A DNA stretch of 64,000 bases, taken from the NCBI RefSeq assembly GCF_026162365.1, contig NZ_JAOANW010000004.1:248001-312000 (forward strand). The letters are read 5' to 3'. A program made the position numbers and the translations under genes. Source of the stretch: Nitratireductor luteus. GTDB taxonomy: Bacteria > Pseudomonadota > Alphaproteobacteria > Rhizobiales > Rhizobiaceae. Below the pieces are notes generated by a model that made no database searches, was not told the origin of the DNA, and worked only from the letters and a program-made list of their open reading frames with translations. Numbering within the stretch: the first letter of the stretch is position 1; each line of letters begins with the position of its first letter. Of the stretch, positions 1 through 64,000 are shown in pieces.

Positions 1-2
1 TT

Positions 3-86
3 TCCGTGTTCGCCACCTGGCAGCGCATCCTCGAGTACCGGGCCGACGGCGGCAGCTATACCTTGGGCCAGGGAGGCCTTCATTGA
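3..86 (+). CDS. TRAP transporter small permease (DctQ), C-terminal fragment
   Basis: Only the last 27 codons of a gene that begins left of the window are present. The frame reads through TWQRILEYRADGG and ends at TGA 84-86. The stop overlaps the TTG start of the large TRAP permease at 83 (TTGA), the usual arrangement of a dctQ-dctM pair. No transmembrane segment lies in the visible part, so the DctQ assignment rests on position and overlap alone. It could be another small gene coupled to dctM. Confidence 0.55.
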   Translation, partial: SVFATWQRILEYRADGGSYTLGQGGLH

Positions 87-1405
87 GCAATCTCGAACTC
101 GGCCTCTGGTCCTTCCCGGTTCTGCTGGTCCTCATCTTCCTGCGCATGCCCATCGGCCTCGCCATGATCATCTGCGGCCTGGCCGGCACATGGCTCGTAA
201 CCGGCAGCACGATACCGGTTCTCGCCAAGCTCAAGAACGAGACCTATTCGACCTTCTCCAGCTACTCGCTTTCCATCGTGCCGCTGTTCCTCCTGATGGG
301 CCAGTTCGCCACGCTGGGGGGCATGTCGCGGGCCCTTTTCCGGGCCGCCGAGACCTGGATGGGCCACAGGCGCGGCGGCGTTGCGATGGCGGCTGTCGGC
401 GCTTGCGCCGGTTTCGGCGCCATCTGCGGCTCGTCGCTGGCGACGGCGGCCACGATGAGCCAGGTCGCCCTGCCGGAATTGCGCCGCTACGGCTATTCCG
501 GGGCCCTGGCGACCGGCACGCTCGCCGCCGGCGGCACGCTCGGCATCCTCATCCCGCCTTCGGTCATTCTCGTCATCTACGCGATCCTGACCGAGCAGAA
601 CATCGCCAAGCTGTTCGTGGCCGCCCTCGTGCCGGGGCTGCTGGCGGCCGCCGGCTACATGGTGGCGATATCGATCTATGTGCGCATCTGGCCCGAATCG
701 GCCGGCAAGCGGGAGCGCGCGCCCTATTCCGAACGCTTCCGCGCCCTGCTGGATGTATGGCCGGTACTGGTGGTGTTTTTCGCCGTCGTGGGCGGCATTT
801 ATCTCGGCATTTTCACGCCGACCGAGGGCGCGGCCGTGGGCGCGGCGGGCACCGGCCTCATCGCCCTGGCCAATGGCGGCCTGACGCGCGCGACTTTCGT
901 CCAGTCCATCCTCGCCACGGCCAGCGCCACGGCGATGATCTTCTTCATCGTGCTGGGCGCGAGCTTCTACAATTCGTTCCTCGCATTGGCGCAGGTGCCG
1001 CAACAGGCGGCAGCCTTCATCGGCGAGCAGGGCTTCAATCCGTGGCTGGTGCTGGTGCTGATCCTGCTGCTCTACCTCGTCTTCGGCTGCGTCATGGATT
1101 CGCTTTCGATGATCCTACTGACGATCCCAATCTTCTTTCCGATCGTCATGGCGCTCGATTTCGGCATGTCCGCCGAGGAATTCGCCATCTGGTTCGGCAT
1201 TCTGGTGCTGATCGTGGTGGAGGTGGGGCTGATAACGCCGCCGGTGGGCATGAATCTCTTCGTGCTCAATTCCATGGCCAAGGACACGCCCATCGCCGAC
1301 ACCTATCGCGGCGTGCTGCCCTTCGTGGCGAGCGACATCATACGTGTCGCTATCCTCACCATGTTCCCGGCGATATCGCTGTTCCTCATGCGCTGGCTGT
1401 ATTGA
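83..1405 (+). CDS. dctM: TRAP transporter large permease (DctM)
   Basis: This is a 440-residue, strongly hydrophobic protein with about a dozen membrane segments, the normal size for the DctM subunit of tripartite ATP-independent periplasmic importers. With DctQ and a periplasmic DctP protein it drives sodium- or proton-coupled uptake of an organic acid or related solute. Family features are the N-terminal LRMPIGLAM stretch, ICGSSLATAATMSQVALPEL near residues 113-132, LGILIPPSVILVIYAIL near 153-169, and LITPPVGMNLFVLNSMA near the C-terminus. The start is TTG, translationally coupled to the preceding gene. Its binding protein is not in the window, so the substrate is unknown. Confidence 0.93.
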   Translation: MSNLELGLWSFPVLLVLIFLRMPIGLAMIICGLAGTWLVTGSTIPVLAKLKNETYSTFSSYSLSIVPLFLLMGQFATLGGMSRALFRAAETWMGHRRGGVAMAAVGACAGFGAICGSSLATAATMSQVALPELRRYGYSGALATGTLAAGGTLGILIPPSVILVIYAILTEQNIAKLFVAALVPGLLAAAGYMVAISIYVRIWPESAGKRERAPYSERFRALLDVWPVLVVFFAVVGGIYLGIFTPTEGAAVGAAGTGLIALANGGLTRATFVQSILATASATAMIFFIVLGASFYNSFLALAQVPQQAAAFIGEQGFNPWLVLVLILLLYLVFGCVMDSLSMILLTIPIFFPIVMALDFGMSAEEFAIWFGILVLIVVEVGLITPPVGMNLFVLNSMAKDTPIADTYRGVLPFVASDIIRVAILTMFPAISLFLMRWLY

Positions 1406-1421
1406 TGCTCGGGTCCGCCCG

Positions 1422-2543
1422 TCATTCGTATCCGAACAGCCGGGCGGTAGCGCCGGTGCGGTCCCGGATCGTCTGGCGCTCTGCCTGGGTGAACGACGGC
1501 TCGTAATAGGTCGGTGGGCTGATCGTTTCGCGGGCAATGTCGGTCAGGCCGTCATCCGCCAGTCCGCAGTGGTCGAGAACGGCGCCAAGCGTGGCGCCGG
1601 GGTCACTGCACAAATCCTCATACCGCACCAAAAGCGTGGTCGAGGCCAATTCCGGATCCTCGAGATCCCTTGCGACGTGGCCATAGACCCCTGCCCAATG
1701 GGCGGCCCAGCCGGCGACCTCCTTGCCATCGTTCCATAGTTGCGCAATCTCCGCCGCAGCCCTGCCGTCGCCGATGTTCACGGGTTGCCGGTCGAGCCCG
1801 AATTCGAAATGTCCGCTGCGGCGCATGTGATCGCGAACGCGCCGATCCTCGCCTTCCCAGGATGCGAAGAGCCGGTGCTGCTTTATCAGCGAGGCAATGT
1901 GCCAGACGGGGTCGCGGACCGGGACGATGAAGCGGGCATCGGAGAAGAGTTTTTTCAGGTAGCGCACGCGCGTGACATTGTAGTTGCCCTTGGAGAGATA
2001 GCGCCGGCCGCCGCGCAGGGCGAGCAGCTTGCGCATGTGATCGCGGTAGAAGGCTTCGAAACGGGGATTGTGGTCGCCTCCATCGAGGACCGCGTTCATC
2101 GACGGGTCGTGCAATTGCGGAAAAAAGGCCATCCAGATGAGTTCTTCAAAGGCTTCCGGGCTTTCCGGCGTCACCTTGATCCGGTCGCGATGCGCACGCT
2201 CCGAGGCCTCCTGTAGCCGGCTGCCGGCCCGGTCGACGAACCAGTTCCAAAGCCATGGCGTGAGAACGAGCGGGAAGTCGCGATAGCGATGGGTTGCCGT
2301 GACGGGATGGCGGGCGAGCAATTCGAGCAGGATGGTGCTGCCGGAGCGGGCAAGGCCGGCGATATAGATCGGCTGGTCAATCGCAATGGCTTCGATCCGC
2401 TCCCTAAGCACGCTTGTTTCCCGGTTCCCGACCCCGATCCAGAATTGCGGGTAACGCTCGAGAAGGCTGCCGAGCTTGTGCGTCCACGGATCTATTTCCG
2501 GAATGGGCGGCTTGCCTGCCGGTCTTCTTGCGTGCACCATCAT
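1422..2543 (-). CDS. PAPS-dependent sulfotransferase family protein
   Basis: This 373-residue soluble protein has the two nucleotide-binding signatures of eukaryote-like sulfotransferases. The 5'-phosphosulfate loop is GLARSGST at about residues 63-70, and the 3'-phosphate motif FIVPVRDPVWHIAS lies at about 205-218, with Arg and Ser in the expected places. Such enzymes move sulfate from PAPS to a hydroxyl or amino group in the cytoplasm. The gene is the last of a minus-strand operon; its ATG overlaps the stop of the upstream membrane protein by 4 bases. The operon also encodes an ASST-type, PAPS-independent sulfotransferase. The acceptor cannot be read from sequence. Confidence 0.85.
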   Translation of the reverse strand: MMVHARRPAGKPPIPEIDPWTHKLGSLLERYPQFWIGVGNRETSVLRERIEAIAIDQPIYIAGLARSGSTILLELLARHPVTATHRYRDFPLVLTPWLWNWFVDRAGSRLQEASERAHRDRIKVTPESPEAFEELIWMAFFPQLHDPSMNAVLDGGDHNPRFEAFYRDHMRKLLALRGGRRYLSKGNYNVTRVRYLKKLFSDARFIVPVRDPVWHIASLIKQHRLFASWEGEDRRVRDHMRRSGHFEFGLDRQPVNIGDGRAAAEIAQLWNDGKEVAGWAAHWAGVYGHVARDLEDPELASTTLLVRYEDLCSDPGATLGAVLDHCGLADDGLTDIARETISPPTYYEPSFTQAERQTIRDRTGATARLFGYE

Positions 2544-3259
2544 GCGATCCGCCGCAGGGATTTGAACGTCAGCGCGAAGACAATCATCGAACCGAAGAAG
2601 ATGACTTCCCAGCCGCGCAGCCAGAGGGGTCCGAAGGGCAGAACCTGTTGGCGAGGCAGGGCGATGTCGATGCGGTCGAAGGGCAGGCTGTCATCAAGAT
2701 AACCAGCAGGGTTGCCGATAAGCGCATTCCACCACAGCCGCTTGTGGATCACCGGCACGGGTTTGGCGATAGCGATGTCGGCCACGGGTCCGCCACCGGG
2801 ACCTGTCACCTGCGTGTGCGGCGTTCCATCGTTGGAACCGACCCATCGCCCCTCGAAATCACCAGGCACGGAGACCATCACCGGCTCGTTGGGGGGCGGA
2901 TAGGTGGTGCCGTACTGGCTGTCGAGCCAAACGATGACAACGAGCAGGGGCAGGGACGCGGCAATGGTTGCGGGGAAGACCAGCACGATGCGGCGCAACG
3001 CCAGGGACATCATTCGCAGCATTTGCGGGCACACGTCCCGGAACTCACCATTGAAGTTGGAGATACCGCGTTGCGTCTCCTCGTATGCCTGTTTTGTCGC
3101 CGCAATGCGCGACTGCGGCGATAGGCAGCGGTAGAGTTCCATCGACAGGAACGCGCCGAGAGCGGCCCAAACGAGCAGCCTTGCCGCCGATGGGAGGAAT
3201 GGGCTTAGCCAGCCGTCGACCGTGGAAAGGATCGGCGCCGGCAGGTCCAGGAGGCCCAT
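2540..3259 (-). CDS. Three-helix membrane protein of unknown function
   Basis: The 239-residue protein has a hydrophobic helix at about 22-42, a charged helical stretch at about 45-90 (ATKQAYEETQRGISNFNGEF), a second helix at about 92-113, a roughly 95-residue polar domain containing DFEGRWVG, and a third helix close to the C-terminus at about 212-232. A first helix, a cytosolic helical hairpin, then further helices recalls the Oxa1/EMC3/DUF106 insertase superfamily, but I see no motif that proves it. It is coupled on both sides: 9 bp after the small protein gene, and its stop overlaps the sulfotransferase start. A role in the same sulfation process is inferred only from the operon. Confidence 0.7.
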   Translation of the reverse strand: MGLLDLPAPILSTVDGWLSPFLPSAARLLVWAALGAFLSMELYRCLSPQSRIAATKQAYEETQRGISNFNGEFRDVCPQMLRMMSLALRRIVLVFPATIAASLPLLVVIVWLDSQYGTTYPPPNEPVMVSVPGDFEGRWVGSNDGTPHTQVTGPGGGPVADIAIAKPVPVIHKRLWWNALIGNPAGYLDDSLPFDRIDIALPRQQVLPFGPLWLRGWEVIFFGSMIVFALTFKSLRRIA

Positions 3260-3268
3260 GGGCCGGCC

Positions 3269-3538
3269 TCAACGGTTTTTCTTGACGGGATGGCCGTCTG
3301 ACACCGTATCCTTGGGGCCGGCATCCGCAGCATCGCGCCCGTGCATGGCGCGGCGGCGACGCAACGCTTTGCGTACCGGCCAGACGACGATGAATATCAA
3401 GGCAGTGCCGATAGCGGCCACGAGCGCCCAAAGCGCACCCAGAAGGCTGAGACCGGCGCCGGGACCGACATAGGCAAGCGCGATCGTTGGCGTAAGCATG
3501 GTGACCGTAAAGGAAATCGATACTGCAATCTTTCTCAT
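3269..3538 (-). CDS. Small exported or membrane protein with YVGPGAG motif
   Basis: An 89-residue protein opening with a signal-like hydrophobic stretch (residues 5-22). This is followed by AYVGPGAGLSLLGALWALV, a glycine-rich second hydrophobic segment, then a basic and polar tail (RKALRRRRAM). The YVGPGAG sequence just after a signal region recurs in small bacterial membrane proteins of unknown role. The start codon overlaps the stop of the arylsulfotransferase gene by 4 bases, so the two are probably made together. The function is unknown. A subunit or anchor for the sulfotransferase is possible but unsupported by any motif. Confidence 0.7.
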   Translation of the reverse strand: MRKIAVSISFTVTMLTPTIALAYVGPGAGLSLLGALWALVAAIGTALIFIVVWPVRKALRRRRAMHGRDAADAGPKDTVSDGHPVKKNR

Positions 3539-4938
3539 GGAGAAGTCTCCGTTTGCAATTCAGCTTGTCGCTGCTCGGGCTGCAGCAGTTCGGGATCGAA
3601 CGCGGAAGGATCCAGTCTTTCCGTCCATGCGATGATGGGGATCAAGCTGCCATCCGGCCCGCCGCGAACGGGATTGATGAATTCCCAGGCGATCTCGCCT
3701 TCCGGCGTTACTTCAATCATGCGGCCGCCGTTCGATTCGGTAATCAGCGTGTTGCCATTCTTCAGCCGCTGCTGGTCGGAGCGGATGCGGCTGTCGAGCG
3801 GAGATTGTGCGGTACCGGCATATTGCCACACGATTTCCATCGTCTTCGGATCGAGCTCGATCACACGTGAGAAGCCGTTCGGACGGTCAAAGTTTCCAAA
3901 ATTATCGAACATAAGGATGTTGCCGTTGGGCAGGATGTCGGGGTCGTGCTGCCCGAGCCATGGCCCATTGGTCGCCCAGGTGATTCGTTCGGCCTCCGTG
4001 TCGAGCACGGCGATTGCGCTGAGGCCTCGGAACGAAAGGAGGACCTGCCCTTCCTCGCCGAACGGGAAATTGGCTGCTGCTTCGCCGTCGATGAATTCCA
4101 CCGTATTGGTGTGGGTGGGATCGCCAAGTCCGAAGCTGGACACCGTGTAAAGCATCTGGCGGAATTCCGAGTCGGCCAGGGCGGTGAAGAGCCTGATCTT
4201 CTTCAACTCTTTCCCGTCCGGCGAAAGCACGACGAGGAAATCTTCCAGCCGTGGCCGGTCAAGATGGGCGAACCCGCCGATCTCGTCATCCATAAATTCA
4301 TGCGTGAGAACGTAGATATTGCCGTCTGGGCCGATATCGAACTGGTGGTGGGCGTGGCCGGGGTAGCTCCAGATCACATTCGAGTCGCGATCAAGCTTGA
4401 CCACGCCATAGCCGTAGGGCGTATCGCCGACGCCTTCATAGATGGCGATGAGATCGCCATTGGGAAAGATGTGGGTCTGACGGAAATAGACGTGCGAATC
4501 GGGCTGCGGCTCCTGTACGCCGCCGGCTTCCGGCGACCAGATCTCGCTGAAACGCTTCGTCCAGGAATGCAGCACGTTTCCATCCGCGTCGATGAGGAAG
4601 GCCGTGGGCTCGCTTCCCGAGAGATAGATTGTTGGTCCGTCCTGCATCAGGTCCGGGCGCTTGACGGTGACGCCCTTGTCCTTGCTGCGCTCCGGGTACC
4701 ACAGGTCGGTGCGATAGACGTCCTTGTATCCGGTGCGCTTGGCATAAAGCGCCCGGCCTCCCTCATAGGCGCGCGTGATCTGCGGTCCCGGAGGGTATCC
4801 CACTACCGTGAGCAGTGAGCCGGCCAGGAAGATCAGCAGGGCGAGGGCGGCGAGAAATGCGGTGTGAAACAGCCTATCCAGACGCGATGGCGCGCCTTCG
4901 GCATTTTCACTCCCTGGATCCGGATAGTTGACACTCAT
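3535..4938 (-). CDS. Membrane-anchored arylsulfotransferase (ASST) family protein
   Basis: The 467-residue protein has one N-terminal membrane helix (about 27-50) followed by a large domain with beta-propeller-like repeats (DADGNVLHSW, FPNGDLIAIYEG, GPDGNIYVLTHEF, LPNGNILMFDN, LKNGNTLITESNGG). These repeats and the conserved histidines (QTHIFPNG, GHAHHQFDIGPDG, LTHEF) match the arylsulfotransferase family. That family moves sulfate between phenolic esters without PAPS and acts outside the cytoplasmic membrane. It is the first gene of a four-gene minus-strand operon ending with a PAPS-type sulfotransferase. No disulfide-forming partner gene is nearby, unlike AssT-DsbL-DsbI systems. Confidence 0.82.
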   Translation of the reverse strand: MSVNYPDPGSENAEGAPSRLDRLFHTAFLAALALLIFLAGSLLTVVGYPPGPQITRAYEGGRALYAKRTGYKDVYRTDLWYPERSKDKGVTVKRPDLMQDGPTIYLSGSEPTAFLIDADGNVLHSWTKRFSEIWSPEAGGVQEPQPDSHVYFRQTHIFPNGDLIAIYEGVGDTPYGYGVVKLDRDSNVIWSYPGHAHHQFDIGPDGNIYVLTHEFMDDEIGGFAHLDRPRLEDFLVVLSPDGKELKKIRLFTALADSEFRQMLYTVSSFGLGDPTHTNTVEFIDGEAAANFPFGEEGQVLLSFRGLSAIAVLDTEAERITWATNGPWLGQHDPDILPNGNILMFDNFGNFDRPNGFSRVIELDPKTMEIVWQYAGTAQSPLDSRIRSDQQRLKNGNTLITESNGGRMIEVTPEGEIAWEFINPVRGGPDGSLIPIIAWTERLDPSAFDPELLQPEQRQAELQTETSP

Positions 4939-5389
4939 TGCTCAGTCGGGGCTCCAGAAGGCATCGTTGACCAAGGTGAACCCTTGCCTGAGCAAGACCT
5001 GACAATCGAGTCGGACCACATTGTGGCTTGCTTTTACGAAACCAGGCAAGGCGTATTCAAATAATCGTTCAGAACGTAACGCTTCTCGATTGGAGAAAGT
5101 TTTGGTTTATTCAAATCATGTGTCATTAATACATAATTGCATTTATTTGTTCTATCGAGTCTGGCGGGTTGACCCCTCCGTTTCGGACAGGTGAACTGCG
5201 ATTTTCCGGTACCACTCCGGCGCGCGCCGGCTGTTGCGCAGCGATCACACGGCAGAAGTAAATCAATTGTGACGCAATGAAACGGACTGTTACCAATTGC
5301 GTCCCGCGCGGCCTCTTCCTAAGCTAAAAGCAGCGTCCCGGTGCGGAATGGCCGCCGTGGCCCGTATCTGGGGGCGGGGCGGTACGGCT
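4939..5389. other. 451-bp intergenic region with AT-rich segment
   Basis: This gap separates the divergent ASST operon and the beta-barrel gene, so it should hold both promoters. From about 5085 to 5160 it is markedly AT-rich (for example TGTCATTAATACATAATTGC) against GC-rich surroundings. I see no convincing small ORF with a ribosome site, and no RNA gene. One inverted repeat at 5271-5303 is listed separately. Confidence 0.6.
5271..5303. promoter_or_regulatory. Inverted repeat GACGCAAT-N17-ATTGCGTC
   Basis: Two perfect 8-bp arms, at 5271-5278 and 5296-5303, are separated by 17 bp and lie 87 bp upstream of the chosen start of the beta-barrel gene. The spacing suits a two-site regulator binding upstream of or over a promoter. 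No regulator gene is adjacent, so the binding protein is unknown. Confidence 0.35.
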
Positions 5390-6544
5390 ATGCGCAAATC
5401 GACGATCCTCACATGCTCCAGCATCGCAGCGGTTCTTCTCGCCGCGGGGATTTCGCTTGGGCCCGCGTTGGCGCAGGACACAGCGATGGCGAACATCGAT
5501 ACCCCCGACCGGCGCGCGGCATTCTCCAGGCAGAATGCAACTGCGACGAAGGGCAGGATGCGGCAGCTCGGCCTCGTCAATAAGCGGCTTACCGGGACGC
5601 GCGATCAGCGTCTGCGGGGCCGAAACGCGCATTCAAGCGAACTTGCCGTCCGCTTCAGGGGTGGGATCGCCAAAAAAAGCGCCGTACTCGAAACGGAGAA
5701 ACATATCGCGGCGGAGAAAGATCGCCGCACCGAGCGTATCGCGGTCTGGTTCGGTGGAGATCTCCTGGTGGACGGGCGGCGCGAGCACGACCCGCGTGCT
5801 TCGATCCTCCATACAAACGGTATCGTTTTTGGTGCCGACATGCGTCTCGGACCGCGCCTGCTGGTGGGAAATGCGATAGGCACGGGCTTCGATCGGTCAG
5901 CCTTTGGCAGGACCGGCTCGCTCGGCTCACGCTATATTTCAGACACGCTCTACGCCAGCTACTTCACTTCGGCCAACAGCTATCTCGATTTGGCGCTGGG
6001 CGCCGCCGCGATGGACTTCTCGACCGCCTATGACGACTTTGGCAGCGGGGCTGCCGGCCGGCGGAACGGCACCCAGATGTTTGCGAGCGCCAGATACAGC
6101 CGCGATTTCCGGCACGGGCGGCGCACCCTTCGCCCCTATGGGCAGACGGCCATCTCGTGGTCGAACTTCGACGGCTATGTCTACCAGGGAGCGCATACCC
6201 TCCGCCATGAGGCCCGGAGCTCTTATCAGGCCGCGTTCACGGCCGGGATAAGCGCAAGCAGGACGTTCACGAGTAGGCTCGGTACCTTCCAGCCGCGCGC
6301 CAAAGTCGAAATGCAGTGGAGAAGGACGCGAAACTCGCGCAGTTCGATACATTTCGAAAGCGACGGCGAACGATTTTCCACGGCGGCAACCGGCCGGACC
6401 GCCGGGTCGTTCTCGTTCAGCGCAGGCATGGATTGGTCGCTCGGCAAGCACACCAGCGCCGGCGCCAGCTACAAGCTGTCTGCAGGCTTCACGGACGACG
6501 CTCCGAAGCAGACGCTCGGCGCCAAACTGCGGATGAAATTTTAG
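5390..6544 (+). CDS. Outer-membrane beta-barrel protein, autotransporter-domain-like
   Basis: The 384-residue protein begins with a clear signal peptide (MRKSTILTC to ALAQ, about residues 1-29), which is why the ATG at 5390 is preferred over upstream in-frame starts at 5297 and 5348. After a basic linker of about 85 residues, the rest alternates polar and aromatic residues in strand-like repeats (LYASYFTSANSYLDLALGAA, RTLRPYGQTAISWSNFDGY, FSAGMDWSLGKHTSAGASYK). It ends in Phe (RMKF), the usual outer-membrane insertion signal. There is almost no passenger region, so it is a barrel rather than a full autotransporter adhesin. Its cargo or role is unknown. Confidence 0.75.
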   Translation: MRKSTILTCSSIAAVLLAAGISLGPALAQDTAMANIDTPDRRAAFSRQNATATKGRMRQLGLVNKRLTGTRDQRLRGRNAHSSELAVRFRGGIAKKSAVLETEKHIAAEKDRRTERIAVWFGGDLLVDGRREHDPRASILHTNGIVFGADMRLGPRLLVGNAIGTGFDRSAFGRTGSLGSRYISDTLYASYFTSANSYLDLALGAAAMDFSTAYDDFGSGAAGRRNGTQMFASARYSRDFRHGRRTLRPYGQTAISWSNFDGYVYQGAHTLRHEARSSYQAAFTAGISASRTFTSRLGTFQPRAKVEMQWRRTRNSRSSIHFESDGERFSTAATGRTAGSFSFSAGMDWSLGKHTSAGASYKLSAGFTDDAPKQTLGAKLRMKF

Positions 6545-6553
6545 ACCATTTCA

Positions 6554-6577
6554 CGTTTCATCGCTTCAGCGAAAACG
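6554..6577 (+). terminator. Possible hairpin between convergent genes
   Basis: Just after the beta-barrel stop, CGTTT-CA-TCGC, loop TTCA, GCGA-AAACG can fold as a 9-bp stem with a two-base bulge. No clear T-run follows. It also resembles a decayed form of the TTCACCGTTTC palindrome module seen at 39766. Confidence 0.35.
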
Positions 6578-6581
6578 GATC

Positions 6582-6914
6582 TCAGCCAGTCTGCAGCGCC
6601 AGCCCGTAGAGATTGAGGCTGCGCGCGCCGCTGCGGCAATAGGCCAGCACCGGGCGGGGCAGGTCGGACAGGGCCTTGGTCATCTCGCGCACATCGTCTT
6701 CCGTGATCGCGCCGGAGACGACGGGAATGAACTTGAATTGGAGGCCGGCCTCCTGCGCCGCCTGGGCGACCTCGTCATGGGGCACGGCGCCGTCTTCCGT
6801 GTCGGGCCGATTGCAGACCAGGCTCTTGAAGCCGGCGTCGGCGATCTGCTTGACCTGTGCGGCGGCGATCTGGCCCGTTACGGCGAATTCGTCATTGATC
6901 TTGCGGATGTCCAT
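6582..6914 (-). CDS. DUF442 / TIGR01244-type sulfur transferase or phosphatase-fold protein
   Basis: The 110-residue protein has the phosphatase-like signature YCRSGARS, with catalytic-type Cys93 and Arg98 near the C-terminus, and the N-terminal INDEFAVTGQI typical of the DUF442 domain. In Blh proteins of Agrobacterium and Xylella this domain is fused to an ETHE1-like metallo-beta-lactamase and works in sulfide or persulfide handling under the repressor BigR. Here the two halves are separate neighbouring genes 47 bp apart. A longer in-frame start at 7217 runs backwards over the neighbouring gene and is rejected. No BigR-type regulator is adjacent. Confidence 0.82.
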   Translation of the reverse strand: MDIRKINDEFAVTGQIAAAQVKQIADAGFKSLVCNRPDTEDGAVPHDEVAQAAQEAGLQFKFIPVVSGAITEDDVREMTKALSDLPRPVLAYCRSGARSLNLYGLALQTG

Positions 6915-6961
6915 TCTGTTGCCTTTTGAAATGCGGCGCCCAAGCCGGCGCCGCGCACTGC

Positions 6962-7852
6962 CTATAGCTCGTTGATCGGTACCTTCAGGAACGTTTTGCC
7001 GTCCTTGTCCTTCTCTGGCAAGCGGCCGCCGCGCATATTGACCTGAAGCGAGGGAATGATCAGCCGGGGCATCGCCAGTGTCGCGTCTCGCCCCTCGCGC
7101 ATCTCCACAAAGTCGTCCTCGCCTATGCCGTCGCGAGCGTGGATATTGTGCTCCCGTTCGTCCTTCACGGTGGTCTCCCACCTTATGTCGCGACCGTTCG
7201 GGCCGTAATCGTGGCACATGAAGAGCCGGGTTTCGTCCGGCAGTTCCAGGACGCGCCTGATGGAACGGTAGAGCATGCGGGCATCGCCGCCGGGAAAATC
7301 GGCCCGCGCCGAACCGCCGTCGGGCATGAACAGCGTGTCGCCTACGAAGGCGGCGTCGCCCGCCACATGGGTCATGCAGGCCGGCGTGTGGCCTGGCGTG
7401 TGCATGACATGAACGGTCATCGTCCCGACCCGGTAACTGTCACCGTCGCCGAACAGCCTGTCGAATTGCGAGCCGTCCCGCTGAAACTCGGTCCCTTCGT
7501 TGAAGATCTTGCCGAACGTGTCCTGCACGATCGTGATGTTCTCGCCAATGCCCATCCTGCCGCCAAGCCGTTCCTGAATATAAGGCGCGGCGGACAGATG
7601 GTCGGCATGAACATGGGTCTCGATGATCCATTCGATCTTGAGGCCCTGTTCCTCGATGAGCTTTATAATGCGGTCGGCGCTGTCGAAGGTGAGCCGCCCG
7701 GCCGCATAGTCGATGTCCATCACCGTGTCGATCACCGCGCATGCATCGGAGCCGGGATCCTTCACCACATAGGAGATGGTGTTGGTAGCTTCGTCGAAGA
7801 AGCCGATGACCTTTGGTTTGACCGAAAGATCGGGTGTGAACGGCAATCCCAT
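6962..7852 (-). CDS. ETHE1/Blh-like MBL-fold metallohydrolase (probable persulfide dioxygenase)
   Basis: The 296-residue metallo-beta-lactamase-fold protein carries HVHADH at residues 80-85, a further histidine in HTPGHTP (about 155), GDTLF with Asp172, and a final histidine in FMCHDYGP (about 214). The insert SARADFPGGD is typical of the ETHE1/Blh persulfide dioxygenase branch, which oxidises glutathione persulfide to sulfite. The start at 7852 has a strong GGGAGGAAGG site; the longer frame to 7954 would run into a dispersed repeat. It is upstream of and co-directional with the DUF442 gene, so the two probably form a sulfide-detoxification operon. Confidence 0.85.
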   Translation of the reverse strand: MGLPFTPDLSVKPKVIGFFDEATNTISYVVKDPGSDACAVIDTVMDIDYAAGRLTFDSADRIIKLIEEQGLKIEWIIETHVHADHLSAAPYIQERLGGRMGIGENITIVQDTFGKIFNEGTEFQRDGSQFDRLFGDGDSYRVGTMTVHVMHTPGHTPACMTHVAGDAAFVGDTLFMPDGGSARADFPGGDARMLYRSIRRVLELPDETRLFMCHDYGPNGRDIRWETTVKDEREHNIHARDGIGEDDFVEMREGRDATLAMPRLIIPSLQVNMRGGRLPEKDKDGKTFLKVPINEL

Positions 7853-7886
7853 GGCCTTCCTCCCTTCAATGCGATCCAGGTTTTTC

Positions 7887-7937
7887 ATTTTACGAATTCC
7901 GGACGGAAAACCGGCATCCATTTTTCCCGGAGTTGCT
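7887..7937. repeat. Mosaic palindromic element, copy A
   Basis: A ~50-bp element with the core CCGGACGGAAAACCGG followed by CATCCATTTTTCCCGG, flanked by arms (GAATTCC ... GGAGTTGC) that are a degraded form of the GCAATTCC/GGAATTGC palindrome seen at 34787 and 39817. It lies in the spacer upstream of the MBL-fold gene. Related elements are common between genes in rhizobia. Confidence 0.75.
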
Positions 7938-8008
7938 TCAAGCATCTGCCGCATACCGTGCAGGCTGTCGGTGGCGGAATAACGGCGTCGCTTCGAGGCG
8001 CCGGTAGA

Positions 8009-10075
8009 CTACCAGAATGCCTCTGTCGCTGCCTGCTCCAGCTTTCGCGCGGGGCGATAGACCGCCTTGCCGGTAGCGCCATGCCAATATCTGAGCCGTG
8101 CGAGGATCTTGTCGATCCCGTGCCTGCGTGCCCAGAACATCGGCCCGCCCTTGCCGCGCGGGAACCCGTAGCCATTGACCCAGACCACGTCGATGTCGGA
8201 GGCGCGCGCCGCGATGCCTTCCTCCAGAATGCGCGCGCCCTCGTTGATCATGGGGTACATGGTGCGCTCCAGGATTTCCTCGGCGCCGATGGCGCGGCGC
8301 TCGATGCCCAGTTCCCTGGACTTTGCTTCGATCAGTTCCTCCACGAAGGGGTCCGGCACCGGTTTGCGCGCGCCTTCGTCGTAACGGTAGAAGCCGCGGC
8401 CGGTCTTCTGGCCGAAATAGCCGAGCTCGCACAGGCTGTCGGCGACGGGCGCGGTCAATCCCTGCGACTGGCGATGCCGCCAGCTGATGTCGAGGCCGGC
8501 GAGGTCGACCATCTGGAACGGTCCCATCGGCCAGCCGAAATCGGTGAATGCCTTGTCGACGGAGGAGGGCGAGGCGCCTTCGAGCAGCAGCGCCTCGTTC
8601 TCCTCGCGCCGCGCGGCCAGCATGCGGTTGCCGACAAAGCCGTCGCAGACGCCGACGACAACGGGGATCTTGCCGATCGTCTTCGCCACGCTCAAGGCGG
8701 TGGCCAGCACCTCGGGCGCCGTACGCTCGCCGCGCACGATCTCCAGCAGGCGCATGACGTGCGCGGGGGAAAAGAAGTGCAGCCCGACCACGTCCGACGG
8801 CCGCTTGGTGAAGGCGGCGATGGCATCAAGGTCGAGATACGACGTGTTGGACGCCAGCACCGCGCCGTCCCTGGCCACCTCGTCGAGCCTTTCGAAGACC
8901 TTTCTCTTGACGCCCATCTCCTCGAACACGGCCTCGACGATCAGGTCGCAGTCGCTCATATCCGTATAGTCGGTGGTTCCGCTGATGCGGGCAAGGCGCG
9001 CCTGCTTGTCTTCCTCGCTCAGCGAGCCGCGCGACACGGAGCCCGCATAGTTCTTTTCGATCTGCCCGAGCCCGCGCTGCAGCGCCTCGTCGCCGACTTC
9101 AAGGACCGTCACCCGCATTCCGCCATTGGCGAAGGCCATGGCAATGCCGCCGCCCATCGTGCCCGCACCGACGATGCCGACATTACGGACCGGCCGTGGC
9201 GCGACATCCTTGCCGACGCCTTCGACCTTGGCCGCGTCCCGCTCGGCGAAGAACAGATGGCGCAGCGCAGCCGATTCCTCGCCGTCCCGCAGTTCAACGA
9301 ACATCTCGCGCTCCCGCGCCAGCGCTTGCGAGGGTTCAAGAAGAATGGCGTTGCGCACGGCCTCAGTGCATTTGAGCGGGGCGGTCAGGCCGCGCGCCTT
9401 GGCGGTTGCCGCCTTGGCCGCTTCGTCGAACGCGTCGAGGTCGTTGCGTGCAGCCTCGATCTTCTTTTCGCGCTTCAGCACCGGGACATGCGGACCGCCG
9501 CCTTCGGCCCTGGCGCGGGCGAACGACACGGCTTCCGTCACGAGGTCGCTCTCGGCAATAGCGTCTATGGCGCCGAGGGCCAGCGCCTTTTCGGCCCTTA
9601 GGGGCTTGCCCGAAACGATCACACCGAGCGCTTCCCGCGCGCCGACGAGCCGGGGCAGCCGCACCGTGCCGCCGGCGCCCGGCAGGAGGCCGAGCGTCAC
9701 TTCCGGCAGGCCCACCCGCGCATCGGGCGTGGCGATCCTGTAATGGCAGCCGAGCGCCAGTTCGAACCCGCCGCCCAGCGCGTTGCCGTGGATCGCCGCC
9801 ACCGTGGGTTTTCCGATGCTCTCCAGGAGGGCGATCACGTCCGGCAGGCTCGGCGCCTTCGGTGGCTGGCCGAACTCGGAGATGTCCGCCCCGGCGACGA
9901 AGGTCCTGCCCTTGCAGGCGATCACGATTGCCGCCGTGTCCGCATCCGCACGCAGCTTTTCCAGCATCGCATGGAGCGGTTGCCGAAGCGCGTGGCCGAG
10001 CGCGTTCACCGGCGGATTGTCCAGCCAGACGACGGCCACGCCGTCCTGCCGCGTCACCGATACCGTATCCGCCAT
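8009..10075 (-). CDS. Bifunctional enoyl-CoA hydratase / 3-hydroxyacyl-CoA dehydrogenase (FadJ-like)
   Basis: A 688-residue fusion. The N-terminal crotonase domain has the oxyanion-hole sequence TFVAGADISEFG (about 59-69) and GNALGGGFELALGCH (about 98-111). The dehydrogenase domain begins with the NAD fold VGIVGAGTMGGGIAMAF (about 299-315) and continues with ASNTSYLDLDAI and HFFSPAHVMRLLEIV. It catalyses hydration and oxidation steps of beta-oxidation. The start at 10075 follows GGAGG; an extension to 10141 runs into repeat sequence. It sits downstream of ICMT-like, enol-lactonase-like and BKACE genes on the same strand, suggesting work on a CoA-linked catabolic intermediate. Confidence 0.93.
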   Translation of the reverse strand: MADTVSVTRQDGVAVVWLDNPPVNALGHALRQPLHAMLEKLRADADTAAIVIACKGRTFVAGADISEFGQPPKAPSLPDVIALLESIGKPTVAAIHGNALGGGFELALGCHYRIATPDARVGLPEVTLGLLPGAGGTVRLPRLVGAREALGVIVSGKPLRAEKALALGAIDAIAESDLVTEAVSFARARAEGGGPHVPVLKREKKIEAARNDLDAFDEAAKAATAKARGLTAPLKCTEAVRNAILLEPSQALAREREMFVELRDGEESAALRHLFFAERDAAKVEGVGKDVAPRPVRNVGIVGAGTMGGGIAMAFANGGMRVTVLEVGDEALQRGLGQIEKNYAGSVSRGSLSEEDKQARLARISGTTDYTDMSDCDLIVEAVFEEMGVKRKVFERLDEVARDGAVLASNTSYLDLDAIAAFTKRPSDVVGLHFFSPAHVMRLLEIVRGERTAPEVLATALSVAKTIGKIPVVVGVCDGFVGNRMLAARREENEALLLEGASPSSVDKAFTDFGWPMGPFQMVDLAGLDISWRHRQSQGLTAPVADSLCELGYFGQKTGRGFYRYDEGARKPVPDPFVEELIEAKSRELGIERRAIGAEEILERTMYPMINEGARILEEGIAARASDIDVVWVNGYGFPRGKGGPMFWARRHGIDKILARLRYWHGATGKAVYRPARKLEQAATEAFW

Positions 10076-10109
10076 ATGTCCTCCGATTGCTGCGCCGAAC
10101 GGCCTGTTC

Positions 10110-10149
10110 GGATCAAGATGGACTTTTTGTCGAATCGTCACCTTGATCC
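10110..10149. repeat. Short palindromic element GGATCAAG ... CTTGATCC
   Basis: Eight-base inverted arms at 10110-10117 and 10142-10149 enclose a 24-base AT-richer interior (contains GACTTTTTGTCG). It lies 35 bp upstream of the FadJ-like start and directly beside a second palindromic element. It is probably a dispersed repeat of the mosaic type, though it could also act as a hairpin in the transcript. Confidence 0.45.
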
Positions 10150-10160
10150 ATCGCCTTGCT

Positions 10161-10214
10161 GGAGCATGATCTTTTCCGAAAGCCGGAGCCCACCTTTTCC
10201 TGGAATTGCCTCAG
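10161..10214. repeat. Mosaic palindromic element, copy B (chimeric)
   Basis: The left part reads GAGCATGATCTTTTCCGAAA, unlike other copies here, and the right part reads CACCTTTTCCTGGAATTGCC, the right end of the GCAATTCC family. The two arms therefore do not pair with each other, which suggests a hybrid of two element types. The element reaches the stop codon of the neighbouring ICMT-like gene. Confidence 0.65.
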
Positions 10215-10768
10215 GCCCCGGCCAAGTCTCCAGACCCGGCAGGTCTTCCATAGTCGGGGAAGGTGCTGCGCATGGCCGCCTCTTCCTGCCGGATACGGAC
10301 ATACAGGCAGACGAGATAGACGGGAAGGCCGACGATCAAGGTCGCGTATGCCTGCAGCACAATCGCGAAGGCTACCAGCTCCGGCAGAATGTTGAGAAAA
10401 TAATTCGGGTGGCGAAACCAGCGGAAAGGCCCGCGTCTCACCAGACGATGGCCTTCGGCGATGATGATCTTCACCGTCCAGAAGGGATGAAGCGTGCGTA
10501 TGATGATCACGAGCATCACCGCCGCGAACAGATAGAGCGCCATGCCGCCGGCCTGGACCGCCGTGAGGCCGGTAGTGCCCGAATAGGCCCATTCGACGAT
10601 GGCGGCGACGTAGAAGAGGATGTGGAGCAGCGCCAGAAGGATGCTGTTTGCGGCCCCGAACTCCCGCGCGCCCTGCGCTTTCAGCCGGCGTTCGTTCCTG
10701 ATGGAGACGGCAAGCGTCCCAAAGCGGAAGAGGAGTGCAAACGCGATAAAGAGAGCCGTTATCGACAT
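10211..10768 (-). CDS. Isoprenylcysteine carboxyl methyltransferase (ICMT) family membrane protein
   Basis: The 185-residue protein has about five membrane helices and the family signature near the C-terminus: GPFRWFRHPNY (about 113-123) and RQEEAAM (about 160-166). These form the S-adenosylmethionine and methyl-acceptor site of ICMT-type methyltransferases. Bacterial members methylate carboxyl or phenolic hydroxyl groups of small lipophilic compounds; bacteria have no prenylated-protein substrate. Its stop codon lies inside a mosaic repeat, so the C-terminus may have been altered by the insertion. It lies between the enol-lactonase-like gene (39 bp upstream) and the FadJ-like gene. Confidence 0.85.
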   Translation of the reverse strand: MSITALFIAFALLFRFGTLAVSIRNERRLKAQGAREFGAANSILLALLHILFYVAAIVEWAYSGTTGLTAVQAGGMALYLFAAVMLVIIIRTLHPFWTVKIIIAEGHRLVRRGPFRWFRHPNYFLNILPELVAFAIVLQAYATLIVGLPVYLVCLYVRIRQEEAAMRSTFPDYGRPAGSGDLAGA

Positions 10769-10807
10769 CGTGCCGGATCCTGTGAAAGCGGCCGCCCGGA
10801 GCGGCGG

Positions 10808-11602
10808 TCAATGGGGGACGTGCTGGCGCAGGAAACCCTCGATCAATTCGGCCGTCGCCTGCGGCTGCTCAATGCAGGGAATATGTCCCGCATTCTCGAT
10901 GATCTCGCAGCGCGCGCCCTCGATGAGCGAGGCGAGTTCCCTTACGAGCGCCGGCGGCGTCGCCCCATCCTGATCGCCGCCCAGGCACAGCGTGGGCAGC
11001 TTGAGGGCGCGGGTCGATTCGGTGAGGTCGGCGTCGCGCACGGCGGCGCAGGTGCCGGCATAGCCGTCGACCGGCGTGCGCGTCAGCATGGCGACATAGC
11101 CGACGAAATCGGGATTGTCGGGCGAGCGGTAGGCCGGGGTGAACCAGCGCTTCATGATGCCGTCGGCAAGCGCCGCGATACCCTTTTCGTTGACGGTCTC
11201 GATGCGCTGGTCCCACATCGCCTGGTCGCCGATCTTGTGTCCAGTATCGCACAAGACCAGCGTCCGCACGAGATCGGGCCGCAATGTGGCCAGCCCCTGT
11301 GCGATCATGCCGCCGACCGACAGGCCGACGATGGCTGCGGCGCCGATGCCCAGATGGTCGAGCAGGGCGGCGAGGTCGTCGACGTGATCGCCGAGCCGGT
11401 AGGGCTGCGGCGTTGCCTCGGACAGTCCGTGGCCGCGCTTGTCGTAAAGGACGATGCGGTAGTCATCCTCCAGCATGTCGACGACGCGGTTCCATATCCG
11501 GAAGTCCGTGCCCAGCGAGTTGGAAAAGACCAGTGTCGGCCTATCCGCCGCACCGCGCAACTCGTGGTGCAGAACGACGCCGTTGACCCGTGCAAATGCC
11601 AT
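10808..11602 (-). CDS. Alpha/beta hydrolase, probable 3-oxoadipate enol-lactonase (PcaD-like)
   Basis: The 264-residue alpha/beta hydrolase has nucleophile Ser95 in GLSVGG, an acid in GGDQDGATPP and the catalytic histidine in NAGHIPCIEQP. The sequence FSNSLGTDFRIWNRVV near the N-terminus and YDKRGHGLSEA are typical of PcaD, which opens beta-ketoadipate enol-lactone. The chosen ATG follows GGAGGAGAACC; a longer frame to 11680 has no ribosome site and overlaps the BKACE gene. No other beta-ketoadipate gene (pcaB, pcaC, pcaIJ) is nearby, so the real substrate may be a different lactone or ester. Confidence 0.78.
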   Translation of the reverse strand: MAFARVNGVVLHHELRGAADRPTLVFSNSLGTDFRIWNRVVDMLEDDYRIVLYDKRGHGLSEATPQPYRLGDHVDDLAALLDHLGIGAAAIVGLSVGGMIAQGLATLRPDLVRTLVLCDTGHKIGDQAMWDQRIETVNEKGIAALADGIMKRWFTPAYRSPDNPDFVGYVAMLTRTPVDGYAGTCAAVRDADLTESTRALKLPTLCLGGDQDGATPPALVRELASLIEGARCEIIENAGHIPCIEQPQATAELIEGFLRQHVPH

Positions 11603-11652
11603 GGTTCTCCTCCTCGAATTCCCGCGATGTATGGGAGAATCCCGGCCGCAGG

Positions 11653-12510
11653 TCAATTCGCTTGCATTCCACGTTGCCATGCCGCGCGCAAATCGTCCGC
11701 CGTCGCGTGGCTCAGGCCTAGCGCGCGCAGAGCGGTTGCCGTGCTGGCCACCAGTTCGGCGTTGTCGCCGGCCGGCCTGCCGTCCGGCAGGTGAAGATTG
11801 TTCTCGAAGCCGACGCGCGCGTGCCCGCCCAGAAGCGCGCCCGCGCTGACGCAGGCCGTTTCCTGCGCGCCGAAGGCGCAGACCATGAAATGGGCGAAGC
11901 GGGGCATTCCGCTGGCGATGAACGGCAGCAGATCGGATGGCGCCGAACGCTGGCAGGGCGTGTATCGCCCGAGCACGTAGAGGACAGGGATGTCGTCGAA
12001 GGGGACGATGCCCCGCCGCATCATGTCGTGGAGCCGCAGCGCCTCGTCCGGGTGGTAAAGGATGATCTGCGGAACGATCTTCTCGCAGGCCATGAAGGCG
12101 AGGAAGTCGGCAAAGGCGGCTTCGTGCGTGGCGTCCGGTGCGAGTTCGCCGAGGGCGAGCGACGCCGCTTCGGGTCGCACCGCGCGCACCACCGCCATCT
12201 GCTCTTGCGGCCCGTACCGTCCCACCGCCTCCGTCGTGATCTGAATGACGAGACGCTCGCCGACCTTCGACCGGATGGCCTGGATCACGTCGGCATAGGC
12301 GCCCGCGTCGAGCAGGTGTCGGCCTTCCCCGTCACGGACATGGCAATGATACATCGCCGCGCCGGCTTCCAGGCACCCTGCCGCCGTCAGCGCCTGCTCG
12401 TCCGCGGTGATGGGGAGGGCGGGATGATCGACTTTCGTCCGGCGGCCGCCATTCGGTGCAACGGCAATCGCGACGGGCTCCAGCTTTTGATGCACCACTG
12501 CGTCCGGCAA
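11653..12510 (-). CDS. Beta-keto acid cleavage enzyme (BKACE, DUF849)
   Basis: With a TTG start at 12510, preceded by TTGGAGAAATCCC, the protein has 285 residues, standard for the BKACE family. Family marks are APNGGRRTKVDHPALPIT (about 18-35) and the metal-binding HxH in MYHCHVRDGEG (His55, His57). The acidic TTEAVGRYGP follows at about 92-101. These zinc enzymes condense a beta-keto acid with acetyl-CoA, giving acetoacetate and a new CoA ester; the best known cleaves 3-keto-5-aminohexanoate in lysine fermentation. The gene is divergent from an rpiR regulator with a palindrome between them, and an aminotransferase that could make a keto acid lies beyond. Confidence 0.88.
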   Translation of the reverse strand: MPDAVVHQKLEPVAIAVAPNGGRRTKVDHPALPITADEQALTAAGCLEAGAAMYHCHVRDGEGRHLLDAGAYADVIQAIRSKVGERLVIQITTEAVGRYGPQEQMAVVRAVRPEAASLALGELAPDATHEAAFADFLAFMACEKIVPQIILYHPDEALRLHDMMRRGIVPFDDIPVLYVLGRYTPCQRSAPSDLLPFIASGMPRFAHFMVCAFGAQETACVSAGALLGGHARVGFENNLHLPDGRPAGDNAELVASTATALRALGLSHATADDLRAAWQRGMQAN

Positions 12511-12544
12511 GGGATTTCTCCAATTGTTGCATGAAGAAAGGATA

Positions 12545-12562
12545 GTGCAACATTTGTTGCAC
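12545..12562. promoter_or_regulatory. Palindromic operator candidate for the RpiR regulator
   Basis: GTGCAAC-ATTT-GTTGCAC is a perfect 7+7 inverted repeat in the 81-bp gap between the divergent BKACE and RpiR genes, with an extra half-site GTTGCAT at about 12526-12532. A dimeric HTH protein bound here would control both directions. Autoregulation by the adjacent RpiR protein is the simplest reading. Confidence 0.6.
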
Positions 12563-12591
12563 AAACGGTCTTCTACGTCTAGGATCGCCAG

Positions 12592-13485
12592 ATGGATCGT
12601 AACGATATCGCCGAGCGCATCACGCAGTCCGTCGACGGGCTCCCCGGGCAACTGGGGGCGGCGGCGCGCTATGTGCTGGACAATCCAGGCGATGTCGCGC
12701 TGCTGTCGATGCGCGAGCAGGCTCGGCGCGCGGGCGTCAGGCCGTGGACCATGACGCGCCTTGCCAAGCGGCTCGGCCTCGATGGCTACGACGACGTGCG
12801 CCAGCTTCACGGCGAAGCGCTGAAGGAGCAGGCGCTGGGCTTTTCCGGCCGCGCCAACGCCCAGCTTGCGCGTCAGAAGCAGGAAGGCGGCAGTGCGCTC
12901 GGCGCCGAGATGGCCAGCACGATGGCCGTCCAGATCGCGGCGATGGCAGCTCCTGCCCGTATCGAGGTTCTGACCGGGGCGGCGCGCGACATGGCGGCCG
13001 CGCGGCGCATCTATTGTTTTGGCCTGCGTTCCGGCCGCCCGATCGCCAGCCACCTGGCCTATGTGCTTTCCTTCCTCGGCGAGAAGACGGTTCTGCTGGG
13101 TGGTGAAGGAAGTGCGGGTTTCGATGCGCTGCGCTTTGCGAGCGCCGGCGATATCTTCTTCGTGGCAACCGTTTCGCCATACACGCGCGCCAGCGTGGAG
13201 GCCGCCCGTTATGCCGCCGGCAAGGGGCTGACCGTCGTCGCCATCACCGACAGCGCGGCTTCTCCCGTCGCCTCCATTGCCAGGCACGTGATCGTCGCGG
13301 CCACCGAAAGCCCGTCCTTTTTTCACGCCATGGCGCCGGCTTTCGCGGCGGCCGAGATCCTGGCCGCGCTGGTGGCGGGGGAGGGCGGTGAAGGCTCGCT
13401 CAAAGCAATTGCCCGCGCGGAAGAACATCTGGCGGAGCGAAAAGTCCATCTCCATGACAGGTCCCAGCCGCCGGAACCGCGATGA
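12592..13485 (+). CDS. MurR/RpiR family transcriptional regulator
   Basis: A 297-residue protein with an N-terminal HTH_6 domain (about 1-75; the recognition region includes SMREQARRAGVRPWTMTRLAKRLG) and a C-terminal SIS domain (about 120-260; contains IYCFGLRSGRPIASHLAYVL and TVVAITDSAASPVA) that would bind a phosphorylated sugar or similar effector. Its stop overlaps the aminotransferase start by 4 bases, so regulator and enzyme share a transcript. It lies divergent from the BKACE gene and very likely controls both units. Confidence 0.9.
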   Translation: MDRNDIAERITQSVDGLPGQLGAAARYVLDNPGDVALLSMREQARRAGVRPWTMTRLAKRLGLDGYDDVRQLHGEALKEQALGFSGRANAQLARQKQEGGSALGAEMASTMAVQIAAMAAPARIEVLTGAARDMAAARRIYCFGLRSGRPIASHLAYVLSFLGEKTVLLGGEGSAGFDALRFASAGDIFFVATVSPYTRASVEAARYAAGKGLTVVAITDSAASPVASIARHVIVAATESPSFFHAMAPAFAAAEILAALVAGEGGEGSLKAIARAEEHLAERKVHLHDRSQPPEPR

Positions 13486-14831
13486 CCCACATATTGCACC
13501 GACAGATCCACGCCCGATTGCCCGTGGCCGCAGGAGGCAGCGGCATCGAGCTCTTCGATACCGAAGGGCGCGCCTATATCGACGCCTCGGGCGGCGCGGC
13601 CGTTTCCTGCCTCGGGCATGGCCATCCCGACATCGTCCAGGCCCTGCGCAGGCAGGCGGAAACGCTGGCCTATGCCCATACGAGCTTCTTCACCAACGAG
13701 CCGGCGGAACGGCTGGCCGATAGGCTGATCGCGTCGGCGCCCGAAGGCATCAGCCATGCCTATTTCGTCTCCGGCGGCTCGGAAGCCAATGAGGCGGCCA
13801 TCAAGATGGCGCGGCAGTATTTCGTGGAGAAAGGCGAGCCGCAGCGGCGCAACATCATCGCGCGCCGGCAGAGCTACCACGGCAACACGCTGGGAACGCT
13901 CGCCGCCGGCGGCAATGAGTGGCGGCGCGCCCAGTTCGCGCCGCTGCTGATCGAGACGCATCACATAAGCCCCTGCTACGCCTACCGCCATCGGGAGGAA
14001 GGCGAAAGCGAAGCCGCCTACGGCCAGCGCGCGGCGCAGGAGCTGGAGGACAAGATCCGGGAGCTCGGCCCCGACACGGTGATGGCCTTCATGGCCGAGC
14101 CGGTCGTGGGAGCGACGGCGGGCGCCGTGCCCGCCGTCGAAGGCTATTTCCGCCGCATCCGTGAAATCTGCGACCGTCATGGCGTGCTGCTGATCCTCGA
14201 CGAGGTTATGTGCGGCATGGGGCGCACGGGGACCATGTTCGCCTGCGAGCAGGATGGCGTGAGGCCCGATATCGTGACCATCGCCAAGGGGCTCGGCGGC
14301 GGCTATCAGCCTATCGGCGCCGCGCTCCTGTCGCGGGACATCTTCGACGCCTTCGCCGGAGGATCGGGTCTGTTCCAGCACGGCCACACCTATATCTGCC
14401 ATCCCATGGCCTGTGCTGCCGCGCTTGCCGTGCAGGAAGTGATCGCGCGCGATGACCTGTTGCAGAACGTGCGTGACACCGGCGCCTATCTGCGCGAACG
14501 CCTGGAGGCGCGCTTCGGCAATCACGCCCATGTGGGCGATATTCGCGGTCGCGGCATGTTCCTGGGGCTCGAACTGGTCGCCGACCGTTCCACGAAGGCG
14601 ACCTTCGAGCCCGATGCCAAGCTGCATGCGCGAGTGAAGAAGGAGGCGATGGTGCGGGGACTGATGGTCTACCCTGCCGGCGGCACCGTCGACGGCAGGC
14701 GCGGCGATCATGTGCTCCTCGCGCCGCCCTTCATTCTCGACCGTACGGCGGCGGAAGCCATCGTCGAACGACTGGGCGACGCACTGGACGCCGCCGTCGC
14801 GCAGGACTTTGCCGGTCGGCTGCCCGCGTGA
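13482..14831 (+). CDS. Class-III PLP-dependent aminotransferase
   Basis: The 449-residue enzyme has the class-III marks SGGSEANEAAIKMARQY (about 98-113), LLILDEVMCGMGRTGTMFA with PLP-contacting Asp240, and the Schiff-base lysine (about Lys269) in TIAKGLGGGYQPIGA. The family works on omega-amino groups (beta-alanine, 4-aminobutyrate, taurine, putrescine and similar) and uses pyruvate or 2-oxoglutarate as acceptor. The ATG overlaps the regulator stop. A TAXI-type TRAP importer follows. Together with the divergent BKACE this suggests import of an amino acid, transamination to a keto acid and CoA-dependent cleavage, but the substrate is not determined. Confidence 0.92.
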   Translation: MTHILHRQIHARLPVAAGGSGIELFDTEGRAYIDASGGAAVSCLGHGHPDIVQALRRQAETLAYAHTSFFTNEPAERLADRLIASAPEGISHAYFVSGGSEANEAAIKMARQYFVEKGEPQRRNIIARRQSYHGNTLGTLAAGGNEWRRAQFAPLLIETHHISPCYAYRHREEGESEAAYGQRAAQELEDKIRELGPDTVMAFMAEPVVGATAGAVPAVEGYFRRIREICDRHGVLLILDEVMCGMGRTGTMFACEQDGVRPDIVTIAKGLGGGYQPIGAALLSRDIFDAFAGGSGLFQHGHTYICHPMACAAALAVQEVIARDDLLQNVRDTGAYLRERLEARFGNHAHVGDIRGRGMFLGLELVADRSTKATFEPDAKLHARVKKEAMVRGLMVYPAGGTVDGRRGDHVLLAPPFILDRTAAEAIVERLGDALDAAVAQDFAGRLPA

Positions 14832-15053
14832 ACGGACAAGGGAGGAGACAACAACAGGTTGTAGATATCGGCGGATTGCGCGGCATGGCCATTGACTCGC
14901 CCGTATGGGCGATACACGCTTACGCCAAGCTGCGCGGTGGTTGCCTGGACACATATGCACGCAGTGTCCGGAGCGGCCGGCAGGCCCTTTGCAAAGGGTG
15001 GCGAACAAGTCACGACGTGCAAGTTTGCAATGTGTAACAGTCAGGGAGACGTA
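14832..15053 (+). promoter_or_regulatory. 222-bp leader of the TAXI operon with several inverted repeats
   Basis: The gap holds no ORF with a ribosome site but several symmetric sequences: ACAAC-AG-GTTGT at 14851-14862, TCGCCC-GTAT-GGGCGA at 14897-14912, GGACAC-N11-GTGTCC at 14947-14969, and the perfect 14-mer CCCTTTGCAAAGGG at 14985-14998. These may be operators or an RNA leader structure. I do not recognise a known riboswitch. Confidence 0.45.
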
Positions 15054-16037
15054 ATGATGAAACCACAGAGGCTTCTGGGGCTTGGCATGGCCGCGGCGAT
15101 GCTGGGCGCACTGTCGACGGGCGCCGCAAATGCGCAGCAGCAGCAATTCGTGTCCGTTGGGACCGGCGGCGTCACTGGCGTCTACTATCCGGTTGGTGGG
15201 GCCGTCTGCCGCCTGATGAACCAGAACCGGCGCGAGCACGGCATTCGGTGCTCGGTCGAATCGACCGGCGGCTCCGTCTTCAACGTAAACGCGATCAAGG
15301 GCGGCGATCTCGAGTTCGGTGTCGCGCAGTCCGACGTGCAGTATAACGCGGCCAACGGGCTGGCGAATTTCGCTGACACCGGTGCCCACGAGGATCTGCG
15401 TTCGGTCTTCTCGCTGCATGCCGAGCCGCTGACCGTCGTTGCCCGTGCCGACTCCGGCATTTCGAGCTTCGATGACCTGAAGGGCAAGCGCGTCAATATC
15501 GGCAATCCCGGCTCCGGCCAGCGCGCGCTGATGGACCTGCTCATCGCCGAAAAAGGTTGGACGAATGCCGACTTCGCCGTTGCCGCCGAACTGGCCCCGG
15601 CAGAGCAGAGCGCGGCGCTGTGCGACAACAACATCGATGCCTTCGCCTACACGGTCGGTCATCCGGCCGGCTCTATCCAGGAGGCCACCACCACCTGCGA
15701 CAGCATCATCGTTCCCGTGGAGGGTGAGGCGGTCGACAAGCTGGTGGAGGAGAACCCCTACTACTTCAAAGCCACCATTCCCGGCGGCATGTATCGAGGC
15801 ACGGCCGATGACGTGAACACGTTCGGCGTCGGTGCCACGGTCGTGACGTCGGCCAGTGTATCCGACGAGGTCGTGACCGCGTTCGTCAAGTCGGTGTTCG
15901 AAAATTTCGACGCCTTCAAGGGCCTTCACCCGGCACTCGCCAACCTGACGCCGGAAGGCATGGTCACCCAGGGCAACTCGGCTCCCATGCATCCCGCGGC
16001 GGAGGCCTACTACAAGGAAAAGGGCTGGCTCGAATAG
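15054..16037 (+). CDS. TAXI-family TRAP transporter solute-binding protein
   Basis: The 327-residue periplasmic protein has a signal peptide (about 1-28, ending AANAQ) followed by FVSVGTGGVTGVYYPVGGAVC, the hallmark start of the TAXI (TRAP-associated extracytoplasmic immunogenic) family. Later family stretches are GGDLEFGVAQSDVQYNA and GKRVNIGNPGSGQRALMDLL. TAXI proteins deliver small acidic solutes such as glutamate or 2-oxoglutarate to a fused membrane subunit, which is encoded next. The double ATG at 15054/15057 follows CAGGGAGACGT; the frame runs open further upstream (to 14892) but lacks a signal peptide there. A strong terminator follows the gene. Confidence 0.92.
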   Translation: MMKPQRLLGLGMAAAMLGALSTGAANAQQQQFVSVGTGGVTGVYYPVGGAVCRLMNQNRREHGIRCSVESTGGSVFNVNAIKGGDLEFGVAQSDVQYNAANGLANFADTGAHEDLRSVFSLHAEPLTVVARADSGISSFDDLKGKRVNIGNPGSGQRALMDLLIAEKGWTNADFAVAAELAPAEQSAALCDNNIDAFAYTVGHPAGSIQEATTTCDSIIVPVEGEAVDKLVEENPYYFKATIPGGMYRGTADDVNTFGVGATVVTSASVSDEVVTAFVKSVFENFDAFKGLHPALANLTPEGMVTQGNSAPMHPAAEAYYKEKGWLE

Positions 16038-16049
16038 TCAACCGGTCTC

Positions 16050-16077
16050 AAGGGCGCCCTCCCCGGGGCGCCCTTTT
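16050..16077 (+). terminator. Rho-independent terminator or attenuator after the TAXI gene
   Basis: AAGGGCGCC, loop CTCCCCG, GGGCGCCCTT then TTTTC gives a strong GC stem followed by a T-run. It lies between the binding-protein gene and the membrane-subunit gene and would reduce expression of the downstream permease relative to the binding protein. Confidence 0.8.
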
Positions 16078-16146
16078 CGCTCTGTCCGAGAAAAATGACG
16101 CTGGGGCAGGGCGCAATAACGACAACCATCCTGTGGGGACAAGCAG

Positions 16147-18828
16147 ATGGCTAAAAAACCGAATGGCGCTCAAGCGCAATCCCAGCCTTCCAACGACGAT
16201 CTGCAGGATCTTGTCGCCGCGACCGATACCGGCGCGCGCAATCCCACTGGCAATGCTGGGTTCGTTATTACCGCCGTGGCATTATGCTGGTCGCTGTTCC
16301 AGCTCTACATCGCCTCGCCGCTGCCATTCATGCTTTCCAGCCTGAGCGGCCTTTCGCTCGTTCTCAACGACGCGCAGACCCGCGCCATTCACCTCGCTTT
16401 CGGCCTGTTCCTTGCCTATATGGCCTTCCCGGCGCTTTCCAGCTCGCCGCGCGACCGGATTCCGCCGCTCGACTGGATTCTTGGGATCGTGGCCGCCGGC
16501 TGCGCGCTCTACATTTTCGTGTTCTACCGCGATCTCGCCCAGCGGCCGGGCCTGCCGATCACGCAGGATCTCGTCGTGGCCGGCATCGGCATGGTGCTAC
16601 TGCTCGAAGGCACGCGCCGTGCGCTCGGACCGCCCCTTGTGATCGTGGCGCTGGTCTTCCTGGCCTATGTCTTCTTCGGCTCCTCGCCGCTGGTGCCCGA
16701 CATCATCCGCTGGGGCGGCGCATCGTTCAGCCGCGCGATGGACCAGATGTGGCTGTCGCCCAATGGCGTGTTCGGCGTGGCGCTCGGCGTATCCTCGGCG
16801 TTCGTCTTCCTGTTCGTGCTGTTCGGCTCGATGCTGGACCGCGCGGGCGCCGGAAATTTCTTCATCAAGCTGGCCTTCGCGCTGCTCGGCCATCTGCGCG
16901 GCGGTCCGGCGAAAGCTGCCGTGCTGGCTTCCATGATGACGGGGCTGATCTCCGGCTCCTCCATCGCCAATGTGGTGACGACCGGCACCTTCACGATTCC
17001 GCTCATGAAGCGCGTCGGTTTCACGCCCGAGCGCGCCGGATCGGTCGAGGTGGCTAGTTCCGTCAACGGGCAGATCATGCCGCCCGTCATGGGCGCGGCC
17101 GCCTTCCTGATGGTCGAATATGTCGGCATTTCCTATCTGCAGGTCATCAAGCATGCCTTCCTGCCGGCCGTGATCTCCTACATCGCGCTGCTTTACCTCG
17201 TGCATCTGGAAGCCGTGAAGAACGACATGCCGGTCCTGGAAAAGCGCCAGACGCATCCGGCGACGATCGCGCTGCTGCGCATCGGCATCACCGTCGCCTC
17301 GATCGTCATCCTGGCGGGCGCCATCTATTACGGCATCACGCTCGTCCGCTATGTTCTTCCCGAGGTCTCCGCGCCGGTTCTGATCATCGGCATGCTGGCG
17401 GTCTATGTCGGGCTGGTCTGGTTCGCCGCGCGGGAACCCGATCTGGAACTGGACGATCCCGAGGCGCCGGTGGTTCAATTGCCCATCGCCACGGAAGTGC
17501 TGAGAACCGGCCTTCACTATCTGCTGCCGCTCGTCGTGCTCGTGTGGTTCCTGATGATCGAACGGTCGTCGCCCGGCCTGTCGGCCTTCTACGCCGTGCT
17601 GCTGCTGATCTTCATCATCCTCACCCAGAAGCCGCTCAAGGCAGTCTTTCGGGGCCTCCAGTCGGACAAGCAACGCGCCGCTGTGGTTGAGGGCTTCCAG
17701 GACCTGATCGCCGGCCTCATCGCCGGCGCGCGCAACATGATCGGCATCGCCTGCGCGACGGCTGCCGCCGGCATCATCGTCGGCACCGTCACGCTCACCG
17801 GCATCGGCCAGGTGATGGCGGAATTCGTGGAGTTCCTTTCGGGCGGCAACATCTTCCTGATCCTGGTCTTCACGGCCGCGATCTCGCTGGTGCTGGGCAT
17901 GGGGCTGCCGACGACGGCGAACTACATCGTCGTCTCGTCGCTGATGGCTCCCGTCATCGTGCAGCTTGGCGCGGCCAATGGCGTGCTGATCCCGCTGATC
18001 GCGGCGCATATGTTCGTCTTCTATTTCGGCATCATGGCTGACGTGACGCCACCGGTGGGGCTGGCATCCTTTGCCGCTGCCGCCGTTTCAGGCGGCGATC
18101 CGCTGAAGACGGGCTTCACCGCGTTCTTCTACTCGCTGCGCACGGTTCTCCTGCCGTTCATTTTCGTCTTCAATACCGACCTGTTGCTGATCGACGTGAG
18201 CTGGCTTGGTGCGATCTGGGTGTTCACGCTGGCGACCGTCGCCATGTTGATATTCGCCGCCGCGACCCAGGGATTCTTCATGGTGAAATCGCGGCTTTGG
18301 GAATCGGCGGCGCTTCTGCTCGTGACCTTCATGCTGCTGCGTCCGGGCTTTTTCCTCGATCTCGTGCAAAGCCCCTATGACCAAGTGGAGCCCCAGAACT
18401 TGTTCGAGGCGGTGGAGGCAGAGCCGAGCGGGGCGGATGTGCGTCTGGTCATCAGCGGGCCGAGCTTCGACAATCCCGACCAGATGCTCACGCGCACCAT
18501 GGCCTTCGGCCTCGGAGAGGCCGATGCATCGGGCGAGGAACGGTTCGAGCGATCGATTGGCCTGCCGGTACGCATCGAGAATGGCACCGTTATCCTCGAT
18601 GAACCCCTGGACATGAACTCGCTCGCGGCCAAGGCCTTGTCGAACCTCGACTTCTACGCGGAGGAGCCCGTGCAGATCACCGCCATCGAGGTAAGTGCGG
18701 AACGCATGCCGCGCGAAATGTTCTACATTCCGGCCGTTCTTCTTCTGGCGCTGGTTATGTTTGTCCAGCGTCTGCGCGGGGGCACGCTGGCGGGCAATCC
18801 ACGGCCTCGCAAGGCAGTGGCCGCATAA
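16147..18828 (+). CDS. TRAP transporter fused permease (DctQM, TAXI-associated, 4TM/12TM)
   Basis: The 893-residue membrane protein fuses the small (DctQ-like, first ~4 helices) and large (DctM-like) TRAP permeases, the form that pairs with TAXI binding proteins. The DctM part is seen in MMTGLISGSSIANVVTTGTFTIPLM (about 260-284), NGQIMPPVMGAAAFLM and LGMGLPTTANYIVVSSLMAPVI. Near the C-terminus, about 750-860, is a polar domain (LFEAVEAEPSGADVRLVISG) followed by a last helix (about 860-880), resembling the DUF3394 tail found in many of these fusions. A universal stress protein gene follows 11 bp downstream, a common pairing. Confidence 0.93.
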   Translation: MAKKPNGAQAQSQPSNDDLQDLVAATDTGARNPTGNAGFVITAVALCWSLFQLYIASPLPFMLSSLSGLSLVLNDAQTRAIHLAFGLFLAYMAFPALSSSPRDRIPPLDWILGIVAAGCALYIFVFYRDLAQRPGLPITQDLVVAGIGMVLLLEGTRRALGPPLVIVALVFLAYVFFGSSPLVPDIIRWGGASFSRAMDQMWLSPNGVFGVALGVSSAFVFLFVLFGSMLDRAGAGNFFIKLAFALLGHLRGGPAKAAVLASMMTGLISGSSIANVVTTGTFTIPLMKRVGFTPERAGSVEVASSVNGQIMPPVMGAAAFLMVEYVGISYLQVIKHAFLPAVISYIALLYLVHLEAVKNDMPVLEKRQTHPATIALLRIGITVASIVILAGAIYYGITLVRYVLPEVSAPVLIIGMLAVYVGLVWFAAREPDLELDDPEAPVVQLPIATEVLRTGLHYLLPLVVLVWFLMIERSSPGLSAFYAVLLLIFIILTQKPLKAVFRGLQSDKQRAAVVEGFQDLIAGLIAGARNMIGIACATAAAGIIVGTVTLTGIGQVMAEFVEFLSGGNIFLILVFTAAISLVLGMGLPTTANYIVVSSLMAPVIVQLGAANGVLIPLIAAHMFVFYFGIMADVTPPVGLASFAAAAVSGGDPLKTGFTAFFYSLRTVLLPFIFVFNTDLLLIDVSWLGAIWVFTLATVAMLIFAAATQGFFMVKSRLWESAALLLVTFMLLRPGFFLDLVQSPYDQVEPQNLFEAVEAEPSGADVRLVISGPSFDNPDQMLTRTMAFGLGEADASGEERFERSIGLPVRIENGTVILDEPLDMNSLAAKALSNLDFYAEEPVQITAIEVSAERMPREMFYIPAVLLLALVMFVQRLRGGTLAGNPRPRKAVAA

Positions 18829-18839
18829 GGAGAATCATC

Positions 18840-19265
18840 ATGTACAAGGACATTCTCGTCTCCATCGATCTCGGCGACACCGACAACGAGAAGAAGACGC
18901 TGGAGACGGCGATCGATTATGCCCGCACCTTCGGCAGCCGTCTGCACATCATGACCGTGGTGCCGGACTACGGCATGTCCATTGTCGGTGGCTTCTTCCC
19001 CCAGGGGCATGAGCAGGAGGCGATCGAGCATACCAACAAGGCGCTGCACGAGTTCACGAAGGAGCACGTGCCGGCCGAGATCAAGCACCGCCACATTGTC
19101 GGCCACGGCTCGATCTACCGCGAAATCCTGCACTATGCCGATGTGACCAAGGCCGATCTCGTGGTGCTTTCGGCCAAGCGACCGGGACCGGAGGACTATC
19201 TCATCGGGCCCAATGCCGCCCGCGTGGTGCGCCACGCCACCATCTCGGTGCTGGTGGTGCGATAG
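18840..19265 (+). CDS. Universal stress protein (UspA family)
   Basis: The 141-residue protein has the Usp fold: N-terminal strand YKDILVSIDLGDTDN and C-terminal AKRPGPEDYLIGPNAARVVRHATISVLVVR. The latter approximates the ATP-binding G-2x-G-9x-G(S/T) loop but with Pro and Asn in place of some glycines, so nucleotide binding is uncertain. Its ribosome site AAGGAG overlaps the end of the TRAP permease gene, showing co-transcription. Usp proteins next to TRAP permeases are thought to tune transport; TeaD beside the ectoine TRAP system TeaABC is the known example. Confidence 0.9.
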   Translation: MYKDILVSIDLGDTDNEKKTLETAIDYARTFGSRLHIMTVVPDYGMSIVGGFFPQGHEQEAIEHTNKALHEFTKEHVPAEIKHRHIVGHGSIYREILHYADVTKADLVVLSAKRPGPEDYLIGPNAARVVRHATISVLVVR

Positions 19266-19286
19266 GGTCCTGCTTCGGCAAGTGTT

Positions 19287-20162
19287 CTACACAAACTTGC
19301 GGAACAGCCGGGTCTTGTCGAACAGCTCTTCCAGCTCGTTCATGCGCGCGCGGGTCGTCTCCCAGGTACGGGTCTCGATGGCCGCGATGAGCGCCTCGGA
19401 GATAAAGAGGATGACCGTGGTGGAATCCCAGGCCGACGGCACCTCTATCCGCGCATGGAAACGATGGGCCGCATGGCGGGCGGCGGGCGAGCCCCACTGG
19501 TCGGTGAACAGCACAACCGTCACATCGCGCGCCCGCGCCATTTCCGTCAGGCGCAGGATGTCGTGCTCATAGCGGCGGATGTCGAAGGCCACCAGGACGT
19601 CGCCCGCGCGCATGTTCAGCACGTAATGCGGCCAGCTGTTCGAGTTGGAGGCGATCTGCGTCACCCCCGGCCGGATCACCTGCATATGGGTGAAGAAATG
19701 GTCGGCCATCGACCGGGTGATGCGCCCGCCCACCACATGGACGTTCCGTTCGGGGTCGGAAAGGAGGTCGGCAACCGCATCGAATGTCGTCTTGTCGATC
19801 TGGTGAAGCGTCTGCCGGATATTCTCCGTCACCGCATCGGCGAAGCGGCTCAGGAGATGGCCTTCCAATGCGCTTGCGGCCCACTGGTCGTGCTTGGCGA
19901 TGGGACTTGAGATAGTCGCCTGCAGTTCCGCCCGCAGACTGGCCTGCATTTCCGGGAAACCGCCAAAGCCGAGCTTCTTGGCCATGCGCACCACCGTCGG
20001 GGTAGATACGCCTGCCGATTCCGCGACGGCCGTTATGCTCTCCAGCCCGAGCATGGGGTAGTTGTCGAGCAGCGCGTTGGCCAGTTGCCGCTCGGCCCGT
20101 GTAAGGGCGTCGAAGGCCTGACGCGCCCGCTCGGCGACAGTTTTCTGTTCCACAATCCCCAT
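19287..20162 (-). CDS. MurR/RpiR family transcriptional regulator
   Basis: With the ATG at 20162 (preceded by GGGAGGTGGGGCCG) the protein has 291 residues; an upstream in-frame ATG at 20228 has a weaker context. The N-terminal HTH is at about 15-70 (SITAVAESAGVSTPTVVRMAKKLGFGGF), and a SIS effector domain is at about 120-250 (VHVVGGRITRSMADHFFTHMQVI; DVLVAFDIRRYEHDILRLTEMARARDVTVVLFTD). It is divergent from the N-formylglutamate amidohydrolase-like gene that starts the TRAP and gamma-glutamyl cluster, and most likely regulates that cluster. Confidence 0.9.
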   Translation of the reverse strand: MGIVEQKTVAERARQAFDALTRAERQLANALLDNYPMLGLESITAVAESAGVSTPTVVRMAKKLGFGGFPEMQASLRAELQATISSPIAKHDQWAASALEGHLLSRFADAVTENIRQTLHQIDKTTFDAVADLLSDPERNVHVVGGRITRSMADHFFTHMQVIRPGVTQIASNSNSWPHYVLNMRAGDVLVAFDIRRYEHDILRLTEMARARDVTVVLFTDQWGSPAARHAAHRFHARIEVPSAWDSTTVILFISEALIAAIETRTWETTRARMNELEELFDKTRLFRKFV

Positions 20163-20229
20163 CGGCCCCACCTCCCTCGATTTCCCGGCGCCCGTGCGCG
20201 GCGTATTCTTGCTCAAGATGTAGTCCATC

Positions 20230-20245
20230 TTTCAGGACCTGTAAA
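20230..20245. promoter_or_regulatory. Imperfect palindrome between divergent RpiR and amidohydrolase genes
   Basis: TTTCAG-GACC-TGTAAA (one mismatch from perfect symmetry) is followed by an A-run and a second TTTCAG at about 20250-20255. It sits in the AT-rich part of the divergent promoter region and is a plausible regulator site. Support is only positional. Confidence 0.3.
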
Positions 20246-20346
20246 AAAAATTTCAGAATTAAACTTGACCGGAATGATGATTGTGAAAAGATTGTTTCCG
20301 AATGCGGCGGAACGATCGCATCGGGGAACAGTTTCAGGGGACCGGC

Positions 20347-21138
20347 GTGAAGCCATTAGTGAAGCAGGACGAGACCGAGGCATCAGGGAGCGTCGTCGAG
20401 ACGATCAACGCCGAAGGTTCGGCCGGCTTTGTGCTGGCATGCGAGCACGCCTCCCGCGCCATCCCGCCGGAGTATGGCGATCTCGGCCTGGGCGAGGAGG
20501 CGCTGTCCAGCCATATCGCCTGGGATCCCGGCGCGCGCGCGGTCGCGGTCGAGCTTGCGCGCCTGCTGGATGCGCCGTTGGTGGCGCAGCGCGTGTCGCG
20601 GCTCGTCTATGACTGCAACCGCCCCATGGAAGCACCCGACGCCATGCCGGTGCGCAGCGAGCTTTACATGGTGCCAGGAAATATGGGCCTGACCGAGGAG
20701 GAACGGGCTGCCCGCGTCGCCCAGTTCTACCGGCCTTTCGAGAAAGCGCTTGCGGCAAGCCTTGATAGCCGGACCACGGCCCGCCGGCTGCCGATGCTCG
20801 TCACCATCCATTCCTTCACGCCCGTCTACAACGGCGTTCACCGGGACGTGGAAATCGGTGTCCTTCACGACCGTGACAGCCGTTTGGCCGATGCGTTGCT
20901 GGCTTCCCTGATGACCGGTGCCGGCTTCGAGGTACGCCGCAACGAGCCCTATGGCCCAGAGCACGGCGTCATGCACACGCTTGTCACCCACGCCCTGCCG
21001 CGCGGTCTCCACAACGTCATGATCGAAGTCCGCAACGACCTTATTGCGGACGAAGTACAGCAGGCGCGGCTGGCCAGGCTGCTCGCCGAACATCTGACGC
21101 TGGCAAAGGCGTCAGTGGAACGAAGCCTGGGGGTATGA
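20347..21138 (+). CDS. N-formylglutamate amidohydrolase family protein
   Basis: Using the GTG at 20347 (preceded by AGGGGA) the protein has 263 residues; an ATG at 20302 is in frame but lacks a ribosome site. Family marks are FVLACEHASRAIPPEYGDLGL near the N-terminus, YDCNRPMEAPDAMP, and the histidine-containing VTIHSFTPVYNG and EHGVMHTLVTHALPRGLHNVMIEVRNDLI. The family cleaves N-formylglutamate in histidine degradation, but no hut gene is present. Its place in a cluster with a glutamine-synthetase-like ligase suggests it may instead hydrolyse an acylated or gamma-linked glutamate. That is inference. Confidence 0.85.
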   Translation: MKPLVKQDETEASGSVVETINAEGSAGFVLACEHASRAIPPEYGDLGLGEEALSSHIAWDPGARAVAVELARLLDAPLVAQRVSRLVYDCNRPMEAPDAMPVRSELYMVPGNMGLTEEERAARVAQFYRPFEKALAASLDSRTTARRLPMLVTIHSFTPVYNGVHRDVEIGVLHDRDSRLADALLASLMTGAGFEVRRNEPYGPEHGVMHTLVTHALPRGLHNVMIEVRNDLIADEVQQARLARLLAEHLTLAKASVERSLGV

Positions 21139-21177
21139 TGAAGCATCGAGCACGAACAGGAACTGCGGAGGCTCCAA

Positions 21178-21684
21178 ATGCCTGAACTGCTCCTGCGCTA
21201 TGTCCGCGTCGTCGACCGGGTGAACCGTGCCATCGGTCGCTTCGCCATGTATCTCATTGTCGTCCTGGCGGGTGTCCTGATGTGGTCGTCCGTGTCCAAG
21301 CAGGTGGGTTACCCGTCGCTGTGGACGCTGGAAATGGCCCAGTTCGTCATGGTCGGCTACTACGTGCTCGGCGGACCTTACTCGATGCAACTCGGAGATC
21401 ATGTGCGTATGGATCTTGTCTATGGTGCCCTCTCCGACAGGCGCAAGGCCGCGCTCGACGCGGTGACTGTGTTCGCCTTGATCTTCTTCCTCGGCGTCCT
21501 GTTTTATGGCGGCATCTCCAGCACCGTCTACGCGATCGAATATGGCGAGCGGGCGCATTCGGTGTGGCGGCCTTACATGTGGCCAGTCAAGCTCGTCGCC
21601 ACCTTCGGAATTTTTCTGATGTTGCTGCAGTCCATCGCGGAGTTGATCCGCGATGTCGCCCGTCTTCGCGGCGTCGAGGCATAG
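21178..21684 (+). CDS. dctQ: TRAP transporter small permease (DctQ)
   Basis: A 168-residue protein with four membrane helices and the DctQ features WTLEMAQFVMVGYYVLGGPYSM (about 45-66) and GDHVRMDLVYGALSDRRKAAL (about 70-90), where the charged residues are typical of the family. It pairs with the DctM gene starting 2 bp after its stop. The start follows GGAGGCTCCAA. It belongs to the amidohydrolase / TRAP / GS-like cluster. Confidence 0.92.
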   Translation: MPELLLRYVRVVDRVNRAIGRFAMYLIVVLAGVLMWSSVSKQVGYPSLWTLEMAQFVMVGYYVLGGPYSMQLGDHVRMDLVYGALSDRRKAALDAVTVFALIFFLGVLFYGGISSTVYAIEYGERAHSVWRPYMWPVKLVATFGIFLMLLQSIAELIRDVARLRGVEA

Positions 21685-21686
21685 GG

Positions 21687-23018
21687 ATGGATTACACAGT
21701 CATCGCCCTTTTGATGTTCGCCTCGATGATGCTCATGCTGATCACAGGGCAGCGCGTCTTCGGCGCCATCGGCGCCGTTGCGGTGGCGGCGGCCCTTCTC
21801 CTTTGGGGGACGGGAGGCGTGGAGATCGCCTTCGCGCAGTCGATCAAGCTGATGAAATGGTATCCGCTGTTGACGCTGCCGATGTTCATCTACATGGGCT
21901 ATGTCCTCTCAGAGAGCCGCATCGCCGACGATCTCTACGAGATGTTCCACGTCTGGTTCGGTCCGGTCCGTGGTGGCCTCGCCATCGGTACGATTGTGCT
22001 GATGGTGATCGTCTCTGCCATGAACGGTCTCTCGGTGGCCGGCATGGCGATCGGCGCCACCATTGCACTGCCCGAGCTTCTGCGGCGTGGCTACGACAAG
22101 ATCATGGTCACCGGCGTCATCCAGGCAGGATCGTCGCTCGGAATCCTCATTCCGCCTTCGGTGGTGCTCGTGCTTTACGGCATGATCGCGCGGCAGCCGG
22201 TGAGCCAGCTCTGGCTGGCCGGGGCGCTGCCGGGGTTGATGATGGCCACCCTGTTCGTCGTCTACATCGCCGTGCGTTGCCGCCTGCAGCCGCATCTCGG
22301 CCCGGTCCTGCCTGAGGAGGAGCGCAATATACCGCTCAGCGAGAAGCTGAGGCTGCTGCGCGCGGGCATCCTGCCGCTCGCCATCTTCTTCATGATGACC
22401 GGCCTTTTCCTGATGGGCATCACCAGCCTTGTGGAGAGCTCCGCCGTCGGCGCTATTTCGGCGACGGCCGCTGCCGCCATCAAGGGCCGGCTGACGGCCA
22501 AGGTGTGGGAAAACACGCTGCGCAAGTCGCTCGGCATCACCTGTATGTTCATGTGGATCATCCTGGCGGCGCTCGCCTTCGGCGCGATCTTCGACGGGCT
22601 GGGCGCCGTGCGGGCCATCGAGGGCTTCTTCCTGGAGGATCTCGGCCTTGGCCCCTGGGAGGTGCTGATCCTGATGCAGCTTTCCTTCCTGCTGATGGGC
22701 ACCTTTCTGGACGATACGGCGATGCTGGTCATCATCGCGCCGCTGTACATTCCGCTCGTCCGGGCGCTCGGCTTCGATCTCATCTGGTATGGCGTGCTCT
22801 ACACGATCACCTGCCAGATCGCCTATATGACCCCGCCCTTCGGCTATAATCTGTTTCTGATGCGCGCGATGGCACCCCCCGAAATCCGCCTGCGCGACAT
22901 CTACGCTTCCGTCTTTCCGTTCGTATTGGTGATGATTCTGGCGCTCGCGCTGGTGATGCTCTTCCCTCAGATCGCCCTGTGGCTGCCATCGCAGTTCCAG
23001 GGGAAGCTGCAGGGTTGA
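21687..23018 (+). CDS. dctM: TRAP transporter large permease (DctM)
   Basis: A 443-residue membrane protein of the DctM family with about twelve helices. Typical segments are LTLPMFIYMGYVLSESRIADDLYEM (about 57-81), VSAMNGLSVAGMAIGATIALPELL, GSSLGILIPPSVVLVLYGMIARQPVSQLWLAG and YMTPPFGYNLFLMRAM near the C-terminus. The ATG at 21687 uses an AGGG just inside the dctQ stop. With the DctQ upstream and the DctP protein downstream it forms a complete importer for this cluster. Confidence 0.94.
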   Translation: MDYTVIALLMFASMMLMLITGQRVFGAIGAVAVAAALLLWGTGGVEIAFAQSIKLMKWYPLLTLPMFIYMGYVLSESRIADDLYEMFHVWFGPVRGGLAIGTIVLMVIVSAMNGLSVAGMAIGATIALPELLRRGYDKIMVTGVIQAGSSLGILIPPSVVLVLYGMIARQPVSQLWLAGALPGLMMATLFVVYIAVRCRLQPHLGPVLPEEERNIPLSEKLRLLRAGILPLAIFFMMTGLFLMGITSLVESSAVGAISATAAAAIKGRLTAKVWENTLRKSLGITCMFMWIILAALAFGAIFDGLGAVRAIEGFFLEDLGLGPWEVLILMQLSFLLMGTFLDDTAMLVIIAPLYIPLVRALGFDLIWYGVLYTITCQIAYMTPPFGYNLFLMRAMAPPEIRLRDIYASVFPFVLVMILALALVMLFPQIALWLPSQFQGKLQG

Positions 23019-23058
23019 CGAGGAAAACAAGAAACCGGGACCACAGAGGAGAACCATC

Positions 23059-24099
23059 ATGACATCGAGACGCAATTTCCTGAGAACCGCCGGAATGGCG
23101 GGCGCGGCCAGCCTTGCGGCTCCCGCCGTCGTGCGCGCGCAGGCGCCGATCCGCTGGCGCATGCAGACTTATGCCGGCTCGACGCTGGGCGAGTTCGTGA
23201 CGAAGCCTTTCGTCGATGCCTTCAACGAGGCGGCCAATGGCGAGATGGAGATCGAGCTGTTCTACGCCGACCAGATCGTGCCGACCGGCGAACTCTTCCG
23301 CGCGCTGCAGGCCGGCACCATCGACGCCGTCCATTCGGACGACGATTCCATGGCGGCGCCCGTGGAAGTCGCCGTCTTCGGCGGCTACTTCCCCTTCGCC
23401 ACGCGGTCCATACTGGACGTGCCGGCGCTGTTCCAGCAGTACGGCCTCGCCGACATCTGGCGCGAGCAATATGCGCAGGCGGGCGGCGTGGTGTGGCTTT
23501 CGGCTGCCGGACAGGACCCCTGCCACTTCAACACCAAGAAGCCGATCCGCAGCCTGTCCGATCTCCAGGGCCTGCGCCTCTACACTTTCCCGACCGCCGG
23601 CCGCTTCCTGGCCCAGTTCGGCGTCGTGCCCGTGTCGATCCCCTATGAGGACGCCGAGGTGGCGGTGCAGACCGGCGAACTCGACGGCATGGCGTGGTCG
23701 GGCATCACCGAGGACTACACCGTGGGGTGGGCGGACGTGACCGACTACTTCACCACCAACAACATCTCCGGTGCCTGGATCGGTTCGTGGTTCGCGAACG
23801 AGCGCAAATGGTCGGACCTGCCGGATCATCTCAAGGCGCTCTACATGTCCTGCATGGAAGCAAGCCACACCTTCCGCAACCAGTGGTACTGGGGCGGCGA
23901 GGCAAAGCTGCGCGCCGGCGGTGAGAAGCTGGAACTGACCACCGTACCGGCGGCCGAGTGGAACGAGGTCGAAGAAGCGGCAAAGAAATTCTGGGACGAG
24001 ATCGCCGCGGAAAGCGAGACCAAGGCGAAAGTGGTCCAGATATTCAAGGACTACAACGCCGTTATCAACAAGTCCGGCTTCCCCTACAGCGCGTCCTGA
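23059..24099 (+). CDS. dctP: TRAP transporter solute-binding protein (DctP), Tat-exported
   Basis: The 346-residue binding protein begins with a twin-arginine signal (SRRNFLRTAG, cleavage near VVRAQA at about residue 29). Export already folded is therefore likely, as for many DctP proteins. Downstream are the family stretches AFNEAANGEMEIELFYADQIVPTGELFRALQAG and LQGLRLYTFPTAGRFLAQFG, and GELDGMAWSGITEDYTVGWADV. The ligand is unknown; the gene context (gamma-glutamylation enzymes) suggests an amine, amino alcohol or related nitrogen compound. A hairpin follows the stop. Confidence 0.92.
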   Translation: MTSRRNFLRTAGMAGAASLAAPAVVRAQAPIRWRMQTYAGSTLGEFVTKPFVDAFNEAANGEMEIELFYADQIVPTGELFRALQAGTIDAVHSDDDSMAAPVEVAVFGGYFPFATRSILDVPALFQQYGLADIWREQYAQAGGVVWLSAAGQDPCHFNTKKPIRSLSDLQGLRLYTFPTAGRFLAQFGVVPVSIPYEDAEVAVQTGELDGMAWSGITEDYTVGWADVTDYFTTNNISGAWIGSWFANERKWSDLPDHLKALYMSCMEASHTFRNQWYWGGEAKLRAGGEKLELTTVPAAEWNEVEEAAKKFWDEIAAESETKAKVVQIFKDYNAVINKSGFPYSAS

Positions 24100-24113
24100 G
24101 CGCGCTCCGAGAC

Positions 24114-24141
24114 AGGCGCTCCCGCTAGACCGGGGGCGCCT
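24114..24141 (+). terminator. Hairpin after dctP
   Basis: AGGCGCTCCCG, loop CTAGAC, CGGGGGCGCCT is an 11-bp stem with one G-T pair, 15 bases past the dctP stop. No T-run follows, so it may stabilise the upstream message or attenuate rather than fully terminate. Confidence 0.6.
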
Positions 24142-24162
24142 CATTCATGACAGCCCATTGTT

Positions 24163-24216
24163 TGTCGCGGGATCTTTGCGAACAAGAACAGTGTCCACTT
24201 TTTCGTGTCCCGCTCT
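24163..24216. repeat. Mosaic palindromic element, copy C (GCGGGA variant)
   Basis: Inverted arms GCGGGA (24167-24172) and TCCCGC (24208-24213) enclose an interior with GTGTCCACTTTTTCG, matching the CCCACTTTTC core of the other mosaic elements but with different arms. It lies just upstream of the glutamine-synthetase-like gene and contains a spurious GTG in that frame at 24205. Confidence 0.6.
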
Positions 24217-24234
24217 AAGAAAGTCGAGAACGCC

Positions 24235-25602
24235 ATGCCCGGAAAGCTGACTTTGGAAGAACTGAGGGCCGCAGCTGCGGCTGGCGAGATCGACACCGTC
24301 CTGGTGGCGCTGGTCGACATGCAGGGGCGGCTCATGGGCAAGCGCTTCCACGTCGATTTCTTCCTCGAAAGCGCTTTCGAGGAAACCCATAGCTGCAACT
24401 ATCTCCTGGCGACGGACCTCGAAATGTACACGGTCGAGGGTTACCGCGCGACGAGTTGGGAGACCGGCTATGGCGACTACACGATGAAGCCGGACCTCAC
24501 CACCATGCGGCGTATTCCATGGCTGGAAGGCACAGCGCTGGTGCTGTGCGACGTGCTCGACCACCACACCCATGCCGAGGTTCCGCATTCCCCGCGCGCG
24601 ATGCTGAAGACGAAGATCGAAAGGCTGAAGGCGCTGGGCATGAAGCCCATGATGGCTTCGGAGCTGGAGTTCTTCCTGTTCCGCGATTCCTACGAGGAGG
24701 CCCATGCCAAGGGCTATCGCGGGCTGGAGCGGATCAGCGCCTACAACGAGGACTACCACATCTTCCAGACCACCAAGGAAGAAGGCGTGATGCGGGCGAT
24801 CCGCAACGGCCTGAACGGCGCCGACGTGCCTGTCGAGAACTCCAAGGGCGAGGCCGATGCCGGGCAGGAGGAAATCAACGTCCGCTACGCCGACGCGCTG
24901 ACCATGGCCGACCGCCACGCCATCGTGAAAAACGGCTGCAAGGAGATCGCCTGGAAGAACGGCCGCGCCGTCAGCTTCATGGCCAAATGGGACAATGCGG
25001 CCGCCGGCAATTCCTCGCACGTTCATCAGTCGCTGTGGTCGCTCGACGGCAAGCCGCTTTTCTTCGACGCCGACAAGGAACACGGCATGTCGGACCTGAT
25101 GCGGAACTACATGGCGGGCCTGCTGGCGCATGCCGGCGAGATCACCTATTTCCTCGCGCCCTACATCAATTCCTACAAGCGCTTTGCCGCCGGGACATTC
25201 GCGCCGACCAAGGCGATATGGTCGATGGACAACCGCACCGCCGGCTACCGCGTCTGCGGTGCCGACAGCAAGGCCGTACGGGTGGAGTGCCGGGTGGGCG
25301 GGGCCGATCTCAACCCCTATCTTGCATTCGCCGCATTGCTGGCGGCGGGGCTGGACGGTATCGAGAACGAGCTGGCGCTGGAGCCCGCCTTCGTCGGCGA
25401 CGCCTATCACGGTCGCGACGTTCGCGAGATTCCGCAGACCCTGCGCGACGCCACCGCAGCGCTCGACACGTCCCGCTTTATGCGGACAGCTTTCGGCGAC
25501 GAGGTGATCGACCACTATGTGCACGCCGCGCGCTGGGAGCAGACCGAATATGACCGCCGCGTCACCGACTGGGAAGTCCGCCGCGGATTTGAGAGAGCCT
25601 AA
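24235..25602 (+). CDS. Glutamine synthetase-like gamma-glutamyl ligase (PuuA/GlnA-related)
   Basis: The 455-residue enzyme has the glutamine-synthetase catalytic fold: VALVDMQGRLMGKRF (N-terminal), metal-binding MMASELEFFLF (about 139-149), EADAGQEEINVRYADAL, SFMAKWDNAAAGNSSHVHQSLW and SYKRFAAGTFAPTKAIWSMDNRTAGYRVCG. Members of this branch ligate glutamate to an amine rather than ammonia, as PuuA does with putrescine. The ATG at 24235 is chosen because the alternative GTG at 24205 lies in a repeat. It heads an aldehyde dehydrogenase / alcohol dehydrogenase string and follows a TRAP importer, implying a gamma-glutamylated amine pathway. The amine is not identified. Confidence 0.88.
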   Translation: MPGKLTLEELRAAAAAGEIDTVLVALVDMQGRLMGKRFHVDFFLESAFEETHSCNYLLATDLEMYTVEGYRATSWETGYGDYTMKPDLTTMRRIPWLEGTALVLCDVLDHHTHAEVPHSPRAMLKTKIERLKALGMKPMMASELEFFLFRDSYEEAHAKGYRGLERISAYNEDYHIFQTTKEEGVMRAIRNGLNGADVPVENSKGEADAGQEEINVRYADALTMADRHAIVKNGCKEIAWKNGRAVSFMAKWDNAAAGNSSHVHQSLWSLDGKPLFFDADKEHGMSDLMRNYMAGLLAHAGEITYFLAPYINSYKRFAAGTFAPTKAIWSMDNRTAGYRVCGADSKAVRVECRVGGADLNPYLAFAALLAAGLDGIENELALEPAFVGDAYHGRDVREIPQTLRDATAALDTSRFMRTAFGDEVIDHYVHAARWEQTEYDRRVTDWEVRRGFERA

Positions 25603-25603
25603 G

Positions 25604-26992
25604 ATGACAGACACCTTGAAATGCATTTCGCCGATCGACGGCTCCGTCTATGCGGAGCGTCCGATCATGCCGCCCACGGAGGCCGCCAAGCGGGTCGAGC
25701 GCGCGGCCAAGGCGCAGAAGACATGGGCCGCCCGCCCGCTGGACGAGCGCATCGCCCTGGTCAGCGCCGGCATCGCCCGCCTCAACCAGATGGCAGACGA
25801 GGTGGTGCCGGAGCTCGCCTGGCAGATGGGAAGGCCCGTCCGCTACGGCGGAGAGTTCGGCGGCATGAACGAGCGCGCCGACTACATGGCCAAGATCGCC
25901 GCGCGGGCGCTGGCGCCCATCGAAATCGAGGGTTCGGCCACCTTCTCACGCTTCATCCGGCGCGAGCCGCATGGCGTCGTGATGGTCATCGCGCCCTGGA
26001 ACTATCCCTACATGACGGCGATCAACACCATCGTTCCGGCGCTGATCGCGGGCAATGCGGTGGTGCTGAAGCATGCAACGCAGACCCTGCTCGTGGGCGA
26101 GCGGATCGCCCTTGCCTTTCACGAAGCGGGCGTGCCGGAGGAGGTTTTCGTCAATCTCTTCCTCGACCACAGGGGCACCGAGGCGCTGGTCTCGGCCGGC
26201 CTTTTCGACTTCGTCAATTTCACCGGATCGGTCGGCGGCGGCAAGGCCATCGAGCGCGCCGCCGCCGGCACCTTCACCGGTCTTGGGCTGGAACTGGGCG
26301 GGAAGGATCCCGCCTATGTGATGGAGGATGCCGATCTCGACTGGGCGGTCGACGTGCTGATGGACGGCGCCATGTACAATGCCGGCCAGTGCTGCTGCGG
26401 CATCGAGCGGCTTTACGTGGCCGAGCCGCTGTTCGACACCTTCGTGGAAAAATCCGTCGCCTGGGTGGAAAAGCTCAAGCTCGGCAATCCTCTCGATCGG
26501 GAGACGACCATCGGGCCCATGGCCAACAAGCGCTTCGCGGCCGAAGTGCGCAGCCAGACGGCCGATGCCGTGGCGCAGGGAGCGCGTGCCTTGATCGACC
26601 CCAAGCTGTTCCCGCAGGACGATGGCGGCGCCTATCTGATGCCGCAGATCCTGGTCGATGTGAACCATCAGATGCGCGTCATGCGCGATGAAAGCTTCGG
26701 CCCCGTCGTCGGCATCATGCCGGTCAAGAACGACGACGAAGCGCTGGAACTGATGAACGACAGCCCCTACGGCCTCACCGCCTCGCTATGGACGGCGGAT
26801 GCCGAGCGCGCGGAGCGTATCGCAAGCCTGGTCGAGACCGGGACCGTATTCCAGAACCGGGCGGACTATCTGGATCCGGCGCTGTGCTGGACCGGCTGCA
26901 AGGACACCGGCCGCGGCGGCGCGCTGTCCGAAATCGGCTTTCACAACCTCACCCGCCCGAAATCCTTCCATCTCAGGAAAAGAAAATCATGA
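25604..26992 (+). CDS. NAD(P)-dependent aldehyde dehydrogenase
   Basis: A 462-residue aldehyde dehydrogenase with VIAPWNYPYMTAINTIVPAL (about 128-147), the cofactor loop NFTGSVGGGKAIE, general-base Glu230 in GLELGGKD, and catalytic Cys264 in NAGQCCCG. The start is almost contiguous with the ligase stop and its own stop overlaps the next gene by 4 bases, so the three enzymes form one translational unit. In Puu-like pathways this enzyme oxidises a gamma-glutamyl aminoaldehyde. Here it would take the product of the adjacent alcohol dehydrogenase. Confidence 0.93.
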   Translation: MTDTLKCISPIDGSVYAERPIMPPTEAAKRVERAAKAQKTWAARPLDERIALVSAGIARLNQMADEVVPELAWQMGRPVRYGGEFGGMNERADYMAKIAARALAPIEIEGSATFSRFIRREPHGVVMVIAPWNYPYMTAINTIVPALIAGNAVVLKHATQTLLVGERIALAFHEAGVPEEVFVNLFLDHRGTEALVSAGLFDFVNFTGSVGGGKAIERAAAGTFTGLGLELGGKDPAYVMEDADLDWAVDVLMDGAMYNAGQCCCGIERLYVAEPLFDTFVEKSVAWVEKLKLGNPLDRETTIGPMANKRFAAEVRSQTADAVAQGARALIDPKLFPQDDGGAYLMPQILVDVNHQMRVMRDESFGPVVGIMPVKNDDEALELMNDSPYGLTASLWTADAERAERIASLVETGTVFQNRADYLDPALCWTGCKDTGRGGALSEIGFHNLTRPKSFHLRKRKS

Positions 26993-28134
26993 GCCAGACT
27001 GCCAATTGGTCCTACCCCACCAGCATCCGTTTCGGGGCAGGGCGCGTGAAGGAACTGGCCGAGGCCTGCAAGGCCGCCGGCATGAGCCGGCCGCTTCTCG
27101 TCACCGACAAGGGCCTGGCGCCGCTGCCCATCACCAGCCAGGCGCTTGCCGTCCTCGGCGACGCGGGGCTGGGCGCGGCGATGTTCAGCGACGTCGATCC
27201 AAATCCGGACGAGAACAATCTCGCCGCCGGCATCAAGATCTTCAACGAGGGCGGCCATGACGGCGTCGTGGCGTTTGGCGGCGGTTCGGGGCTGGACCTC
27301 GGCAAGCTCGTCGCCTTCATGGCCGGGCAGACGCGGCCCGTGTGGGATTTCGAGGACATCGGCGACTGGTGGACCCGCGCCGACGCGGCAAAGATCGCGC
27401 CCATCGTCGCCGTGCCGACGACGGCAGGCACCGGCTCTGAAGTCGGCCGCGCCGGCGTGCTGACCAACTCCGTGACCCATGTCAAGAAGATCATCTTCCA
27501 CCCGAAGATGCTCCCCGCCGTCACCATCTGCGATCCCGAGCTGACCGTCGGCATGCCCGCAACGATCACGGTCGGCACCGGCATGGATGCCTTCGCCCAT
27601 TGCCTGGAAGCCTATTCCTCGCCCTTCTACCATCCCATGAGCCAGGGCATCGCGCTCGAGGGAATGCGGCTGGTGAAGGAGAATCTTCCAAAGGTCGTGG
27701 CCGACCCCGGCAATCTGGAGTCGCGCGGGCACATGATGAGCGCCGCCGCCATGGGCGCCGTCGCCTTCCAGAAGGGTCTCGGCGCCATCCACGCGCTCTC
27801 CCATCCCGTGGGCGCGATCTACAACACCCATCACGGCATGACCAACGCGGTGGTGATGCCACCCGTCCTAAGGCTCAACCGTCCGGCCATCGAGGACCGG
27901 ATCGCGGCCGCGGCCGCCTATCTCGGCATTTCCGGCGGGTTTGACGGCTTCTACGACTTCGTCATCGGCCTGCGCGCCGAACTCGGCGTGCCGGACCGGT
28001 TGGGCGAGCTTGGCGTTGGGACCGATCGCATCGGCGACATGGTCGAGATGGCGCTGGAGGATCCAACGGCCGGCGGCAATCCCGTCCGGCTCGACCCGGA
28101 GAATACCCGGAAGCTGTTCGAGGAAGCGATCTGA
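26989..28134 (+). CDS. Iron-containing alcohol dehydrogenase (group III)
   Basis: The 381-residue enzyme shows the family pattern: N-terminal SIRFGAGRVKELAEACKAAG, NAD-binding VVAFGGGSGLDLGKLVA, PTTAGTGSEVGRAGVLT, and metal ligands in VGTGMDAFAHCLEAY (Asp, His), AIHALSHPVGAIYNTHHGM (His, His). It shares the ATGA overlap with the aldehyde dehydrogenase. Puu-type diamine pathways use an oxidase at this step, so an alcohol dehydrogenase suggests the gamma-glutamylated substrate carries a hydroxyl group, such as an amino alcohol. A long-hairpin repeat follows. Confidence 0.92.
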   Translation: MSQTANWSYPTSIRFGAGRVKELAEACKAAGMSRPLLVTDKGLAPLPITSQALAVLGDAGLGAAMFSDVDPNPDENNLAAGIKIFNEGGHDGVVAFGGGSGLDLGKLVAFMAGQTRPVWDFEDIGDWWTRADAAKIAPIVAVPTTAGTGSEVGRAGVLTNSVTHVKKIIFHPKMLPAVTICDPELTVGMPATITVGTGMDAFAHCLEAYSSPFYHPMSQGIALEGMRLVKENLPKVVADPGNLESRGHMMSAAAMGAVAFQKGLGAIHALSHPVGAIYNTHHGMTNAVVMPPVLRLNRPAIEDRIAAAAAYLGISGGFDGFYDFVIGLRAELGVPDRLGELGVGTDRIGDMVEMALEDPTAGGNPVRLDPENTRKLFEEAI

Positions 28135-28191
28135 AAGGGCGAAGAAGCCGGCCCTAGGTCACAGTAGGAGCGGGTTGAGTTCAGCTTATTT

Positions 28192-28374
28192 CGCCGTCGT
28201 CACCCCGGAAGCCCGTCGGGGCTATCCGGGGCCTATTGGAAGCATATCATGGAGAGCGGCCCGGTCCTCGCGTCGGCGCATTTCAGCGCCACCTACCCCT
28301 TCTGCGGAGACCGGCCGTGCCTCTCAATGGGTCCCGGCTCTGCGCGGCTTACGCCGCTTGTCCGGGATGACGGC
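28192..28374. repeat. Long-hairpin dispersed element, copy 1
   Basis: The left end GCCGTCGTCACCCCGG and the right end CCGGGATGACGGC are near-complementary, and inner parts also pair (GGGGCCTATTGG with CAATGGGTCCCGG). The central GGCCCGGTCCTC and TTCTGCGGAGACCGGCC match the second copy at 42184-42351. It fills most of the gap between the alcohol dehydrogenase and the LacI gene. Confidence 0.75.
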
Positions 28375-28398
28375 AGGTGCGTTTGATCCGTCTTGGAT

Positions 28399-29433
28399 TC
28401 ATTTATTCCCTAGCGGCGCCGTGCTTTTCCTGACTACCAGCTCGACGCCCAGCACCTGATGCACCGCTGAGGCGGCTTCGGTTCGATCGCCGCTGATCTG
28501 CTCGATGAGCAGCCTGGCGGCGGCGTTGCCGATGGCGTTGCGGGGCTGGTGTATCGTGGTCAGGGGCGGGATGAAGCGCCGGGCGATATCGATATCGTCG
28601 AAGCCCACGATGGAGACGTCACCGGGCACGGACAGCCCTTCCTGGCTGATCTCGGATATGAAGCCGCAGGCCATCTGGTCGCTGGCGCAGAACAGCGCGG
28701 TGGGGCGCTCCTTCATTGCGAGCCATTGCTGCGCCGCATCCGCGCCCGACTGCAGGCTGAAATCGCCGTCGATGAACCACTCGTCGCGGATGTCGAGCCC
28801 CAGCGAACGCAGCGCATCGCGCGTGCCTGCAAGGCGAGTCTCGGTGAGCACATTGCCTGGAGGGCCCATGACGTGGCCGATATCCCGGTGCCCCAACTCA
28901 TAAAGGTGCCTCACCGCCAAGGCCGCCCCGGCCTCGTTGTCGATGGCTACATTGGGAAAGGAACAGTGGGCGATCCATTCGCAGGCGAAGACGATCGGCG
29001 GCATGGCGCCGGATGCCTGCCCGTCGCCGAGCAGGGCGCGCGGCAGGGAGCCGTCGAGCGCGATCAGCCCGTCGGCCCGCGTGTTGTGCAGGTAACTGAC
29101 GAGCTGGGTCTGGTCCGCGTTGGGATGTTTGGTATCCACGATCAGCACGGAGAGCCCTTCGGCCGCCGCCGTCTGCTCGATGCCTGAAAGGATGCGGGAG
29201 AAAAACGGATTGCCGAGATTGGGCACCAGCACGACGATGGCGCCGGTGCGCTTGCGTCGCAGGTTTCGAGCCATCAGATTGATGTGGTAGCCGGTCGTGC
29301 GGATGGCGGCGAACACGGCTTCGCGCGTCGCTTCCGATACGATGTCCGGGTTGCTGATGGCCCGACTCACCGTCGCCGTGGAAACACCCGCAACCCGCGC
29401 AACATCTTGAATAGTGGTCGCTTTCTTATCCAA
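28399..29433 (-). CDS. LacI family transcriptional regulator (sugar operon)
   Basis: Starting at TTG 29433, preceded by GGTGGAGCGGGA, the protein has 344 residues. The HTH and hinge helix are at about 5-55 (TTIQDVARVAGVSTATVSRAIS), then a periplasmic-binding-like effector domain (VLVPNLGNPFFSRILSGIEQTA; PTALFCASDQMACGFISEI; SIVGFDDIDIARRFIPPLTTI). An ATG at 29517 would overlap operator-like palindromes and is rejected. It is divergent from the sugar ABC operon, with two TGTAATCGATTRCA operators between, and very likely represses it until an inducing sugar binds. Confidence 0.92.
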   Translation of the reverse strand: MDKKATTIQDVARVAGVSTATVSRAISNPDIVSEATREAVFAAIRTTGYHINLMARNLRRKRTGAIVVLVPNLGNPFFSRILSGIEQTAAAEGLSVLIVDTKHPNADQTQLVSYLHNTRADGLIALDGSLPRALLGDGQASGAMPPIVFACEWIAHCSFPNVAIDNEAGAALAVRHLYELGHRDIGHVMGPPGNVLTETRLAGTRDALRSLGLDIRDEWFIDGDFSLQSGADAAQQWLAMKERPTALFCASDQMACGFISEISQEGLSVPGDVSIVGFDDIDIARRFIPPLTTIHQPRNAIGNAAARLLIEQISGDRTEAASAVHQVLGVELVVRKSTAPLGNK

Positions 29434-29499
29434 TCCCGCTCCACCCTGTTGCCTGGCTCCGCTCTTCCGGAGAAGCATCCCATAAAAAGGCTTGACACT

Positions 29500-29513
29500 T
29501 TTGCCATGGCAAA
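29500..29513. promoter_or_regulatory. Palindrome TTTGCCATGGCAAA
   Basis: A perfect 14-bp palindrome immediately after a TTGACA hexamer (29492-29497) and upstream of the two LacI-type operators. It may be a second regulator's site or part of the same control region. No protein can be assigned. Confidence 0.4.
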
Positions 29514-29523
29514 TCAAGCTATA

Positions 29524-29537
29524 TGTAATCGATTACA
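29524..29537. promoter_or_regulatory. LacI-type operator O1
   Basis: TGTAATCGATTACA is a perfect palindrome fitting the LacI/GalR consensus TGNAANCGNTTNCA. It lies between the divergent LacI gene and the ABC operon. Confidence 0.8.
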
Positions 29538-29557
29538 GATGCCGACATATGTTACCA

Positions 29558-29571
29558 TGTAATCGATTGCA
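29558..29571. promoter_or_regulatory. LacI-type operator O2
   Basis: TGTAATCGATTGCA differs from the first operator by one base. Its centre is 34 bp away, about three helical turns, so cooperative binding by the adjacent LacI protein is plausible. It lies 66 bp before the binding-protein start. Confidence 0.78.
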
Positions 29572-29636
29572 CCGGTAGGAGGCCGGTGTTTTGTTTTTCT
29601 GGTCCGCGCGTCGGGCTGCCGAACGGGAGGAATGAG

Positions 29637-30869
29637 ATGAACACATTGAAAGCCGTATTGGCCGCGTCCACCATGCTGAGCGTTGTCACGACCGCGTCCG
29701 CGGTCGATCTGGAAGTGACGCATTGGTGGACCTCCGGGGGCGAGGCTGCCGCTGTCGCGGAATTCGCCAAGGCGTTCGACGCCACCGGAAACAAATGGGT
29801 CGACGGCGCCATTGCCGGTGGCGGCAACACTGCCCGTCCGGTCATGATCAGCCGCATCACCGGCGGCGATCCGATGGGCGCCACACAATTCAATCATGGT
29901 CAGCAGGCGGCAGAACTGGTCGAGGCAGGTTTCATGCGCGATCTGACCGACCTGGCCGAGCAGGAGGGCTGGCGCGACGCCATTGAGCCTTCGTCGCTGC
30001 TCGACAGCTGCACGCTTGACGGCAAGATCTATTGCGTGCCTGTCAATATCCACTCCTGGGAATGGCTGTGGCTTTCCAACAAGGCCTTCGAGGACGCCGG
30101 CGTGCCGGTCCCGACGAACTGGGACGAGTTCGTGGCGGCTGCTCCTGCGCTTGAAAAAGCAGGCAAGATCCCGCTCGCCGTCGGTAGCCAGTCCTGGCAG
30201 ATACATGGCGTGTTCCGTGTGCTCTTGATTTCGCTCGCAGGGCCGGAGATCTATCAGAAGGTCTATGGCGAGAAAGATGCCGAAGTGGCGGCCGGTCCGG
30301 AGATCGCCAAGATATTCAAAGCCGCTGATGACGCGCGCAAGATGGCTGCCAGATCCAATGTGCAGGACTGGAACCAGGCGACCAATCTGGTGATCACCGA
30401 TAAGGCCGGAGGCCAGATTATCGGCGACTGGGCCCAGGGCGATTTCCAGGTGGCGGGCGAAGTCGCGGGCGAGGACTATACCTGCCTTCCGGGTCTCGGC
30501 GTGGGCAAGGCTCTGGAAACCGGCGGCGACGCGTTCTACTTCCCATCGGTGGACGATCCGGAGATATCCAGCGCCCAGGACGAACTGGCCAGGGTTATGC
30601 TCGATCCCGAGGTGCAGGTTGCCTTCAACCTGAAGAAGGGGTCGGTGCCGGTTCGCGGCGATATCGATCAGAGTGCCGCCAACGACTGTATGAAGAAGGG
30701 GCTGGCAATTCTGGAGGGCGGTGGCGCCGTCCCCTCGCAGGAGCAATTGATGTCGCCGGACATTATCAATCAGATCAACGATCTGATGACGGAATTCTTC
30801 AGCACGCCCTCTATGACGCCGGAGGATGCGCAGCAGCGTTTCGCCGGTATCATCGGCAGCGCCTCCTGA
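29637..30869 (+). CDS. Sugar ABC transporter substrate-binding protein (COG1653/UgpB type)
   Basis: The 410-residue periplasmic protein has a signal peptide (1-22, ending TTASA) followed by VDLEVTHWWTSGGEAAAVAEFAKAF, typical of carbohydrate uptake CUT1 binding proteins. VPVNIHSWEWLWLSNKAFEDAGVPVPTNWDEFVAA is another family stretch. The ATG follows GGGAGGAATGAG. It is the first gene of a LacI-controlled operon with two permeases and an ATPase, and the downstream GH43, epimerase and isomerase genes point to an oligosaccharide or glycoside ligand. A strong hairpin separates it from the permeases. Confidence 0.92.
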   Translation: MNTLKAVLAASTMLSVVTTASAVDLEVTHWWTSGGEAAAVAEFAKAFDATGNKWVDGAIAGGGNTARPVMISRITGGDPMGATQFNHGQQAAELVEAGFMRDLTDLAEQEGWRDAIEPSSLLDSCTLDGKIYCVPVNIHSWEWLWLSNKAFEDAGVPVPTNWDEFVAAAPALEKAGKIPLAVGSQSWQIHGVFRVLLISLAGPEIYQKVYGEKDAEVAAGPEIAKIFKAADDARKMAARSNVQDWNQATNLVITDKAGGQIIGDWAQGDFQVAGEVAGEDYTCLPGLGVGKALETGGDAFYFPSVDDPEISSAQDELARVMLDPEVQVAFNLKKGSVPVRGDIDQSAANDCMKKGLAILEGGGAVPSQEQLMSPDIINQINDLMTEFFSTPSMTPEDAQQRFAGIIGSAS

Positions 30870-30884
30870 CCGCGTGACGATGAA

Positions 30885-30911
30885 CACCGGCCTGCCACAG
30901 GCGGGCCGGTG
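30885..30911 (+). terminator. Intra-operon hairpin after the binding-protein gene
   Basis: CACCGGCCTGCC, loop ACA, GGCGGGCCGGTG is a 12-bp stem with one T-G pair and no T-run. Such hairpins after a binding-protein gene protect that part of the message and lower permease expression. Confidence 0.75.
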
Positions 30912-30962
30912 CCTCGTAACCTTTAGGTCCTGACCCTAGTTCGCCGGCCGGGAGATCATGCG

Positions 30963-31859
30963 ATGACGCAGCAAAGCCGTCCGAACCAGCTTTTCCGAAA
31001 TCTTCACGCCAAGATCGCGGCCATACCGATGATCTTTACGGCGGTGGTGGTTTTCGCTGGCGGAACGCTCTGGACGATTTTCTATTCCTTCACCGACTCA
31101 GGCCTGCTCCCCCGTCTGAAATTCGTAGGGCTGGCTCAGTACGAGCGTCTCTGGTCGACGCCTCGCTGGCTCATATCTATCGAAAACCTCTTCATATATG
31201 GCCTCGGCATGCTGGTCTTCTCGCTGGTGGTGGGCTTCATCCTCGCCGCGCTGCTTGACCAGAAGATCCGTTTCGAGAACACGTTCCGCACGATCTTTCT
31301 CTACCCCTTCGCTCTTTCGTTTATTGTCACGGGTCTCGTCTGGCAGTGGATTCTCAATCCCGAATTCGGCATCCAGAATGTGGTTCGACAGATGGGGTGG
31401 GAGAGCTTCGCCTTCGACCCGCTCTATAACCCCGACATCGTCATTTACGGCATCCTGATCGCCGCGCTCTGGCAGAGCACCGGCCTCATCATGTGCCTGA
31501 TGCTGGCCGGGTTGCGCGGCATCGACGAGGACATCTGGAAAGCCGCGCGCATCGACGGCATTCCGATGTGGAAGACATATCTCCTCATCATCGTACCAAT
31601 GATGAAGCCGGTCTTCATCACCGCCCTCGTGATCATCGCGACGGGTATCGTGCGCGTCTACGACCTCGTCGTTGCGCAGACCAGCGGCGGGCCCGGGATC
31701 GCCTCGGAGGTTCCGGCCAAGTACGTCTACGACATGATGTTCTCTTCGCAGAATCTCGGCCAGGGCTTTGCCGCCTCCACGATGATGCTGCTCTCGGTGC
31801 TGATTGTCGTCATCCCGTGGGCCTATCTCGAATTCGGAGGGAAGAAACGTCATGGCTGA
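30963..31859 (+). CDS. Sugar ABC transporter permease (MalF/UgpA type)
   Basis: A 298-residue permease with six helices; the first is IPMIFTAVVVFAGGTLWTIFYSFT. The EAA loop that contacts the ATPase is at about 190-215 (DIWKAARIDGIPMWKTYLLIIVPMM). It overlaps the next permease by 8 bases, so the two are made in a fixed ratio. Part of the LacI-controlled sugar importer. Confidence 0.94.
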   Translation: MTQQSRPNQLFRNLHAKIAAIPMIFTAVVVFAGGTLWTIFYSFTDSGLLPRLKFVGLAQYERLWSTPRWLISIENLFIYGLGMLVFSLVVGFILAALLDQKIRFENTFRTIFLYPFALSFIVTGLVWQWILNPEFGIQNVVRQMGWESFAFDPLYNPDIVIYGILIAALWQSTGLIMCLMLAGLRGIDEDIWKAARIDGIPMWKTYLLIIVPMMKPVFITALVIIATGIVRVYDLVVAQTSGGPGIASEVPAKYVYDMMFSSQNLGQGFAASTMMLLSVLIVVIPWAYLEFGGKKRHG

Positions 31860-32793
31860 CACAGGCGCCCTCAACAGAGCCGGAGTAGCGGCCGGCACGA
31901 TTCCCCGGGAACTCTCGGGCCCACGCGGCGCGCGGCCGAGGCGCATCGTTTCGCGCGGCAATATCATCCTTTACGGCACGCTGTTCGTCATGGCGGTCTA
32001 TTATCTCCTGCCGCTTTACGTGATGGTGGTGACATCGCTGAAGGGCATGCCGGAGGTACGCCTCGGCAACATCTTCTCCCCACCCATGGAGATCACTTTC
32101 GAACCATGGGTCAAGGCATGGGCAACCGCTTGCACGGGCCTCAATTGCGAGGGGCTCTCGCGCGGTTTCTGGAACTCGGTGCGCATCACGGTGCCCTCCG
32201 TCATCCTGTCGATCGCCATCGCCTCCATCAATGGCTATGCGCTCGCAAACTGGCGCTTCAAGGGGGCGAACCTGTTCTTCACGATCCTGATTATCGGCGC
32301 CTTCATCCCCTATCAGGTGATGCTCTACCCGATCGTCATCCTACTCCGGGAAATGGGGCTCTACGGCAGCCTTACCGGGCTGGTGCTGGTGCACACGGTC
32401 TTCGGCATGCCCATCCTGACCCTGCTTTTCCGCAACTATTTCTCATCCATACCGGAGGAATTGTTCAAGGCCGCGCGTGTGGACGGAGCGGGCTTCTGGG
32501 GCATCTATTTCAAGATCATGCTGCCGATGAGCCTGCCGATCTTCGTAGTCGCGATGATCATCCAGATCACCGGCATCTGGAACGACTTCCTGTTCGGCGT
32601 CGTCTACACCAAGCCGGACCTCTATCCGATGACCGTGCAGCTCAACAACATCGTCAACTCCGTGCAGGGTGTGAAGGAATACAACGTCAACATGGCGGCC
32701 ACGATCATCACCGGCCTCGTGCCGCTCATCGTCTATTTCGCATCCGGAAAACTCTTCGTCCGCGGCATCGCCGCAGGCGCGGTGAAAGGGTAG
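31852..32793 (+). CDS. Sugar ABC transporter permease (MalG/UgpE type)
   Basis: The 313-residue second permease has a polar N-terminus of about 35 residues, then six helices, starting with NIILYGTLFVMAVYYLLPLYVMVV. Its EAA loop is EELFKAARVDGAGFWGIYFKIMLPMSLPI near residues 202-230. The ATG at 31852 is used rather than one at 31804, which would lie deep inside the upstream gene. The upstream GGAGGGA is about 10 bases before it. The ATPase gene follows 3 bases after the stop. Confidence 0.94.
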   Translation: MADTGALNRAGVAAGTIPRELSGPRGARPRRIVSRGNIILYGTLFVMAVYYLLPLYVMVVTSLKGMPEVRLGNIFSPPMEITFEPWVKAWATACTGLNCEGLSRGFWNSVRITVPSVILSIAIASINGYALANWRFKGANLFFTILIIGAFIPYQVMLYPIVILLREMGLYGSLTGLVLVHTVFGMPILTLLFRNYFSSIPEELFKAARVDGAGFWGIYFKIMLPMSLPIFVVAMIIQITGIWNDFLFGVVYTKPDLYPMTVQLNNIVNSVQGVKEYNVNMAATIITGLVPLIVYFASGKLFVRGIAAGAVKG

Positions 32794-32796
32794 GCC

Positions 32797-33885
32797 ATGT
32801 CCAGCGTAATCATTAACGACCTTTCGCTCAGCTTCGGCGATGTGAAGGTCCTCCAGAGTCTCGATCTGGAAATCGGGAAGGGTGAGTTCCTCGTCCTTCT
32901 GGGCTCCTCCGGTTGCGGCAAGTCCACGCTGCTCAATTGCATCGCTGGCCTGCTCGACATCACCGACGGGCAGATATTCATCAGCGACCGCAACGTCACC
33001 TGGGAGCAGCCCAAGGATCGCGGCATCGGCATGGTGTTCCAGTCATACGCGCTCTACCCGCAGATGACGGTGGAGGGGAACCTCGCCTTCGGCCTGAAGA
33101 ACGCCCGCGTGCCGAAGGCCGAGATCGCCAAGCGTATCGCCCGGGCGGCGGAAATCCTGCACATCGAACCGCTGTTGAAACGCAAGCCGGCGCAGCTCTC
33201 CGGCGGTCAGCGGCAGCGGGTGGCGATCGGCCGGGCGCTGGTGCGCGATGTCGACGTGTTCCTGTTCGACGAACCGCTGTCCAATCTGGACGCCAAGCTG
33301 CGGGCCGAACTGCGGGTGGAGATCAAGCGGCTGCACCAGCAGCTCGAAAACACCACGATGATCTATGTCACCCATGACCAGATCGAGGCCATGACGCTGG
33401 CCGACCGCATCGCCATCATGCGCGACGGCGCCGTTCAGCAGCTCGCCGACCCGGCCACGATCTACAATCGCCCGGTCAACAAATACGTTGCCGGCTTCAT
33501 CGGATCGCCGATCATCAATTTCGTGGACGGGCAGCTCGTCATGAACAGCGATCCCTTCCTGAAGGCCGGCGATCTGAAAGTTCCGCTGGCGCGATACGAA
33601 TTCAGCGGCAACGGAGCGCGCGAAGGCAATGTCGTCTTCGGCATGCGGCCCGAGCACATTTTCATGGACAAGGCGGCCGAAGACCTGCCGTTCAGGGCCG
33701 AAGCCGTCGTAGAGGTTATCGAGCCGATGGGCGCCGATACGCTCGTGTGGTCCCGCCTGGCCGGCCACGAGTTTCGCTTCCGGGTGGATGGCCAGACTGC
33801 CATCAAGAAGGGAGATCGCATTGCCGTTGGCTTCGACCCGGCCCGCGCCTCGATTTTCAATGCGGAGACGGAGATGCGCTTGTGA
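32797..33885 (+). CDS. Sugar ABC transporter ATP-binding protein (UgpC/MsmK type)
   Basis: The 362-residue ATPase has Walker A GSSGCGKST (36-44), the signature LSGGQRQRVAIGRALV, Walker B VFLFDEPLSNLDAKLR and the switch histidine in YVTHDQIEAMT. A C-terminal TOBE/MOP-like domain (about 240-362) contains FGMRPEHIFM. This architecture serves CUT1 sugar importers. It completes the LacI-controlled transporter started at 29637. Confidence 0.95.
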   Translation: MSSVIINDLSLSFGDVKVLQSLDLEIGKGEFLVLLGSSGCGKSTLLNCIAGLLDITDGQIFISDRNVTWEQPKDRGIGMVFQSYALYPQMTVEGNLAFGLKNARVPKAEIAKRIARAAEILHIEPLLKRKPAQLSGGQRQRVAIGRALVRDVDVFLFDEPLSNLDAKLRAELRVEIKRLHQQLENTTMIYVTHDQIEAMTLADRIAIMRDGAVQQLADPATIYNRPVNKYVAGFIGSPIINFVDGQLVMNSDPFLKAGDLKVPLARYEFSGNGAREGNVVFGMRPEHIFMDKAAEDLPFRAEAVVEVIEPMGADTLVWSRLAGHEFRFRVDGQTAIKKGDRIAVGFDPARASIFNAETEMRL

Positions 33886-33983
33886 CCTTCGAACGACCGG
33901 CGCCGAATTAGCAGGACCACCAGAACATTGCCCGGTTCGTTATCGTTGCGAGGCGTGCGGACCTTCCAATAGTGGAGAAAGAT

Positions 33984-34733
33984 ATGACCGCGTTTTCCTA
34001 CCAGCTTTATTCCTCCCGAGAGTTTCCGCCCCTGGACAAAACCCTCGCCATGCTCAAGTCGCTCGGCTACGCGCAGGTCGAAGGCTATGGCGGCGTCTAT
34101 GGCGATCTGGCGGGCTTGAAGGCGGCGCTCGACGGGGCCGGCCTTTCGATGACCTCCGGACATTTCGGGATCGATGCGCTGGAAAATGAGGCCGACAAGG
34201 TGCTGGAGATCGCCAGCACCGTCGGCATGAAGGCGGCGTACTGCCCGTTCCTGATGCCCGACCAGCGGCCTGCGGATGCGGCCGGCTATGCCCGCTTCGG
34301 CGAGCGTCTGCAGAAGGCGGGGGAGAAGCTCGTCAGCGCCGGCCTGGTCTTCGGCTGGCACAATCACGATTTCGAGTTCCGCGCCCTGCCGGGCGGTTCG
34401 ATCCCCCAGGAGGAGATATTCCGCGGCGGGCCCGATCTTTCGTGGGAGGCCGACATTGCATGGATCGTCCGCGGCGGCGGCAACCCGATCGAGTGGATCG
34501 AAAAACACGGCAGCCGCATCACAGCCGTTCACATCAAGGACATCGCGCCCGAGGGCGAATGCGCCGATGAAGATGGCTGGGCCGATGTCGGCACCGGCAC
34601 GATGGACTGGAAGTCGATCATGGACGCGGTGCGGGCGCATACCAGCACGCGCTTCTTCGTGATGGAGCATGACAAGCCGAACGACCATGAGCGCTTCGCG
34701 CGCCGGTCCATCGAGAACGCACGCAAATTCTAG
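33984..34733 (+). CDS. Sugar phosphate isomerase/epimerase-fold (TIM barrel) protein
   Basis: The 249-residue xylose-isomerase-like barrel has the metal-site stretches FGWHNHDFEF (about 121-130), WEADIAWIVRGGG, AVHIKDIAP and FVMEHDKPNDH. The ATG at 33984 follows GTGGAGAAAGAT; a GTG at 33972 is possible. Members of this broad family act as sugar epimerases or as lyases on 3-keto-glycosides made by Gfo/Idh/MocA oxidoreductases, and one such oxidoreductase is the next gene. A mosaic repeat fills the junction between them. Confidence 0.85.
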   Translation: MTAFSYQLYSSREFPPLDKTLAMLKSLGYAQVEGYGGVYGDLAGLKAALDGAGLSMTSGHFGIDALENEADKVLEIASTVGMKAAYCPFLMPDQRPADAAGYARFGERLQKAGEKLVSAGLVFGWHNHDFEFRALPGGSIPQEEIFRGGPDLSWEADIAWIVRGGGNPIEWIEKHGSRITAVHIKDIAPEGECADEDGWADVGTGTMDWKSIMDAVRAHTSTRFFVMEHDKPNDHERFARRSIENARKF

Positions 34734-34735
34734 AT

Positions 34736-34834
34736 CAGTTCGCCGTCTCGCAGAAACGCAGAACTGGTCCAACTGTTTGATTTTATGCAATTCCAGACGG
34801 AAATCCGGCTTCGACTTTTCCTGGAACTGCTCTA
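34736..34834 (+). repeat. Mosaic palindromic element, copy D (two modules)
   Basis: The left module has arms CAGTTC (34736-34741) and GAACTG (34761-34766); the right module has GCAATTCCAG (34787-34796) and CTGGAACTGC (34821-34830) around an interior with ACGGAAATCCGG and CGACTTTTC. Same order and orientation as the copy at 39766, and likewise between an isomerase-fold gene and a Gfo/Idh gene. Confidence 0.85.
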
Positions 34835-34848
34835 GAAAGGGGAAACGA

Positions 34849-36003
34849 ATGGCAAAGACACTGGGCGTCGGCATCATCGGCTGCGGCAACATATCCGCCG
34901 CCTATATGCGCCTTGCACCGCTTTTCCGCGGCATTGAGATACGCGCCTGCGCGGATGTGAACGAAGCGGCGGCGAAGGCGCGCGCCGAAGAATTCGGCGT
35001 CAGGCAGGAGACCGTGGCGGGCCTGCTTGCCGCCGGCGATATCGACATCGTCGTCAATCTGACGATCCCAGCGGCCCACTACGATGTCTCGCGCAAGGCG
35101 ATAGAGGCGGGCAAGCACGTTTATTCGGAAAAGCCGTTCGTCCTGTCCGTGGAAGAGGGCCTTGCCCTGGCAAGGCTGGCCGAGGACAAGGGTGTCCGCG
35201 TCGGCTCGGCCCCCGACACGTTCCTAGGCGGCGCACACCAGCTTGCCCGCCACGTGATCGACACCGGCGCCATCGGCAAGGTTGTCAGCGGCACGTGCCA
35301 TGTCATGAGCCACGGCATGGAGCATTGGCATCCGAACCCGGATTTCTTTTTCCTGCCCGGCGCCGGTCCGGTGCTCGATGTCGGCCCGTACTACGTCACC
35401 AACCTGATCCAGCTCATCGGCCCGGTCAGGCGCGTCGGGGCGCTCGCATCGATCCCGGCCAAGGAGCGCACCATCCTTTCGGAGGCGCGTCGGGGCGAGA
35501 AGATCCCGGTCGAGACGCCCACCACGATCCATGCCGTGATGGAGTTCGCCAACGGCGCCATCGTCACCCTCGGCGCGAGCTGGGACGTGTGGCATCACAA
35601 GCATTCCAACATGGAGCTTTATGGCGACAAGGGCTCGCTCCACCTGCCGGACCCGAATTTCTTCGGCGGCGATCTGATCGTGACCAATGAGCAGCAGGTC
35701 GTGGACGTGCTGCCGGACTGGCCGCATCCCTTCGCCGTTGCCAACCAGGATCTGGAGAACGGCCCCGGCCGCGCCAACTACCGCGCCGTCGGCCTTGCCG
35801 ATATGGCCATGGCGATCATCGAGGGGCGTCCCCACCGCTGCTCGCTGGAGATGTCGTTGCACGCGATTGACGTAATGACATCGATCCTGGAATCGGGCGA
35901 GAAAGGCAGCTTCGTCGAACTCCAGACCACATGCGAGCGCCCGCCGGCGCTGGATGTGGCCGGAGCGCACGCTTTGCTGGCCGAAGAGAAGGAACACGCA
36001 TGA
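34849..36003 (+). CDS. Gfo/Idh/MocA family oxidoreductase
   Basis: The 384-residue NAD(P)-dependent sugar dehydrogenase begins with the nucleotide fold VGIIGCGNISAAYMRLAP and has the family EKP motif in HVYSEKPFVLSVEEG. GAGPVLDVGPYYVTNLIQLIGPV marks the C-terminal domain. The ATG at 34849 follows AAAGGGGAAACG; a longer frame to 34669 would read through the repeat and the previous gene. It shares 4 bases with the aldo-keto reductase gene. With the preceding barrel protein it could form an oxidation-elimination pair acting on glycosides; this is inference. Confidence 0.9.
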   Translation: MAKTLGVGIIGCGNISAAYMRLAPLFRGIEIRACADVNEAAAKARAEEFGVRQETVAGLLAAGDIDIVVNLTIPAAHYDVSRKAIEAGKHVYSEKPFVLSVEEGLALARLAEDKGVRVGSAPDTFLGGAHQLARHVIDTGAIGKVVSGTCHVMSHGMEHWHPNPDFFFLPGAGPVLDVGPYYVTNLIQLIGPVRRVGALASIPAKERTILSEARRGEKIPVETPTTIHAVMEFANGAIVTLGASWDVWHHKHSNMELYGDKGSLHLPDPNFFGGDLIVTNEQQVVDVLPDWPHPFAVANQDLENGPGRANYRAVGLADMAMAIIEGRPHRCSLEMSLHAIDVMTSILESGEKGSFVELQTTCERPPALDVAGAHALLAEEKEHA

Positions 36004-37046
36004 CCTGGCAACCCGCCGAAAACCGCTACGAGACCATGCAATACCGCCGCTGCGGCCGCTCCGGCCTCAAGCTGCCGGCGATCTCGCTCGGGCTGTGGCA
36101 CAATTTCGGCGAGGATTCGCGCCATGACAACAAGCGCGCGATCTGCCGCAAGGCTTTTGACCTCGGCATCACGCATTTCGATCTGGCCAACAATTACGGC
36201 CCGCCGTCCGGGTCGGCCGAGACGGCCTTCGGCGAAATCCTGCGGACCGATTTCGCGGGCTATCGCGACGAGCTCATCGTCTCGTCGAAGGCCGGGTACG
36301 GCATGTGGCCCGGCCCCTATGGCGAATGGGGCAGCCGCAAATATCTGGTCGCGAGCTGCGACCAGAGCCTGAAGCGCCTGGGCCTCGACTATGTCGACAT
36401 CTTCTATTCCCACCGCTTCGACCCCGAGACGCCGCTGGAAGAGACTATGATGGCGCTCGACCACATCGTCCGTTCCGGCCGGGCGCTTTATGTCGGCATC
36501 TCCTCCTACAACGCCCAGCGCACCCGCGAGGCAGCCGCGATCCTGAAGGAGCTCGGCACCCCCTGCCTGATCCACCAGCCGAGCTACTCGCTCATCAACC
36601 GCTGGGTGGAGGATGACGGGCTGCTCGACGCGTTGGACGACCTCGGCATCGGCTCCATCGTCTTCTCACCGCTGGCGCAGGGCATGCTCACCGACAAATA
36701 TCTGGGCGGCATTCCCGAGGAGAGCCGTGCGGCTCAGGGCAAGTCGCTGCGCAGCGAATTCCTGACCGAGCGCAACCTTGCCAATATCCGCGGCCTCAAC
36801 GAGATCGCCGGGCGTCGGGGACAGACGCTGGCCCAGATGGCGCTCGCCTGGGTGCTGCGCGGCGGGCGCGTGACCACCGCACTGATCGGCGCCAGCAAGC
36901 CGAGCCAGGTGGAGGACTGCGTGCGCGCCCTGGACAACCCGGATTTCACTGACGAGGAACTGGCCGAGATCGATGTCTTCGCGCGCGATGCCGACATCAA
37001 CATCTGGGCCGCTTCGGCGGAGCGCAAGGGACCGGCCCGCAAATGA
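36000..37046 (+). CDS. Aldo/keto reductase (YghZ/GPR-like)
   Basis: The 348-residue reductase carries the catalytic tetrad: Asp and Tyr in THFDLANNYGPPSG, Lys in VSSKAGYG, His in DIFYSHRFD. It also has YVGISSYNAQRTREAA and the C-terminal NADPH-binding GASKPSQVEDCV. Similarity is to the Kv-beta-like group that includes L-glyceraldehyde-3-phosphate reductase YghZ. Start and stop both overlap neighbouring genes by 4 bases, giving tight coupling between the Gfo/Idh oxidoreductase and the GH43 gene. It probably reduces a sugar aldehyde or ketone made in this pathway. Confidence 0.92.
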   Translation: MTWQPAENRYETMQYRRCGRSGLKLPAISLGLWHNFGEDSRHDNKRAICRKAFDLGITHFDLANNYGPPSGSAETAFGEILRTDFAGYRDELIVSSKAGYGMWPGPYGEWGSRKYLVASCDQSLKRLGLDYVDIFYSHRFDPETPLEETMMALDHIVRSGRALYVGISSYNAQRTREAAAILKELGTPCLIHQPSYSLINRWVEDDGLLDALDDLGIGSIVFSPLAQGMLTDKYLGGIPEESRAAQGKSLRSEFLTERNLANIRGLNEIAGRRGQTLAQMALAWVLRGGRVTTALIGASKPSQVEDCVRALDNPDFTDEELAEIDVFARDADINIWAASAERKGPARK

Positions 37047-38653
37047 TCGTCAACCCCATCCTGCCGGGCTTCAACCCCGACCCTACTATTTGCAGGGTGG
37101 GCGAGGACTATTATATCGCCACCTCGACATTCGAATGGTTCCCCGGCGTCCAGATCCATCATTCGCGCGATCTGGTGAACTGGCGCCTGGCCAAGCGCCC
37201 GCTCGACCGGGCGAGCCAGCTCGACATGCGCGGCAATCCCGATTCCGGCGGCATCTGGGCGCCGTGCCTTTCCCATGCGGACGGGCTGTTCTGGCTGGTC
37301 TACACGGACGTCAAGCGCCTCGACGGAAACTTCAAGGACGCCCATAACTACATCGTCACGGCGCCCACCATCGAAGGACCATGGTCCGATCCCGTCTATG
37401 TCAATTCGTCGGGCTTCGACCCGTCGCTGTTCCACGACGATGACGGGCGCAAATATTTCCTCAACATGATCTGGAACCATCGCACCGACTCTGTGGGCGG
37501 CAAGCCGAAGCATCCGGCCTTCGCCGGCATACTCCTGCAGGAATATGACGCGGCGGCCGGAAAGCTGATCGGCGAGGCGAAGAACGTCTTCGCCGGCAGC
37601 CCGCATGGTCTGGTGGAAGGCCCGCACCTCTTCAAGCGCGGGGGCTGGTACTACATGACCGTCGCGGAGGGCGGCACCGGCTATGGGCACGCGGTCACCA
37701 TGGCCCGCGCGCGCAGCATCGACGGCCCGTATGAGCTGCACCCGAAAATCCACCTGTTCACTGCGAAGGACGATCCCGACGCGCCGCTCCAGCGCGCCGG
37801 CCACGGGCAGGTGGTGGAGACGCCGAACGGTGAGACCTATCACACACATCTATGTTCGCGGCCGCTGCCGGGCATTAGACGCTCTCCGCTCGGCCGCGAA
37901 AGCGCGATCCAGAAATGCGTCTGGCGTGAGGATGGCTGGCTTTATCCCGAAAGCGGCAGTCCCGTGCCGGAGGTGGAGGTCGCGGCGCCGGTCGGAGCAA
38001 GGGAGCGCAAGGCACCCGCGGCGGCGCGCCACCACTTCACCGGGGCCCGGTTGCCCGACGATTTCCAGTGGCTGCGCACTCCCCAACCCGACCGCATTTT
38101 CACCCTGACCGGGCGGGCACTGCGCCTGCACGCGCGCGAATCCATCGGGAGCTGGTTCGAGCAGGCACTGGTCGCCCGCAGGCAGGAGAATTTTTCCTTC
38201 CGGGCAGAAACCGAGGTTGAATTCGCGCCGCGCAACTATCAGCAGGCGGCGGGGCTGACGCATTATTATAATCGCCACAAATTCCATTTCCTCGCCGTTA
38301 CCTTTCACGAGGGGTTGGGCCGGGTACTGACGATAATGAGCTGCCCCGGCAACTGGCCGGACGGCAAATTGTCGTTTCCCCTTGAAGCGCCGGTGGAACT
38401 GCCCGGTAACGGCCCGGTCGGCCTTGCGGTCGAGATCGAACATCAGAAGCTGCAATTCTTCTATAGCCTGGGCGATGGGGAATGGCGCAAGGTCGGTCCC
38501 GTGCTCGACGCAAGCGTCATTTCCGACGAGGGCGGGCGGGGCGAGCACGGTTCCTTTACGGGCGCATTTGTCGGCATGGCCGCGTTCGACACCAGCGGCG
38601 GCGCCATCCACGCGGATTTTTCCCGCTTTTCCTATGAGCCGCGAGGCACGTGA
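37043..38653 (+). CDS. Glycoside hydrolase family 43 (beta-xylosidase / arabinofuranosidase type)
   Basis: The 536-residue enzyme has a five-bladed propeller domain (about 1-320). Its catalytic residues are Asp13 in LPGFNPDP, Asp126 in SSGFDPSLFHDDDG and acid Glu192 in GLVEGPHLF. A C-terminal beta-sandwich (about 335-535) contains QAAGLTHYYNRHKFHFLAVT. This layout matches GH43 beta-xylosidases. There is no signal peptide, so it works in the cytoplasm on oligosaccharides brought in by the adjacent ABC importer. The start overlaps the aldo-keto reductase stop. Confidence 0.92.
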   Translation: MIVNPILPGFNPDPTICRVGEDYYIATSTFEWFPGVQIHHSRDLVNWRLAKRPLDRASQLDMRGNPDSGGIWAPCLSHADGLFWLVYTDVKRLDGNFKDAHNYIVTAPTIEGPWSDPVYVNSSGFDPSLFHDDDGRKYFLNMIWNHRTDSVGGKPKHPAFAGILLQEYDAAAGKLIGEAKNVFAGSPHGLVEGPHLFKRGGWYYMTVAEGGTGYGHAVTMARARSIDGPYELHPKIHLFTAKDDPDAPLQRAGHGQVVETPNGETYHTHLCSRPLPGIRRSPLGRESAIQKCVWREDGWLYPESGSPVPEVEVAAPVGARERKAPAAARHHFTGARLPDDFQWLRTPQPDRIFTLTGRALRLHARESIGSWFEQALVARRQENFSFRAETEVEFAPRNYQQAAGLTHYYNRHKFHFLAVTFHEGLGRVLTIMSCPGNWPDGKLSFPLEAPVELPGNGPVGLAVEIEHQKLQFFYSLGDGEWRKVGPVLDASVISDEGGRGEHGSFTGAFVGMAAFDTSGGAIHADFSRFSYEPRGT

Positions 38654-38705
38654 TGAAACGCAACTACGCACGCCGCTATGAAAGAACAAAAGAAGGAGAA
38701 CGATA

Positions 38706-39764
38706 ATGGCGTCTACCATGAAGGGCGCGGGTATCTTTCTCGCCCAGTTCGCAGGCGATGAGGCCCCTTTCAACACCTTGCCTTCCATCGCCCGGTGGGC
38801 GGCCGGACATGGCTATGAGGGCATCCAGATCCCCGCCTGGGACGGGCGCCTGTTCGACCTGGCGAAAGCCGCCACCTCGAAGGATTACTGCGACGAGGTG
38901 AAGGGAATATGCGCCGAGGCCGGGGTCGAGATCACCGAGCTTTCCACCCACCTGCTCGGCCAACTCGTCGCCGTCCACCCGGCCTACGACGTCTCGTTCG
39001 ACGGTTTCGCGCCTACAAGGCTGCATAACAACCCGAAAGCGCGCCAGGCCTGGGCTGTCGAGCAAATGCTGCTGGCGGCGAAGGCATCGCGCAATCTCGG
39101 CCTCGACGTCTCGGTCTCCTTCACCGGAAGCCTTGCCTTTCCGTATCTTTATCCCTGGCCGCAGCGGCCGGCCGGTCTGGTGGACGAAGCTTTCGCCGAG
39201 CTTGCTCGCCGCTGGAAGCCGATTCTGGACGCCTATGACAAGGTGGGCGTGGATGTCGGCTTCGAGCTGCATCCGGGCGAGGACGTCTTCGACGGCGCGA
39301 CTTTCGAGATGTTCCTCGACAGGCTTGGCGGCCACAAGCGCTGCACCATCAATTACGACCCGTCTCACTTCCTCCTGCAGCAGCTCGACTATCTGGCCTT
39401 CATCGATATCTATTACGAGCGCATCTCCGCTTTTCACGTGAAGGATGCCGAGTTCAATCCGGATGGGCGGCAGGGCGTCTATTCGGGCTATCAGGGCTGG
39501 ATCAACCGGGCCGCCCGTTTCCGCTCGCTGGGCGACGGGCATGTCGATTTCACCGGCATCTTCTCCAAGCTCGCCCAGTACGATTACAAGGGGTGGGCGG
39601 TGCTGGAATGGGAGTGCTGCCTGAAGCATCCCGAAGACGGCGCGGCCGAGGGCGCTCCGTTCATCAAGAACCACATCATCCGCGTCACCGAGAAGGCGTT
39701 CGACGACTTCGCCGGCGGCGCTCCGGACAAGGCGCAACTGCGCTCCATGCTCGGCATCGGATAG
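38706..39764 (+). CDS. Sugar phosphate isomerase/epimerase-fold (TIM barrel) protein, long form
   Basis: The 352-residue xylose-isomerase-like barrel has metal-ligand stretches VGFELHPGEDVFDG, CTINYDPSHFLLQQ, AFHVKDAEFNPDG and AVLEWECCLKHPEDG. It is about 100 residues longer than the isomerase-fold protein at 33984 and not closely similar. It is likewise followed by a Gfo/Idh/MocA oxidoreductase with the same repeat element between. Enzymes of this type may cleave or isomerise keto-sugars. The start follows AGAAGGAGAACGATA. Confidence 0.87.
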   Translation: MASTMKGAGIFLAQFAGDEAPFNTLPSIARWAAGHGYEGIQIPAWDGRLFDLAKAATSKDYCDEVKGICAEAGVEITELSTHLLGQLVAVHPAYDVSFDGFAPTRLHNNPKARQAWAVEQMLLAAKASRNLGLDVSVSFTGSLAFPYLYPWPQRPAGLVDEAFAELARRWKPILDAYDKVGVDVGFELHPGEDVFDGATFEMFLDRLGGHKRCTINYDPSHFLLQQLDYLAFIDIYYERISAFHVKDAEFNPDGRQGVYSGYQGWINRAARFRSLGDGHVDFTGIFSKLAQYDYKGWAVLEWECCLKHPEDGAAEGAPFIKNHIIRVTEKAFDDFAGGAPDKAQLRSMLGIG

Positions 39765-39765
39765 G

Positions 39766-39866
39766 TCAGTTCACCGTTTCGCGGAAACGGTGAACTGACT
39801 GATTGCTTGATTTTACGCAATTCCGGACGGAAAACCGGTTCCCACTTTTCCTGGAATTGCTCTGGA
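39766..39866 (+). repeat. Mosaic palindromic element, copy E (best preserved, two modules)
   Basis: The left module is a perfect hairpin: TCAGTTCACCGTTTC (39766-39780), loop GCG, GAAACGGTGAACTGA (39784-39798). The right module has GCAATTCC (39817-39824) and GGAATTGC (39853-39860) around GGACGGAAAACCGG and TTCCCACTTTTC. This copy defines the consensus for the others here. The left hairpin may also act as a terminator or message stabiliser. Confidence 0.9.
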
Positions 39867-39883
39867 AGACGAAAGGGAAGCTC

Positions 39884-41062
39884 ATGGTTTCGGCCGCATC
39901 GACGATCGCAAACAACCAACCGGTCCGCCTCGGCATGGTCGGCGGCGGGCAAGGGGCCTTCATCGGCGCGGTGCACCGCATGGCCGCGCGCCTTGACGGC
40001 CACTATACGCTGGTGGCCGGAGCGCTGTCCTCGGACCCCGAGCGGGCGCGGGCTTCGGCCGAGGAGCTGGGCCTTGCGCCCGATCGCTCCTATGGCAGCT
40101 ACGAGGAGATGGCCGCGAAGGAGGCCGCCCGCGAGGACGGCATCGAGGCCGTCAGCATCGTCACGCCGAACCATGTCCACTTTCCGGCCGCAAAGGTCTT
40201 CCTCGAAGCGGGCATCCACGTCATCTGCGACAAGCCGCTGACCTCCAGCCTGAAGGACGCGAGGCAGCTTGCCGAAACGGTCGACAAAAGCGGCAGGCTG
40301 TTCGTCCTCACCCACAATTATTCCGGCTATCCGATGATCCGGCAGGCGCGCCAGATGGTGGCCGATGGCGCGCTGGGCGACATCATCCTGGTCCAGGCCG
40401 AATATCCCCAGGACTGGCTGGCCGAGCCCATCGAACAGACCGGCCAGAAGCAGGCCTCCTGGCGCACCGACCCGGCACGCTCGGGCGCCGGCGGGGCGAT
40501 CGGCGATATCGGCACCCATGCCTATCAGCTCGCCTCCTTCGTGACCGGCCTCAGGGCCGAGAGCCTTGCCGCCGATCTCGACAGCTTCGTCGACGGCCGG
40601 CAGCTCGACGACAACGCGCATATCATGCTGCGTTTTGCCGGCGGGCGCGCCAAGGGCACGATCTGGGTCAGCCAGGTGGCGCCGGGCAACGAGAACGGGC
40701 TGAAGCTCAGGGTCTACGGCACCAAGGGCGGCATCGAATGGGTGCAGGCCGATCCGAACTATCTGTGGTTCACGCCGCTGGGCGAGCCGCGCCGCCTCAT
40801 CACACGCGGCGGCGCGGGGGCGGGCGACGCGGCAGCCCGGGTGACCCGCATTCCCGGCGGCCATCCGGAAGGCTATCTGGAAGCCTTCGCGACGCTCTAC
40901 ACCGAAGCCGCCGCGATGATTCGCGCCAGGCGGGACGGCTCGGCGCTGCCCGACCTGCCTCTGCCCACCGTTCATGACGGCGTGGACGGCATGCGCTTCA
41001 TCGCCGCCTGCGTCGCATCGTCCCGCGCCGACAGCGCCTGGACCCGGCTCGACGCGGTTTGA
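39884..41062 (+). CDS. Gfo/Idh/MocA family oxidoreductase
   Basis: The 392-residue dehydrogenase has the nucleotide-binding RLGMVGGGQGAFIGAVHRMAA, VSIVTPNHVHFPAAKVFLEAG and the catalytic-lysine motif in HVICDKPLTS (DKP in place of EKP). The C-terminal domain includes GGAIGDIGTHAYQLASFVTG. The ATG at 39884 follows GAAAGGGAAGC; an earlier ATG at 39803 would translate the repeat. It forms the second isomerase-fold + oxidoreductase pair of this operon and probably interconverts hydroxyl and keto groups on a sugar or glycoside. Confidence 0.9.
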   Translation: MVSAASTIANNQPVRLGMVGGGQGAFIGAVHRMAARLDGHYTLVAGALSSDPERARASAEELGLAPDRSYGSYEEMAAKEAAREDGIEAVSIVTPNHVHFPAAKVFLEAGIHVICDKPLTSSLKDARQLAETVDKSGRLFVLTHNYSGYPMIRQARQMVADGALGDIILVQAEYPQDWLAEPIEQTGQKQASWRTDPARSGAGGAIGDIGTHAYQLASFVTGLRAESLAADLDSFVDGRQLDDNAHIMLRFAGGRAKGTIWVSQVAPGNENGLKLRVYGTKGGIEWVQADPNYLWFTPLGEPRRLITRGGAGAGDAAARVTRIPGGHPEGYLEAFATLYTEAAAMIRARRDGSALPDLPLPTVHDGVDGMRFIAACVASSRADSAWTRLDAV

Positions 41063-41099
41063 ACCCGGACAAGCCATTGACTGTGGCTGAGCTCTCCCG

Positions 41100-41119
41100 C
41101 AATTGTCGCGCGACAATTG
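41100..41119. promoter_or_regulatory. 20-bp perfect palindrome upstream of aldose epimerase
   Basis: CAATTGTCGCGCGACAATTG is fully self-complementary and sits 37 bp after the oxidoreductase stop and 16 bp before the epimerase start, next to its ribosome site. It may be an operator for an internal promoter or a hairpin controlling translation. I do not see a second copy in the window. Confidence 0.55.
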
Positions 41120-41135
41120 GCAAATGGGGGAGAGC

Positions 41136-42146
41136 ATGGCGGGCGACGTGAGGAAGATTGCCGAATGGCAGGGCGGGGACGTCGTCGAAGCCGTGCTCGA
41201 GAGCGAAGCCGGCGTCCGCCTGAACGTCATGAATTACGGCGGCGTCATCCGCGATTGGCAGGTTCCGGTAGGCGGGCAGATGCGGTCGGTCGTGTTGGGC
41301 TTCGACCGTTTCGAGGACTATCCGGCCCACAGCCCTTATTTCGGCGCGCTGGCCGGGCGGGTGGCGAACCGCGTCGGCGGCAGCCGGTTCACGCTCGACT
41401 GCCAGGAATACGAGCTGACGCCGAATGAGGGCCCCAACCATCTCCATGGCGGCCCCGGCGGCATCTCGCACAGGCTCTGGAAATTGGAGCCGCTGGTGGC
41501 AAATGCCCTGCGGTTGACCCTGTCCAGCCCCGACGGCGATATGGGATATCCGGGCAGCCTGGACATGGAGGTGATCTACCGGCTCGACGGCTATCGCCTG
41601 CATATCGATTTCGCCGCCGTGGCGAGCGCGCCGACGCCGGTCAATCTGGTGCAGCACAATTACTTCAACCTGATGGGCGGCGGCGAGGTGTTCGACCATC
41701 GCCTCGAGGTCGCCGCAAGCGCCTATACGGTCACCGACGACGCGCTCATCCCGACCGGCGAGATCAAGCCCGTTGCCGGCACCGGCTTCGATTTCAGGCA
41801 TGGCCATCCCATGCGCGATGAAAGCGGCGCGCCGGTCATTCTCGACCAGAATCTGGTGCTCGATACCCGGCGCGACCCCGCCGATCCGGTGGCCTGCCTC
41901 GTCGCGCCGGACGGCTCCTTGCGCCTCGAGCTGTTCACCGATCAGCCGGGTCTGCAGGTCTATAATGGCGGCCAGATGGATATCAGGGTGGAAGGGCTCG
42001 GAGGCCGGCGCTACCCGCGCTTCGGAGGCATGTGCCTGGAGGACCAGCACTTCCCCGATGCGGTCAACAATCCCCACTTCCCGGATACGATCGTGACGCC
42101 GGAAGCGCCCTACCGGCACCGTTGCGCCATTGAGATCCGCCCTTGA
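41136..42146 (+). CDS. galM: Aldose 1-epimerase (galactose mutarotase)
   Basis: A 336-residue mutarotase with catalytic histidines in EGPNHLHGGPGG and VNLVQHNYFNLMGG and catalytic Glu in GGMCLEDQHFPDAVNNPHFPDT. The early LNVMNYGGVIRDWQVPV is also typical. It interconverts alpha and beta anomers of free aldoses, which the cytoplasmic GH43 would release. The ATG at 41136 follows GGGGGAGAGC; a TTG at 41103 lies in the palindrome. It is the last gene of the sugar cluster, and a long-hairpin repeat follows. Confidence 0.93.
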   Translation: MAGDVRKIAEWQGGDVVEAVLESEAGVRLNVMNYGGVIRDWQVPVGGQMRSVVLGFDRFEDYPAHSPYFGALAGRVANRVGGSRFTLDCQEYELTPNEGPNHLHGGPGGISHRLWKLEPLVANALRLTLSSPDGDMGYPGSLDMEVIYRLDGYRLHIDFAAVASAPTPVNLVQHNYFNLMGGGEVFDHRLEVAASAYTVTDDALIPTGEIKPVAGTGFDFRHGHPMRDESGAPVILDQNLVLDTRRDPADPVACLVAPDGSLRLELFTDQPGLQVYNGGQMDIRVEGLGGRRYPRFGGMCLEDQHFPDAVNNPHFPDTIVTPEAPYRHRCAIEIRP

Positions 42147-42183
42147 TTTGAGCTTGATGAGTTCAGGACGGGGCAAACGGCCT

Positions 42184-42351
42184 GCCGTCATCCCGGCCGA
42201 CCGCAGGGAGAGCCGGGACCTATTGGAAGAGCATCGTAGAGCGCGGCCCGGTCCTCAGGTTGGCGCAGGTCAGTATGGCAATTTCTTCTGCGGAACCCGG
42301 CCGCGCAAACCCAATGGGTCCAGGCTCTCCCTGCGGTCGGCCGGGATTGTT
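42184..42351. repeat. Long-hairpin dispersed element, copy 2
   Basis: Outer arms of about 38 bp pair almost perfectly: CATCCCGGCCGACCGCAGGG on the left (from about 42189) against CCCTGCGGTCGGCCGGGATT on the right (ending about 42349). Inner arms GCGCGGCCCGGTCC and GGAACCCGGCCGCGC also pair, so the whole can fold as one long hairpin. It occupies the gap between galM and the convergent purU, and its sequence matches copy 1 at 28192. Confidence 0.85.
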
Positions 42352-42431
42352 TGAGCGTGTTGGGGTAGGTTGGCGGCCGAAGGCGGATCAGGTTGAATCA
42401 TGCGTCGCCCGGCAGTTGGCGGCCTGTCGCG

Positions 42432-43292
42432 TCACCCCTTGGCGAACACCACGGTCTTGTGCCCGTTGAGCATGACGCGGCTTTCAAGATGCAGTTTGAC
42501 CGCGCGGGCCAGCACCCGGCTTTCGATGTCGCGCCCGGCAGCCACGAAATCCTCCGCGCTCATGGCATGGCTCACCCGCTCGGTTTCCTGCTCGATGATC
42601 GGCCCCTCGTCGAGGTCGGGCGTCACGTAATGCGCGGTGGCGCCGATCAGCTTGACGCCGCGCTCATGGGCCTGGTGATAGGGTTTGGCGCCCTTGAAGC
42701 TGGGCAGGAACGAGTGGTGGATGTTGATCGCCTTGCCGAACAGACGGTTCGACAATTCGTTGGAAAGCACCTGCATGTAGCGGGCAAGGACGACGAGGTC
42801 CGCGCCCGTTTCCTTGACCAGCGCGAGCAGCTTCTGCTCCTGCTCCGCCTTGTTGTCCTTGGTCACCTTCCAATGGTGGTAGGGTATGTTCCCGGCCTCG
42901 GCTGTGCGGCGCGAATCCTCGTGATTGGAGACGATGGCGACGACCTCCGCATCCAGCCATCCGACGCGGATCTGGTAGAGAAGATGCAGCAGCGCGTGGT
43001 CGAATTTCGAGACCATGATGACGATCTTCGGCCGCCGCCCGCGGTCGGCCAGCGCCGTCTTCATGTCGAAGCGCGCGATCGCCGGTTCCAGCGCGCGCGT
43101 TATCTCCTCGCGCCCCACGCCTTCCGCCACCGTGAACGAAATGCGCATGAAGAAGCGGTTGGTCCGCTGATCCCAGAACTGGTTGGATTCGGCGATATTG
43201 GCGCCAAGCCCGGCAAGCTCGGTCGTCACCGCGGCAACGATGCCCGGCCTGTCCTCGCAGGAAAGGGTGATGTCGAATGTCTTGTGTGTCAT
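42432..43292 (-). CDS. purU: Formyltetrahydrofolate deformylase
   Basis: The 286-residue protein has an N-terminal ACT domain (about 1-85; LSCEDRPGIVAAVTTELAGLGANI) and a C-terminal formyltransferase-fold domain. The latter has VSKFDHALLHLLYQ, INIHHSFLPSFKGAKPYHQAHERGVKLIGATAHYV and Asp in LDEGPIIEQE. PurU hydrolyses 10-formyl-THF to THF and formate. Here it is the last gene of an operon with an oxygenase system likely to release formaldehyde, so recycling folate-bound C1 units is its probable job rather than purine balance. Confidence 0.94.
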   Translation of the reverse strand: MTHKTFDITLSCEDRPGIVAAVTTELAGLGANIAESNQFWDQRTNRFFMRISFTVAEGVGREEITRALEPAIARFDMKTALADRGRRPKIVIMVSKFDHALLHLLYQIRVGWLDAEVVAIVSNHEDSRRTAEAGNIPYHHWKVTKDNKAEQEQKLLALVKETGADLVVLARYMQVLSNELSNRLFGKAINIHHSFLPSFKGAKPYHQAHERGVKLIGATAHYVTPDLDEGPIIEQETERVSHAMSAEDFVAAGRDIESRVLARAVKLHLESRVMLNGHKTVVFAKG

Positions 43293-43347
43293 GGATGAGG
43301 TCCGGTTGTCGTGCGGGGGCGGGCGCCGGCTGGTGGGGCCGATGTCT

Positions 43348-44151
43348 CTATACGCCGTCGAGCCAGGATTGGAACGCGTTCAGCACCTCGTCCCTGGCGG
43401 CAACCTTGTGGCTTGGTTGCGGATAGGCGCCGGACTGGACCTCGGAGGCGAACTCCCGATAGGCGGAGGTGCGCTCTTCCTGAAGCCGCGCAAACTCGGC
43501 GGCGAAGTTGCGGTAGACCTTGGCGTGACGGGGAACGTGGCCCGTGTTGGCCCCTAGCACGTCGTCCGAGAACAGATATTGCGCGTGGCAGCCCGCACCG
43601 GCACCCATGGAGATCATGAAAAGCGAGCTTCTGCGTGAAATCTCGGTGGCGATCGCCTCCGGCACGACTTCGATTTCGGCGGCGAAAGCACCGGCCTCTT
43701 CCAGCGCCTTCACCTGGTTCCAGACGAGCTTGGCCGTCTCCAAGGTCTTGCCCACCGCCGCAAAGCCGCCGGTCCAGGTGCCCTTGGAAGGGATTAGGCC
43801 GACATGGCCGCAAACGGGAATGCCCTCGGCGGCAAGCCGTGCGATGGTCTGCGTGCCGGCCGAGCAATAGACCGCGTCCGCGCCCGCCTTGTAGAGCGCG
43901 AAAGCCCAGCGGATGAAGTCGTCCGTCGTGCCGATCTCGTAGAAGTTCTCGCCGGGCACGGCGAAGATCGACGGCGCGGCGTCGCGGAAGGCGGGGTCGA
44001 GCATCATGGCCGTCGGCACCGACGCCATGTCGATCCCGGCGCACTCGGCCGCCTCCGCCTCTTCCAGCGTCGTGACCCGCAGCATGGATAGCTGCCTTTT
44101 GCCGCGCAGGTCCCGCAGATCCTGCACCGTCTTTCGCTGTGCGCGCTTCAT
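43348..44151 (-). CDS. Divergent PanB-like (ketopantoate hydroxymethyltransferase family) protein
   Basis: The 267-residue TIM-barrel-type protein keeps several PanB landmarks: GIPVCGHVGLIPSKGTWTGGF, LEEAGAFAAEIEVVPEAIATEI and the following SMGAGAGCHAQYLFSDD. However, the usual PanB magnesium-site motifs (GDSL, ADMPF, KLEGG) are replaced by SVPTAMM, AVPGENF and YCSAGTQ. It may therefore not make ketopantoate. It lies 3 bp after the reductase gene and upstream of purU in the moc-type operon, which suggests a role with a C1 unit or a ring-derived keto acid. Confidence 0.72.
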   Translation of the reverse strand: MKRAQRKTVQDLRDLRGKRQLSMLRVTTLEEAEAAECAGIDMASVPTAMMLDPAFRDAAPSIFAVPGENFYEIGTTDDFIRWAFALYKAGADAVYCSAGTQTIARLAAEGIPVCGHVGLIPSKGTWTGGFAAVGKTLETAKLVWNQVKALEEAGAFAAEIEVVPEAIATEISRRSSLFMISMGAGAGCHAQYLFSDDVLGANTGHVPRHAKVYRNFAAEFARLQEERTSAYREFASEVQSGAYPQPSHKVAARDEVLNAFQSWLDGV

Positions 44152-44154
44152 CCT

Positions 44155-45339
44155 TTATCCCTTCAGTAATTGTTTGAGTCTGGTGCCCGGATCGCAAAGC
44201 ACCTCGGGCGCGACGGCGATGCCGCGTTCGATCAGCTTTTCGGCAATCGAGATGTCGCGCGCCACGGCGTTTCCGGGCCCCGCGCCGCTGGCCGACAGCA
44301 CCCGGCCCTGACCGTCGAGCTGGAACAGGACGAAGGCGCCGTCGCCCGCCTCCCGCTTCAGGAAGGGCTGATCGGCCCGCGCAAGACCGGCGACCTGCAG
44401 GCCGAGATCGTACTGATCCGACCAGAACCAGGGCACGCGCCCGAAACTGTCGCCGCAGCCCAGCATGGCGCGGGCGGCGTGGGCGCCCTGATCCTGCGCG
44501 CAACGCCAGCTTTCCAGCCGCACGGGGGCTCCGCGATAGGGAAAACTGCAGCAGTCGCCGGCGGCGAAAATGCTGGGGTCGGCCGTTCGCAGGCATCCAT
44601 CGACGACGATCCCGTTGTCGACGGCGAGCCCGGCATCGGCCGCAAGGCCCGTGATGGGCTCGGCGCCTACGCCGGCCACCACGATGTCCGCTTCGATCCG
44701 CGACCCGTCCGCCAGTTCTACGATATGTTCCTCCAATGTCTCGACCTTGGCCCCGAGCCGCAGGCGGATGCCTTCCTGCCGGTGGCGGTCCTCGAACATG
44801 GCCGCGATCTCCGCCGGAACGGCCCGCGCCATCAACCGGTCCGCGGCTTCAAGGACGGTCACTTCCGCGCCCAGCCCGCGCGCCGTGGCCGCCAGCTCCA
44901 GCCCGATAAAGCCGCCGCCGATAATGACGAGCTTTGTGCCGGCATCGATGGCCGACAGGATGGCGTCCGCATCGCCGACGCTGCGCAGGGTGCACGCCTT
45001 TTCCATGCCGGGAAAGCGGCGCGCCCGCGCGCCCGTCGCGATCAGCAGCCTGTCGTAGTCGAGCGTCCGGCCGTCCGCGAGAACGAGGCGCCTGTTCTCC
45101 CGGTCGATGCGCTGGCCCCGGGTGCCGCGCAATAGATCAATGGACAGGTCCCGGTAGCGCGTCTCCTCCGCGATGAGTTTGACGGCCGGCGGCGCATTCT
45201 TGGAAAGCGGCGGCCGCTCATAGGGAAGATGCGGCTCCTCGCCGACCAGCGTGACGGTGCCCTCGTAGCCTTCTTCGCGCAGAGTGAATGCGGCGCGCAC
45301 GCCGCACTCGCCCGCGCCGACAATGACCATGCGGCCCAT
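44155..45339 (-). CDS. FAD-dependent ferredoxin reductase (MocF-like)
   Basis: The 394-residue flavoprotein has two Rossmann motifs: VIVGAGECGVRAAFTLREEGY for FAD (about 5-25) and LVIIGGGFIGLELAATARGLGAEVTVLE for NAD(P)H, plus YDRLLIATGARARRFPG and DPSIFAAGDCCSFPY. It resembles rubredoxin/ferredoxin reductases serving Rieske or diiron oxygenases. It starts 2 bp after the Rieske ferredoxin stop, so it is the natural electron donor of that ferredoxin. The ATG at 45339 is chosen; 45330 is possible. Confidence 0.87.
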   Translation of the reverse strand: MGRMVIVGAGECGVRAAFTLREEGYEGTVTLVGEEPHLPYERPPLSKNAPPAVKLIAEETRYRDLSIDLLRGTRGQRIDRENRRLVLADGRTLDYDRLLIATGARARRFPGMEKACTLRSVGDADAILSAIDAGTKLVIIGGGFIGLELAATARGLGAEVTVLEAADRLMARAVPAEIAAMFEDRHRQEGIRLRLGAKVETLEEHIVELADGSRIEADIVVAGVGAEPITGLAADAGLAVDNGIVVDGCLRTADPSIFAAGDCCSFPYRGAPVRLESWRCAQDQGAHAARAMLGCGDSFGRVPWFWSDQYDLGLQVAGLARADQPFLKREAGDGAFVLFQLDGQGRVLSASGAGPGNAVARDISIAEKLIERGIAVAPEVLCDPGTRLKQLLKG

Positions 45340-45341
45340 CG

Positions 45342-45656
45342 TCAGGACAGGTCGATCAGGACGCGGCCGTCCTCGACCTTGACCGGATACGTCCTGAGAT
45401 TGACGCAGACCGGCGCGCCCTTGGCCTCGCCGGTGCGATAGTCGAACCGGCCATTGTGCTTGGGGCATTCGATGATGTGATCCATCACCAGCCCGTCCGC
45501 CAGGTGCACATGTTCATGGGTGCACAGGCCGTCTGTGGCGTAGAACGCGTCGTCGGGACTGCGATAGATCGCGAAGGTGCGGCCGTCATGATCGAAGCGG
45601 ATGAGGTCTTCCTCTTCGACATCGTCGACGGCACAGGCTTCCACCCATTGGCTCAT
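45342..45656 (-). CDS. Rieske [2Fe-2S] ferredoxin (MocE-like)
   Basis: A 104-residue Rieske protein with ligands Cys45 and His47 (CTHEHVHLADG) and Cys64 and His67 (CPKHNGRFD). It passes electrons from the reductase encoded next to the desaturase-like oxygenase encoded before it. MocE of the rhizopine system is the same kind of protein in the same order. The start follows GGGAGGTACGC. Confidence 0.9.
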   Translation of the reverse strand: MSQWVEACAVDDVEEEDLIRFDHDGRTFAIYRSPDDAFYATDGLCTHEHVHLADGLVMDHIIECPKHNGRFDYRTGEAKGAPVCVNLRTYPVKVEDGRVLIDLS

Positions 45657-45676
45657 GCGTACCTCCCTAGTGTCTG

Positions 45677-46765
45677 CTATTGCGCCGGCGCCAGGTCCGG
45701 CTCGACTTCGTGAAACTCGGCCCGGTAGGGCTTGGCCGTCGCCGGCAGCGCGCGCACCACGTAGTAGTCCTCGTAGCGAAGCTGGCGCAGGAACGCCGGC
45801 ACCATCTCGCGGTAGCCGTCGAGGATCGAACGGTTGGGCGCGGGCAGGTCGTGCTTGATCAGCTCGTGCAGCTGCGGCAGCGCGTGATAGGGAACCATGG
45901 GGAACATGTGGTGCTCCACATGATAGTTCATGTTCCAGTAGATGAAGCGGCTGATCGGGTTCATGTAGACGGTGCGGCTGTTCAGCCGGTGGTCCGTCAC
46001 GTCATCTGCCAGGCCGCCATGCTGCAAGAGGCCGGTCATGACATGGTGCCAGGCGCCGTAGAGACGCGGGCCGCCGATCAGCAGGAACGGCAGGATCGAG
46101 CCCGTTGCAGTTGCTGCAAGACCGGTGGCAGCGTAGATCGCCACCCAGATGCGTGCAATGCGTATGGCCTTGGGCTGTTCCTGCTCGGGAATAAAGGTCG
46201 CCTCCTCGGGGCTCAGTCGCCCGGAGGCATTGCGCGCGAGATCGACGGCCGCATGCCAGACATCGATGATGCCGAAGAAATTGAGTGCCAGCCGCGCAAG
46301 GTCGGGCGGGCGCATGACGGCGATCTCGGGATCGCGGCCGACGATCACCGTGTCCGTGTGGTGGCGCGCGTGGCTCCACCGCCAGGTGACCGGATTGCGC
46401 ATCATCATGAAGGAGGCGATCTGGTAGACGGCGTCGTTCATCCAGCGCGTCTTGAAGGCGGTGCCGTGCCCGCATTCGTGCCAGCGCGAATCGGCGGCCG
46501 AGCCGTAGAGAACGCCGTAGGCGAGGAAGAACGGGACCGACCAGGCCGAAGGGAACAGGTAGACGGCGACGCCGGCCAGAACGATCATCGACCCGAGCCA
46601 TAGGACCGTGTCGCGGATCGCCGGCCCGTCGCTGCGCTTCATCAGCGCCTTCATCTCCTTGCGCGGCACGTCCGTATGGTACCATTCGGCCGAGGCGAGG
46701 CCGGTCTCCACCGCGCGCCTGGCGTTGGGGCCGACAAGGCTGTAGTCGCGTTTTGCCGCTGCCAT
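45677..46765 (-). CDS. Fatty-acid-desaturase-fold diiron oxygenase (MocD-like)
   Basis: The 362-residue membrane protein has the three histidine boxes of the desaturase/hydroxylase superfamily: HECGH (96-100), HARHH (132-136) and HVEHH (282-286), with extra histidines near 249 and 259 (LLQHGGLADDVTDH). Two hydrophobic pairs of helices are visible (about 52-90 and 206-232). With a Rieske ferredoxin and a reductase downstream it matches the MocDEF system proposed to demethylate 3-O-methyl-scyllo-inosamine. It is the first gene of the minus-strand operon, divergent from the LacI gene. Confidence 0.88.
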   Translation of the reverse strand: MAAAKRDYSLVGPNARRAVETGLASAEWYHTDVPRKEMKALMKRSDGPAIRDTVLWLGSMIVLAGVAVYLFPSAWSVPFFLAYGVLYGSAADSRWHECGHGTAFKTRWMNDAVYQIASFMMMRNPVTWRWSHARHHTDTVIVGRDPEIAVMRPPDLARLALNFFGIIDVWHAAVDLARNASGRLSPEEATFIPEQEQPKAIRIARIWVAIYAATGLAATATGSILPFLLIGGPRLYGAWHHVMTGLLQHGGLADDVTDHRLNSRTVYMNPISRFIYWNMNYHVEHHMFPMVPYHALPQLHELIKHDLPAPNRSILDGYREMVPAFLRQLRYEDYYVVRALPATAKPYRAEFHEVEPDLAPAQ

Positions 46766-46840
46766 GGTTCAGTGTTCCTCCCTGACTATCCGCCAGTTGA
46801 TGCGCAGAGACTACGGAACGCGCGGTGATGCCTCAAGCAG

Positions 46841-46861
46841 AATGAAAGTTTTTCTTTCATT
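46841..46861. promoter_or_regulatory. 21-bp inverted repeat, candidate LacI operator
   Basis: AATGAAAG-TTTTT-CTTTCATT is perfectly symmetric and lies between the divergent MocD-like and LacI genes, with a second symmetric pair ATCATG (46866-46871) and CATGAT (46885-46890) beside it. This is the natural place for the LacI-type regulator to act on both directions. Confidence 0.6.
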
Positions 46862-46916
46862 TACTATCATGATATGCGTAAAAGCATGATGTGAATTCCT
46901 CACCGGGGAGAACGAC

Positions 46917-47951
46917 ATGGCCCGCCGCCCCACCATTGCCGATCTTGCCCGCAAGGCAGGCGTGAGCGTGGCCACCGTCGACCGCGTCCTGAACGGCCGC
47001 CACCGGGTGCGCGAAGAGACGGCCCGCCGCGTCTATGAGGCGGCGAGCGAGATCGGCTACCACGCCGCCGCCCTCATTCACCAGCGCATCACCGCCGATC
47101 TGCCGAGAATGGATTTCGGCTTCGTCCTGCAGAAGGAGACGCAGCCCTTCTACCAGGCGATGGCCCGTGCGCTGGAAGAGGCGGTCGCCGCGCGCCGCGA
47201 CATCCAGGGCAGGGCCCATATCGTCTTCGTTCGCAACCAGACGCCGGCGGAGGTTTGTGAGGCGATGCGGGCGCTGGCCGGCCGCTGCGACGCCATCGCG
47301 GCCACCAGCCTCGACCATCATCTGGTGACGCAGACCGTCGAGGCGCTTCGGGCGGAAGGAACGCCGGTCTTTTCGCTTCTGTCGGATTTCGCCCAAGGTG
47401 TGCGCGATAGCTATGTCGGGCTGAACAACATGAAAGTGGGGCGCACTGCGGCATGGTTCATCGCCCGCACAGCGCCGAGACTGGGCAAGGTGGCGATCTT
47501 CGTGGGCAGCCACCGCTGGCATGGCCACGAATTGCGCGAGACCGGCTTCCGCAGCTTCTTTCGCGAATACGGGCCCCAGTTCGAGATACTGGAAACGCTG
47601 GTCAATCTGGAAACCCGGCAGGTTACTTACGAGGCAACGCTGAGCCTGCTTTCGCGTCATCCCGACCTTGCAGGTTTCTACGTGGCCGGCGGCGGCATGG
47701 AAGGCGCCATAACCGCCTTGCGGGAAACGGCCGCGCAAGCCCCGCGTCCGTCGGTGGTGGTCAACGAGCTCACCGCCGATTCCACCCTGGCGCTGCAGGA
47801 GGGGCTTCTGATCGCGGCCCTCTCGACGCGACCCGCGGCGATGGCCCGGGCCTTGATCGACCTGATGATTGGCGCTGCAAAATCCGGCCCCGCGGATCCG
47901 CCGGGTCAGCTTTTCCTGCCGATGGCGATCCATGTGGCCGAGAGTCTTTGA
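46917..47951 (+). CDS. LacI family transcriptional regulator (moc/inositol locus)
   Basis: The 344-residue regulator has an N-terminal HTH (RPTIADLARKAGVSVATVDRVLNG, about 3-26) and the hinge TARRVYEAASEIGYH. The effector domain is periplasmic-binding-like (FGFVLQKETQPFYQAMARALEEAV; ISTRPAAMARALIDLMIGAA at the end). The VATVDRVLN form is frequent in regulators of polyol and inositol-type operons. It is divergent from mocD-like and upstream of the isomerase gene, so it probably controls both arms of the locus. Confidence 0.9.
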   Translation: MARRPTIADLARKAGVSVATVDRVLNGRHRVREETARRVYEAASEIGYHAAALIHQRITADLPRMDFGFVLQKETQPFYQAMARALEEAVAARRDIQGRAHIVFVRNQTPAEVCEAMRALAGRCDAIAATSLDHHLVTQTVEALRAEGTPVFSLLSDFAQGVRDSYVGLNNMKVGRTAAWFIARTAPRLGKVAIFVGSHRWHGHELRETGFRSFFREYGPQFEILETLVNLETRQVTYEATLSLLSRHPDLAGFYVAGGGMEGAITALRETAAQAPRPSVVVNELTADSTLALQEGLLIAALSTRPAAMARALIDLMIGAAKSGPADPPGQLFLPMAIHVAESL

Positions 47952-48089
47952 CGTAACGGCCGCACAGGTGACCGGTGTGGGATGAGAATCTATCACAAAT
48001 GAGAGGTTTTATCGCATATCCTCATTGACCGTCCTGCTGGCTCTCTTCATGCTTCGGGCTTCAACTTTGAAAGGGTCAGGGAGGCCTGC
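47952..48089 (+). promoter_or_regulatory. Gap upstream of the isomerase gene with repeated ATGAGA motifs
   Basis: This 138-bp gap holds two ATGAGA direct repeats (about 47982 and 48000) and an AATGAG (47998-48003) / CTCATT (48021-48026) inverted pair. These resemble weakly the half-sites of the 46841 palindrome, so a regulator site is plausible. No terminator with a T-run is seen. Confidence 0.35.
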
Positions 48090-48926
48090 ATGTCAGCATT
48101 CAAATCCCGGTTTGCGCTCAATCACATGTGCGCGCCGAGCCGGTCGGTAATGGAATTGTTCGACCTCGCATCGGCTGTTGGCGTCGCCGGCGTGGAGATC
48201 CGCAACGATCTAGCAGGCAATGCGATTCTCGATGGCACTCCCGCCGTACAGATCAAACGGGCCGCCGAGGAACGTGGTCAGCGCATCCTGTCGATCAACG
48301 CCCTTCAGCGCTTCAACGAGTGGACGCCCGAACGCGAGCGCGAGGCGCGTGAGCTTGCCGCCTATGCCCGCGATTGCGGTGCGCAGGCGCTGGTCCTCGT
48401 CCCCGTCAACGACGGAACGGGCCGTGCGAACGGCGAGCGCCAAGCCAATCTGCGCATCGCGCTCAAGGCGCTGCGCCCCATATTGGAGGACGCCGGCATT
48501 CGCGGGCTGGTCGAGCCGCTGGGTTTCGAGGTCTGCTCGCTGCGGCTGAAATCGGAGGCGCTGGAGGCCATCCGCGCGCTCCAGGCCGAAAGGGTTTTCA
48601 GCCTCGTCCACGACACTTTCCATCACTTCCTGGCCGGAGAGGAGGCGCTGTTTCCGCTCGACACCGGCCTCGTTCATATTTCGGGCGTGGGAGATCCCTC
48701 GGTCGCGGTGCCGGACATGCGCGACGGCCACCGCATCCTGGTCGACGAGCACGACCGGCTAGGGAACGCGGCACAGATCCGCGCCCTCGTCGCGGGCGGA
48801 TATGACGGGTTCTTCTCGTTCGAGCCGTTTTCCGAACTGGTCCACCGGGAGACAGAGCTGGAAACCGCGCTTGCCGCCAGCATCAGCGTCATCGAGCGGG
48901 ATGCGGTTATCCCGGCTTGGGTTTGA
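48090..48926 (+). CDS. Sugar phosphate isomerase/epimerase-fold protein (IolE/MocC-like)
   Basis: A 278-residue TIM-barrel protein with family stretches FALNHMCAPSRSVMELFDLASAVGVAGVEIRND, LVEPLGFEVCSLR, LVHDTFHHFLAG and FFSFEPFSELVHRE, giving the Glu-His-Glu metal site. It resembles IolH/IolE and MocC-type proteins of inositol and rhizopine catabolism, which dehydrate or isomerise keto-inositols. It follows the LacI gene and precedes the importer genes; an inositol dehydrogenase lies downstream. Confidence 0.85.
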   Translation: MSAFKSRFALNHMCAPSRSVMELFDLASAVGVAGVEIRNDLAGNAILDGTPAVQIKRAAEERGQRILSINALQRFNEWTPEREREARELAAYARDCGAQALVLVPVNDGTGRANGERQANLRIALKALRPILEDAGIRGLVEPLGFEVCSLRLKSEALEAIRALQAERVFSLVHDTFHHFLAGEEALFPLDTGLVHISGVGDPSVAVPDMRDGHRILVDEHDRLGNAAQIRALVAGGYDGFFSFEPFSELVHRETELETALAASISVIERDAVIPAWV

Positions 48927-49163
48927 CATCTCGGGACACGACCGTGGTGGAAAATAGAATACCGCTTGACGGCGGCGTAAAAAATGGAATAAAAATTACA
49001 TATTGAGCGATTTATGGTGGCTGTGTTCCATTTTTGATAGGGACCGCACGATGCGAACGCAGGTGCAGGATAGACAAGCCACTGTAAACGCTCTGGAAAA
49101 TCCCCTGGAGGGAATCCGGTCTGGTTCGGGTGATGCCGGGCACCCAATGTGGAGGAGAAATCA
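48927..49163 (+). promoter_or_regulatory. 237-bp promoter region of the ABC importer
   Basis: An inverted pair AAAAATGGAA (48980-48989) and TTCCATTTTT (49026-49035) flanks a 36-bp AT-rich stretch. CTTGACGG at about 48965-48972, followed 17 bases later by ATAAAA, is a weak promoter candidate. A small hairpin GGGTG ... CACCC lies near 49127-49144. The strong ribosome site GGAGGAG precedes the binding-protein start. Confidence 0.45.
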
Positions 49164-50108
49164 ATGAAGAAGTTTTTGCTTGGTGCAGCTCTTTCGGCGC
49201 TGATGACGAGCTCGGCCATGGCCGAGAAGATCGGCGTCTCGATGGCATTGTTTGACGACAACTTCCTGACGGTTCTGCGCAACGGTATGCAGGATTACGC
49301 TGGAGAGTTGGATGGTGTCGACCTGCAGATCGAGGATGCGCAGAACGACGTCGGAAAACAGCTCAACCAGATCCAGAACTTCATCGCTTCGGGCGTGGAT
49401 GCGGTAATCGTCAACCCGGTCGATACGGACGCGACCGTCGCCATGAGCAAGGCCGCAGCCGATGCGGGCGTGCCGCTGGTCTATGTCAATCGCGAACCCG
49501 TCAATGTCGACGATCTACCCGACAATCAGGCCTTCGTCGCGTCCGACGAGCGCGAGTCCGGCACGCTGGAGACACAGGAGATCTGCCGGCTCCTCAAGGA
49601 GCAGGGCAAGGGCGACGGCGCCCAGATCGTCGTGATGATGGGCGAGCTTTCCAACCAGGCCGCACGCCAGCGTACCCAGGACATCCATGACGTCATCGCT
49701 ACAGATGAATGTTCCTTCATGGAAATCATCGAAGAGCAGACAGCCAACTGGAACCGCACCGAGGCGGCCGATCTGATGACCAACTGGCTTTCCGCCGGCC
49801 TGAAGTTCGACGCACTCGTATCCAACAATGACGAGATGGCCATCGGGGCGATCCAGGCCATGAAGACGGCCGGCATTTCCATGGACGAAATGCTGGTCGG
49901 CGGCGTCGACGCGACCCAGGATGCGCTGGCGGCGATGGAGGCCGGGGACCTCGATGTCACTGTCTTCCAGGATGCAGCGGGCCAGGGCAAGGGCGCTGTG
50001 GATGCGGCATTGAAACTGGCGAGCGGCGAAGACGTGGATCAGAAGGTCTACATCCCCTTCCAGCTGGTCACGCCGGAAAACATCGATCAGTTCACCAGCA
50101 AGAACTGA
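49164..50108 (+). CDS. Sugar/polyol ABC transporter substrate-binding protein (FrcB/MocB-like)
   Basis: The 314-residue periplasmic protein has a signal peptide (1-20, ending SSAMA) and the ribose-binding-type fold: KIGVSMALFDDNFLTVLRNGMQ, NQIQNFIASGVDAVIVNPVDTDAT, FDALVSNNDEMAIGAIQAMKTAGI and VDATQDALAAMEAG. It is the binding protein of a CUT2-class importer. The context (MocDEF-like operon, inositol dehydrogenase) suggests an inositol derivative, matching the role of MocB. The ATG at 49164 follows GGAGGAGAAATCA. Confidence 0.92.
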   Translation: MKKFLLGAALSALMTSSAMAEKIGVSMALFDDNFLTVLRNGMQDYAGELDGVDLQIEDAQNDVGKQLNQIQNFIASGVDAVIVNPVDTDATVAMSKAAADAGVPLVYVNREPVNVDDLPDNQAFVASDERESGTLETQEICRLLKEQGKGDGAQIVVMMGELSNQAARQRTQDIHDVIATDECSFMEIIEEQTANWNRTEAADLMTNWLSAGLKFDALVSNNDEMAIGAIQAMKTAGISMDEMLVGGVDATQDALAAMEAGDLDVTVFQDAAGQGKGAVDAALKLASGEDVDQKVYIPFQLVTPENIDQFTSKN

Positions 50109-50175
50109 TCGGGCCGGGGCGCCGGGTTCCGGGACCACAATGGATCTCGGAATTGCTGGCGCGTGGAAAACGAAC

Positions 50176-50221
50176 GTTCGCAGCGCCACCGATGTCCGTG
50201 AAGACGCACGGCGCTGCGAAC
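50176..50221 (+). terminator. Intra-operon stem-loop between binding-protein and permease genes
   Basis: GTTCGCAGCGCC (50176-50187) and GGCGCTGCGAAC (50210-50221) form a perfect 12-bp stem with a 22-base loop, inside the 277-bp gap between the binding-protein and permease genes. The rest of the gap shows no gene. There is no T-run, so message stabilisation or attenuation is more likely than full termination. Confidence 0.7.
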
Positions 50222-50385
50222 TGCAAGGCATCCGCCGGACGCGCTTTCTCTCCGGTCGGGTCCTCGCAATCTCTCCAACGGTCTCCGCGTCTCGGCGGTT
50301 CGAGGTGCGGGACGGTAGCCGGCACACAAGTGCTTGAACTGCTCGATGCAGGAATGTGGCCGGCGCTTCAGGATGGACAAAAGCG

Positions 50386-51414
50386 ATGGCAAACCAGGCA
50401 CAGGCGATCACGCCCGACAAACCGGACGAAACCCACAAGCGGCCGCGTTCCCACGAGCTCAACGCGCTGCTCGGTCTGGTGGGCATCGCCCTGATCTTCG
50501 AAATTCTCGGCTGGATGCTTCAGGGGCAGAGCTTTCTTTTCAACCCGCAGCGCCTCTCGATCATGATCCTGCAAGTGGCCGTCATCGGCATCATCGCCAT
50601 CGGCGTCACCCAGGTCATCATCACCGGCGGCATCGATCTGTCATCGGGCTCGGTGGCGGGCGCGACCGCCATGGTCGCCATGAGCTTTGCCCAGGTGAGT
50701 ACCTACCCCCGCGCCGTCTATCCCGAATGGACCGATCTGCCGGTCATCATCCCCCTGCTCATAGGCCTGAGTTGCGGCCTTTTCGCCGGCCTGATCAACG
50801 GCTTGCTGATCGCGTTCACCAGAATACCGCCGTTTATCGCCACACTCGGCATGATGGTGACGGCGCGCGGCGTGGCCAAGTGGTATACGAAGGGCCAGCC
50901 CGTTTCCTTCCCGACCGACACCTTTGCTTCTCTCGGTCAGGGCATGACACCCGTCATCATATTCCTGGCCGTCGCGGCGCTGTTCCACGTCGCGCTGAAA
51001 TACACCGTCTACGGCAAGCATACCTATGCGATCGGCTCCAACGAGCAGGCGGCGCGCATGTCGGGCATCAATGTCGAACGTCATCTTGTGATCGTCTACG
51101 CCATCGCCGGTCTTCTGGCCGCGCTGGCCGGCATCGTCGTCGCCGCGCGCGGGCTGACCGCCCAGGCCGGCATGGGCATCATGTACGAGCTCGACGCCAT
51201 CGCCATGGCGGTCATCGGCGGCGTGTCGCTTTCCGGCGGGCGCGGCTCCATCGTCGGCACGCTCATCGGCGCCGTCATATTCGGCGTCATCATCTCGGGG
51301 TTCACCTTTCTGAGGCTGGATGCCTACTACCAGGAGATGATCAAGGGCGCGATCATCGTCGCTGCCGTGGTAGCCGACGTCTACCGACAGCGCATGCGCG
51401 CATCGTCGCGCTGA
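50386..51414 (+). CDS. Sugar/polyol ABC transporter permease (FrcC/RbsC type)
   Basis: The 342-residue permease has about ten hydrophobic segments. Typical RbsC-class sequences are IIAIGVTQVIITGGIDLSSGSVAGATAMV (about 77-105), GLINGLLIAFTRIPPFIATLGMMVTARGVA, SNEQAARMSGINVERHLVIVYAIAGLLAALAG and AIAMAVIGGVSLSGGRGSIVGTLIGA. A polar N-terminal tail of about 30 residues precedes the first helix. The ATG at 50386 is chosen over 50356 for context. The ATPase gene follows 29 bp after the stop. Confidence 0.93.
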   Translation: MANQAQAITPDKPDETHKRPRSHELNALLGLVGIALIFEILGWMLQGQSFLFNPQRLSIMILQVAVIGIIAIGVTQVIITGGIDLSSGSVAGATAMVAMSFAQVSTYPRAVYPEWTDLPVIIPLLIGLSCGLFAGLINGLLIAFTRIPPFIATLGMMVTARGVAKWYTKGQPVSFPTDTFASLGQGMTPVIIFLAVAALFHVALKYTVYGKHTYAIGSNEQAARMSGINVERHLVIVYAIAGLLAALAGIVVAARGLTAQAGMGIMYELDAIAMAVIGGVSLSGGRGSIVGTLIGAVIFGVIISGFTFLRLDAYYQEMIKGAIIVAAVVADVYRQRMRASSR

Positions 51415-51443
51415 GCGACGCTCTGGCGCAAAGGGAGGAACAT

Positions 51444-52226
51444 ATGAGCACCGATCGCAAGATCATCCTCAAGACCGAGGGTCTCACCAAGCATTATGGC
51501 GGCGTGCATGCGCTGGAGGATGCAGATTTCGAACTCTACGAAGGCGAGCACGTCGCCATCGTAGGCGACAACGGGGCGGGCAAGTCGACTTTCGTTCGCC
51601 AGATCACCGGCGTCGAGCAGCCGACCAGAGGGCGCATCCTGTTCGAGGGCAAGGAGGTGGAGTTCCACAATCCTGTCGCTGCGCGCGAGGTCGGCATCGA
51701 GGCGGTGTTCCAGAACCTGGCGCTGGCCGACGACCTCGACGTGCCGTCCAACATCTTTCTCGGCCGTGAGGAGGTCTATTTCAACCTCGGCCCCTTCAGC
51801 TTCCTCAACCAGCGCAAGATGTACCAGCGCTCGCGCGAGGCGCTGGAGAAGACCGGTGTGAAGATCCCCAACCTGCACAATTCGATCGCCAACATGTCGG
51901 GCGGCCAGCGCCAGTGCGTGGCCATCAGCCGCGCCGCCAGCTTTGCCTCCAAGCTCATCCTCATGGACGAGCCCACGGCCGCGCTCGGCGTGCAGGAGAC
52001 GACGCAGGTCGAAAACATCATCCGCAACCTGAAGGAGCGCGGCATCCCGCTGATCCTGGTCAGTCACAATCTGCGCCAGGTGTTCAACCTGGTCGACAAG
52101 ATATGGGTATTCCGCCGGGGCCGCATCGCCGGCATGCTGGAGGCCGGCAAGACAGACGGAAACGAGGTGGTCTCCCTCATCACCGGAGTGCAGTCCGGCG
52201 TACACGAAAACGCAAGCTACATCTGA
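51444..52226 (+). CDS. Sugar/polyol ABC transporter ATPase, single-domain (FrcA type)
   Basis: The 260-residue ATPase has Walker A GDNGAGKST, the signature MSGGQRQCVAISRA, Walker B LILMDEPTAALG and switch histidine VSHNLRQVF. Most CUT2 importers use a ~500-residue tandem ATPase (RbsA, MglA). A single domain of this length is characteristic of the FrcA branch known from rhizobial fructose import. Its ATG follows AAGGGAGGAACAT. With the two preceding genes it completes the importer. Confidence 0.94.
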   Translation: MSTDRKIILKTEGLTKHYGGVHALEDADFELYEGEHVAIVGDNGAGKSTFVRQITGVEQPTRGRILFEGKEVEFHNPVAAREVGIEAVFQNLALADDLDVPSNIFLGREEVYFNLGPFSFLNQRKMYQRSREALEKTGVKIPNLHNSIANMSGGQRQCVAISRAASFASKLILMDEPTAALGVQETTQVENIIRNLKERGIPLILVSHNLRQVFNLVDKIWVFRRGRIAGMLEAGKTDGNEVVSLITGVQSGVHENASYI

Positions 52227-52321
52227 TCCTCCCGTGGCCCGGCGGCGCCTTCGGGTGCTGTCGGGCTTCTTTTTCCCGGACCTTGGCCGGGAGCATCTAC
52301 AAGCGCAACAGAGAGCGCACA

Positions 52322-53101
52322 ATGCGAAATGCAAATACACGCGCTGTCATCGTTGGCGGCACCCAGGGATTGGGTTTCGCCATCGCGCGGCAACTGGTCG
52401 AGGAAGGTTGCCGGGCTATCGTCCTTACAGGGCGCGACCGGGCAAAAGGCGCCGACGCGGCTGCTGCTTTGGCCGGACTTGGCTGCGATGCCCGTTTCGT
52501 TGCCGCCGACCTTGGAAATCTCGATGACTGCCATAGCGTGATCGAACAGTCCGGCGCGCTCATCGGTCCGCTCAATGCGCTGGTCAATGCCGCCGCGGCA
52601 TGCGACCGCGGAACCTTGCTCGATACCACGCCGGAGGTCTGGGCCCGGCTGATGGATGTCAACGCGCGCGGGCCCTTCTTCACCATGCAGGCTTTCGTCC
52701 GGCAGGCGCGGGATCACGGGATCCATGCGTCGATCGTCAATATCGTGTCCATGGTGATCCATTGCGGCCAGTCCTATCTGGCGCCTTACTCCGCGTCCAA
52801 GGCGGCTCTTGCGAATATCACCAGGAACACGGCTCAGGCACACCGCCGCGACCATATCCGCTGCAATGCCATCGCGTGCGGGTGGATGGACACGCCGGGC
52901 GAGGACGCGACCCAGAAACGCCATCATGACGCGCCGGACAACTGGCTGGAACTGGCCGAGGCTGAACAGCCGTTCGGCCAGCTGGTCAAACCGCATCAGG
53001 TCGCGCCGCTTGCCACGTTCCTCCTGTCGCCGCAGTCCGGCGTCATGACCGGCGCGATCATCGACTGTGACCAGAATGTTGCGGGCGCCTATCCCGAATA
53101 G
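52322..53101 (+). CDS. SDR family oxidoreductase
   Basis: A 259-residue short-chain dehydrogenase: cofactor loop VGGTQGLGFAIA (about 11-22), the NAAA-type NALVNAAAACDRG in place of NNAG, catalytic Ser143, Tyr156 and Lys160 in APYSASKAAL. A long upstream extension in the same frame runs through the ATPase gene and is rejected. It lies between the importer and the inositol dehydrogenase, so it probably oxidises or reduces a ring hydroxyl or carbonyl in the same pathway. The exact substrate is unknown. Confidence 0.9.
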   Translation: MRNANTRAVIVGGTQGLGFAIARQLVEEGCRAIVLTGRDRAKGADAAAALAGLGCDARFVAADLGNLDDCHSVIEQSGALIGPLNALVNAAAACDRGTLLDTTPEVWARLMDVNARGPFFTMQAFVRQARDHGIHASIVNIVSMVIHCGQSYLAPYSASKAALANITRNTAQAHRRDHIRCNAIACGWMDTPGEDATQKRHHDAPDNWLELAEAEQPFGQLVKPHQVAPLATFLLSPQSGVMTGAIIDCDQNVAGAYPE

Positions 53102-53155
53102 CGGTTCCGCAAAGTCTGTTTCGACCCTTTAGCGAAGATATAAAGAGAACCTCCC

Positions 53156-54160
53156 ATGACCGTAAAATTTGCTCTCCTCGGTGCCGGCCGCATTGGCAAG
53201 GTCCACGCCAAGGCGATCGCCGGCAATGCCGACGCCAAGCTTGTTGCCGTTGCAGATGCCTTTGCCGAGGCGGCGCAGGCTATTGCCGGAGCCTATGGCT
53301 GCGCCGTCCGCTCGATCGACGAGATCGAGGCGGCGTCCGACGTCGACGCCGTGGTGATCTGCACGCCGACCAATACTCACGCCGATCTCATCGAGCGCTT
53401 CGCCCGCGCCGGCAAGGCGGTGTTCTGCGAGAAGCCCATCGACCTCGATCTGGCCCGCGTAAAGAGTTGCCTTTCCGTTGTCGAAGAAACCGGCGCGGTG
53501 CTGATGGTCGGCTTCAACCGCCGCTTCGATCCGCATTTCTCTGCCGTGCGCGCGGCAATCGATGAAGGCCGGATCGGTTCGGTCGAGATGATACAGATCA
53601 CCTCGCGCGATCCGGGCCCGCCGCCGGCGGACTATATCAAATCCTCGGGCGGCATCCTGCGCGACATGACAATTCACGATTTCGACATGGCGCGCTTCCT
53701 TCTGGGGGAGGAGCCGGAGTCGGTGTTTGCGACCGCATCGGTGCTGGTCGATCCGGAAATCGGCAAGCTCGGCGACCATGACAGCGTCTCCCTCATCCTG
53801 ACCACCGCTTCCGGCAAGCAATGCGCCATTTCCAACTCGCGCCGCGCCACCTATGGCTACGATCAGCGCATCGAGGTGCTGGGCTCCAAGGGTGCGGTCG
53901 CGGCGGAAAACCAACGCCCGGTCTCCATAGAGATCGCTAACGAGACGGGCTTCACGCGCCCGCCACTGCACGATTTCTTCATGACCCGCTACACCGAAGC
54001 CTATGCGGCCGAAATAGCCGCGTTCATCGCGGCGATCTCAAGCGGTGCCGCGGTCTCGCCGTCGGGGCGCGACGGCCTGGTCGCGCTGGCACTCGCCGAT
54101 GCGGCGCTGCGCTCGGTGAAGGAAGGGCGCGCGGTGAAGGTTGCGGAGGTGATGGGATAG
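53156..54160 (+). CDS. iolG: Inositol 2-dehydrogenase (IolG-type, Gfo/Idh/MocA family)
   Basis: The 334-residue enzyme has the NAD fold FALLGAGRIGKVHAKAIAG, the lysine motif FCEKPIDLDL (Lys93) and catalytic Asp170 and His174 in SGGILRDMTIHDFDMARF. GFNRRFDPHF and SISNSRRATYGYDQRIEVLG-like segments are also IolG-typical. It oxidises myo-inositol or a related cyclitol to the 2-keto form; MocA of the rhizopine pathway belongs to the same family. It ends the plus-strand arm of the locus and faces a convergent LysR gene. Confidence 0.88.
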   Translation: MTVKFALLGAGRIGKVHAKAIAGNADAKLVAVADAFAEAAQAIAGAYGCAVRSIDEIEAASDVDAVVICTPTNTHADLIERFARAGKAVFCEKPIDLDLARVKSCLSVVEETGAVLMVGFNRRFDPHFSAVRAAIDEGRIGSVEMIQITSRDPGPPPADYIKSSGGILRDMTIHDFDMARFLLGEEPESVFATASVLVDPEIGKLGDHDSVSLILTTASGKQCAISNSRRATYGYDQRIEVLGSKGAVAAENQRPVSIEIANETGFTRPPLHDFFMTRYTEAYAAEIAAFIAAISSGAAVSPSGRDGLVALALADAALRSVKEGRAVKVAEVMG

Positions 54161-54173
54161 CCTAGCCAGGCTA
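54158..54173 (+). terminator. Small hairpin at the end of iolG
   Basis: TAGCCT-AGCC-AGGCTA forms a 6-bp stem that includes the iolG stop codon and is followed by ACTTTGG, without a T-run. It lies between convergent genes, so a weak terminator is possible. Confidence 0.3.
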
Positions 54174-54209
54174 ACTTTGGAGATCAGCTCACGAACGCTG
54201 GCAACTGGG

Positions 54210-55103
54210 TCAGCCTGTACGCTTGTTGTGCGGATCCAGCTCCGCCAGGAGCCACTCCCGGAACATCCGGATGGATGTGCGATTTCTCATCGCCTGTGAA
54301 TAGATGAGATAGTGCCCCTGGTATCGAACATCCACGCATGTGTCTTTCAACGGCCGGACCAGGCGCCCGTCTTGCAACTCTTGCTCGGCGAGCCGTGTCG
54401 ATTCAAGGGCGACGCCCAATCCATCCGCAGCGGCGGCGATCGCGAGGTAGCTTCGGTCGAACCTTGGGCCCTGTGGTTCAGGTGAGCGCAGTTTGTTGGC
54501 GCGGAACCAATCGCTCCAGCGGATCATCTTGTTATCGCTCTGGATCAGGATTTGATCGAAGAGATCGTCAACGCCGTTTATGAGCTCGGCTACGCCGGGC
54601 GCACACAAAGGTGTAACCGTTTCCTCGCCGAGCGAGATTATTTCGACGCCCTCCTGTTTCGGGACGCCGTAGAAGATATCCGCGTCGAATTCGCTTTCGG
54701 AGAAATCGGCGTAGGTGGTGTTTGCAGCAAGGCGGATGTCGAGGCCTGGATTGTCGGCGAAGAATCTCCGAAGGCGGGGGGTCAGCCACTGTGTCGCAAA
54801 GCTTGGTGCGCTATGGAGGCGAAGCAGGTTGGGGTTGCGTGTGGAAATCATCTGGAGCCCGTCGCGGATTTCCTGAAAGCCGCGCGAGACCATTTCGAAT
54901 AGCGCATAGCCTTCCGGTGTGAGCTCGATCGTCCGGCCGGTTCTGAAGAAGAGTGTCACCCCCAACAGGACCTCAAGCTTCCTGATCGCATGGCTGACTG
55001 CGCTCGGCGTCAGTGCCAGTTCCTCCGAAGCAGCCCGGAAAGAGCCGGCGCGACCGGCCGCTTCAAAGGCGCGCAAAAGCGAAAGAGGCACTTTGTCGAG
55101 CAT
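54210..55103 (-). CDS. LysR family transcriptional regulator (GcvA-like)
   Basis: The 297-residue regulator has an N-terminal winged HTH (PLSLLRAFEAAGRAGSFRAA, then LTPSAVSHAIRKLEVLLGVTLF, about 6-50) and a LysR substrate domain (LRLHSAPSFATQWLTPRLRRFFADNPGLDIRL onward), most like the GcvA group. The frame is open far upstream of the ATG at 55103, but that part overlaps the divergent SDR gene. It should control the divergent SDR / transketolase / TRAP operon in response to a small molecule. Confidence 0.92.
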   Translation of the reverse strand: MLDKVPLSLLRAFEAAGRAGSFRAASEELALTPSAVSHAIRKLEVLLGVTLFFRTGRTIELTPEGYALFEMVSRGFQEIRDGLQMISTRNPNLLRLHSAPSFATQWLTPRLRRFFADNPGLDIRLAANTTYADFSESEFDADIFYGVPKQEGVEIISLGEETVTPLCAPGVAELINGVDDLFDQILIQSDNKMIRWSDWFRANKLRSPEPQGPRFDRSYLAIAAAADGLGVALESTRLAEQELQDGRLVRPLKDTCVDVRYQGHYLIYSQAMRNRTSIRMFREWLLAELDPHNKRTG

Positions 55104-55140
55104 GATGAATGATGAACCAGAATCACCGATTGTTGTAAAG

Positions 55141-55157
55141 TTCGCGTTTGTGGCGAA
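55141..55157. promoter_or_regulatory. Candidate LysR binding site TTCGC-N7-GCGAA
   Basis: TTCGCGTTTGTGGCGAA is a perfect 5+5 inverted repeat in the 100-bp region between the divergent LysR and SDR genes. LysR proteins bind interrupted palindromes of this size. It lies 47 bp before the SDR start. Confidence 0.5.
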
Positions 55158-55203
55158 GCCGCTCCTGAACCAGTCTTCAGCGCACTGGCATAGGGAGGAA
55201 CGC

Positions 55204-55956
55204 ATGCTTCTGAGCGGCAAGACCGCAGTCATCTCCGGCGGCGCAAGCCCGCGGGGTATCGGAATGGCCACGGCACGTCTCATGGCATCCCATGGTGCGC
55301 GTATCGCAATTCTGGACCTCGATGAGGAGCAATCCCTCCGAGCTGCCAGCAGTCTCGGTGAAGGCCATATGGGGATCGGCTGCAATGTGGCCGATGGCCG
55401 TGCCTGCAAATCGGCGGCGGCCCGGATAATCGACGAGTTCGGCCGGATCGACATCCTCTGCAACAATGCCGGCATCACGCAGCCGGTGAAGACCCTCGAC
55501 ATATCCGCCGGGGACTGGGATCGGGTTCTCGATGTGAACCTACGCGGCGTTCTCTATCTGAGCCAGGCCGTGGTGCCGCATATGCGTGAACGCAAGGCCG
55601 GCTCGGTCATATGCATGTCGTCGGTTTCGGCGCAGCGCGGCGGGGGCATTTTTGGCGGTCCGCACTATTCTGCAGCCAAGGCCGGTGTTCTCGGGCTCGC
55701 CAAGGCGATGGCGAGAGAATTCGGCTCCGAGGGAATTCGTTTCAACTGCATCACACCCGGACTCATCCAGACGGACATTACGGGCGGCAAGCTGACGGAC
55801 GAGATGCGGACCGAGATCCTGAAAAACATACCGCTCAACCGCCTCGGCACGGCGGACGATGTGGCGGGAGCCTATCTTTTCCTCGCTTCCGATCTCTCCT
55901 CCTACATCACCGGCGCCGTCATCGACGTCAATGGCGGGATGCTGATCCATGGATAA
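55204..55956 (+). CDS. SDR family oxidoreductase
   Basis: A 250-residue short-chain dehydrogenase with cofactor loop SGGASPRGIG (about 11-20), LCNNAGIT, catalytic Ser140, Tyr155 and Lys159 in GPHYSAAKAG, and C-terminal YITGAVIDVNGGMLI. The ATG at 55204 follows AGGGAGGAACGC. Its stop overlaps the start of the transketolase N-subunit by 8 bases, so the three enzymes are coupled. It probably oxidises a polyol or hydroxy acid to the ketose-like substrate of the transketolase, though this is inferred from order. Confidence 0.92.
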   Translation: MLLSGKTAVISGGASPRGIGMATARLMASHGARIAILDLDEEQSLRAASSLGEGHMGIGCNVADGRACKSAAARIIDEFGRIDILCNNAGITQPVKTLDISAGDWDRVLDVNLRGVLYLSQAVVPHMRERKAGSVICMSSVSAQRGGGIFGGPHYSAAKAGVLGLAKAMAREFGSEGIRFNCITPGLIQTDITGGKLTDEMRTEILKNIPLNRLGTADDVAGAYLFLASDLSSYITGAVIDVNGGMLIHG

Positions 55957-56818
55957 GACGATGACGACACGATCCGCCTCGGCACACATCGGCTCGAACG
56001 TAACGCTTCAGGAACGCGCCTATCGCATTCGCCGTTATGCCGTACGAATGGGGAAGGTCCAGGGGCAGGGCTATATCGGGCAGGCGCTCGGTATCGCGGA
56101 CGTGTTGGCCGTTTCCTATTTCCATGCGCTCAACTACCGTCCGGACGATCCGGAATGGGAGGATCGCGACCGCTTCCTCCTGTCGATCGGGCACTACGCG
56201 ATTGCCCTTTACGCTGCGATGATCGAAGCCGGCATTCTGCCGGAATTCGAGCTTGAAACATATGGCACTGACGACAGCCGGCTGCCGATGTCAGGCATGG
56301 CCGCCTACACGCCCGGCATGGAGATTACCGGCGGGTCGCTCGGTCACGGCCTCGGTATCGCTGTCGGCATGTGCCTTGGGCTGAAACGCAAAGCCTCGAA
56401 GTCCTTCGTCTACAACCTTCTTTCGGACGGCGAACTCGGGGAGGGCTCGACATGGGAAGCCGCAATGTCAGCCGCGCATCATGGCCTCGACAATCTGATC
56501 GCCATCGTCGACTTCAATAATCAGCAGGCAGACGGACCATCCACGAAGACACTCTCGTCGGAGCCGGTCATCGATAAATTCGAAGCTTTCGGCTGGTTCG
56601 TCCAGCGCGTCGATGGCAACGATATCGATGCAGTTCGCGAGGCATTCGATGCCGCGCGCAGCCATCGCGGCAGTAAACCGCGGATCGTCATCTGCGATAC
56701 GAAGATGTGCAAGGGCGTGCCCTTTCTGGAGGAGCGAGAGATTACGCATTTCGTCCGCGTCGAGCCTGAGGAATGGACGTTCGCGCTGAAAGCACTCGAT
56801 GAGGGCCGCGTGCAATGA
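55949..56818 (+). CDS. Transketolase, N-terminal (ThDP-binding) subunit
   Basis: The 289-residue subunit holds the thiamine-diphosphate motif from SDGELGEG to VDFNNQQ (about 159-193), plus RFLLSIGHYAIALYAAMIEAGIL and the active-site TGGSLGHGLGIAVGMCLG. Whole transketolases are about 660 residues; here the two halves are separate genes overlapping by 4 bases, the form often found in catabolic operons. It moves a two-carbon ketol unit between sugars. The donor here is unknown and may be a non-phosphorylated or unusual ketose. Confidence 0.92.
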   Translation: MDKTMTTRSASAHIGSNVTLQERAYRIRRYAVRMGKVQGQGYIGQALGIADVLAVSYFHALNYRPDDPEWEDRDRFLLSIGHYAIALYAAMIEAGILPEFELETYGTDDSRLPMSGMAAYTPGMEITGGSLGHGLGIAVGMCLGLKRKASKSFVYNLLSDGELGEGSTWEAAMSAAHHGLDNLIAIVDFNNQQADGPSTKTLSSEPVIDKFEAFGWFVQRVDGNDIDAVREAFDAARSHRGSKPRIVICDTKMCKGVPFLEEREITHFVRVEPEEWTFALKALDEGRVQ

Positions 56819-57837
56819 AACTTTCCAAATATGAACCGCGCCGCCCGGCGGCGCCGGGTGAGCGCAAAACGACATCGGCGATGATCGCTTCGCTGGCCGC
56901 GGAGGGAATGCCGACGAAGGCCGCCCCCTTCGGTCATGCGCTCGTCTCCCTGGCTGCCGATCGGCCGGACATCGTCGGCATGACCGCCGATCTCGCCAAA
57001 TATACCGACCTGCATGTTTTCGCGCAGGAGTATCCGGACCGGTTTTACCAGATGGGCATGGCAGAGCAGGTTTTGATGAGCGCGGCCGCCGGCATGGCGC
57101 GGGAAGGCTTCACCCCATTCGTCACAACCTATGCCGTGTTCGCATCGCGGCGCGCTTACGATTTCATCTGCATGGCGATCGCGGAGGAAAGCCTGAACGT
57201 CAAGATCGTCTGCGCTCTCCCGGGACTGACCACGGGTTATGGTCCGAGCCATCAGGCCACCGAGGATCTCGCCATCTTCCGAGGAATGCCCAATCTGACG
57301 GTGATCGACCCTTGTGACGCCACAGATATCGAGCAGGCCGTTCCGGCCATTGCCGAACATCAGGGGCCGGTCTACATGCGGCTCCTTCGCGGCAAGGTTC
57401 CGAACATTCTCGATCAATATGGCTACAAGTTTGAACTCGGGCGCGCCAAGACCGTTCGCGGGGGCAGGGACGTTCTGTTCGTCTCGACCGGTCTGATGAC
57501 CATGCGTGTTCTCGAGGCCGCGCAGGAGCTGGAAAACGACAGCATCGATTGCGCCGTGCTGCACGTCCCGACGATCAAGCCGCTCGATACCGCAGCCATT
57601 CTGGAAGAAGCAGGAAAGTCAGGGCGTCTGGTCGTCGTTGCGGAAAACCACACTGTCGTCGGGGGACTTGGTGAGGCGGTGGCGCGTACGCTGATGATCA
57701 ACGGCATCACTCCGCAGTTCCGTCACATCGGGTTGCCGGATGAGTTTCTCGATGCCGGCGCTCTGCCGACGCTTCATGACCGATACGGCCTTTCGACGAG
57801 GGCGGTGTGCCAATCCGTGCGCTCCTGGCTGGGCTGA
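56815..57837 (+). CDS. Transketolase, C-terminal subunit
   Basis: The 340-residue partner has the pyrimidine-binding domain with catalytic Glu84 in QMGMAEQVLMSAAAGMAREG and FVTTYAVFASRRAYDFI. GLTTGYGPSHQATEDLAIFRGMPNLTVIDPCD carries the phosphate-region histidine, and the C-terminal transketolase domain contains VVVAENHTVVGGLGEAVARTL. An extended N-terminus (about 25 basic residues) precedes the domain. Together with the N-subunit it forms one active site. A TRAP binding-protein gene follows 63 bp downstream. Confidence 0.92.
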   Translation: MKLSKYEPRRPAAPGERKTTSAMIASLAAEGMPTKAAPFGHALVSLAADRPDIVGMTADLAKYTDLHVFAQEYPDRFYQMGMAEQVLMSAAAGMAREGFTPFVTTYAVFASRRAYDFICMAIAEESLNVKIVCALPGLTTGYGPSHQATEDLAIFRGMPNLTVIDPCDATDIEQAVPAIAEHQGPVYMRLLRGKVPNILDQYGYKFELGRAKTVRGGRDVLFVSTGLMTMRVLEAAQELENDSIDCAVLHVPTIKPLDTAAILEEAGKSGRLVVVAENHTVVGGLGEAVARTLMINGITPQFRHIGLPDEFLDAGALPTLHDRYGLSTRAVCQSVRSWLG

Positions 57838-57900
57838 CGCCGGCTGGGAGACCTTGGGGAGAACTCACGACGAACTTTGTCATCCACATCAGGGAGGATA

Positions 57901-58905
57901 ATGATGACGACCATGAAACGCAGAACTATGCTTGCCGCAGCCGCACTTTTGTCAGCGAGCACGATCCTTGGCGCATCCGGCGAAGCATCTGCACAGACCA
58001 AATTGACGCTCGGCCATGGTGCAGCACCCGGCAATCCGCGCTCCGTGGGCGCCGAACGCTTCGCTGAACTGGTCGAGGAGAAGACCGGTGGGGAGGTAAC
58101 GATCACGGTGGCGGGCTCGGAGCAACTGGGCAATGATGTTGCCATGCTGACGAGCCTTCGCTCGGGCACGCTCGACTTCACGATCAACAGTCAGGGCGCG
58201 GTTGCCGGCGTCGTGCCGGAGCTTGCCGCTCTCGGCCTGCCGTTCCTGTTCGAAGACACGGAGAATGCCATCGAGATCTTGCGTGGTCCCATCGGGAACG
58301 AGTTGAACAAGAAGTTCGAGGCCGTCGGGATCGTTCCGCTGGACTGGTGGGACAACGGCATTCGCCACATCTCGACGACGGACCGTTCCGTCGAAACACC
58401 TAAGGATCTTGAAGGCCTTCGCATTCGAACCCCGGCCGATCCGATGACGATCGACATCTTTGAGGCGCTCGGCGCATCGACCGAGCAGATCGCCTTCAGC
58501 GAGCTCTATGTCGCCCTGCAGCAAGGCGTGGTCGACGGCCAAGAAAATCCGCTGGCCAACATCGCTTCGAGCAAGCTTTACGAAGTGACACCCTTCATAT
58601 CGATCTCGGGGCACAAGTGGGAGAGCACGCCTTTCCTCATGTCGCAGATTGCGGCCGGACGGCTGACCGACGACCAGATGCAGGCGGTTCGGGAGGCCGC
58701 ATTGGAGGCCGGCGAACTGCAACGCCAGCTCATGCAGAAGGCTCACGAAAAGCATCTGGCCGAGTTTGAAGCGGACGAAAAAGTCACCGTCAGCGAGGCC
58801 GACCGGGACGCCTTCAGGAAAGCGACGGCCGGCGTCTATGAGGAGTGGCAGAACAAGGAATTCGGCGACTTCATTAAGCGGCTCATTGAAGCGTCCGGGC
58901 AATAG
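57901..58905 (+). CDS. dctP: TRAP transporter solute-binding protein (DctP)
   Basis: The 334-residue protein has a signal peptide (about 1-32, ending GEASAQ) and the DctP pattern TKLTLGHGAAPGNPRSVGAERFAELVEEKTGGEVTI. TPKDLEGLRIRTPADPMTIDIFEALGAS carries the conserved Arg that binds the carboxylate of typical ligands, and YVALQQGVVDGQENPLANI follows. The ATG pair at 57901/57904 follows CAGGGAGGATA. It is the binding protein of the last TRAP system and probably captures an acidic sugar derivative used by the SDR and transketolase. Confidence 0.93.
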   Translation: MMTTMKRRTMLAAAALLSASTILGASGEASAQTKLTLGHGAAPGNPRSVGAERFAELVEEKTGGEVTITVAGSEQLGNDVAMLTSLRSGTLDFTINSQGAVAGVVPELAALGLPFLFEDTENAIEILRGPIGNELNKKFEAVGIVPLDWWDNGIRHISTTDRSVETPKDLEGLRIRTPADPMTIDIFEALGASTEQIAFSELYVALQQGVVDGQENPLANIASSKLYEVTPFISISGHKWESTPFLMSQIAAGRLTDDQMQAVREAALEAGELQRQLMQKAHEKHLAEFEADEKVTVSEADRDAFRKATAGVYEEWQNKEFGDFIKRLIEASGQ

Positions 58906-58913
58906 GTCGGTCA

Positions 58914-59456
58914 ATGACGCGGGTCACGGAAATCGCGCTGGCCACCGCCGAGACCAGCGACAAGATCCTGGCGCGGGTCAGTCAGGCGATCGTGTTCATC
59001 ACGGTCGCCGTCCTTCTCACGTCGCTTAGCGTCAATGTCGTGCTGCGCTATGGATTTGGCGGTGGCGGCCGCTCCTGGCTGAGCGAATTGCCGGAGCATT
59101 TCTTCCCTTGGATGGTCGCCGCCGGCGTTGTCCTGGCGGCGCTCAAGGGCGCCCATATCGCGGTCGACATCCTGCTATACGCGCTCAATGAAAAGGCGGC
59201 GCGCATCCTGGCCATCGGGATCCACGTCGCCGTTGCTGCAACATATGTGACGCTCGGCTTCGTGGCGGTCAATGTTTCGCAGATCGTCGCCATCGAGTAT
59301 TCGGCCCTCCTCCATATTTCCCGGCGCTGGGCCTACTATGCGCTTGTTTTCATGTCGGTCGGAATGACCCTGGCCAGCCTCAGCCTGGCGCTGAGGGTGG
59401 CGGTCGGGGGCATAGAGGCGATGTGGGGCGCCGAACCGGAGGACAGCCCGGCATGA
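58914..59456 (+). CDS. dctQ: TRAP transporter small permease (DctQ)
   Basis: The 180-residue protein has four helices (about 19-42, 58-80, 92-116, 133-160) and the DctQ features WLSELPEHFFPWMVAAGVVLAALKGAHIAVDIL. It starts 8 bp after the dctP stop, and its own stop overlaps the dctM start (ATGA). It belongs to the LysR-controlled TRAP importer. Confidence 0.91.
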   Translation: MTRVTEIALATAETSDKILARVSQAIVFITVAVLLTSLSVNVVLRYGFGGGGRSWLSELPEHFFPWMVAAGVVLAALKGAHIAVDILLYALNEKAARILAIGIHVAVAATYVTLGFVAVNVSQIVAIEYSALLHISRRWAYYALVFMSVGMTLASLSLALRVAVGGIEAMWGAEPEDSPA

Positions 59457-60712
59457 TCGGCGTTCTCGTTCCCGTCTTCTTCATCCTGCTTGTGCTGTCA
59501 GTCCCGGTCGGTCACGTGCTCCTGATGGCCTCCGGCGCCAGCATCATGGCGATGGAGTTCCTTCCCCTGAACATCATCGTCCAGCAGATGTTCGGGCAGA
59601 CCCAGTCGTTCCCGATGCTGGCGCTGCCGTTCTTCATTCTGGCCGGCAACCTGATGATGAGCGGAGCACTTGGGCAAAAGCTGATCCGTTTCGCATCCAT
59701 GCTCGTGCAGCGCTACCGCGGTGGTCCGCTATCGGCCTCCGTCGTCGGTTCGGCCGTTTTCGGCGGCGTTTCCGGTTCGGCCGTCGCCGACGCCACGGCA
59801 CTGGGCTCGATGCTCATTCCTTGGCAGAAGGGGGAAGGCTTCCCCGCAGATTTTGCTGCCGCGAACAATGCATCGTCTGCCATGCTTGCCGTTCTCATCC
59901 CGCCGTCGATCCCGATGATCCTCTATGCGCTGGTCTCGGGAACCTCGGTCGCCGCGCTTTTCACGGCAGGCATTCTGCCAGGGCTTATGATCACGGTCGG
60001 CTTCATCGGCGTTTGCAGTATCTCGGCGCGGTTGCGCGGTTTTCCCTATCGGCCAGAAACATCCACATGGGCAGAGATAGGGCGCCAGACGCTCTTTGCC
60101 CTGCCGGCCTTGATGACGCCGGTGATGATCGTCGTGCTGCTGCGCTTCGGTTTTGCGACGCCGACCGAAGTCTCCGTTTTGGCAACGCTTTATGCCTTTC
60201 TGGTCAGCCTGATCATTTACCGTGACATGACGCTTGGAAGGCTGACGCACGCGGTCCTCTCGGCTGGGGTCGCAACGGGGGTAGTCATGCTGGTCATCAT
60301 GGGTTCCGCCGTGATCGGCTGGCTGTTGACCTATGCGCAGATACCGCAGACCTTCGCCACCTGGGCGGCGGAGACCCTGAATGCGCCGTGGCTGATTATC
60401 CTGGCCATGCTGGCGATTATGCTCGTCGTCGGCATGTTCATCGACCTGCCTGCCGCAATCCTTCTTCTGGGGCCGATTTTCGTCCCGCTAGCCAACCAGA
60501 TCGGGCTCGACCCCGTTCAATTCGGGATCATGATGGTGCTGGCGCTGGCCATCGGTCTCTTCACCCCGCCGGTCGGCACGACCCTGTTCATTTCGAGTTC
60601 AATTGCGCGGGTGCCGATCTTGAATGTGGTGCGGGAAATGTGGCCCTTCTACGCCGTATCGCTGCTGATCCTGCTCGGATTCAGCTTCGTGCCCGCTCTC
60701 ACGATCCACTGA
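59453..60712 (+). CDS. dctM: TRAP transporter large permease (DctM)
   Basis: A 419-residue DctM with about twelve helices: SFPMLALPFFILAGNLMMSGALGQKLIRFA (about 48-77), GGVSGSAVADATALGSMLIP, LIPPSIPMILYALVSGTSVAALFTAGILPG and GLFTPPVGTTLFISSSIARVP near the C-terminus. The ATG at 59453 overlaps the dctQ stop. It ends the LysR-controlled operon and faces the convergent siderophore genes. Confidence 0.94.
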   Translation: MIGVLVPVFFILLVLSVPVGHVLLMASGASIMAMEFLPLNIIVQQMFGQTQSFPMLALPFFILAGNLMMSGALGQKLIRFASMLVQRYRGGPLSASVVGSAVFGGVSGSAVADATALGSMLIPWQKGEGFPADFAAANNASSAMLAVLIPPSIPMILYALVSGTSVAALFTAGILPGLMITVGFIGVCSISARLRGFPYRPETSTWAEIGRQTLFALPALMTPVMIVVLLRFGFATPTEVSVLATLYAFLVSLIIYRDMTLGRLTHAVLSAGVATGVVMLVIMGSAVIGWLLTYAQIPQTFATWAAETLNAPWLIILAMLAIMLVVGMFIDLPAAILLLGPIFVPLANQIGLDPVQFGIMMVLALAIGLFTPPVGTTLFISSSIARVPILNVVREMWPFYAVSLLILLGFSFVPALTIH

Positions 60713-60836
60713 CTGTCGTTGAACGGTCACCTCAAGGAGATGCTCGTCACGCCGGGCTCCGGTCTGAAAGCCATATTCCTCTTTCGGGGACTCAGTCGCC
60801 GGAGCGGCCGAGGGTAAAATGAGGAGAATGCCCGCA

Positions 60837-62150
60837 TCAGGCGCGCAGGTTCGAGGCGTCGGCAACAAAGGCGCAGATGTCGTCGGTCGCCCATTCCACA
60901 AGCGGCTCGCGCGGCTGTTCAAGGTCGAAATGCCGCCGGCCAACCAGCGCATTGGCGATCACGGCGCTGCGCCAGGCCATCAGACTGAGTTGCGGCTCGG
61001 CGATGCCGTGGCTGAAGCGGCCTGCATTGAGGGCGAAGATGCGCCGGTCCGTCGGCCCGTCCCACTGGGCGGAGAAATCGGCAGCGAGCCGGGGCAAGCC
61101 GCTTTCATCCAGTGACAGACGGTCCTTGAGCGGTGAAAGGCATTCGGGAAGTGCAAATCTGTAGCCTGTCGCCAGCACCAGCATGTCGGCATTGAACATT
61201 TCGATGCCACCGTCGAAACCGTTGCGCATGACGAGTTGGATATCGTCTCCTTCCCTGGTCAGATCGAGCACGTCCCGATGCGGCAGAAGGCTTGCCCGCG
61301 TGCCCTCCGTTGCAAGATGCCTCAGTTCGTACAGGCGGCGATAGACGCTGCGAAGCGTGGAGCCGGAAATGCCGTCACCGGCGAGCTTTTGCCGCGCCAC
61401 GGTGGCGCGTCGGCGCGGCTCGGCCAAGGTGTGAAAACGCTCCACATAGGGTGGCGCGAACAACTCGTTGGTGAAGGGCGTGTCGTCCAGCGGCTGAAAA
61501 TTCGGACGCCGGCTGATCCAGGTGATTTCCGTGCCGGCGGCGGCGTTGGTAAGCAGATGGAGCATGATTTCGGCTCCGCTCTGTCCGCCGCCGACCACGG
61601 CGATGCGGCGTCCCGGCGTGCGGTCCAGCCTGTGGGCGGCCTCGGAGGAATGGAAGACTGCGCTTCCCGGAACGGGTGCCGCCCAGGCAGGGATATGCGG
61701 CACGAGCCCGATGCCGAGCGACAGGTTGCGAGCCAGGCGTTGTTCGTTGTCGAAGGAGAGTGTGAAGGATCTGCCGTCAAAGTCGATTTCCCGCACCTCG
61801 CGGTCGAAACTGAGCGTCGGCAGGTTTTCCGCGACCCAGGCGAGATAGCGAGCGAATTCGCGGCGTGGCACGGCCTCGAAATCGGCGTTGAGAAACTCAT
61901 AGAACCGCTTGTGGGCGACGAGATAGGCGACGAAGGACCAGGGGCTGGTGGGGTTCGTCGCCGTCACCAGATCTTTCAGGAACGAGGTCTGTAGTTCCAC
62001 TCCCGGCAGCATCATGCCGGGATGCCAGTCGAAGCGCGATTTGCGCTCGAAGAAGCCGAGTTCCAGCCCGTCGATGGAGTCGAGCTGGGCGGCAAGGCTG
62101 AGGTTGAAGGGGCCGATGCCGATTCCGGCGAGGTCGAGAGATACTGTCAT
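60837..62150 (-). CDS. Lysine/ornithine N-monooxygenase (IucD/RhbE-like), siderophore biosynthesis
   Basis: The 437-residue flavoenzyme has FAD motif DLAGIGIGPFNLSLAAQL (about 6-23), DWHPGMMLPGVELQTSFLKDLVT, the NADPH motif IAVVGGGQSGAEIMLHLL and ATGYRFALP near the C-terminus. Such enzymes hydroxylate the side-chain nitrogen of lysine, ornithine or a diamine to begin a hydroxamate siderophore. Its start overlaps the stop of the NIS synthetase gene by 4 bases, so the two are co-translated. Whether the substrate is lysine (aerobactin) or diaminopropane (rhizobactin) cannot be decided here. Confidence 0.9.
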   Translation of the reverse strand: MTVSLDLAGIGIGPFNLSLAAQLDSIDGLELGFFERKSRFDWHPGMMLPGVELQTSFLKDLVTATNPTSPWSFVAYLVAHKRFYEFLNADFEAVPRREFARYLAWVAENLPTLSFDREVREIDFDGRSFTLSFDNEQRLARNLSLGIGLVPHIPAWAAPVPGSAVFHSSEAAHRLDRTPGRRIAVVGGGQSGAEIMLHLLTNAAAGTEITWISRRPNFQPLDDTPFTNELFAPPYVERFHTLAEPRRRATVARQKLAGDGISGSTLRSVYRRLYELRHLATEGTRASLLPHRDVLDLTREGDDIQLVMRNGFDGGIEMFNADMLVLATGYRFALPECLSPLKDRLSLDESGLPRLAADFSAQWDGPTDRRIFALNAGRFSHGIAEPQLSLMAWRSAVIANALVGRRHFDLEQPREPLVEWATDDICAFVADASNLRA

Positions 62151-63982
62151 AGGGAGGCTCCTGACAGGGTGGGGCGGTCGGTTGCTCGGGAAGAAGGCGC
62201 CGTTTCGGCGAGGTGGAGAGGATTGTCGAGATCGGTACCAAGGTCCGGCAGCGGACGCTCACCGGCATCGCCGTATCCGATGGCGAAGCGGACGCGGTTG
62301 ATGGCGATGCGCGGTACCTTGGGACGGAAAAGATCGAAGAGAGCAAAGCGCTCCGACAGTTCCGGGTGCTCGGCCTGATAGCGCCGGAGGCGTCCGGCGA
62401 GCGTTGCGTAGAAGACGGTTTCGTCCAGGCCGTCATGATCCGCGAGGGCTTCCGAGAGGAAGCGCAGCACGCTTGCGAACTGGCCCGTCTGCAGGTGCTG
62501 GAGAAGATGCGCCGGCGGGCGGCGCTTCAGCGTTTTCCGGACGTTTGCGGGCAGCGTTTCGAGTTCGGGAAACGCCTGATCCACAAGATCGGCATCGCCT
62601 TGGAAATCCTTGATGGCGACGCCGACCGGAATTGCGCCGTCAAGGATCACCGTCACGTTCTGTCCGTGGGCGATGAAGCCGACCCCGTAGCGGCACATGA
62701 AATGGTAGAGCGGAACGGTGACGGCGCCGAAAAGCCGGTCGAGCCACTCGGCGTGGCTAAGGCCGGAGCGGGCGATCAGCGCGCTGACGATGGGGCGGCC
62801 GGATACGTCGCGCTGGGGCAGGGCGCCCATCATCATAGGCCGACGACCGTCGGACAGGTGGGCGTCGGGACTCTCGCGCCAGATCACGCCCAGCATTTCG
62901 CAGAACTGGTACGGGGCGTCCGGGATGTGTTCGTAGTGGGGGTGCGGGTAGAAGGCGCCGGCAACCTCCTTAAGGACCTTCAGTGGCTGCAAGGCGGGAT
63001 CGTAGCGGGCACAGCCGGCGAGCCAGCGGGAGAAGACCGGGCCGACATCCATGTACTTGCCGGGCACGCCGCGCCACGCGGAGGTGTTGAGGATGGTGAT
63101 CGGCAGCTTGACGTGAAGCGCGTCTGCCCGGCGGGTATTTGCCAGCGTGCGCAGCGATTGCTGTGGCACGAAGGGATCGCCGAAGGCGCCGAGCGGCACG
63201 AGCCTTCCCGCCGCCACTTCGCCGGCAAACTGGGCGGCAAGCATGCCCTGCCATTGCCAGGGGTGAACGGGCAGCAGAAAATGGGTATCGGTTGAGACCC
63301 CCGCCTCGGCACAGGCGGCCTTCAGACGATCGCGCTCCCCTTCGTCGAGAGCCGCGCTCAACAGTGCTTCCTCGTCAATGTCGAGCGCGAGCGAGAGCCG
63401 GCATCGGTCGCGTGCGGCCGCCAGCCAGAAAAGCCGGATCGTACCGCCGAACTCGGGGGCATAGGCTGAAAATTCCGTAAGACCCCACCCAAGACGGCCC
63501 TTGTTGGCGGGTGCCTTGGGGTGGCCGTCGAGAAGCCGTTGCAGTTCCGTATCGGGGAGGGCGGCGAGATCGTCGGCGTTCAGATGCGCCCGTGCCGCTG
63601 CGATCCGCGCATCGGCCATGAGCGTGTTGTAAAGCTCCTTGGCATAGGTGCAGAAGGTCGGCGGGGATATGTGGAGCGTTTCGCGCGCGTCCGCCAGAAA
63701 GGCGACTGCATCATCGACGGTCTGCTTCTCGCCGGCCGCGAGCCGCTCGAGGCTTTCGAGGCGAACCGTCAACTGCCCCCAGATGCGACGGACGGCATCG
63801 AAGCGGTAGGTCACACCGGAGGCAAGGGGAAGCTCCCATCGCGTTTGTGCCGGGTCGAGGGGCTCGGGCTGAAATGCCTCCTCGTAGGCAAGCTCGGAGA
63901 TCATCTTCGCCACCGCGGCGCGATTGACTGCCCGCCAGCTTTCACGCTCCACCACCCGCCCACCGGGAAGGGGGCCAGGCAT
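62147..63982 (-). CDS. IucA/IucC family NIS siderophore synthetase (RhbC-like)
   Basis: The 611-residue NRPS-independent siderophore synthetase has the family sequences GHPKAPANKGRLGWGLTEFSAYAPEFG, LLPVHPWQWQ (about 237-246), KLPITILNTSAWRGVPGKY, and the C-terminal FhuF-type iron-binding-like region ending the IucA/IucC fold (GFIAHGQNVTVILDG and IKDFQGDADLV). It joins citrate to an amine or hydroxamate. The ATG at 63982 follows GAGGTGGCGCC; a GTG at 63985 is possible. Earlier genes of the operon lie beyond the right edge. The acetyltransferase normally found in such operons is not between these two genes. Confidence 0.92.
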   Translation of the reverse strand: MPGPLPGGRVVERESWRAVNRAAVAKMISELAYEEAFQPEPLDPAQTRWELPLASGVTYRFDAVRRIWGQLTVRLESLERLAAGEKQTVDDAVAFLADARETLHISPPTFCTYAKELYNTLMADARIAAARAHLNADDLAALPDTELQRLLDGHPKAPANKGRLGWGLTEFSAYAPEFGGTIRLFWLAAARDRCRLSLALDIDEEALLSAALDEGERDRLKAACAEAGVSTDTHFLLPVHPWQWQGMLAAQFAGEVAAGRLVPLGAFGDPFVPQQSLRTLANTRRADALHVKLPITILNTSAWRGVPGKYMDVGPVFSRWLAGCARYDPALQPLKVLKEVAGAFYPHPHYEHIPDAPYQFCEMLGVIWRESPDAHLSDGRRPMMMGALPQRDVSGRPIVSALIARSGLSHAEWLDRLFGAVTVPLYHFMCRYGVGFIAHGQNVTVILDGAIPVGVAIKDFQGDADLVDQAFPELETLPANVRKTLKRRPPAHLLQHLQTGQFASVLRFLSEALADHDGLDETVFYATLAGRLRRYQAEHPELSERFALFDLFRPKVPRIAINRVRFAIGYGDAGERPLPDLGTDLDNPLHLAETAPSSRATDRPTLSGASL

Positions 63983-64000
63983 CACGGCGCCACCTCGCGG

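Follow-up and report, generated by a model that had tools for sequence, protein, structure and literature searches.

A lacI-containing locus probably dedicated to import and O-demethylation of methylated inositols, with kinship to the rhizopine cluster

Introduction

The closest described system to the locus studied here is the moc cluster for catabolism of the rhizopine 3-O-methyl-scyllo-inosamine, for which we used the cluster on pSymA of Sinorhizobium meliloti HM006 (L104) as the classical reference. The mocD promoter of this cluster carries two moc-boxes (a motif taken from PMC10107442), with 0 mismatches and the published spacing. Pinitol, ononitol and like methyl-inositols are plentiful in legume nodules according to PMC8730688. 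In our literature search, we found no paper on bacterial O-demethylation of methyl-inositols, and no experimental study of the LacI–mocDE(F)–PanB-like clusters described below. In this report, we focused on positions 42432–54160 of a 64-kb stretch of Nitratireductor luteus DNA (the window), in which an initial annotation had proposed a divergent, rhizopine-like gene arrangement.

Results

All 12 genes in this region are intact ORFs at the place first described, which bears out the divergent layout around a LacI regulator with a MocDEF-type operon, an importer, an SDR and IolG. The lacI gene is flanked by two gene sets, PurU–PanB-like–MocF–MocE–MocD on the minus strand, and on the plus strand the barrel, the CUT2 importer, the SDR and IolG (Table 1).

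Table 1. Genes and candidate control elements of the locus (positions are those of the window)
Feature	Position	Strand	Basis
purU, formyltetrahydrofolate deformylase	42432..43292	-	TIGR00655 335 bits, cut-off 286
PanB-like protein, MocD-linked subfamily	43348..44151	-	Pfam Pantoate_transf PF02548 3e-39
mocF-like ferredoxin reductase	44155..45345 (start not certain)	-	Pyr_redox_2 + Reductase_C
mocE-like Rieske ferredoxin	45342..45656	-	TIGR02377 MocE family 189 bits, cut-off 136
mocD-like membrane tri-histidine oxygenase	45677..46765	-	PF00487 1e-35; HECGH, HARHH, HVEHH
Candidate regulator half-site element, lacI/mocD gap	46850..46870	none	Conserved in 9-row alignment of nearest relatives
LacI-family regulator	46917..47951	+	PF00356 + Peripla_BP_4
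Candidate half-site element, lacI/barrel gap	47987..48006	none	Conserved in 8 aligned gaps including the window
IolI2-like TIM barrel, AP_endonuc_2, possible inosose isomerase	48090..48926	+	PF01261
Periplasmic binding protein, MocB group	49149..50108	+	69% to MocB of the S. meliloti HM006 pSymA cluster (L104)
CUT2 importer permease	50356..51414	+	PF02653
CUT2 importer ATPase	51444..52226	+	Sugar-importer ATPase models; start from ORF check
Terminator-like hairpin between importer and SDR-iolG	52236..52267	+	14 pairs + T-run
SDR-family dehydrogenase	52322..53101	+	NF004847 351 bits, cut-off 240
iolG, inositol 2-dehydrogenase	53156..54160	+	TIGR04380 425 bits, cut-off 355

The predicted linkage of a MocDEF-type system to inositol import and IolG is upheld, and the window shares with L104 77% identity in MocD, 54% in MocF and 52% in PurU. 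In the binding-protein tree, the two MocB rows of classical clusters form one clade and attach among the LacI-type binding proteins. A test set beforehand was whether the oxygenase groups with lipid desaturases, and the tree places it with the MocD rows. In the first MocD tree—in which six rows were wrong-frame ORFs and L004, the third other desaturase-family protein of the genome, gave no row—the desaturase-family proteins L002 and L003 from the same genome and L110 were outliers on very long branches. The rebuilt tree, with frames set by tblastn and no outgroup, has 133 rows, the desaturase outliers falling below its cover filter, and the three His boxes are kept in all 133.

The PanB-like protein and PurU had been listed as departures from the classical moc cluster, a view that we revise, as both stand after mocF in L104. 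The likeness of the former to PanB (ketopantoate hydroxymethyltransferase) lies in its fold (best Foldseek match 3vav, 29% identity) and in one retained histidine and one retained glutamate, which we take to be PanB active-site residues. It differs by scores far below the PanB models (97.5 of 207.6 bits for TIGR00222 and 122.7 of 272 bits for NF001452) and by replacement of the GDS, VDMP and KLEGG stretches of true PanB, presumably its metal-ligand and lysine sites, as seen when 73 PanB-like rows were aligned with one PanB. A separate gene elsewhere in the genome exceeds the PanB cut-off. Public records label the PanB-like family as a pantothenate enzyme. In the scans made, the PanB-like protein is almost always beside MocD, which was found in 50 of the 52 loci that it retrieved. 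A strict rule does not hold, as one of the two exceptions (L036) has MocE and no MocD despite ~1.9 kb of upstream sequence; in the other (L032), the sequence begins at the PanB-like gene. PurU was likewise rejected as a strict partner: it occurs in only 25 of the 52 PanB-like loci and 3 of 74 MocD neighbourhoods, and the window purU is one of four PurU genes in the genome above the TIGR00655 cut-off.

On the opposite strand, the solved structure nearest to the binding protein is 4yo7 (3e-63, the next being 3e-37), whose ligand we take to be myo-inositol, and the CUT2 importer has sub-cut-off matches to monosaccharide models. The binding protein reaches only 37.7 of 420 bits for NF052284, the NCBI rhizopine SBP model. 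This model marks a protein group other than MocB, because MocB of L104 also gives no match to it at 1e-20. The barrel had been described as IolE/MocC-like, which we could not sustain: it has no NCBIfam match, all three IolE matches in the genome listing lie elsewhere, and it does not reach the IolE model that MocC exceeds. Its nearest solved relatives are 4hgx/2q02 (8e-38, vs 0.06 for Bacillus subtilis IolI), presumably STM4435, that is, IolI2. The gene order given in PMC10783015 agrees with this assignment, and the protein is termed uncharacterised there. The window IolG is the sole one over the TIGR04380 cut-off among 10 places listed for the genome. On another contig (C8), iolB, iolE and a fused iolC-J exceed their cut-offs, and between them lies an iolD 64% identical to that of Marivivens.

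LacI control in place of MocR, as first proposed, agrees with the gene content, since MocR, MocC and MocA are not the best match of any gene around the locus; a MocR relative (40%) lies on another contig. Three moc-box pairs with 3+3 mismatches occur in the 64 kb, all of them outside the gaps of the locus, and there is a single box-like word with 2 mismatches in the lacI–mocD gap. The divergent lacI–mocD pair is present in 88 related loci, and a 17-bp palindromic operator scores at least 12 bits in 62 of 80 lacI–mocD gaps, which are the training set itself. In six loci of one genus, one of them truncated at a contig end, this operator also stands on the side of lacI that faces the importer. 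Weak sites (12 bits) inside the barrel gene of other loci, eight in all, were excluded from the count. The palindrome is missing from the window gap (best score −1.7 bits) and from Marivivens (L106), and the window's clade keeps half-sites only. A predicted LacI operator thus precedes mocD in most relatives and not in the window's clade. The hairpin between the importer and SDR–iolG, which may separate these two groups of genes, is the strongest of eight found, where 8.1 of its class are expected by chance.

Clusters of the window type, free of MocR, recur across Rhizobiales and beyond, and some of them adjoin iol genes. The 52 PanB-like loci contain MocE in 48, MocF in 46, LacI of the window type in 39, the binding protein and the barrel in 36 each and IolG in 22, a recurrence of partners that argues against a chance combination. 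A survey of 397 genomes placed MocD at 76 sites, spread over 60 of them, and 74 neighbourhoods were fetched and scored by tblastn, since ORF picking missed short genes. These contain MocE (61), PanB-like (39), LacI (37), IolG or an iol core gene (17) and MocR (0). The iol gene count near MocD is not above that of our sole control, 14 loci of another binding-protein family (3/14 vs 17/74), a family that is itself inosamine-like and so not neutral. MocD alone does not imply inositol, because 57 of the 74 neighbourhoods have neither IolG nor an iol core gene within ~10 kb and a second MocDE–PanB-like group accompanies other sugar importers, without IolG. Direct joins to iol genes do occur. LacI–mocDEF adjoins iolC-D-E-B in five genomes of one genus, mocDE–PanB-like adjoins barrel–importer–iolG–iolC–iolD–iolE in Marivivens (L106), and the order mocEF–PanB-like–mocD–iolG is found on two Acidimicrobiia contigs, the IolG of one scoring 379 bits, above the cut-off.

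Discussion

The gene identities, kinship and linkage read from the sequence, and the operator common to relatives, are best accounted for by a self-standing, LacI-controlled module for import and O-demethylation of an O-methyl-inositol, a function that we consider probable. A methylated inositol other than rhizopine, as the initial annotation had suggested, is the probable substrate because a MocDEF-type system stands with inositol import and IolG under LacI and not MocR. Pinitol or another chiro type is our first, tentative candidate, ononitol or another methyl-myo-inositol a possible second; another methyl sugar is unlikely, and rhizopine very improbable.

The substrate, every reaction, the role of the PanB-like protein and regulation in this strain are what we infer from this gene content, as follows. 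Uptake of the O-methylated inositol would be the task of the CUT2 importer with its MocB-type binding protein, and electrons from NADH would pass through MocF and MocE to MocD, which would hydroxylate the methyl group, lost as formaldehyde. IolG would oxidise the inositol so released, with the SDR perhaps serving a different hydroxyl or isomer, and for a chiro-type substrate the IolI2-like barrel could convert the inosose isomer; IolE, D, B and C-J from the other contig would complete inositol breakdown. The C1 unit would proceed via folate, with PurU releasing formate, and handling of the hydroxymethyl or formaldehyde unit is the most likely role for the PanB-like protein.

Three other readings were weighed. 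Demethylation of a non-cyclitol O-methyl sugar, with IolG working on a sugar or sugar acid, would fit the monosaccharide-like matches of the importer and the second MocDE–PanB-like group; it is unlikely given an IolG above the inositol dehydrogenase cut-off, gene orders joined to iol core genes in other taxa, and 4yo7 as nearest solved binding protein. We give little credence to two unrelated neighbours, an inositol importer–IolG operon beside an oxygenase operon for, e.g., a lipid. Some plasmids do carry LacI–mocDEF–PanB-like without importer or IolG, but the same pairing turns up again across several genera and among Acidimicrobiia, one genus has the operator on both sides of lacI, and none of the three other PF00487 loci of the genome has MocE, PanB-like, LacI or IolG of the window type. 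Least credible is a rhizopine catabolic cluster under a different regulator, despite MocD and MocB kinship and a MocE, MocF, PanB-like and PurU order that matches L104: the MocR, MocC and MocA best matches and the moc-box pairs in regulatory gaps are missing, several carriers of such clusters come from sea water or vents, and a related LacI-type module (L070, mocD 78% identical to that of the window) sits on pSymB of S. meliloti 1021, a strain described in PMC6668481 as not producing rhizopine.

The O-methyl-inositol module may, on the best reading of the sequences, be one parent of the rhizopine cluster. The moc genes fall into two pools by where their relatives lie: for MocR, MocC and ChbG these are in other MocR loci, and for MocB, MocD, MocF, PanB-like and PurU in loci of the window type. 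NF052284 proved no route to the classical cluster, with 14 of 397 genomes above cut-off and MocD, MocE or PanB-like in none of the 14 neighbourhoods; these loci form a second pool, of MocR/MocC loci. MocD of L104 and the LacI-type MocD of pSymB share 93% identity, and DNA identity between the two modules drops from 88% to 75% past mocE, which points to local recombination. A single origin of classical MocD was set aside as a finding, as the two classical rows do not form one clade in the 133-row tree, which is nonetheless compatible with one origin. We tentatively propose that the rhizopine cluster might be a fusion that combines MocR, MocC and ChbG, as an inosamine module, with MocB, MocDEF, PanB-like and PurU, as an O-methyl-inositol module—both older and free-living, each matching one half of the substrate—with the window representing the second as a self-standing LacI-run methyl-inositol pathway, and the PanB-like protein a new enzyme, without the PanB metal site, taking the hydroxymethyl or formaldehyde unit that leaves the oxygenase. 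If true, this would put names on genes for methyl-inositol O-demethylation, testable in laboratory strains such as S. meliloti Rm1021, suggest a source of the rhizopine cluster, and give a first handle on a family carrying pantothenate-enzyme names.

Compared with known systems, the window shares with L104 the MocD, MocE, MocF, PanB-like and PurU order and a MocB-type binding protein. It differs in having LacI for MocR, no moc-box pairs in its gaps, no MocC or close MocA, and, in addition, a permease, an ATPase, the IolI2-like barrel, an SDR and a true IolG. With other LacI–mocDE(F)–PanB-like clusters (e.g., Chelativorans L006–L010, Phyllobacterium L038, Marivivens L106 and S. meliloti 1021 pSymB L070), it shares the core genes and a mostly divergent layout, while the non-core content—PurU, IolG, importer and SDR—varies and the 17-bp palindrome is absent from its clade. 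With the myo-inositol pathway (iolGEDBCJ), it shares IolG, the iolB, E, D and C-J genes lying elsewhere in the genome, and it would place an oxygenative O-demethylation ahead of IolG.

Conservation and spread of the module

The twelve genes of the initial annotation are all intact and lie where it had placed them. The GC content of the locus, 63.7%, is near that of the window, 63.3%, and neither ARAGORN nor Rfam (gathering scores) gave a match in the window.

Features of the locus and its surroundings (window coordinates)
Feature	Position	Remark
mocD-mocE-mocF-panB-like-purU	46765 to 42432	divergent from LacI
LacI	46917-47951	divergent from mocD operon
Barrel (AP_endonuc_2)	48090-48926	downstream of LacI
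Inverted repeat	48980-49070	upstream of binding-protein gene
Binding protein	49149-50108	downstream of LacI
Permease, ATPase, SDR, iolG	to 54160	downstream of LacI
Adjoining sugar locus	37043-42146	glycosidase-like gene, barrel, Gfo/Idh, GalM

The locus is a real, conserved module. Scanning one genome from each of 84,980 species for the PanB-like protein, with short peptide patterns that reach close relatives only, yielded 52 loci: MocD is present in 50, MocE in 48, MocF in 46, LacI in 39, the barrel and the binding protein in 36 each, PurU in 25, IolG in 22, the SDR in six and MocR in none. The two loci without MocD are L032, whose sequence starts at the PanB-like gene, and L036, where about 1.9 kb of sequence precede mocE but hold no mocD. 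Among 397 genomes of the order, 60 have MocD, at 76 places; the 74 neighbourhoods analysed (all but the window and a second fragment in genome G264) hold MocE (61), PanB-like (39), LacI (37), MocF (31), binding protein (18), barrel (13), IolG (12), PurU (3) and any of iolB/C/D/E (7), with no MocR. SDR and iolG are ordered and oriented differently from clade to clade (L020, L106, L115 and others), so the SDR looks like a movable extra.

Other arrangements were also seen. A second MocD-PanB-like group (L133-L139, L127-L130), with another importer, a Gfo gene, a different TIM barrel and no IolG, perhaps acts on another O-methyl sugar. The barrel of the adjoining sugar locus matches IolE weakly (57 of 290 bits), and L011 retains barrel, Gfo and GalM of this type next to a moc-like locus.

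Evidence for an inositol substrate

IolG or the iol core (iolB/C/D/E) occurs in 17 of the 74 MocD neighbourhoods, which is not higher than the 3 of 14 in control neighbourhoods anchored on NF052284, a different sugar-binding protein; this control is small and itself inosamine-like, with MocR in 11 loci, the iol core in three (one of them the only locus with IolG), and MocD, MocE and PanB-like in none. Three other loci of this genome with PF00487, the MocD/desaturase family, have no partner genes. The iol count lowers confidence slightly, and a module for O-methyl-inositol import and O-demethylation is likely. Joined gene order is stronger evidence for inositol than this count. LacI-mocDEF adjoins iolC-D-E-B in five genomes of a single genus; Marivivens has mocDE-PanB-like with barrel-importer-iolG-iolC-iolD-iolE; a Burkholderia plasmid has mocDEF opposite LacI, an isomerase-like gene, the barrel and iolG, without PanB-like; and Acidimicrobiia have the order mocEF-PanB-like-mocD-iolG, the IolG of one such locus (L053) exceeding the model cut-off (379 of 355 bits). 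The IolG of the window is the sole one above this cut-off among the 10 places listed in the genome. Contig C8 carries iolB, iolE and an iolC-aldolase fusion, each above cut-off, and between them an iolD sharing 64% identity with the Marivivens gene. On contig C45 (165041-181204), a relative of the MocR-type regulator (40%) and a Gfo/IolG-like gene, separated by about 14 kb, possibly form a separate inosamine locus.

The closest solved structures to the barrel are 4hgx and 2q02 (8e-38; 0.06 for B. subtilis IolI), both of which we take to be STM4435, the IolI2 of Salmonella. An inosose isomerase would be useful for a chiro-inositol such as pinitol releases, and this possible barrel function is the sole ground for preferring pinitol as substrate. 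One account places Salmonella iolI2 between STM4434 and iolH and terms it uncharacterised (PMC10783015).

The PanB-like protein

The predicted structure of the PanB-like protein has the PanB fold (pLDDT 86; top match 3vav, 29% identity). Across 73 PanB-like rows, some of them near copies, the GDS, VDMP and KLEGG stretches of true PanB, which hold its metal ligands and substrate lysine, are replaced, whereas at least 95% of the rows retain the GHVGL histidine and the glutamate that precedes VP. Another gene of this genome scores above the PanB cut-off. Since MocD stays as partner in 50 of 52 loci while importers vary, the PanB-like protein looks tied to the demethylation step and less to inositol, and it may handle the C1 unit.

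Regulation

In 89 lacI-mocD gaps, the window's included, the over-represented words TGATAGAA (60 gaps) and ATGATAGA (52) combine into the palindrome ATGATAGAaTCTATCAT. A model of this predicted operator, trained on 80 gaps outside the window's clade, scores at least 12 bits in 62 of them and finds at least one site in 65 of 88 loci; in six loci of one genus, one truncated by a contig end, it also lies on the importer side of lacI. No site of at least 8 bits was found in the moc clusters of S. meliloti HM006 pSymA (L104) and R. leguminosarum RCAM2802 (L103), this genome's iol cluster or the Marivivens locus. The palindrome is absent from the window's own clade, where TGATAG-type half-sites, conserved in both gaps, are candidate sites. 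The inverted repeat AAAAATGGAA...TTCCATTTTT, its arms largely kept in the clade, could be a separate regulatory site.

Relationship to the rhizopine cluster

L104, found through a plasmid search with MocD, has no gene annotation in its record, and names assigned from similarity and order give the run mocC, Gfo/Idh, ChbG-like, MocA, MocB, MocR, mocD, mocE, mocF, PanB-like, PurU. Two perfect moc-boxes precede mocD and a weaker pair (one and two mismatches) precedes mocB, matching the description of strain L5-30 (PMC10107442), which supports L104 as a classical rhizopine cluster. L103 has the same cluster; its PanB-like gene is split over two ORFs (12744-13602). Window and L104 proteins are 77% (MocD), 69% (MocB), 64% (PanB-like), 54% (MocF) and 52% (PurU) identical. 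PanB-like and PurU are thus old MocDEF partners and not, as initially annotated, additions to moc; this was one of two details that failed in a reading that was right in kind, a real module of MocDEF type.

Ten L104 proteins, searched against two locus sets, divide cleanly between them. The 14 NF052284-anchored loci hold kin of MocC (11, best 69%), MocR (11, 54%) and ChbG (6, 68%), and none of MocB, MocD, MocF, PanB-like or PurU. At 45% or more, the 132 others (52 PanB-like-anchored, 74 MocD-anchored and 6 plasmid, with at least three mutual copies) hold MocD (125, best 93%), PanB-like (95, 84%), MocF (80, 74%), MocB (55, 77%), PurU (29, 82%) and MocC (3, 45-47%), and neither MocR nor ChbG. 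The MocD and PanB-like counts are in part a product of anchoring, and the anchor of the first set was a different binding protein from MocB; the absence of MocD, MocF, PanB-like and PurU from the first set and of MocR and ChbG from the second is not. MocA has no relative at 45% in either set, and the Gfo gene has one (46%), in the second. The simplest reading of this split is that the rhizopine cluster arose when an inosamine module and an O-methyl module were fused, in keeping with its substrate, 3-O-methyl-scyllo-inosamine. Both MocB rows form one clade attached, in an unrooted tree, among binding proteins of LacI-type clusters (with MocD and LacI, without MocR). The reverse course, a moc cluster split up later, is conceivable. 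Within S. meliloti, mocDE DNA of L104 (10005-11451) and of L070 on pSymB of strain 1021 (7141-8578) is 88% identical over 1447 bp and then 75%, a drop suggesting that rhizopine and LacI-type copies have recombined.

Unlike the rhizopine cluster, the window locus has no MocR, MocC or MocA and is therefore not a member of it. mocDEF is reportedly required for the methylated rhizopine only. The window module should act like the demethylating half of that cluster.
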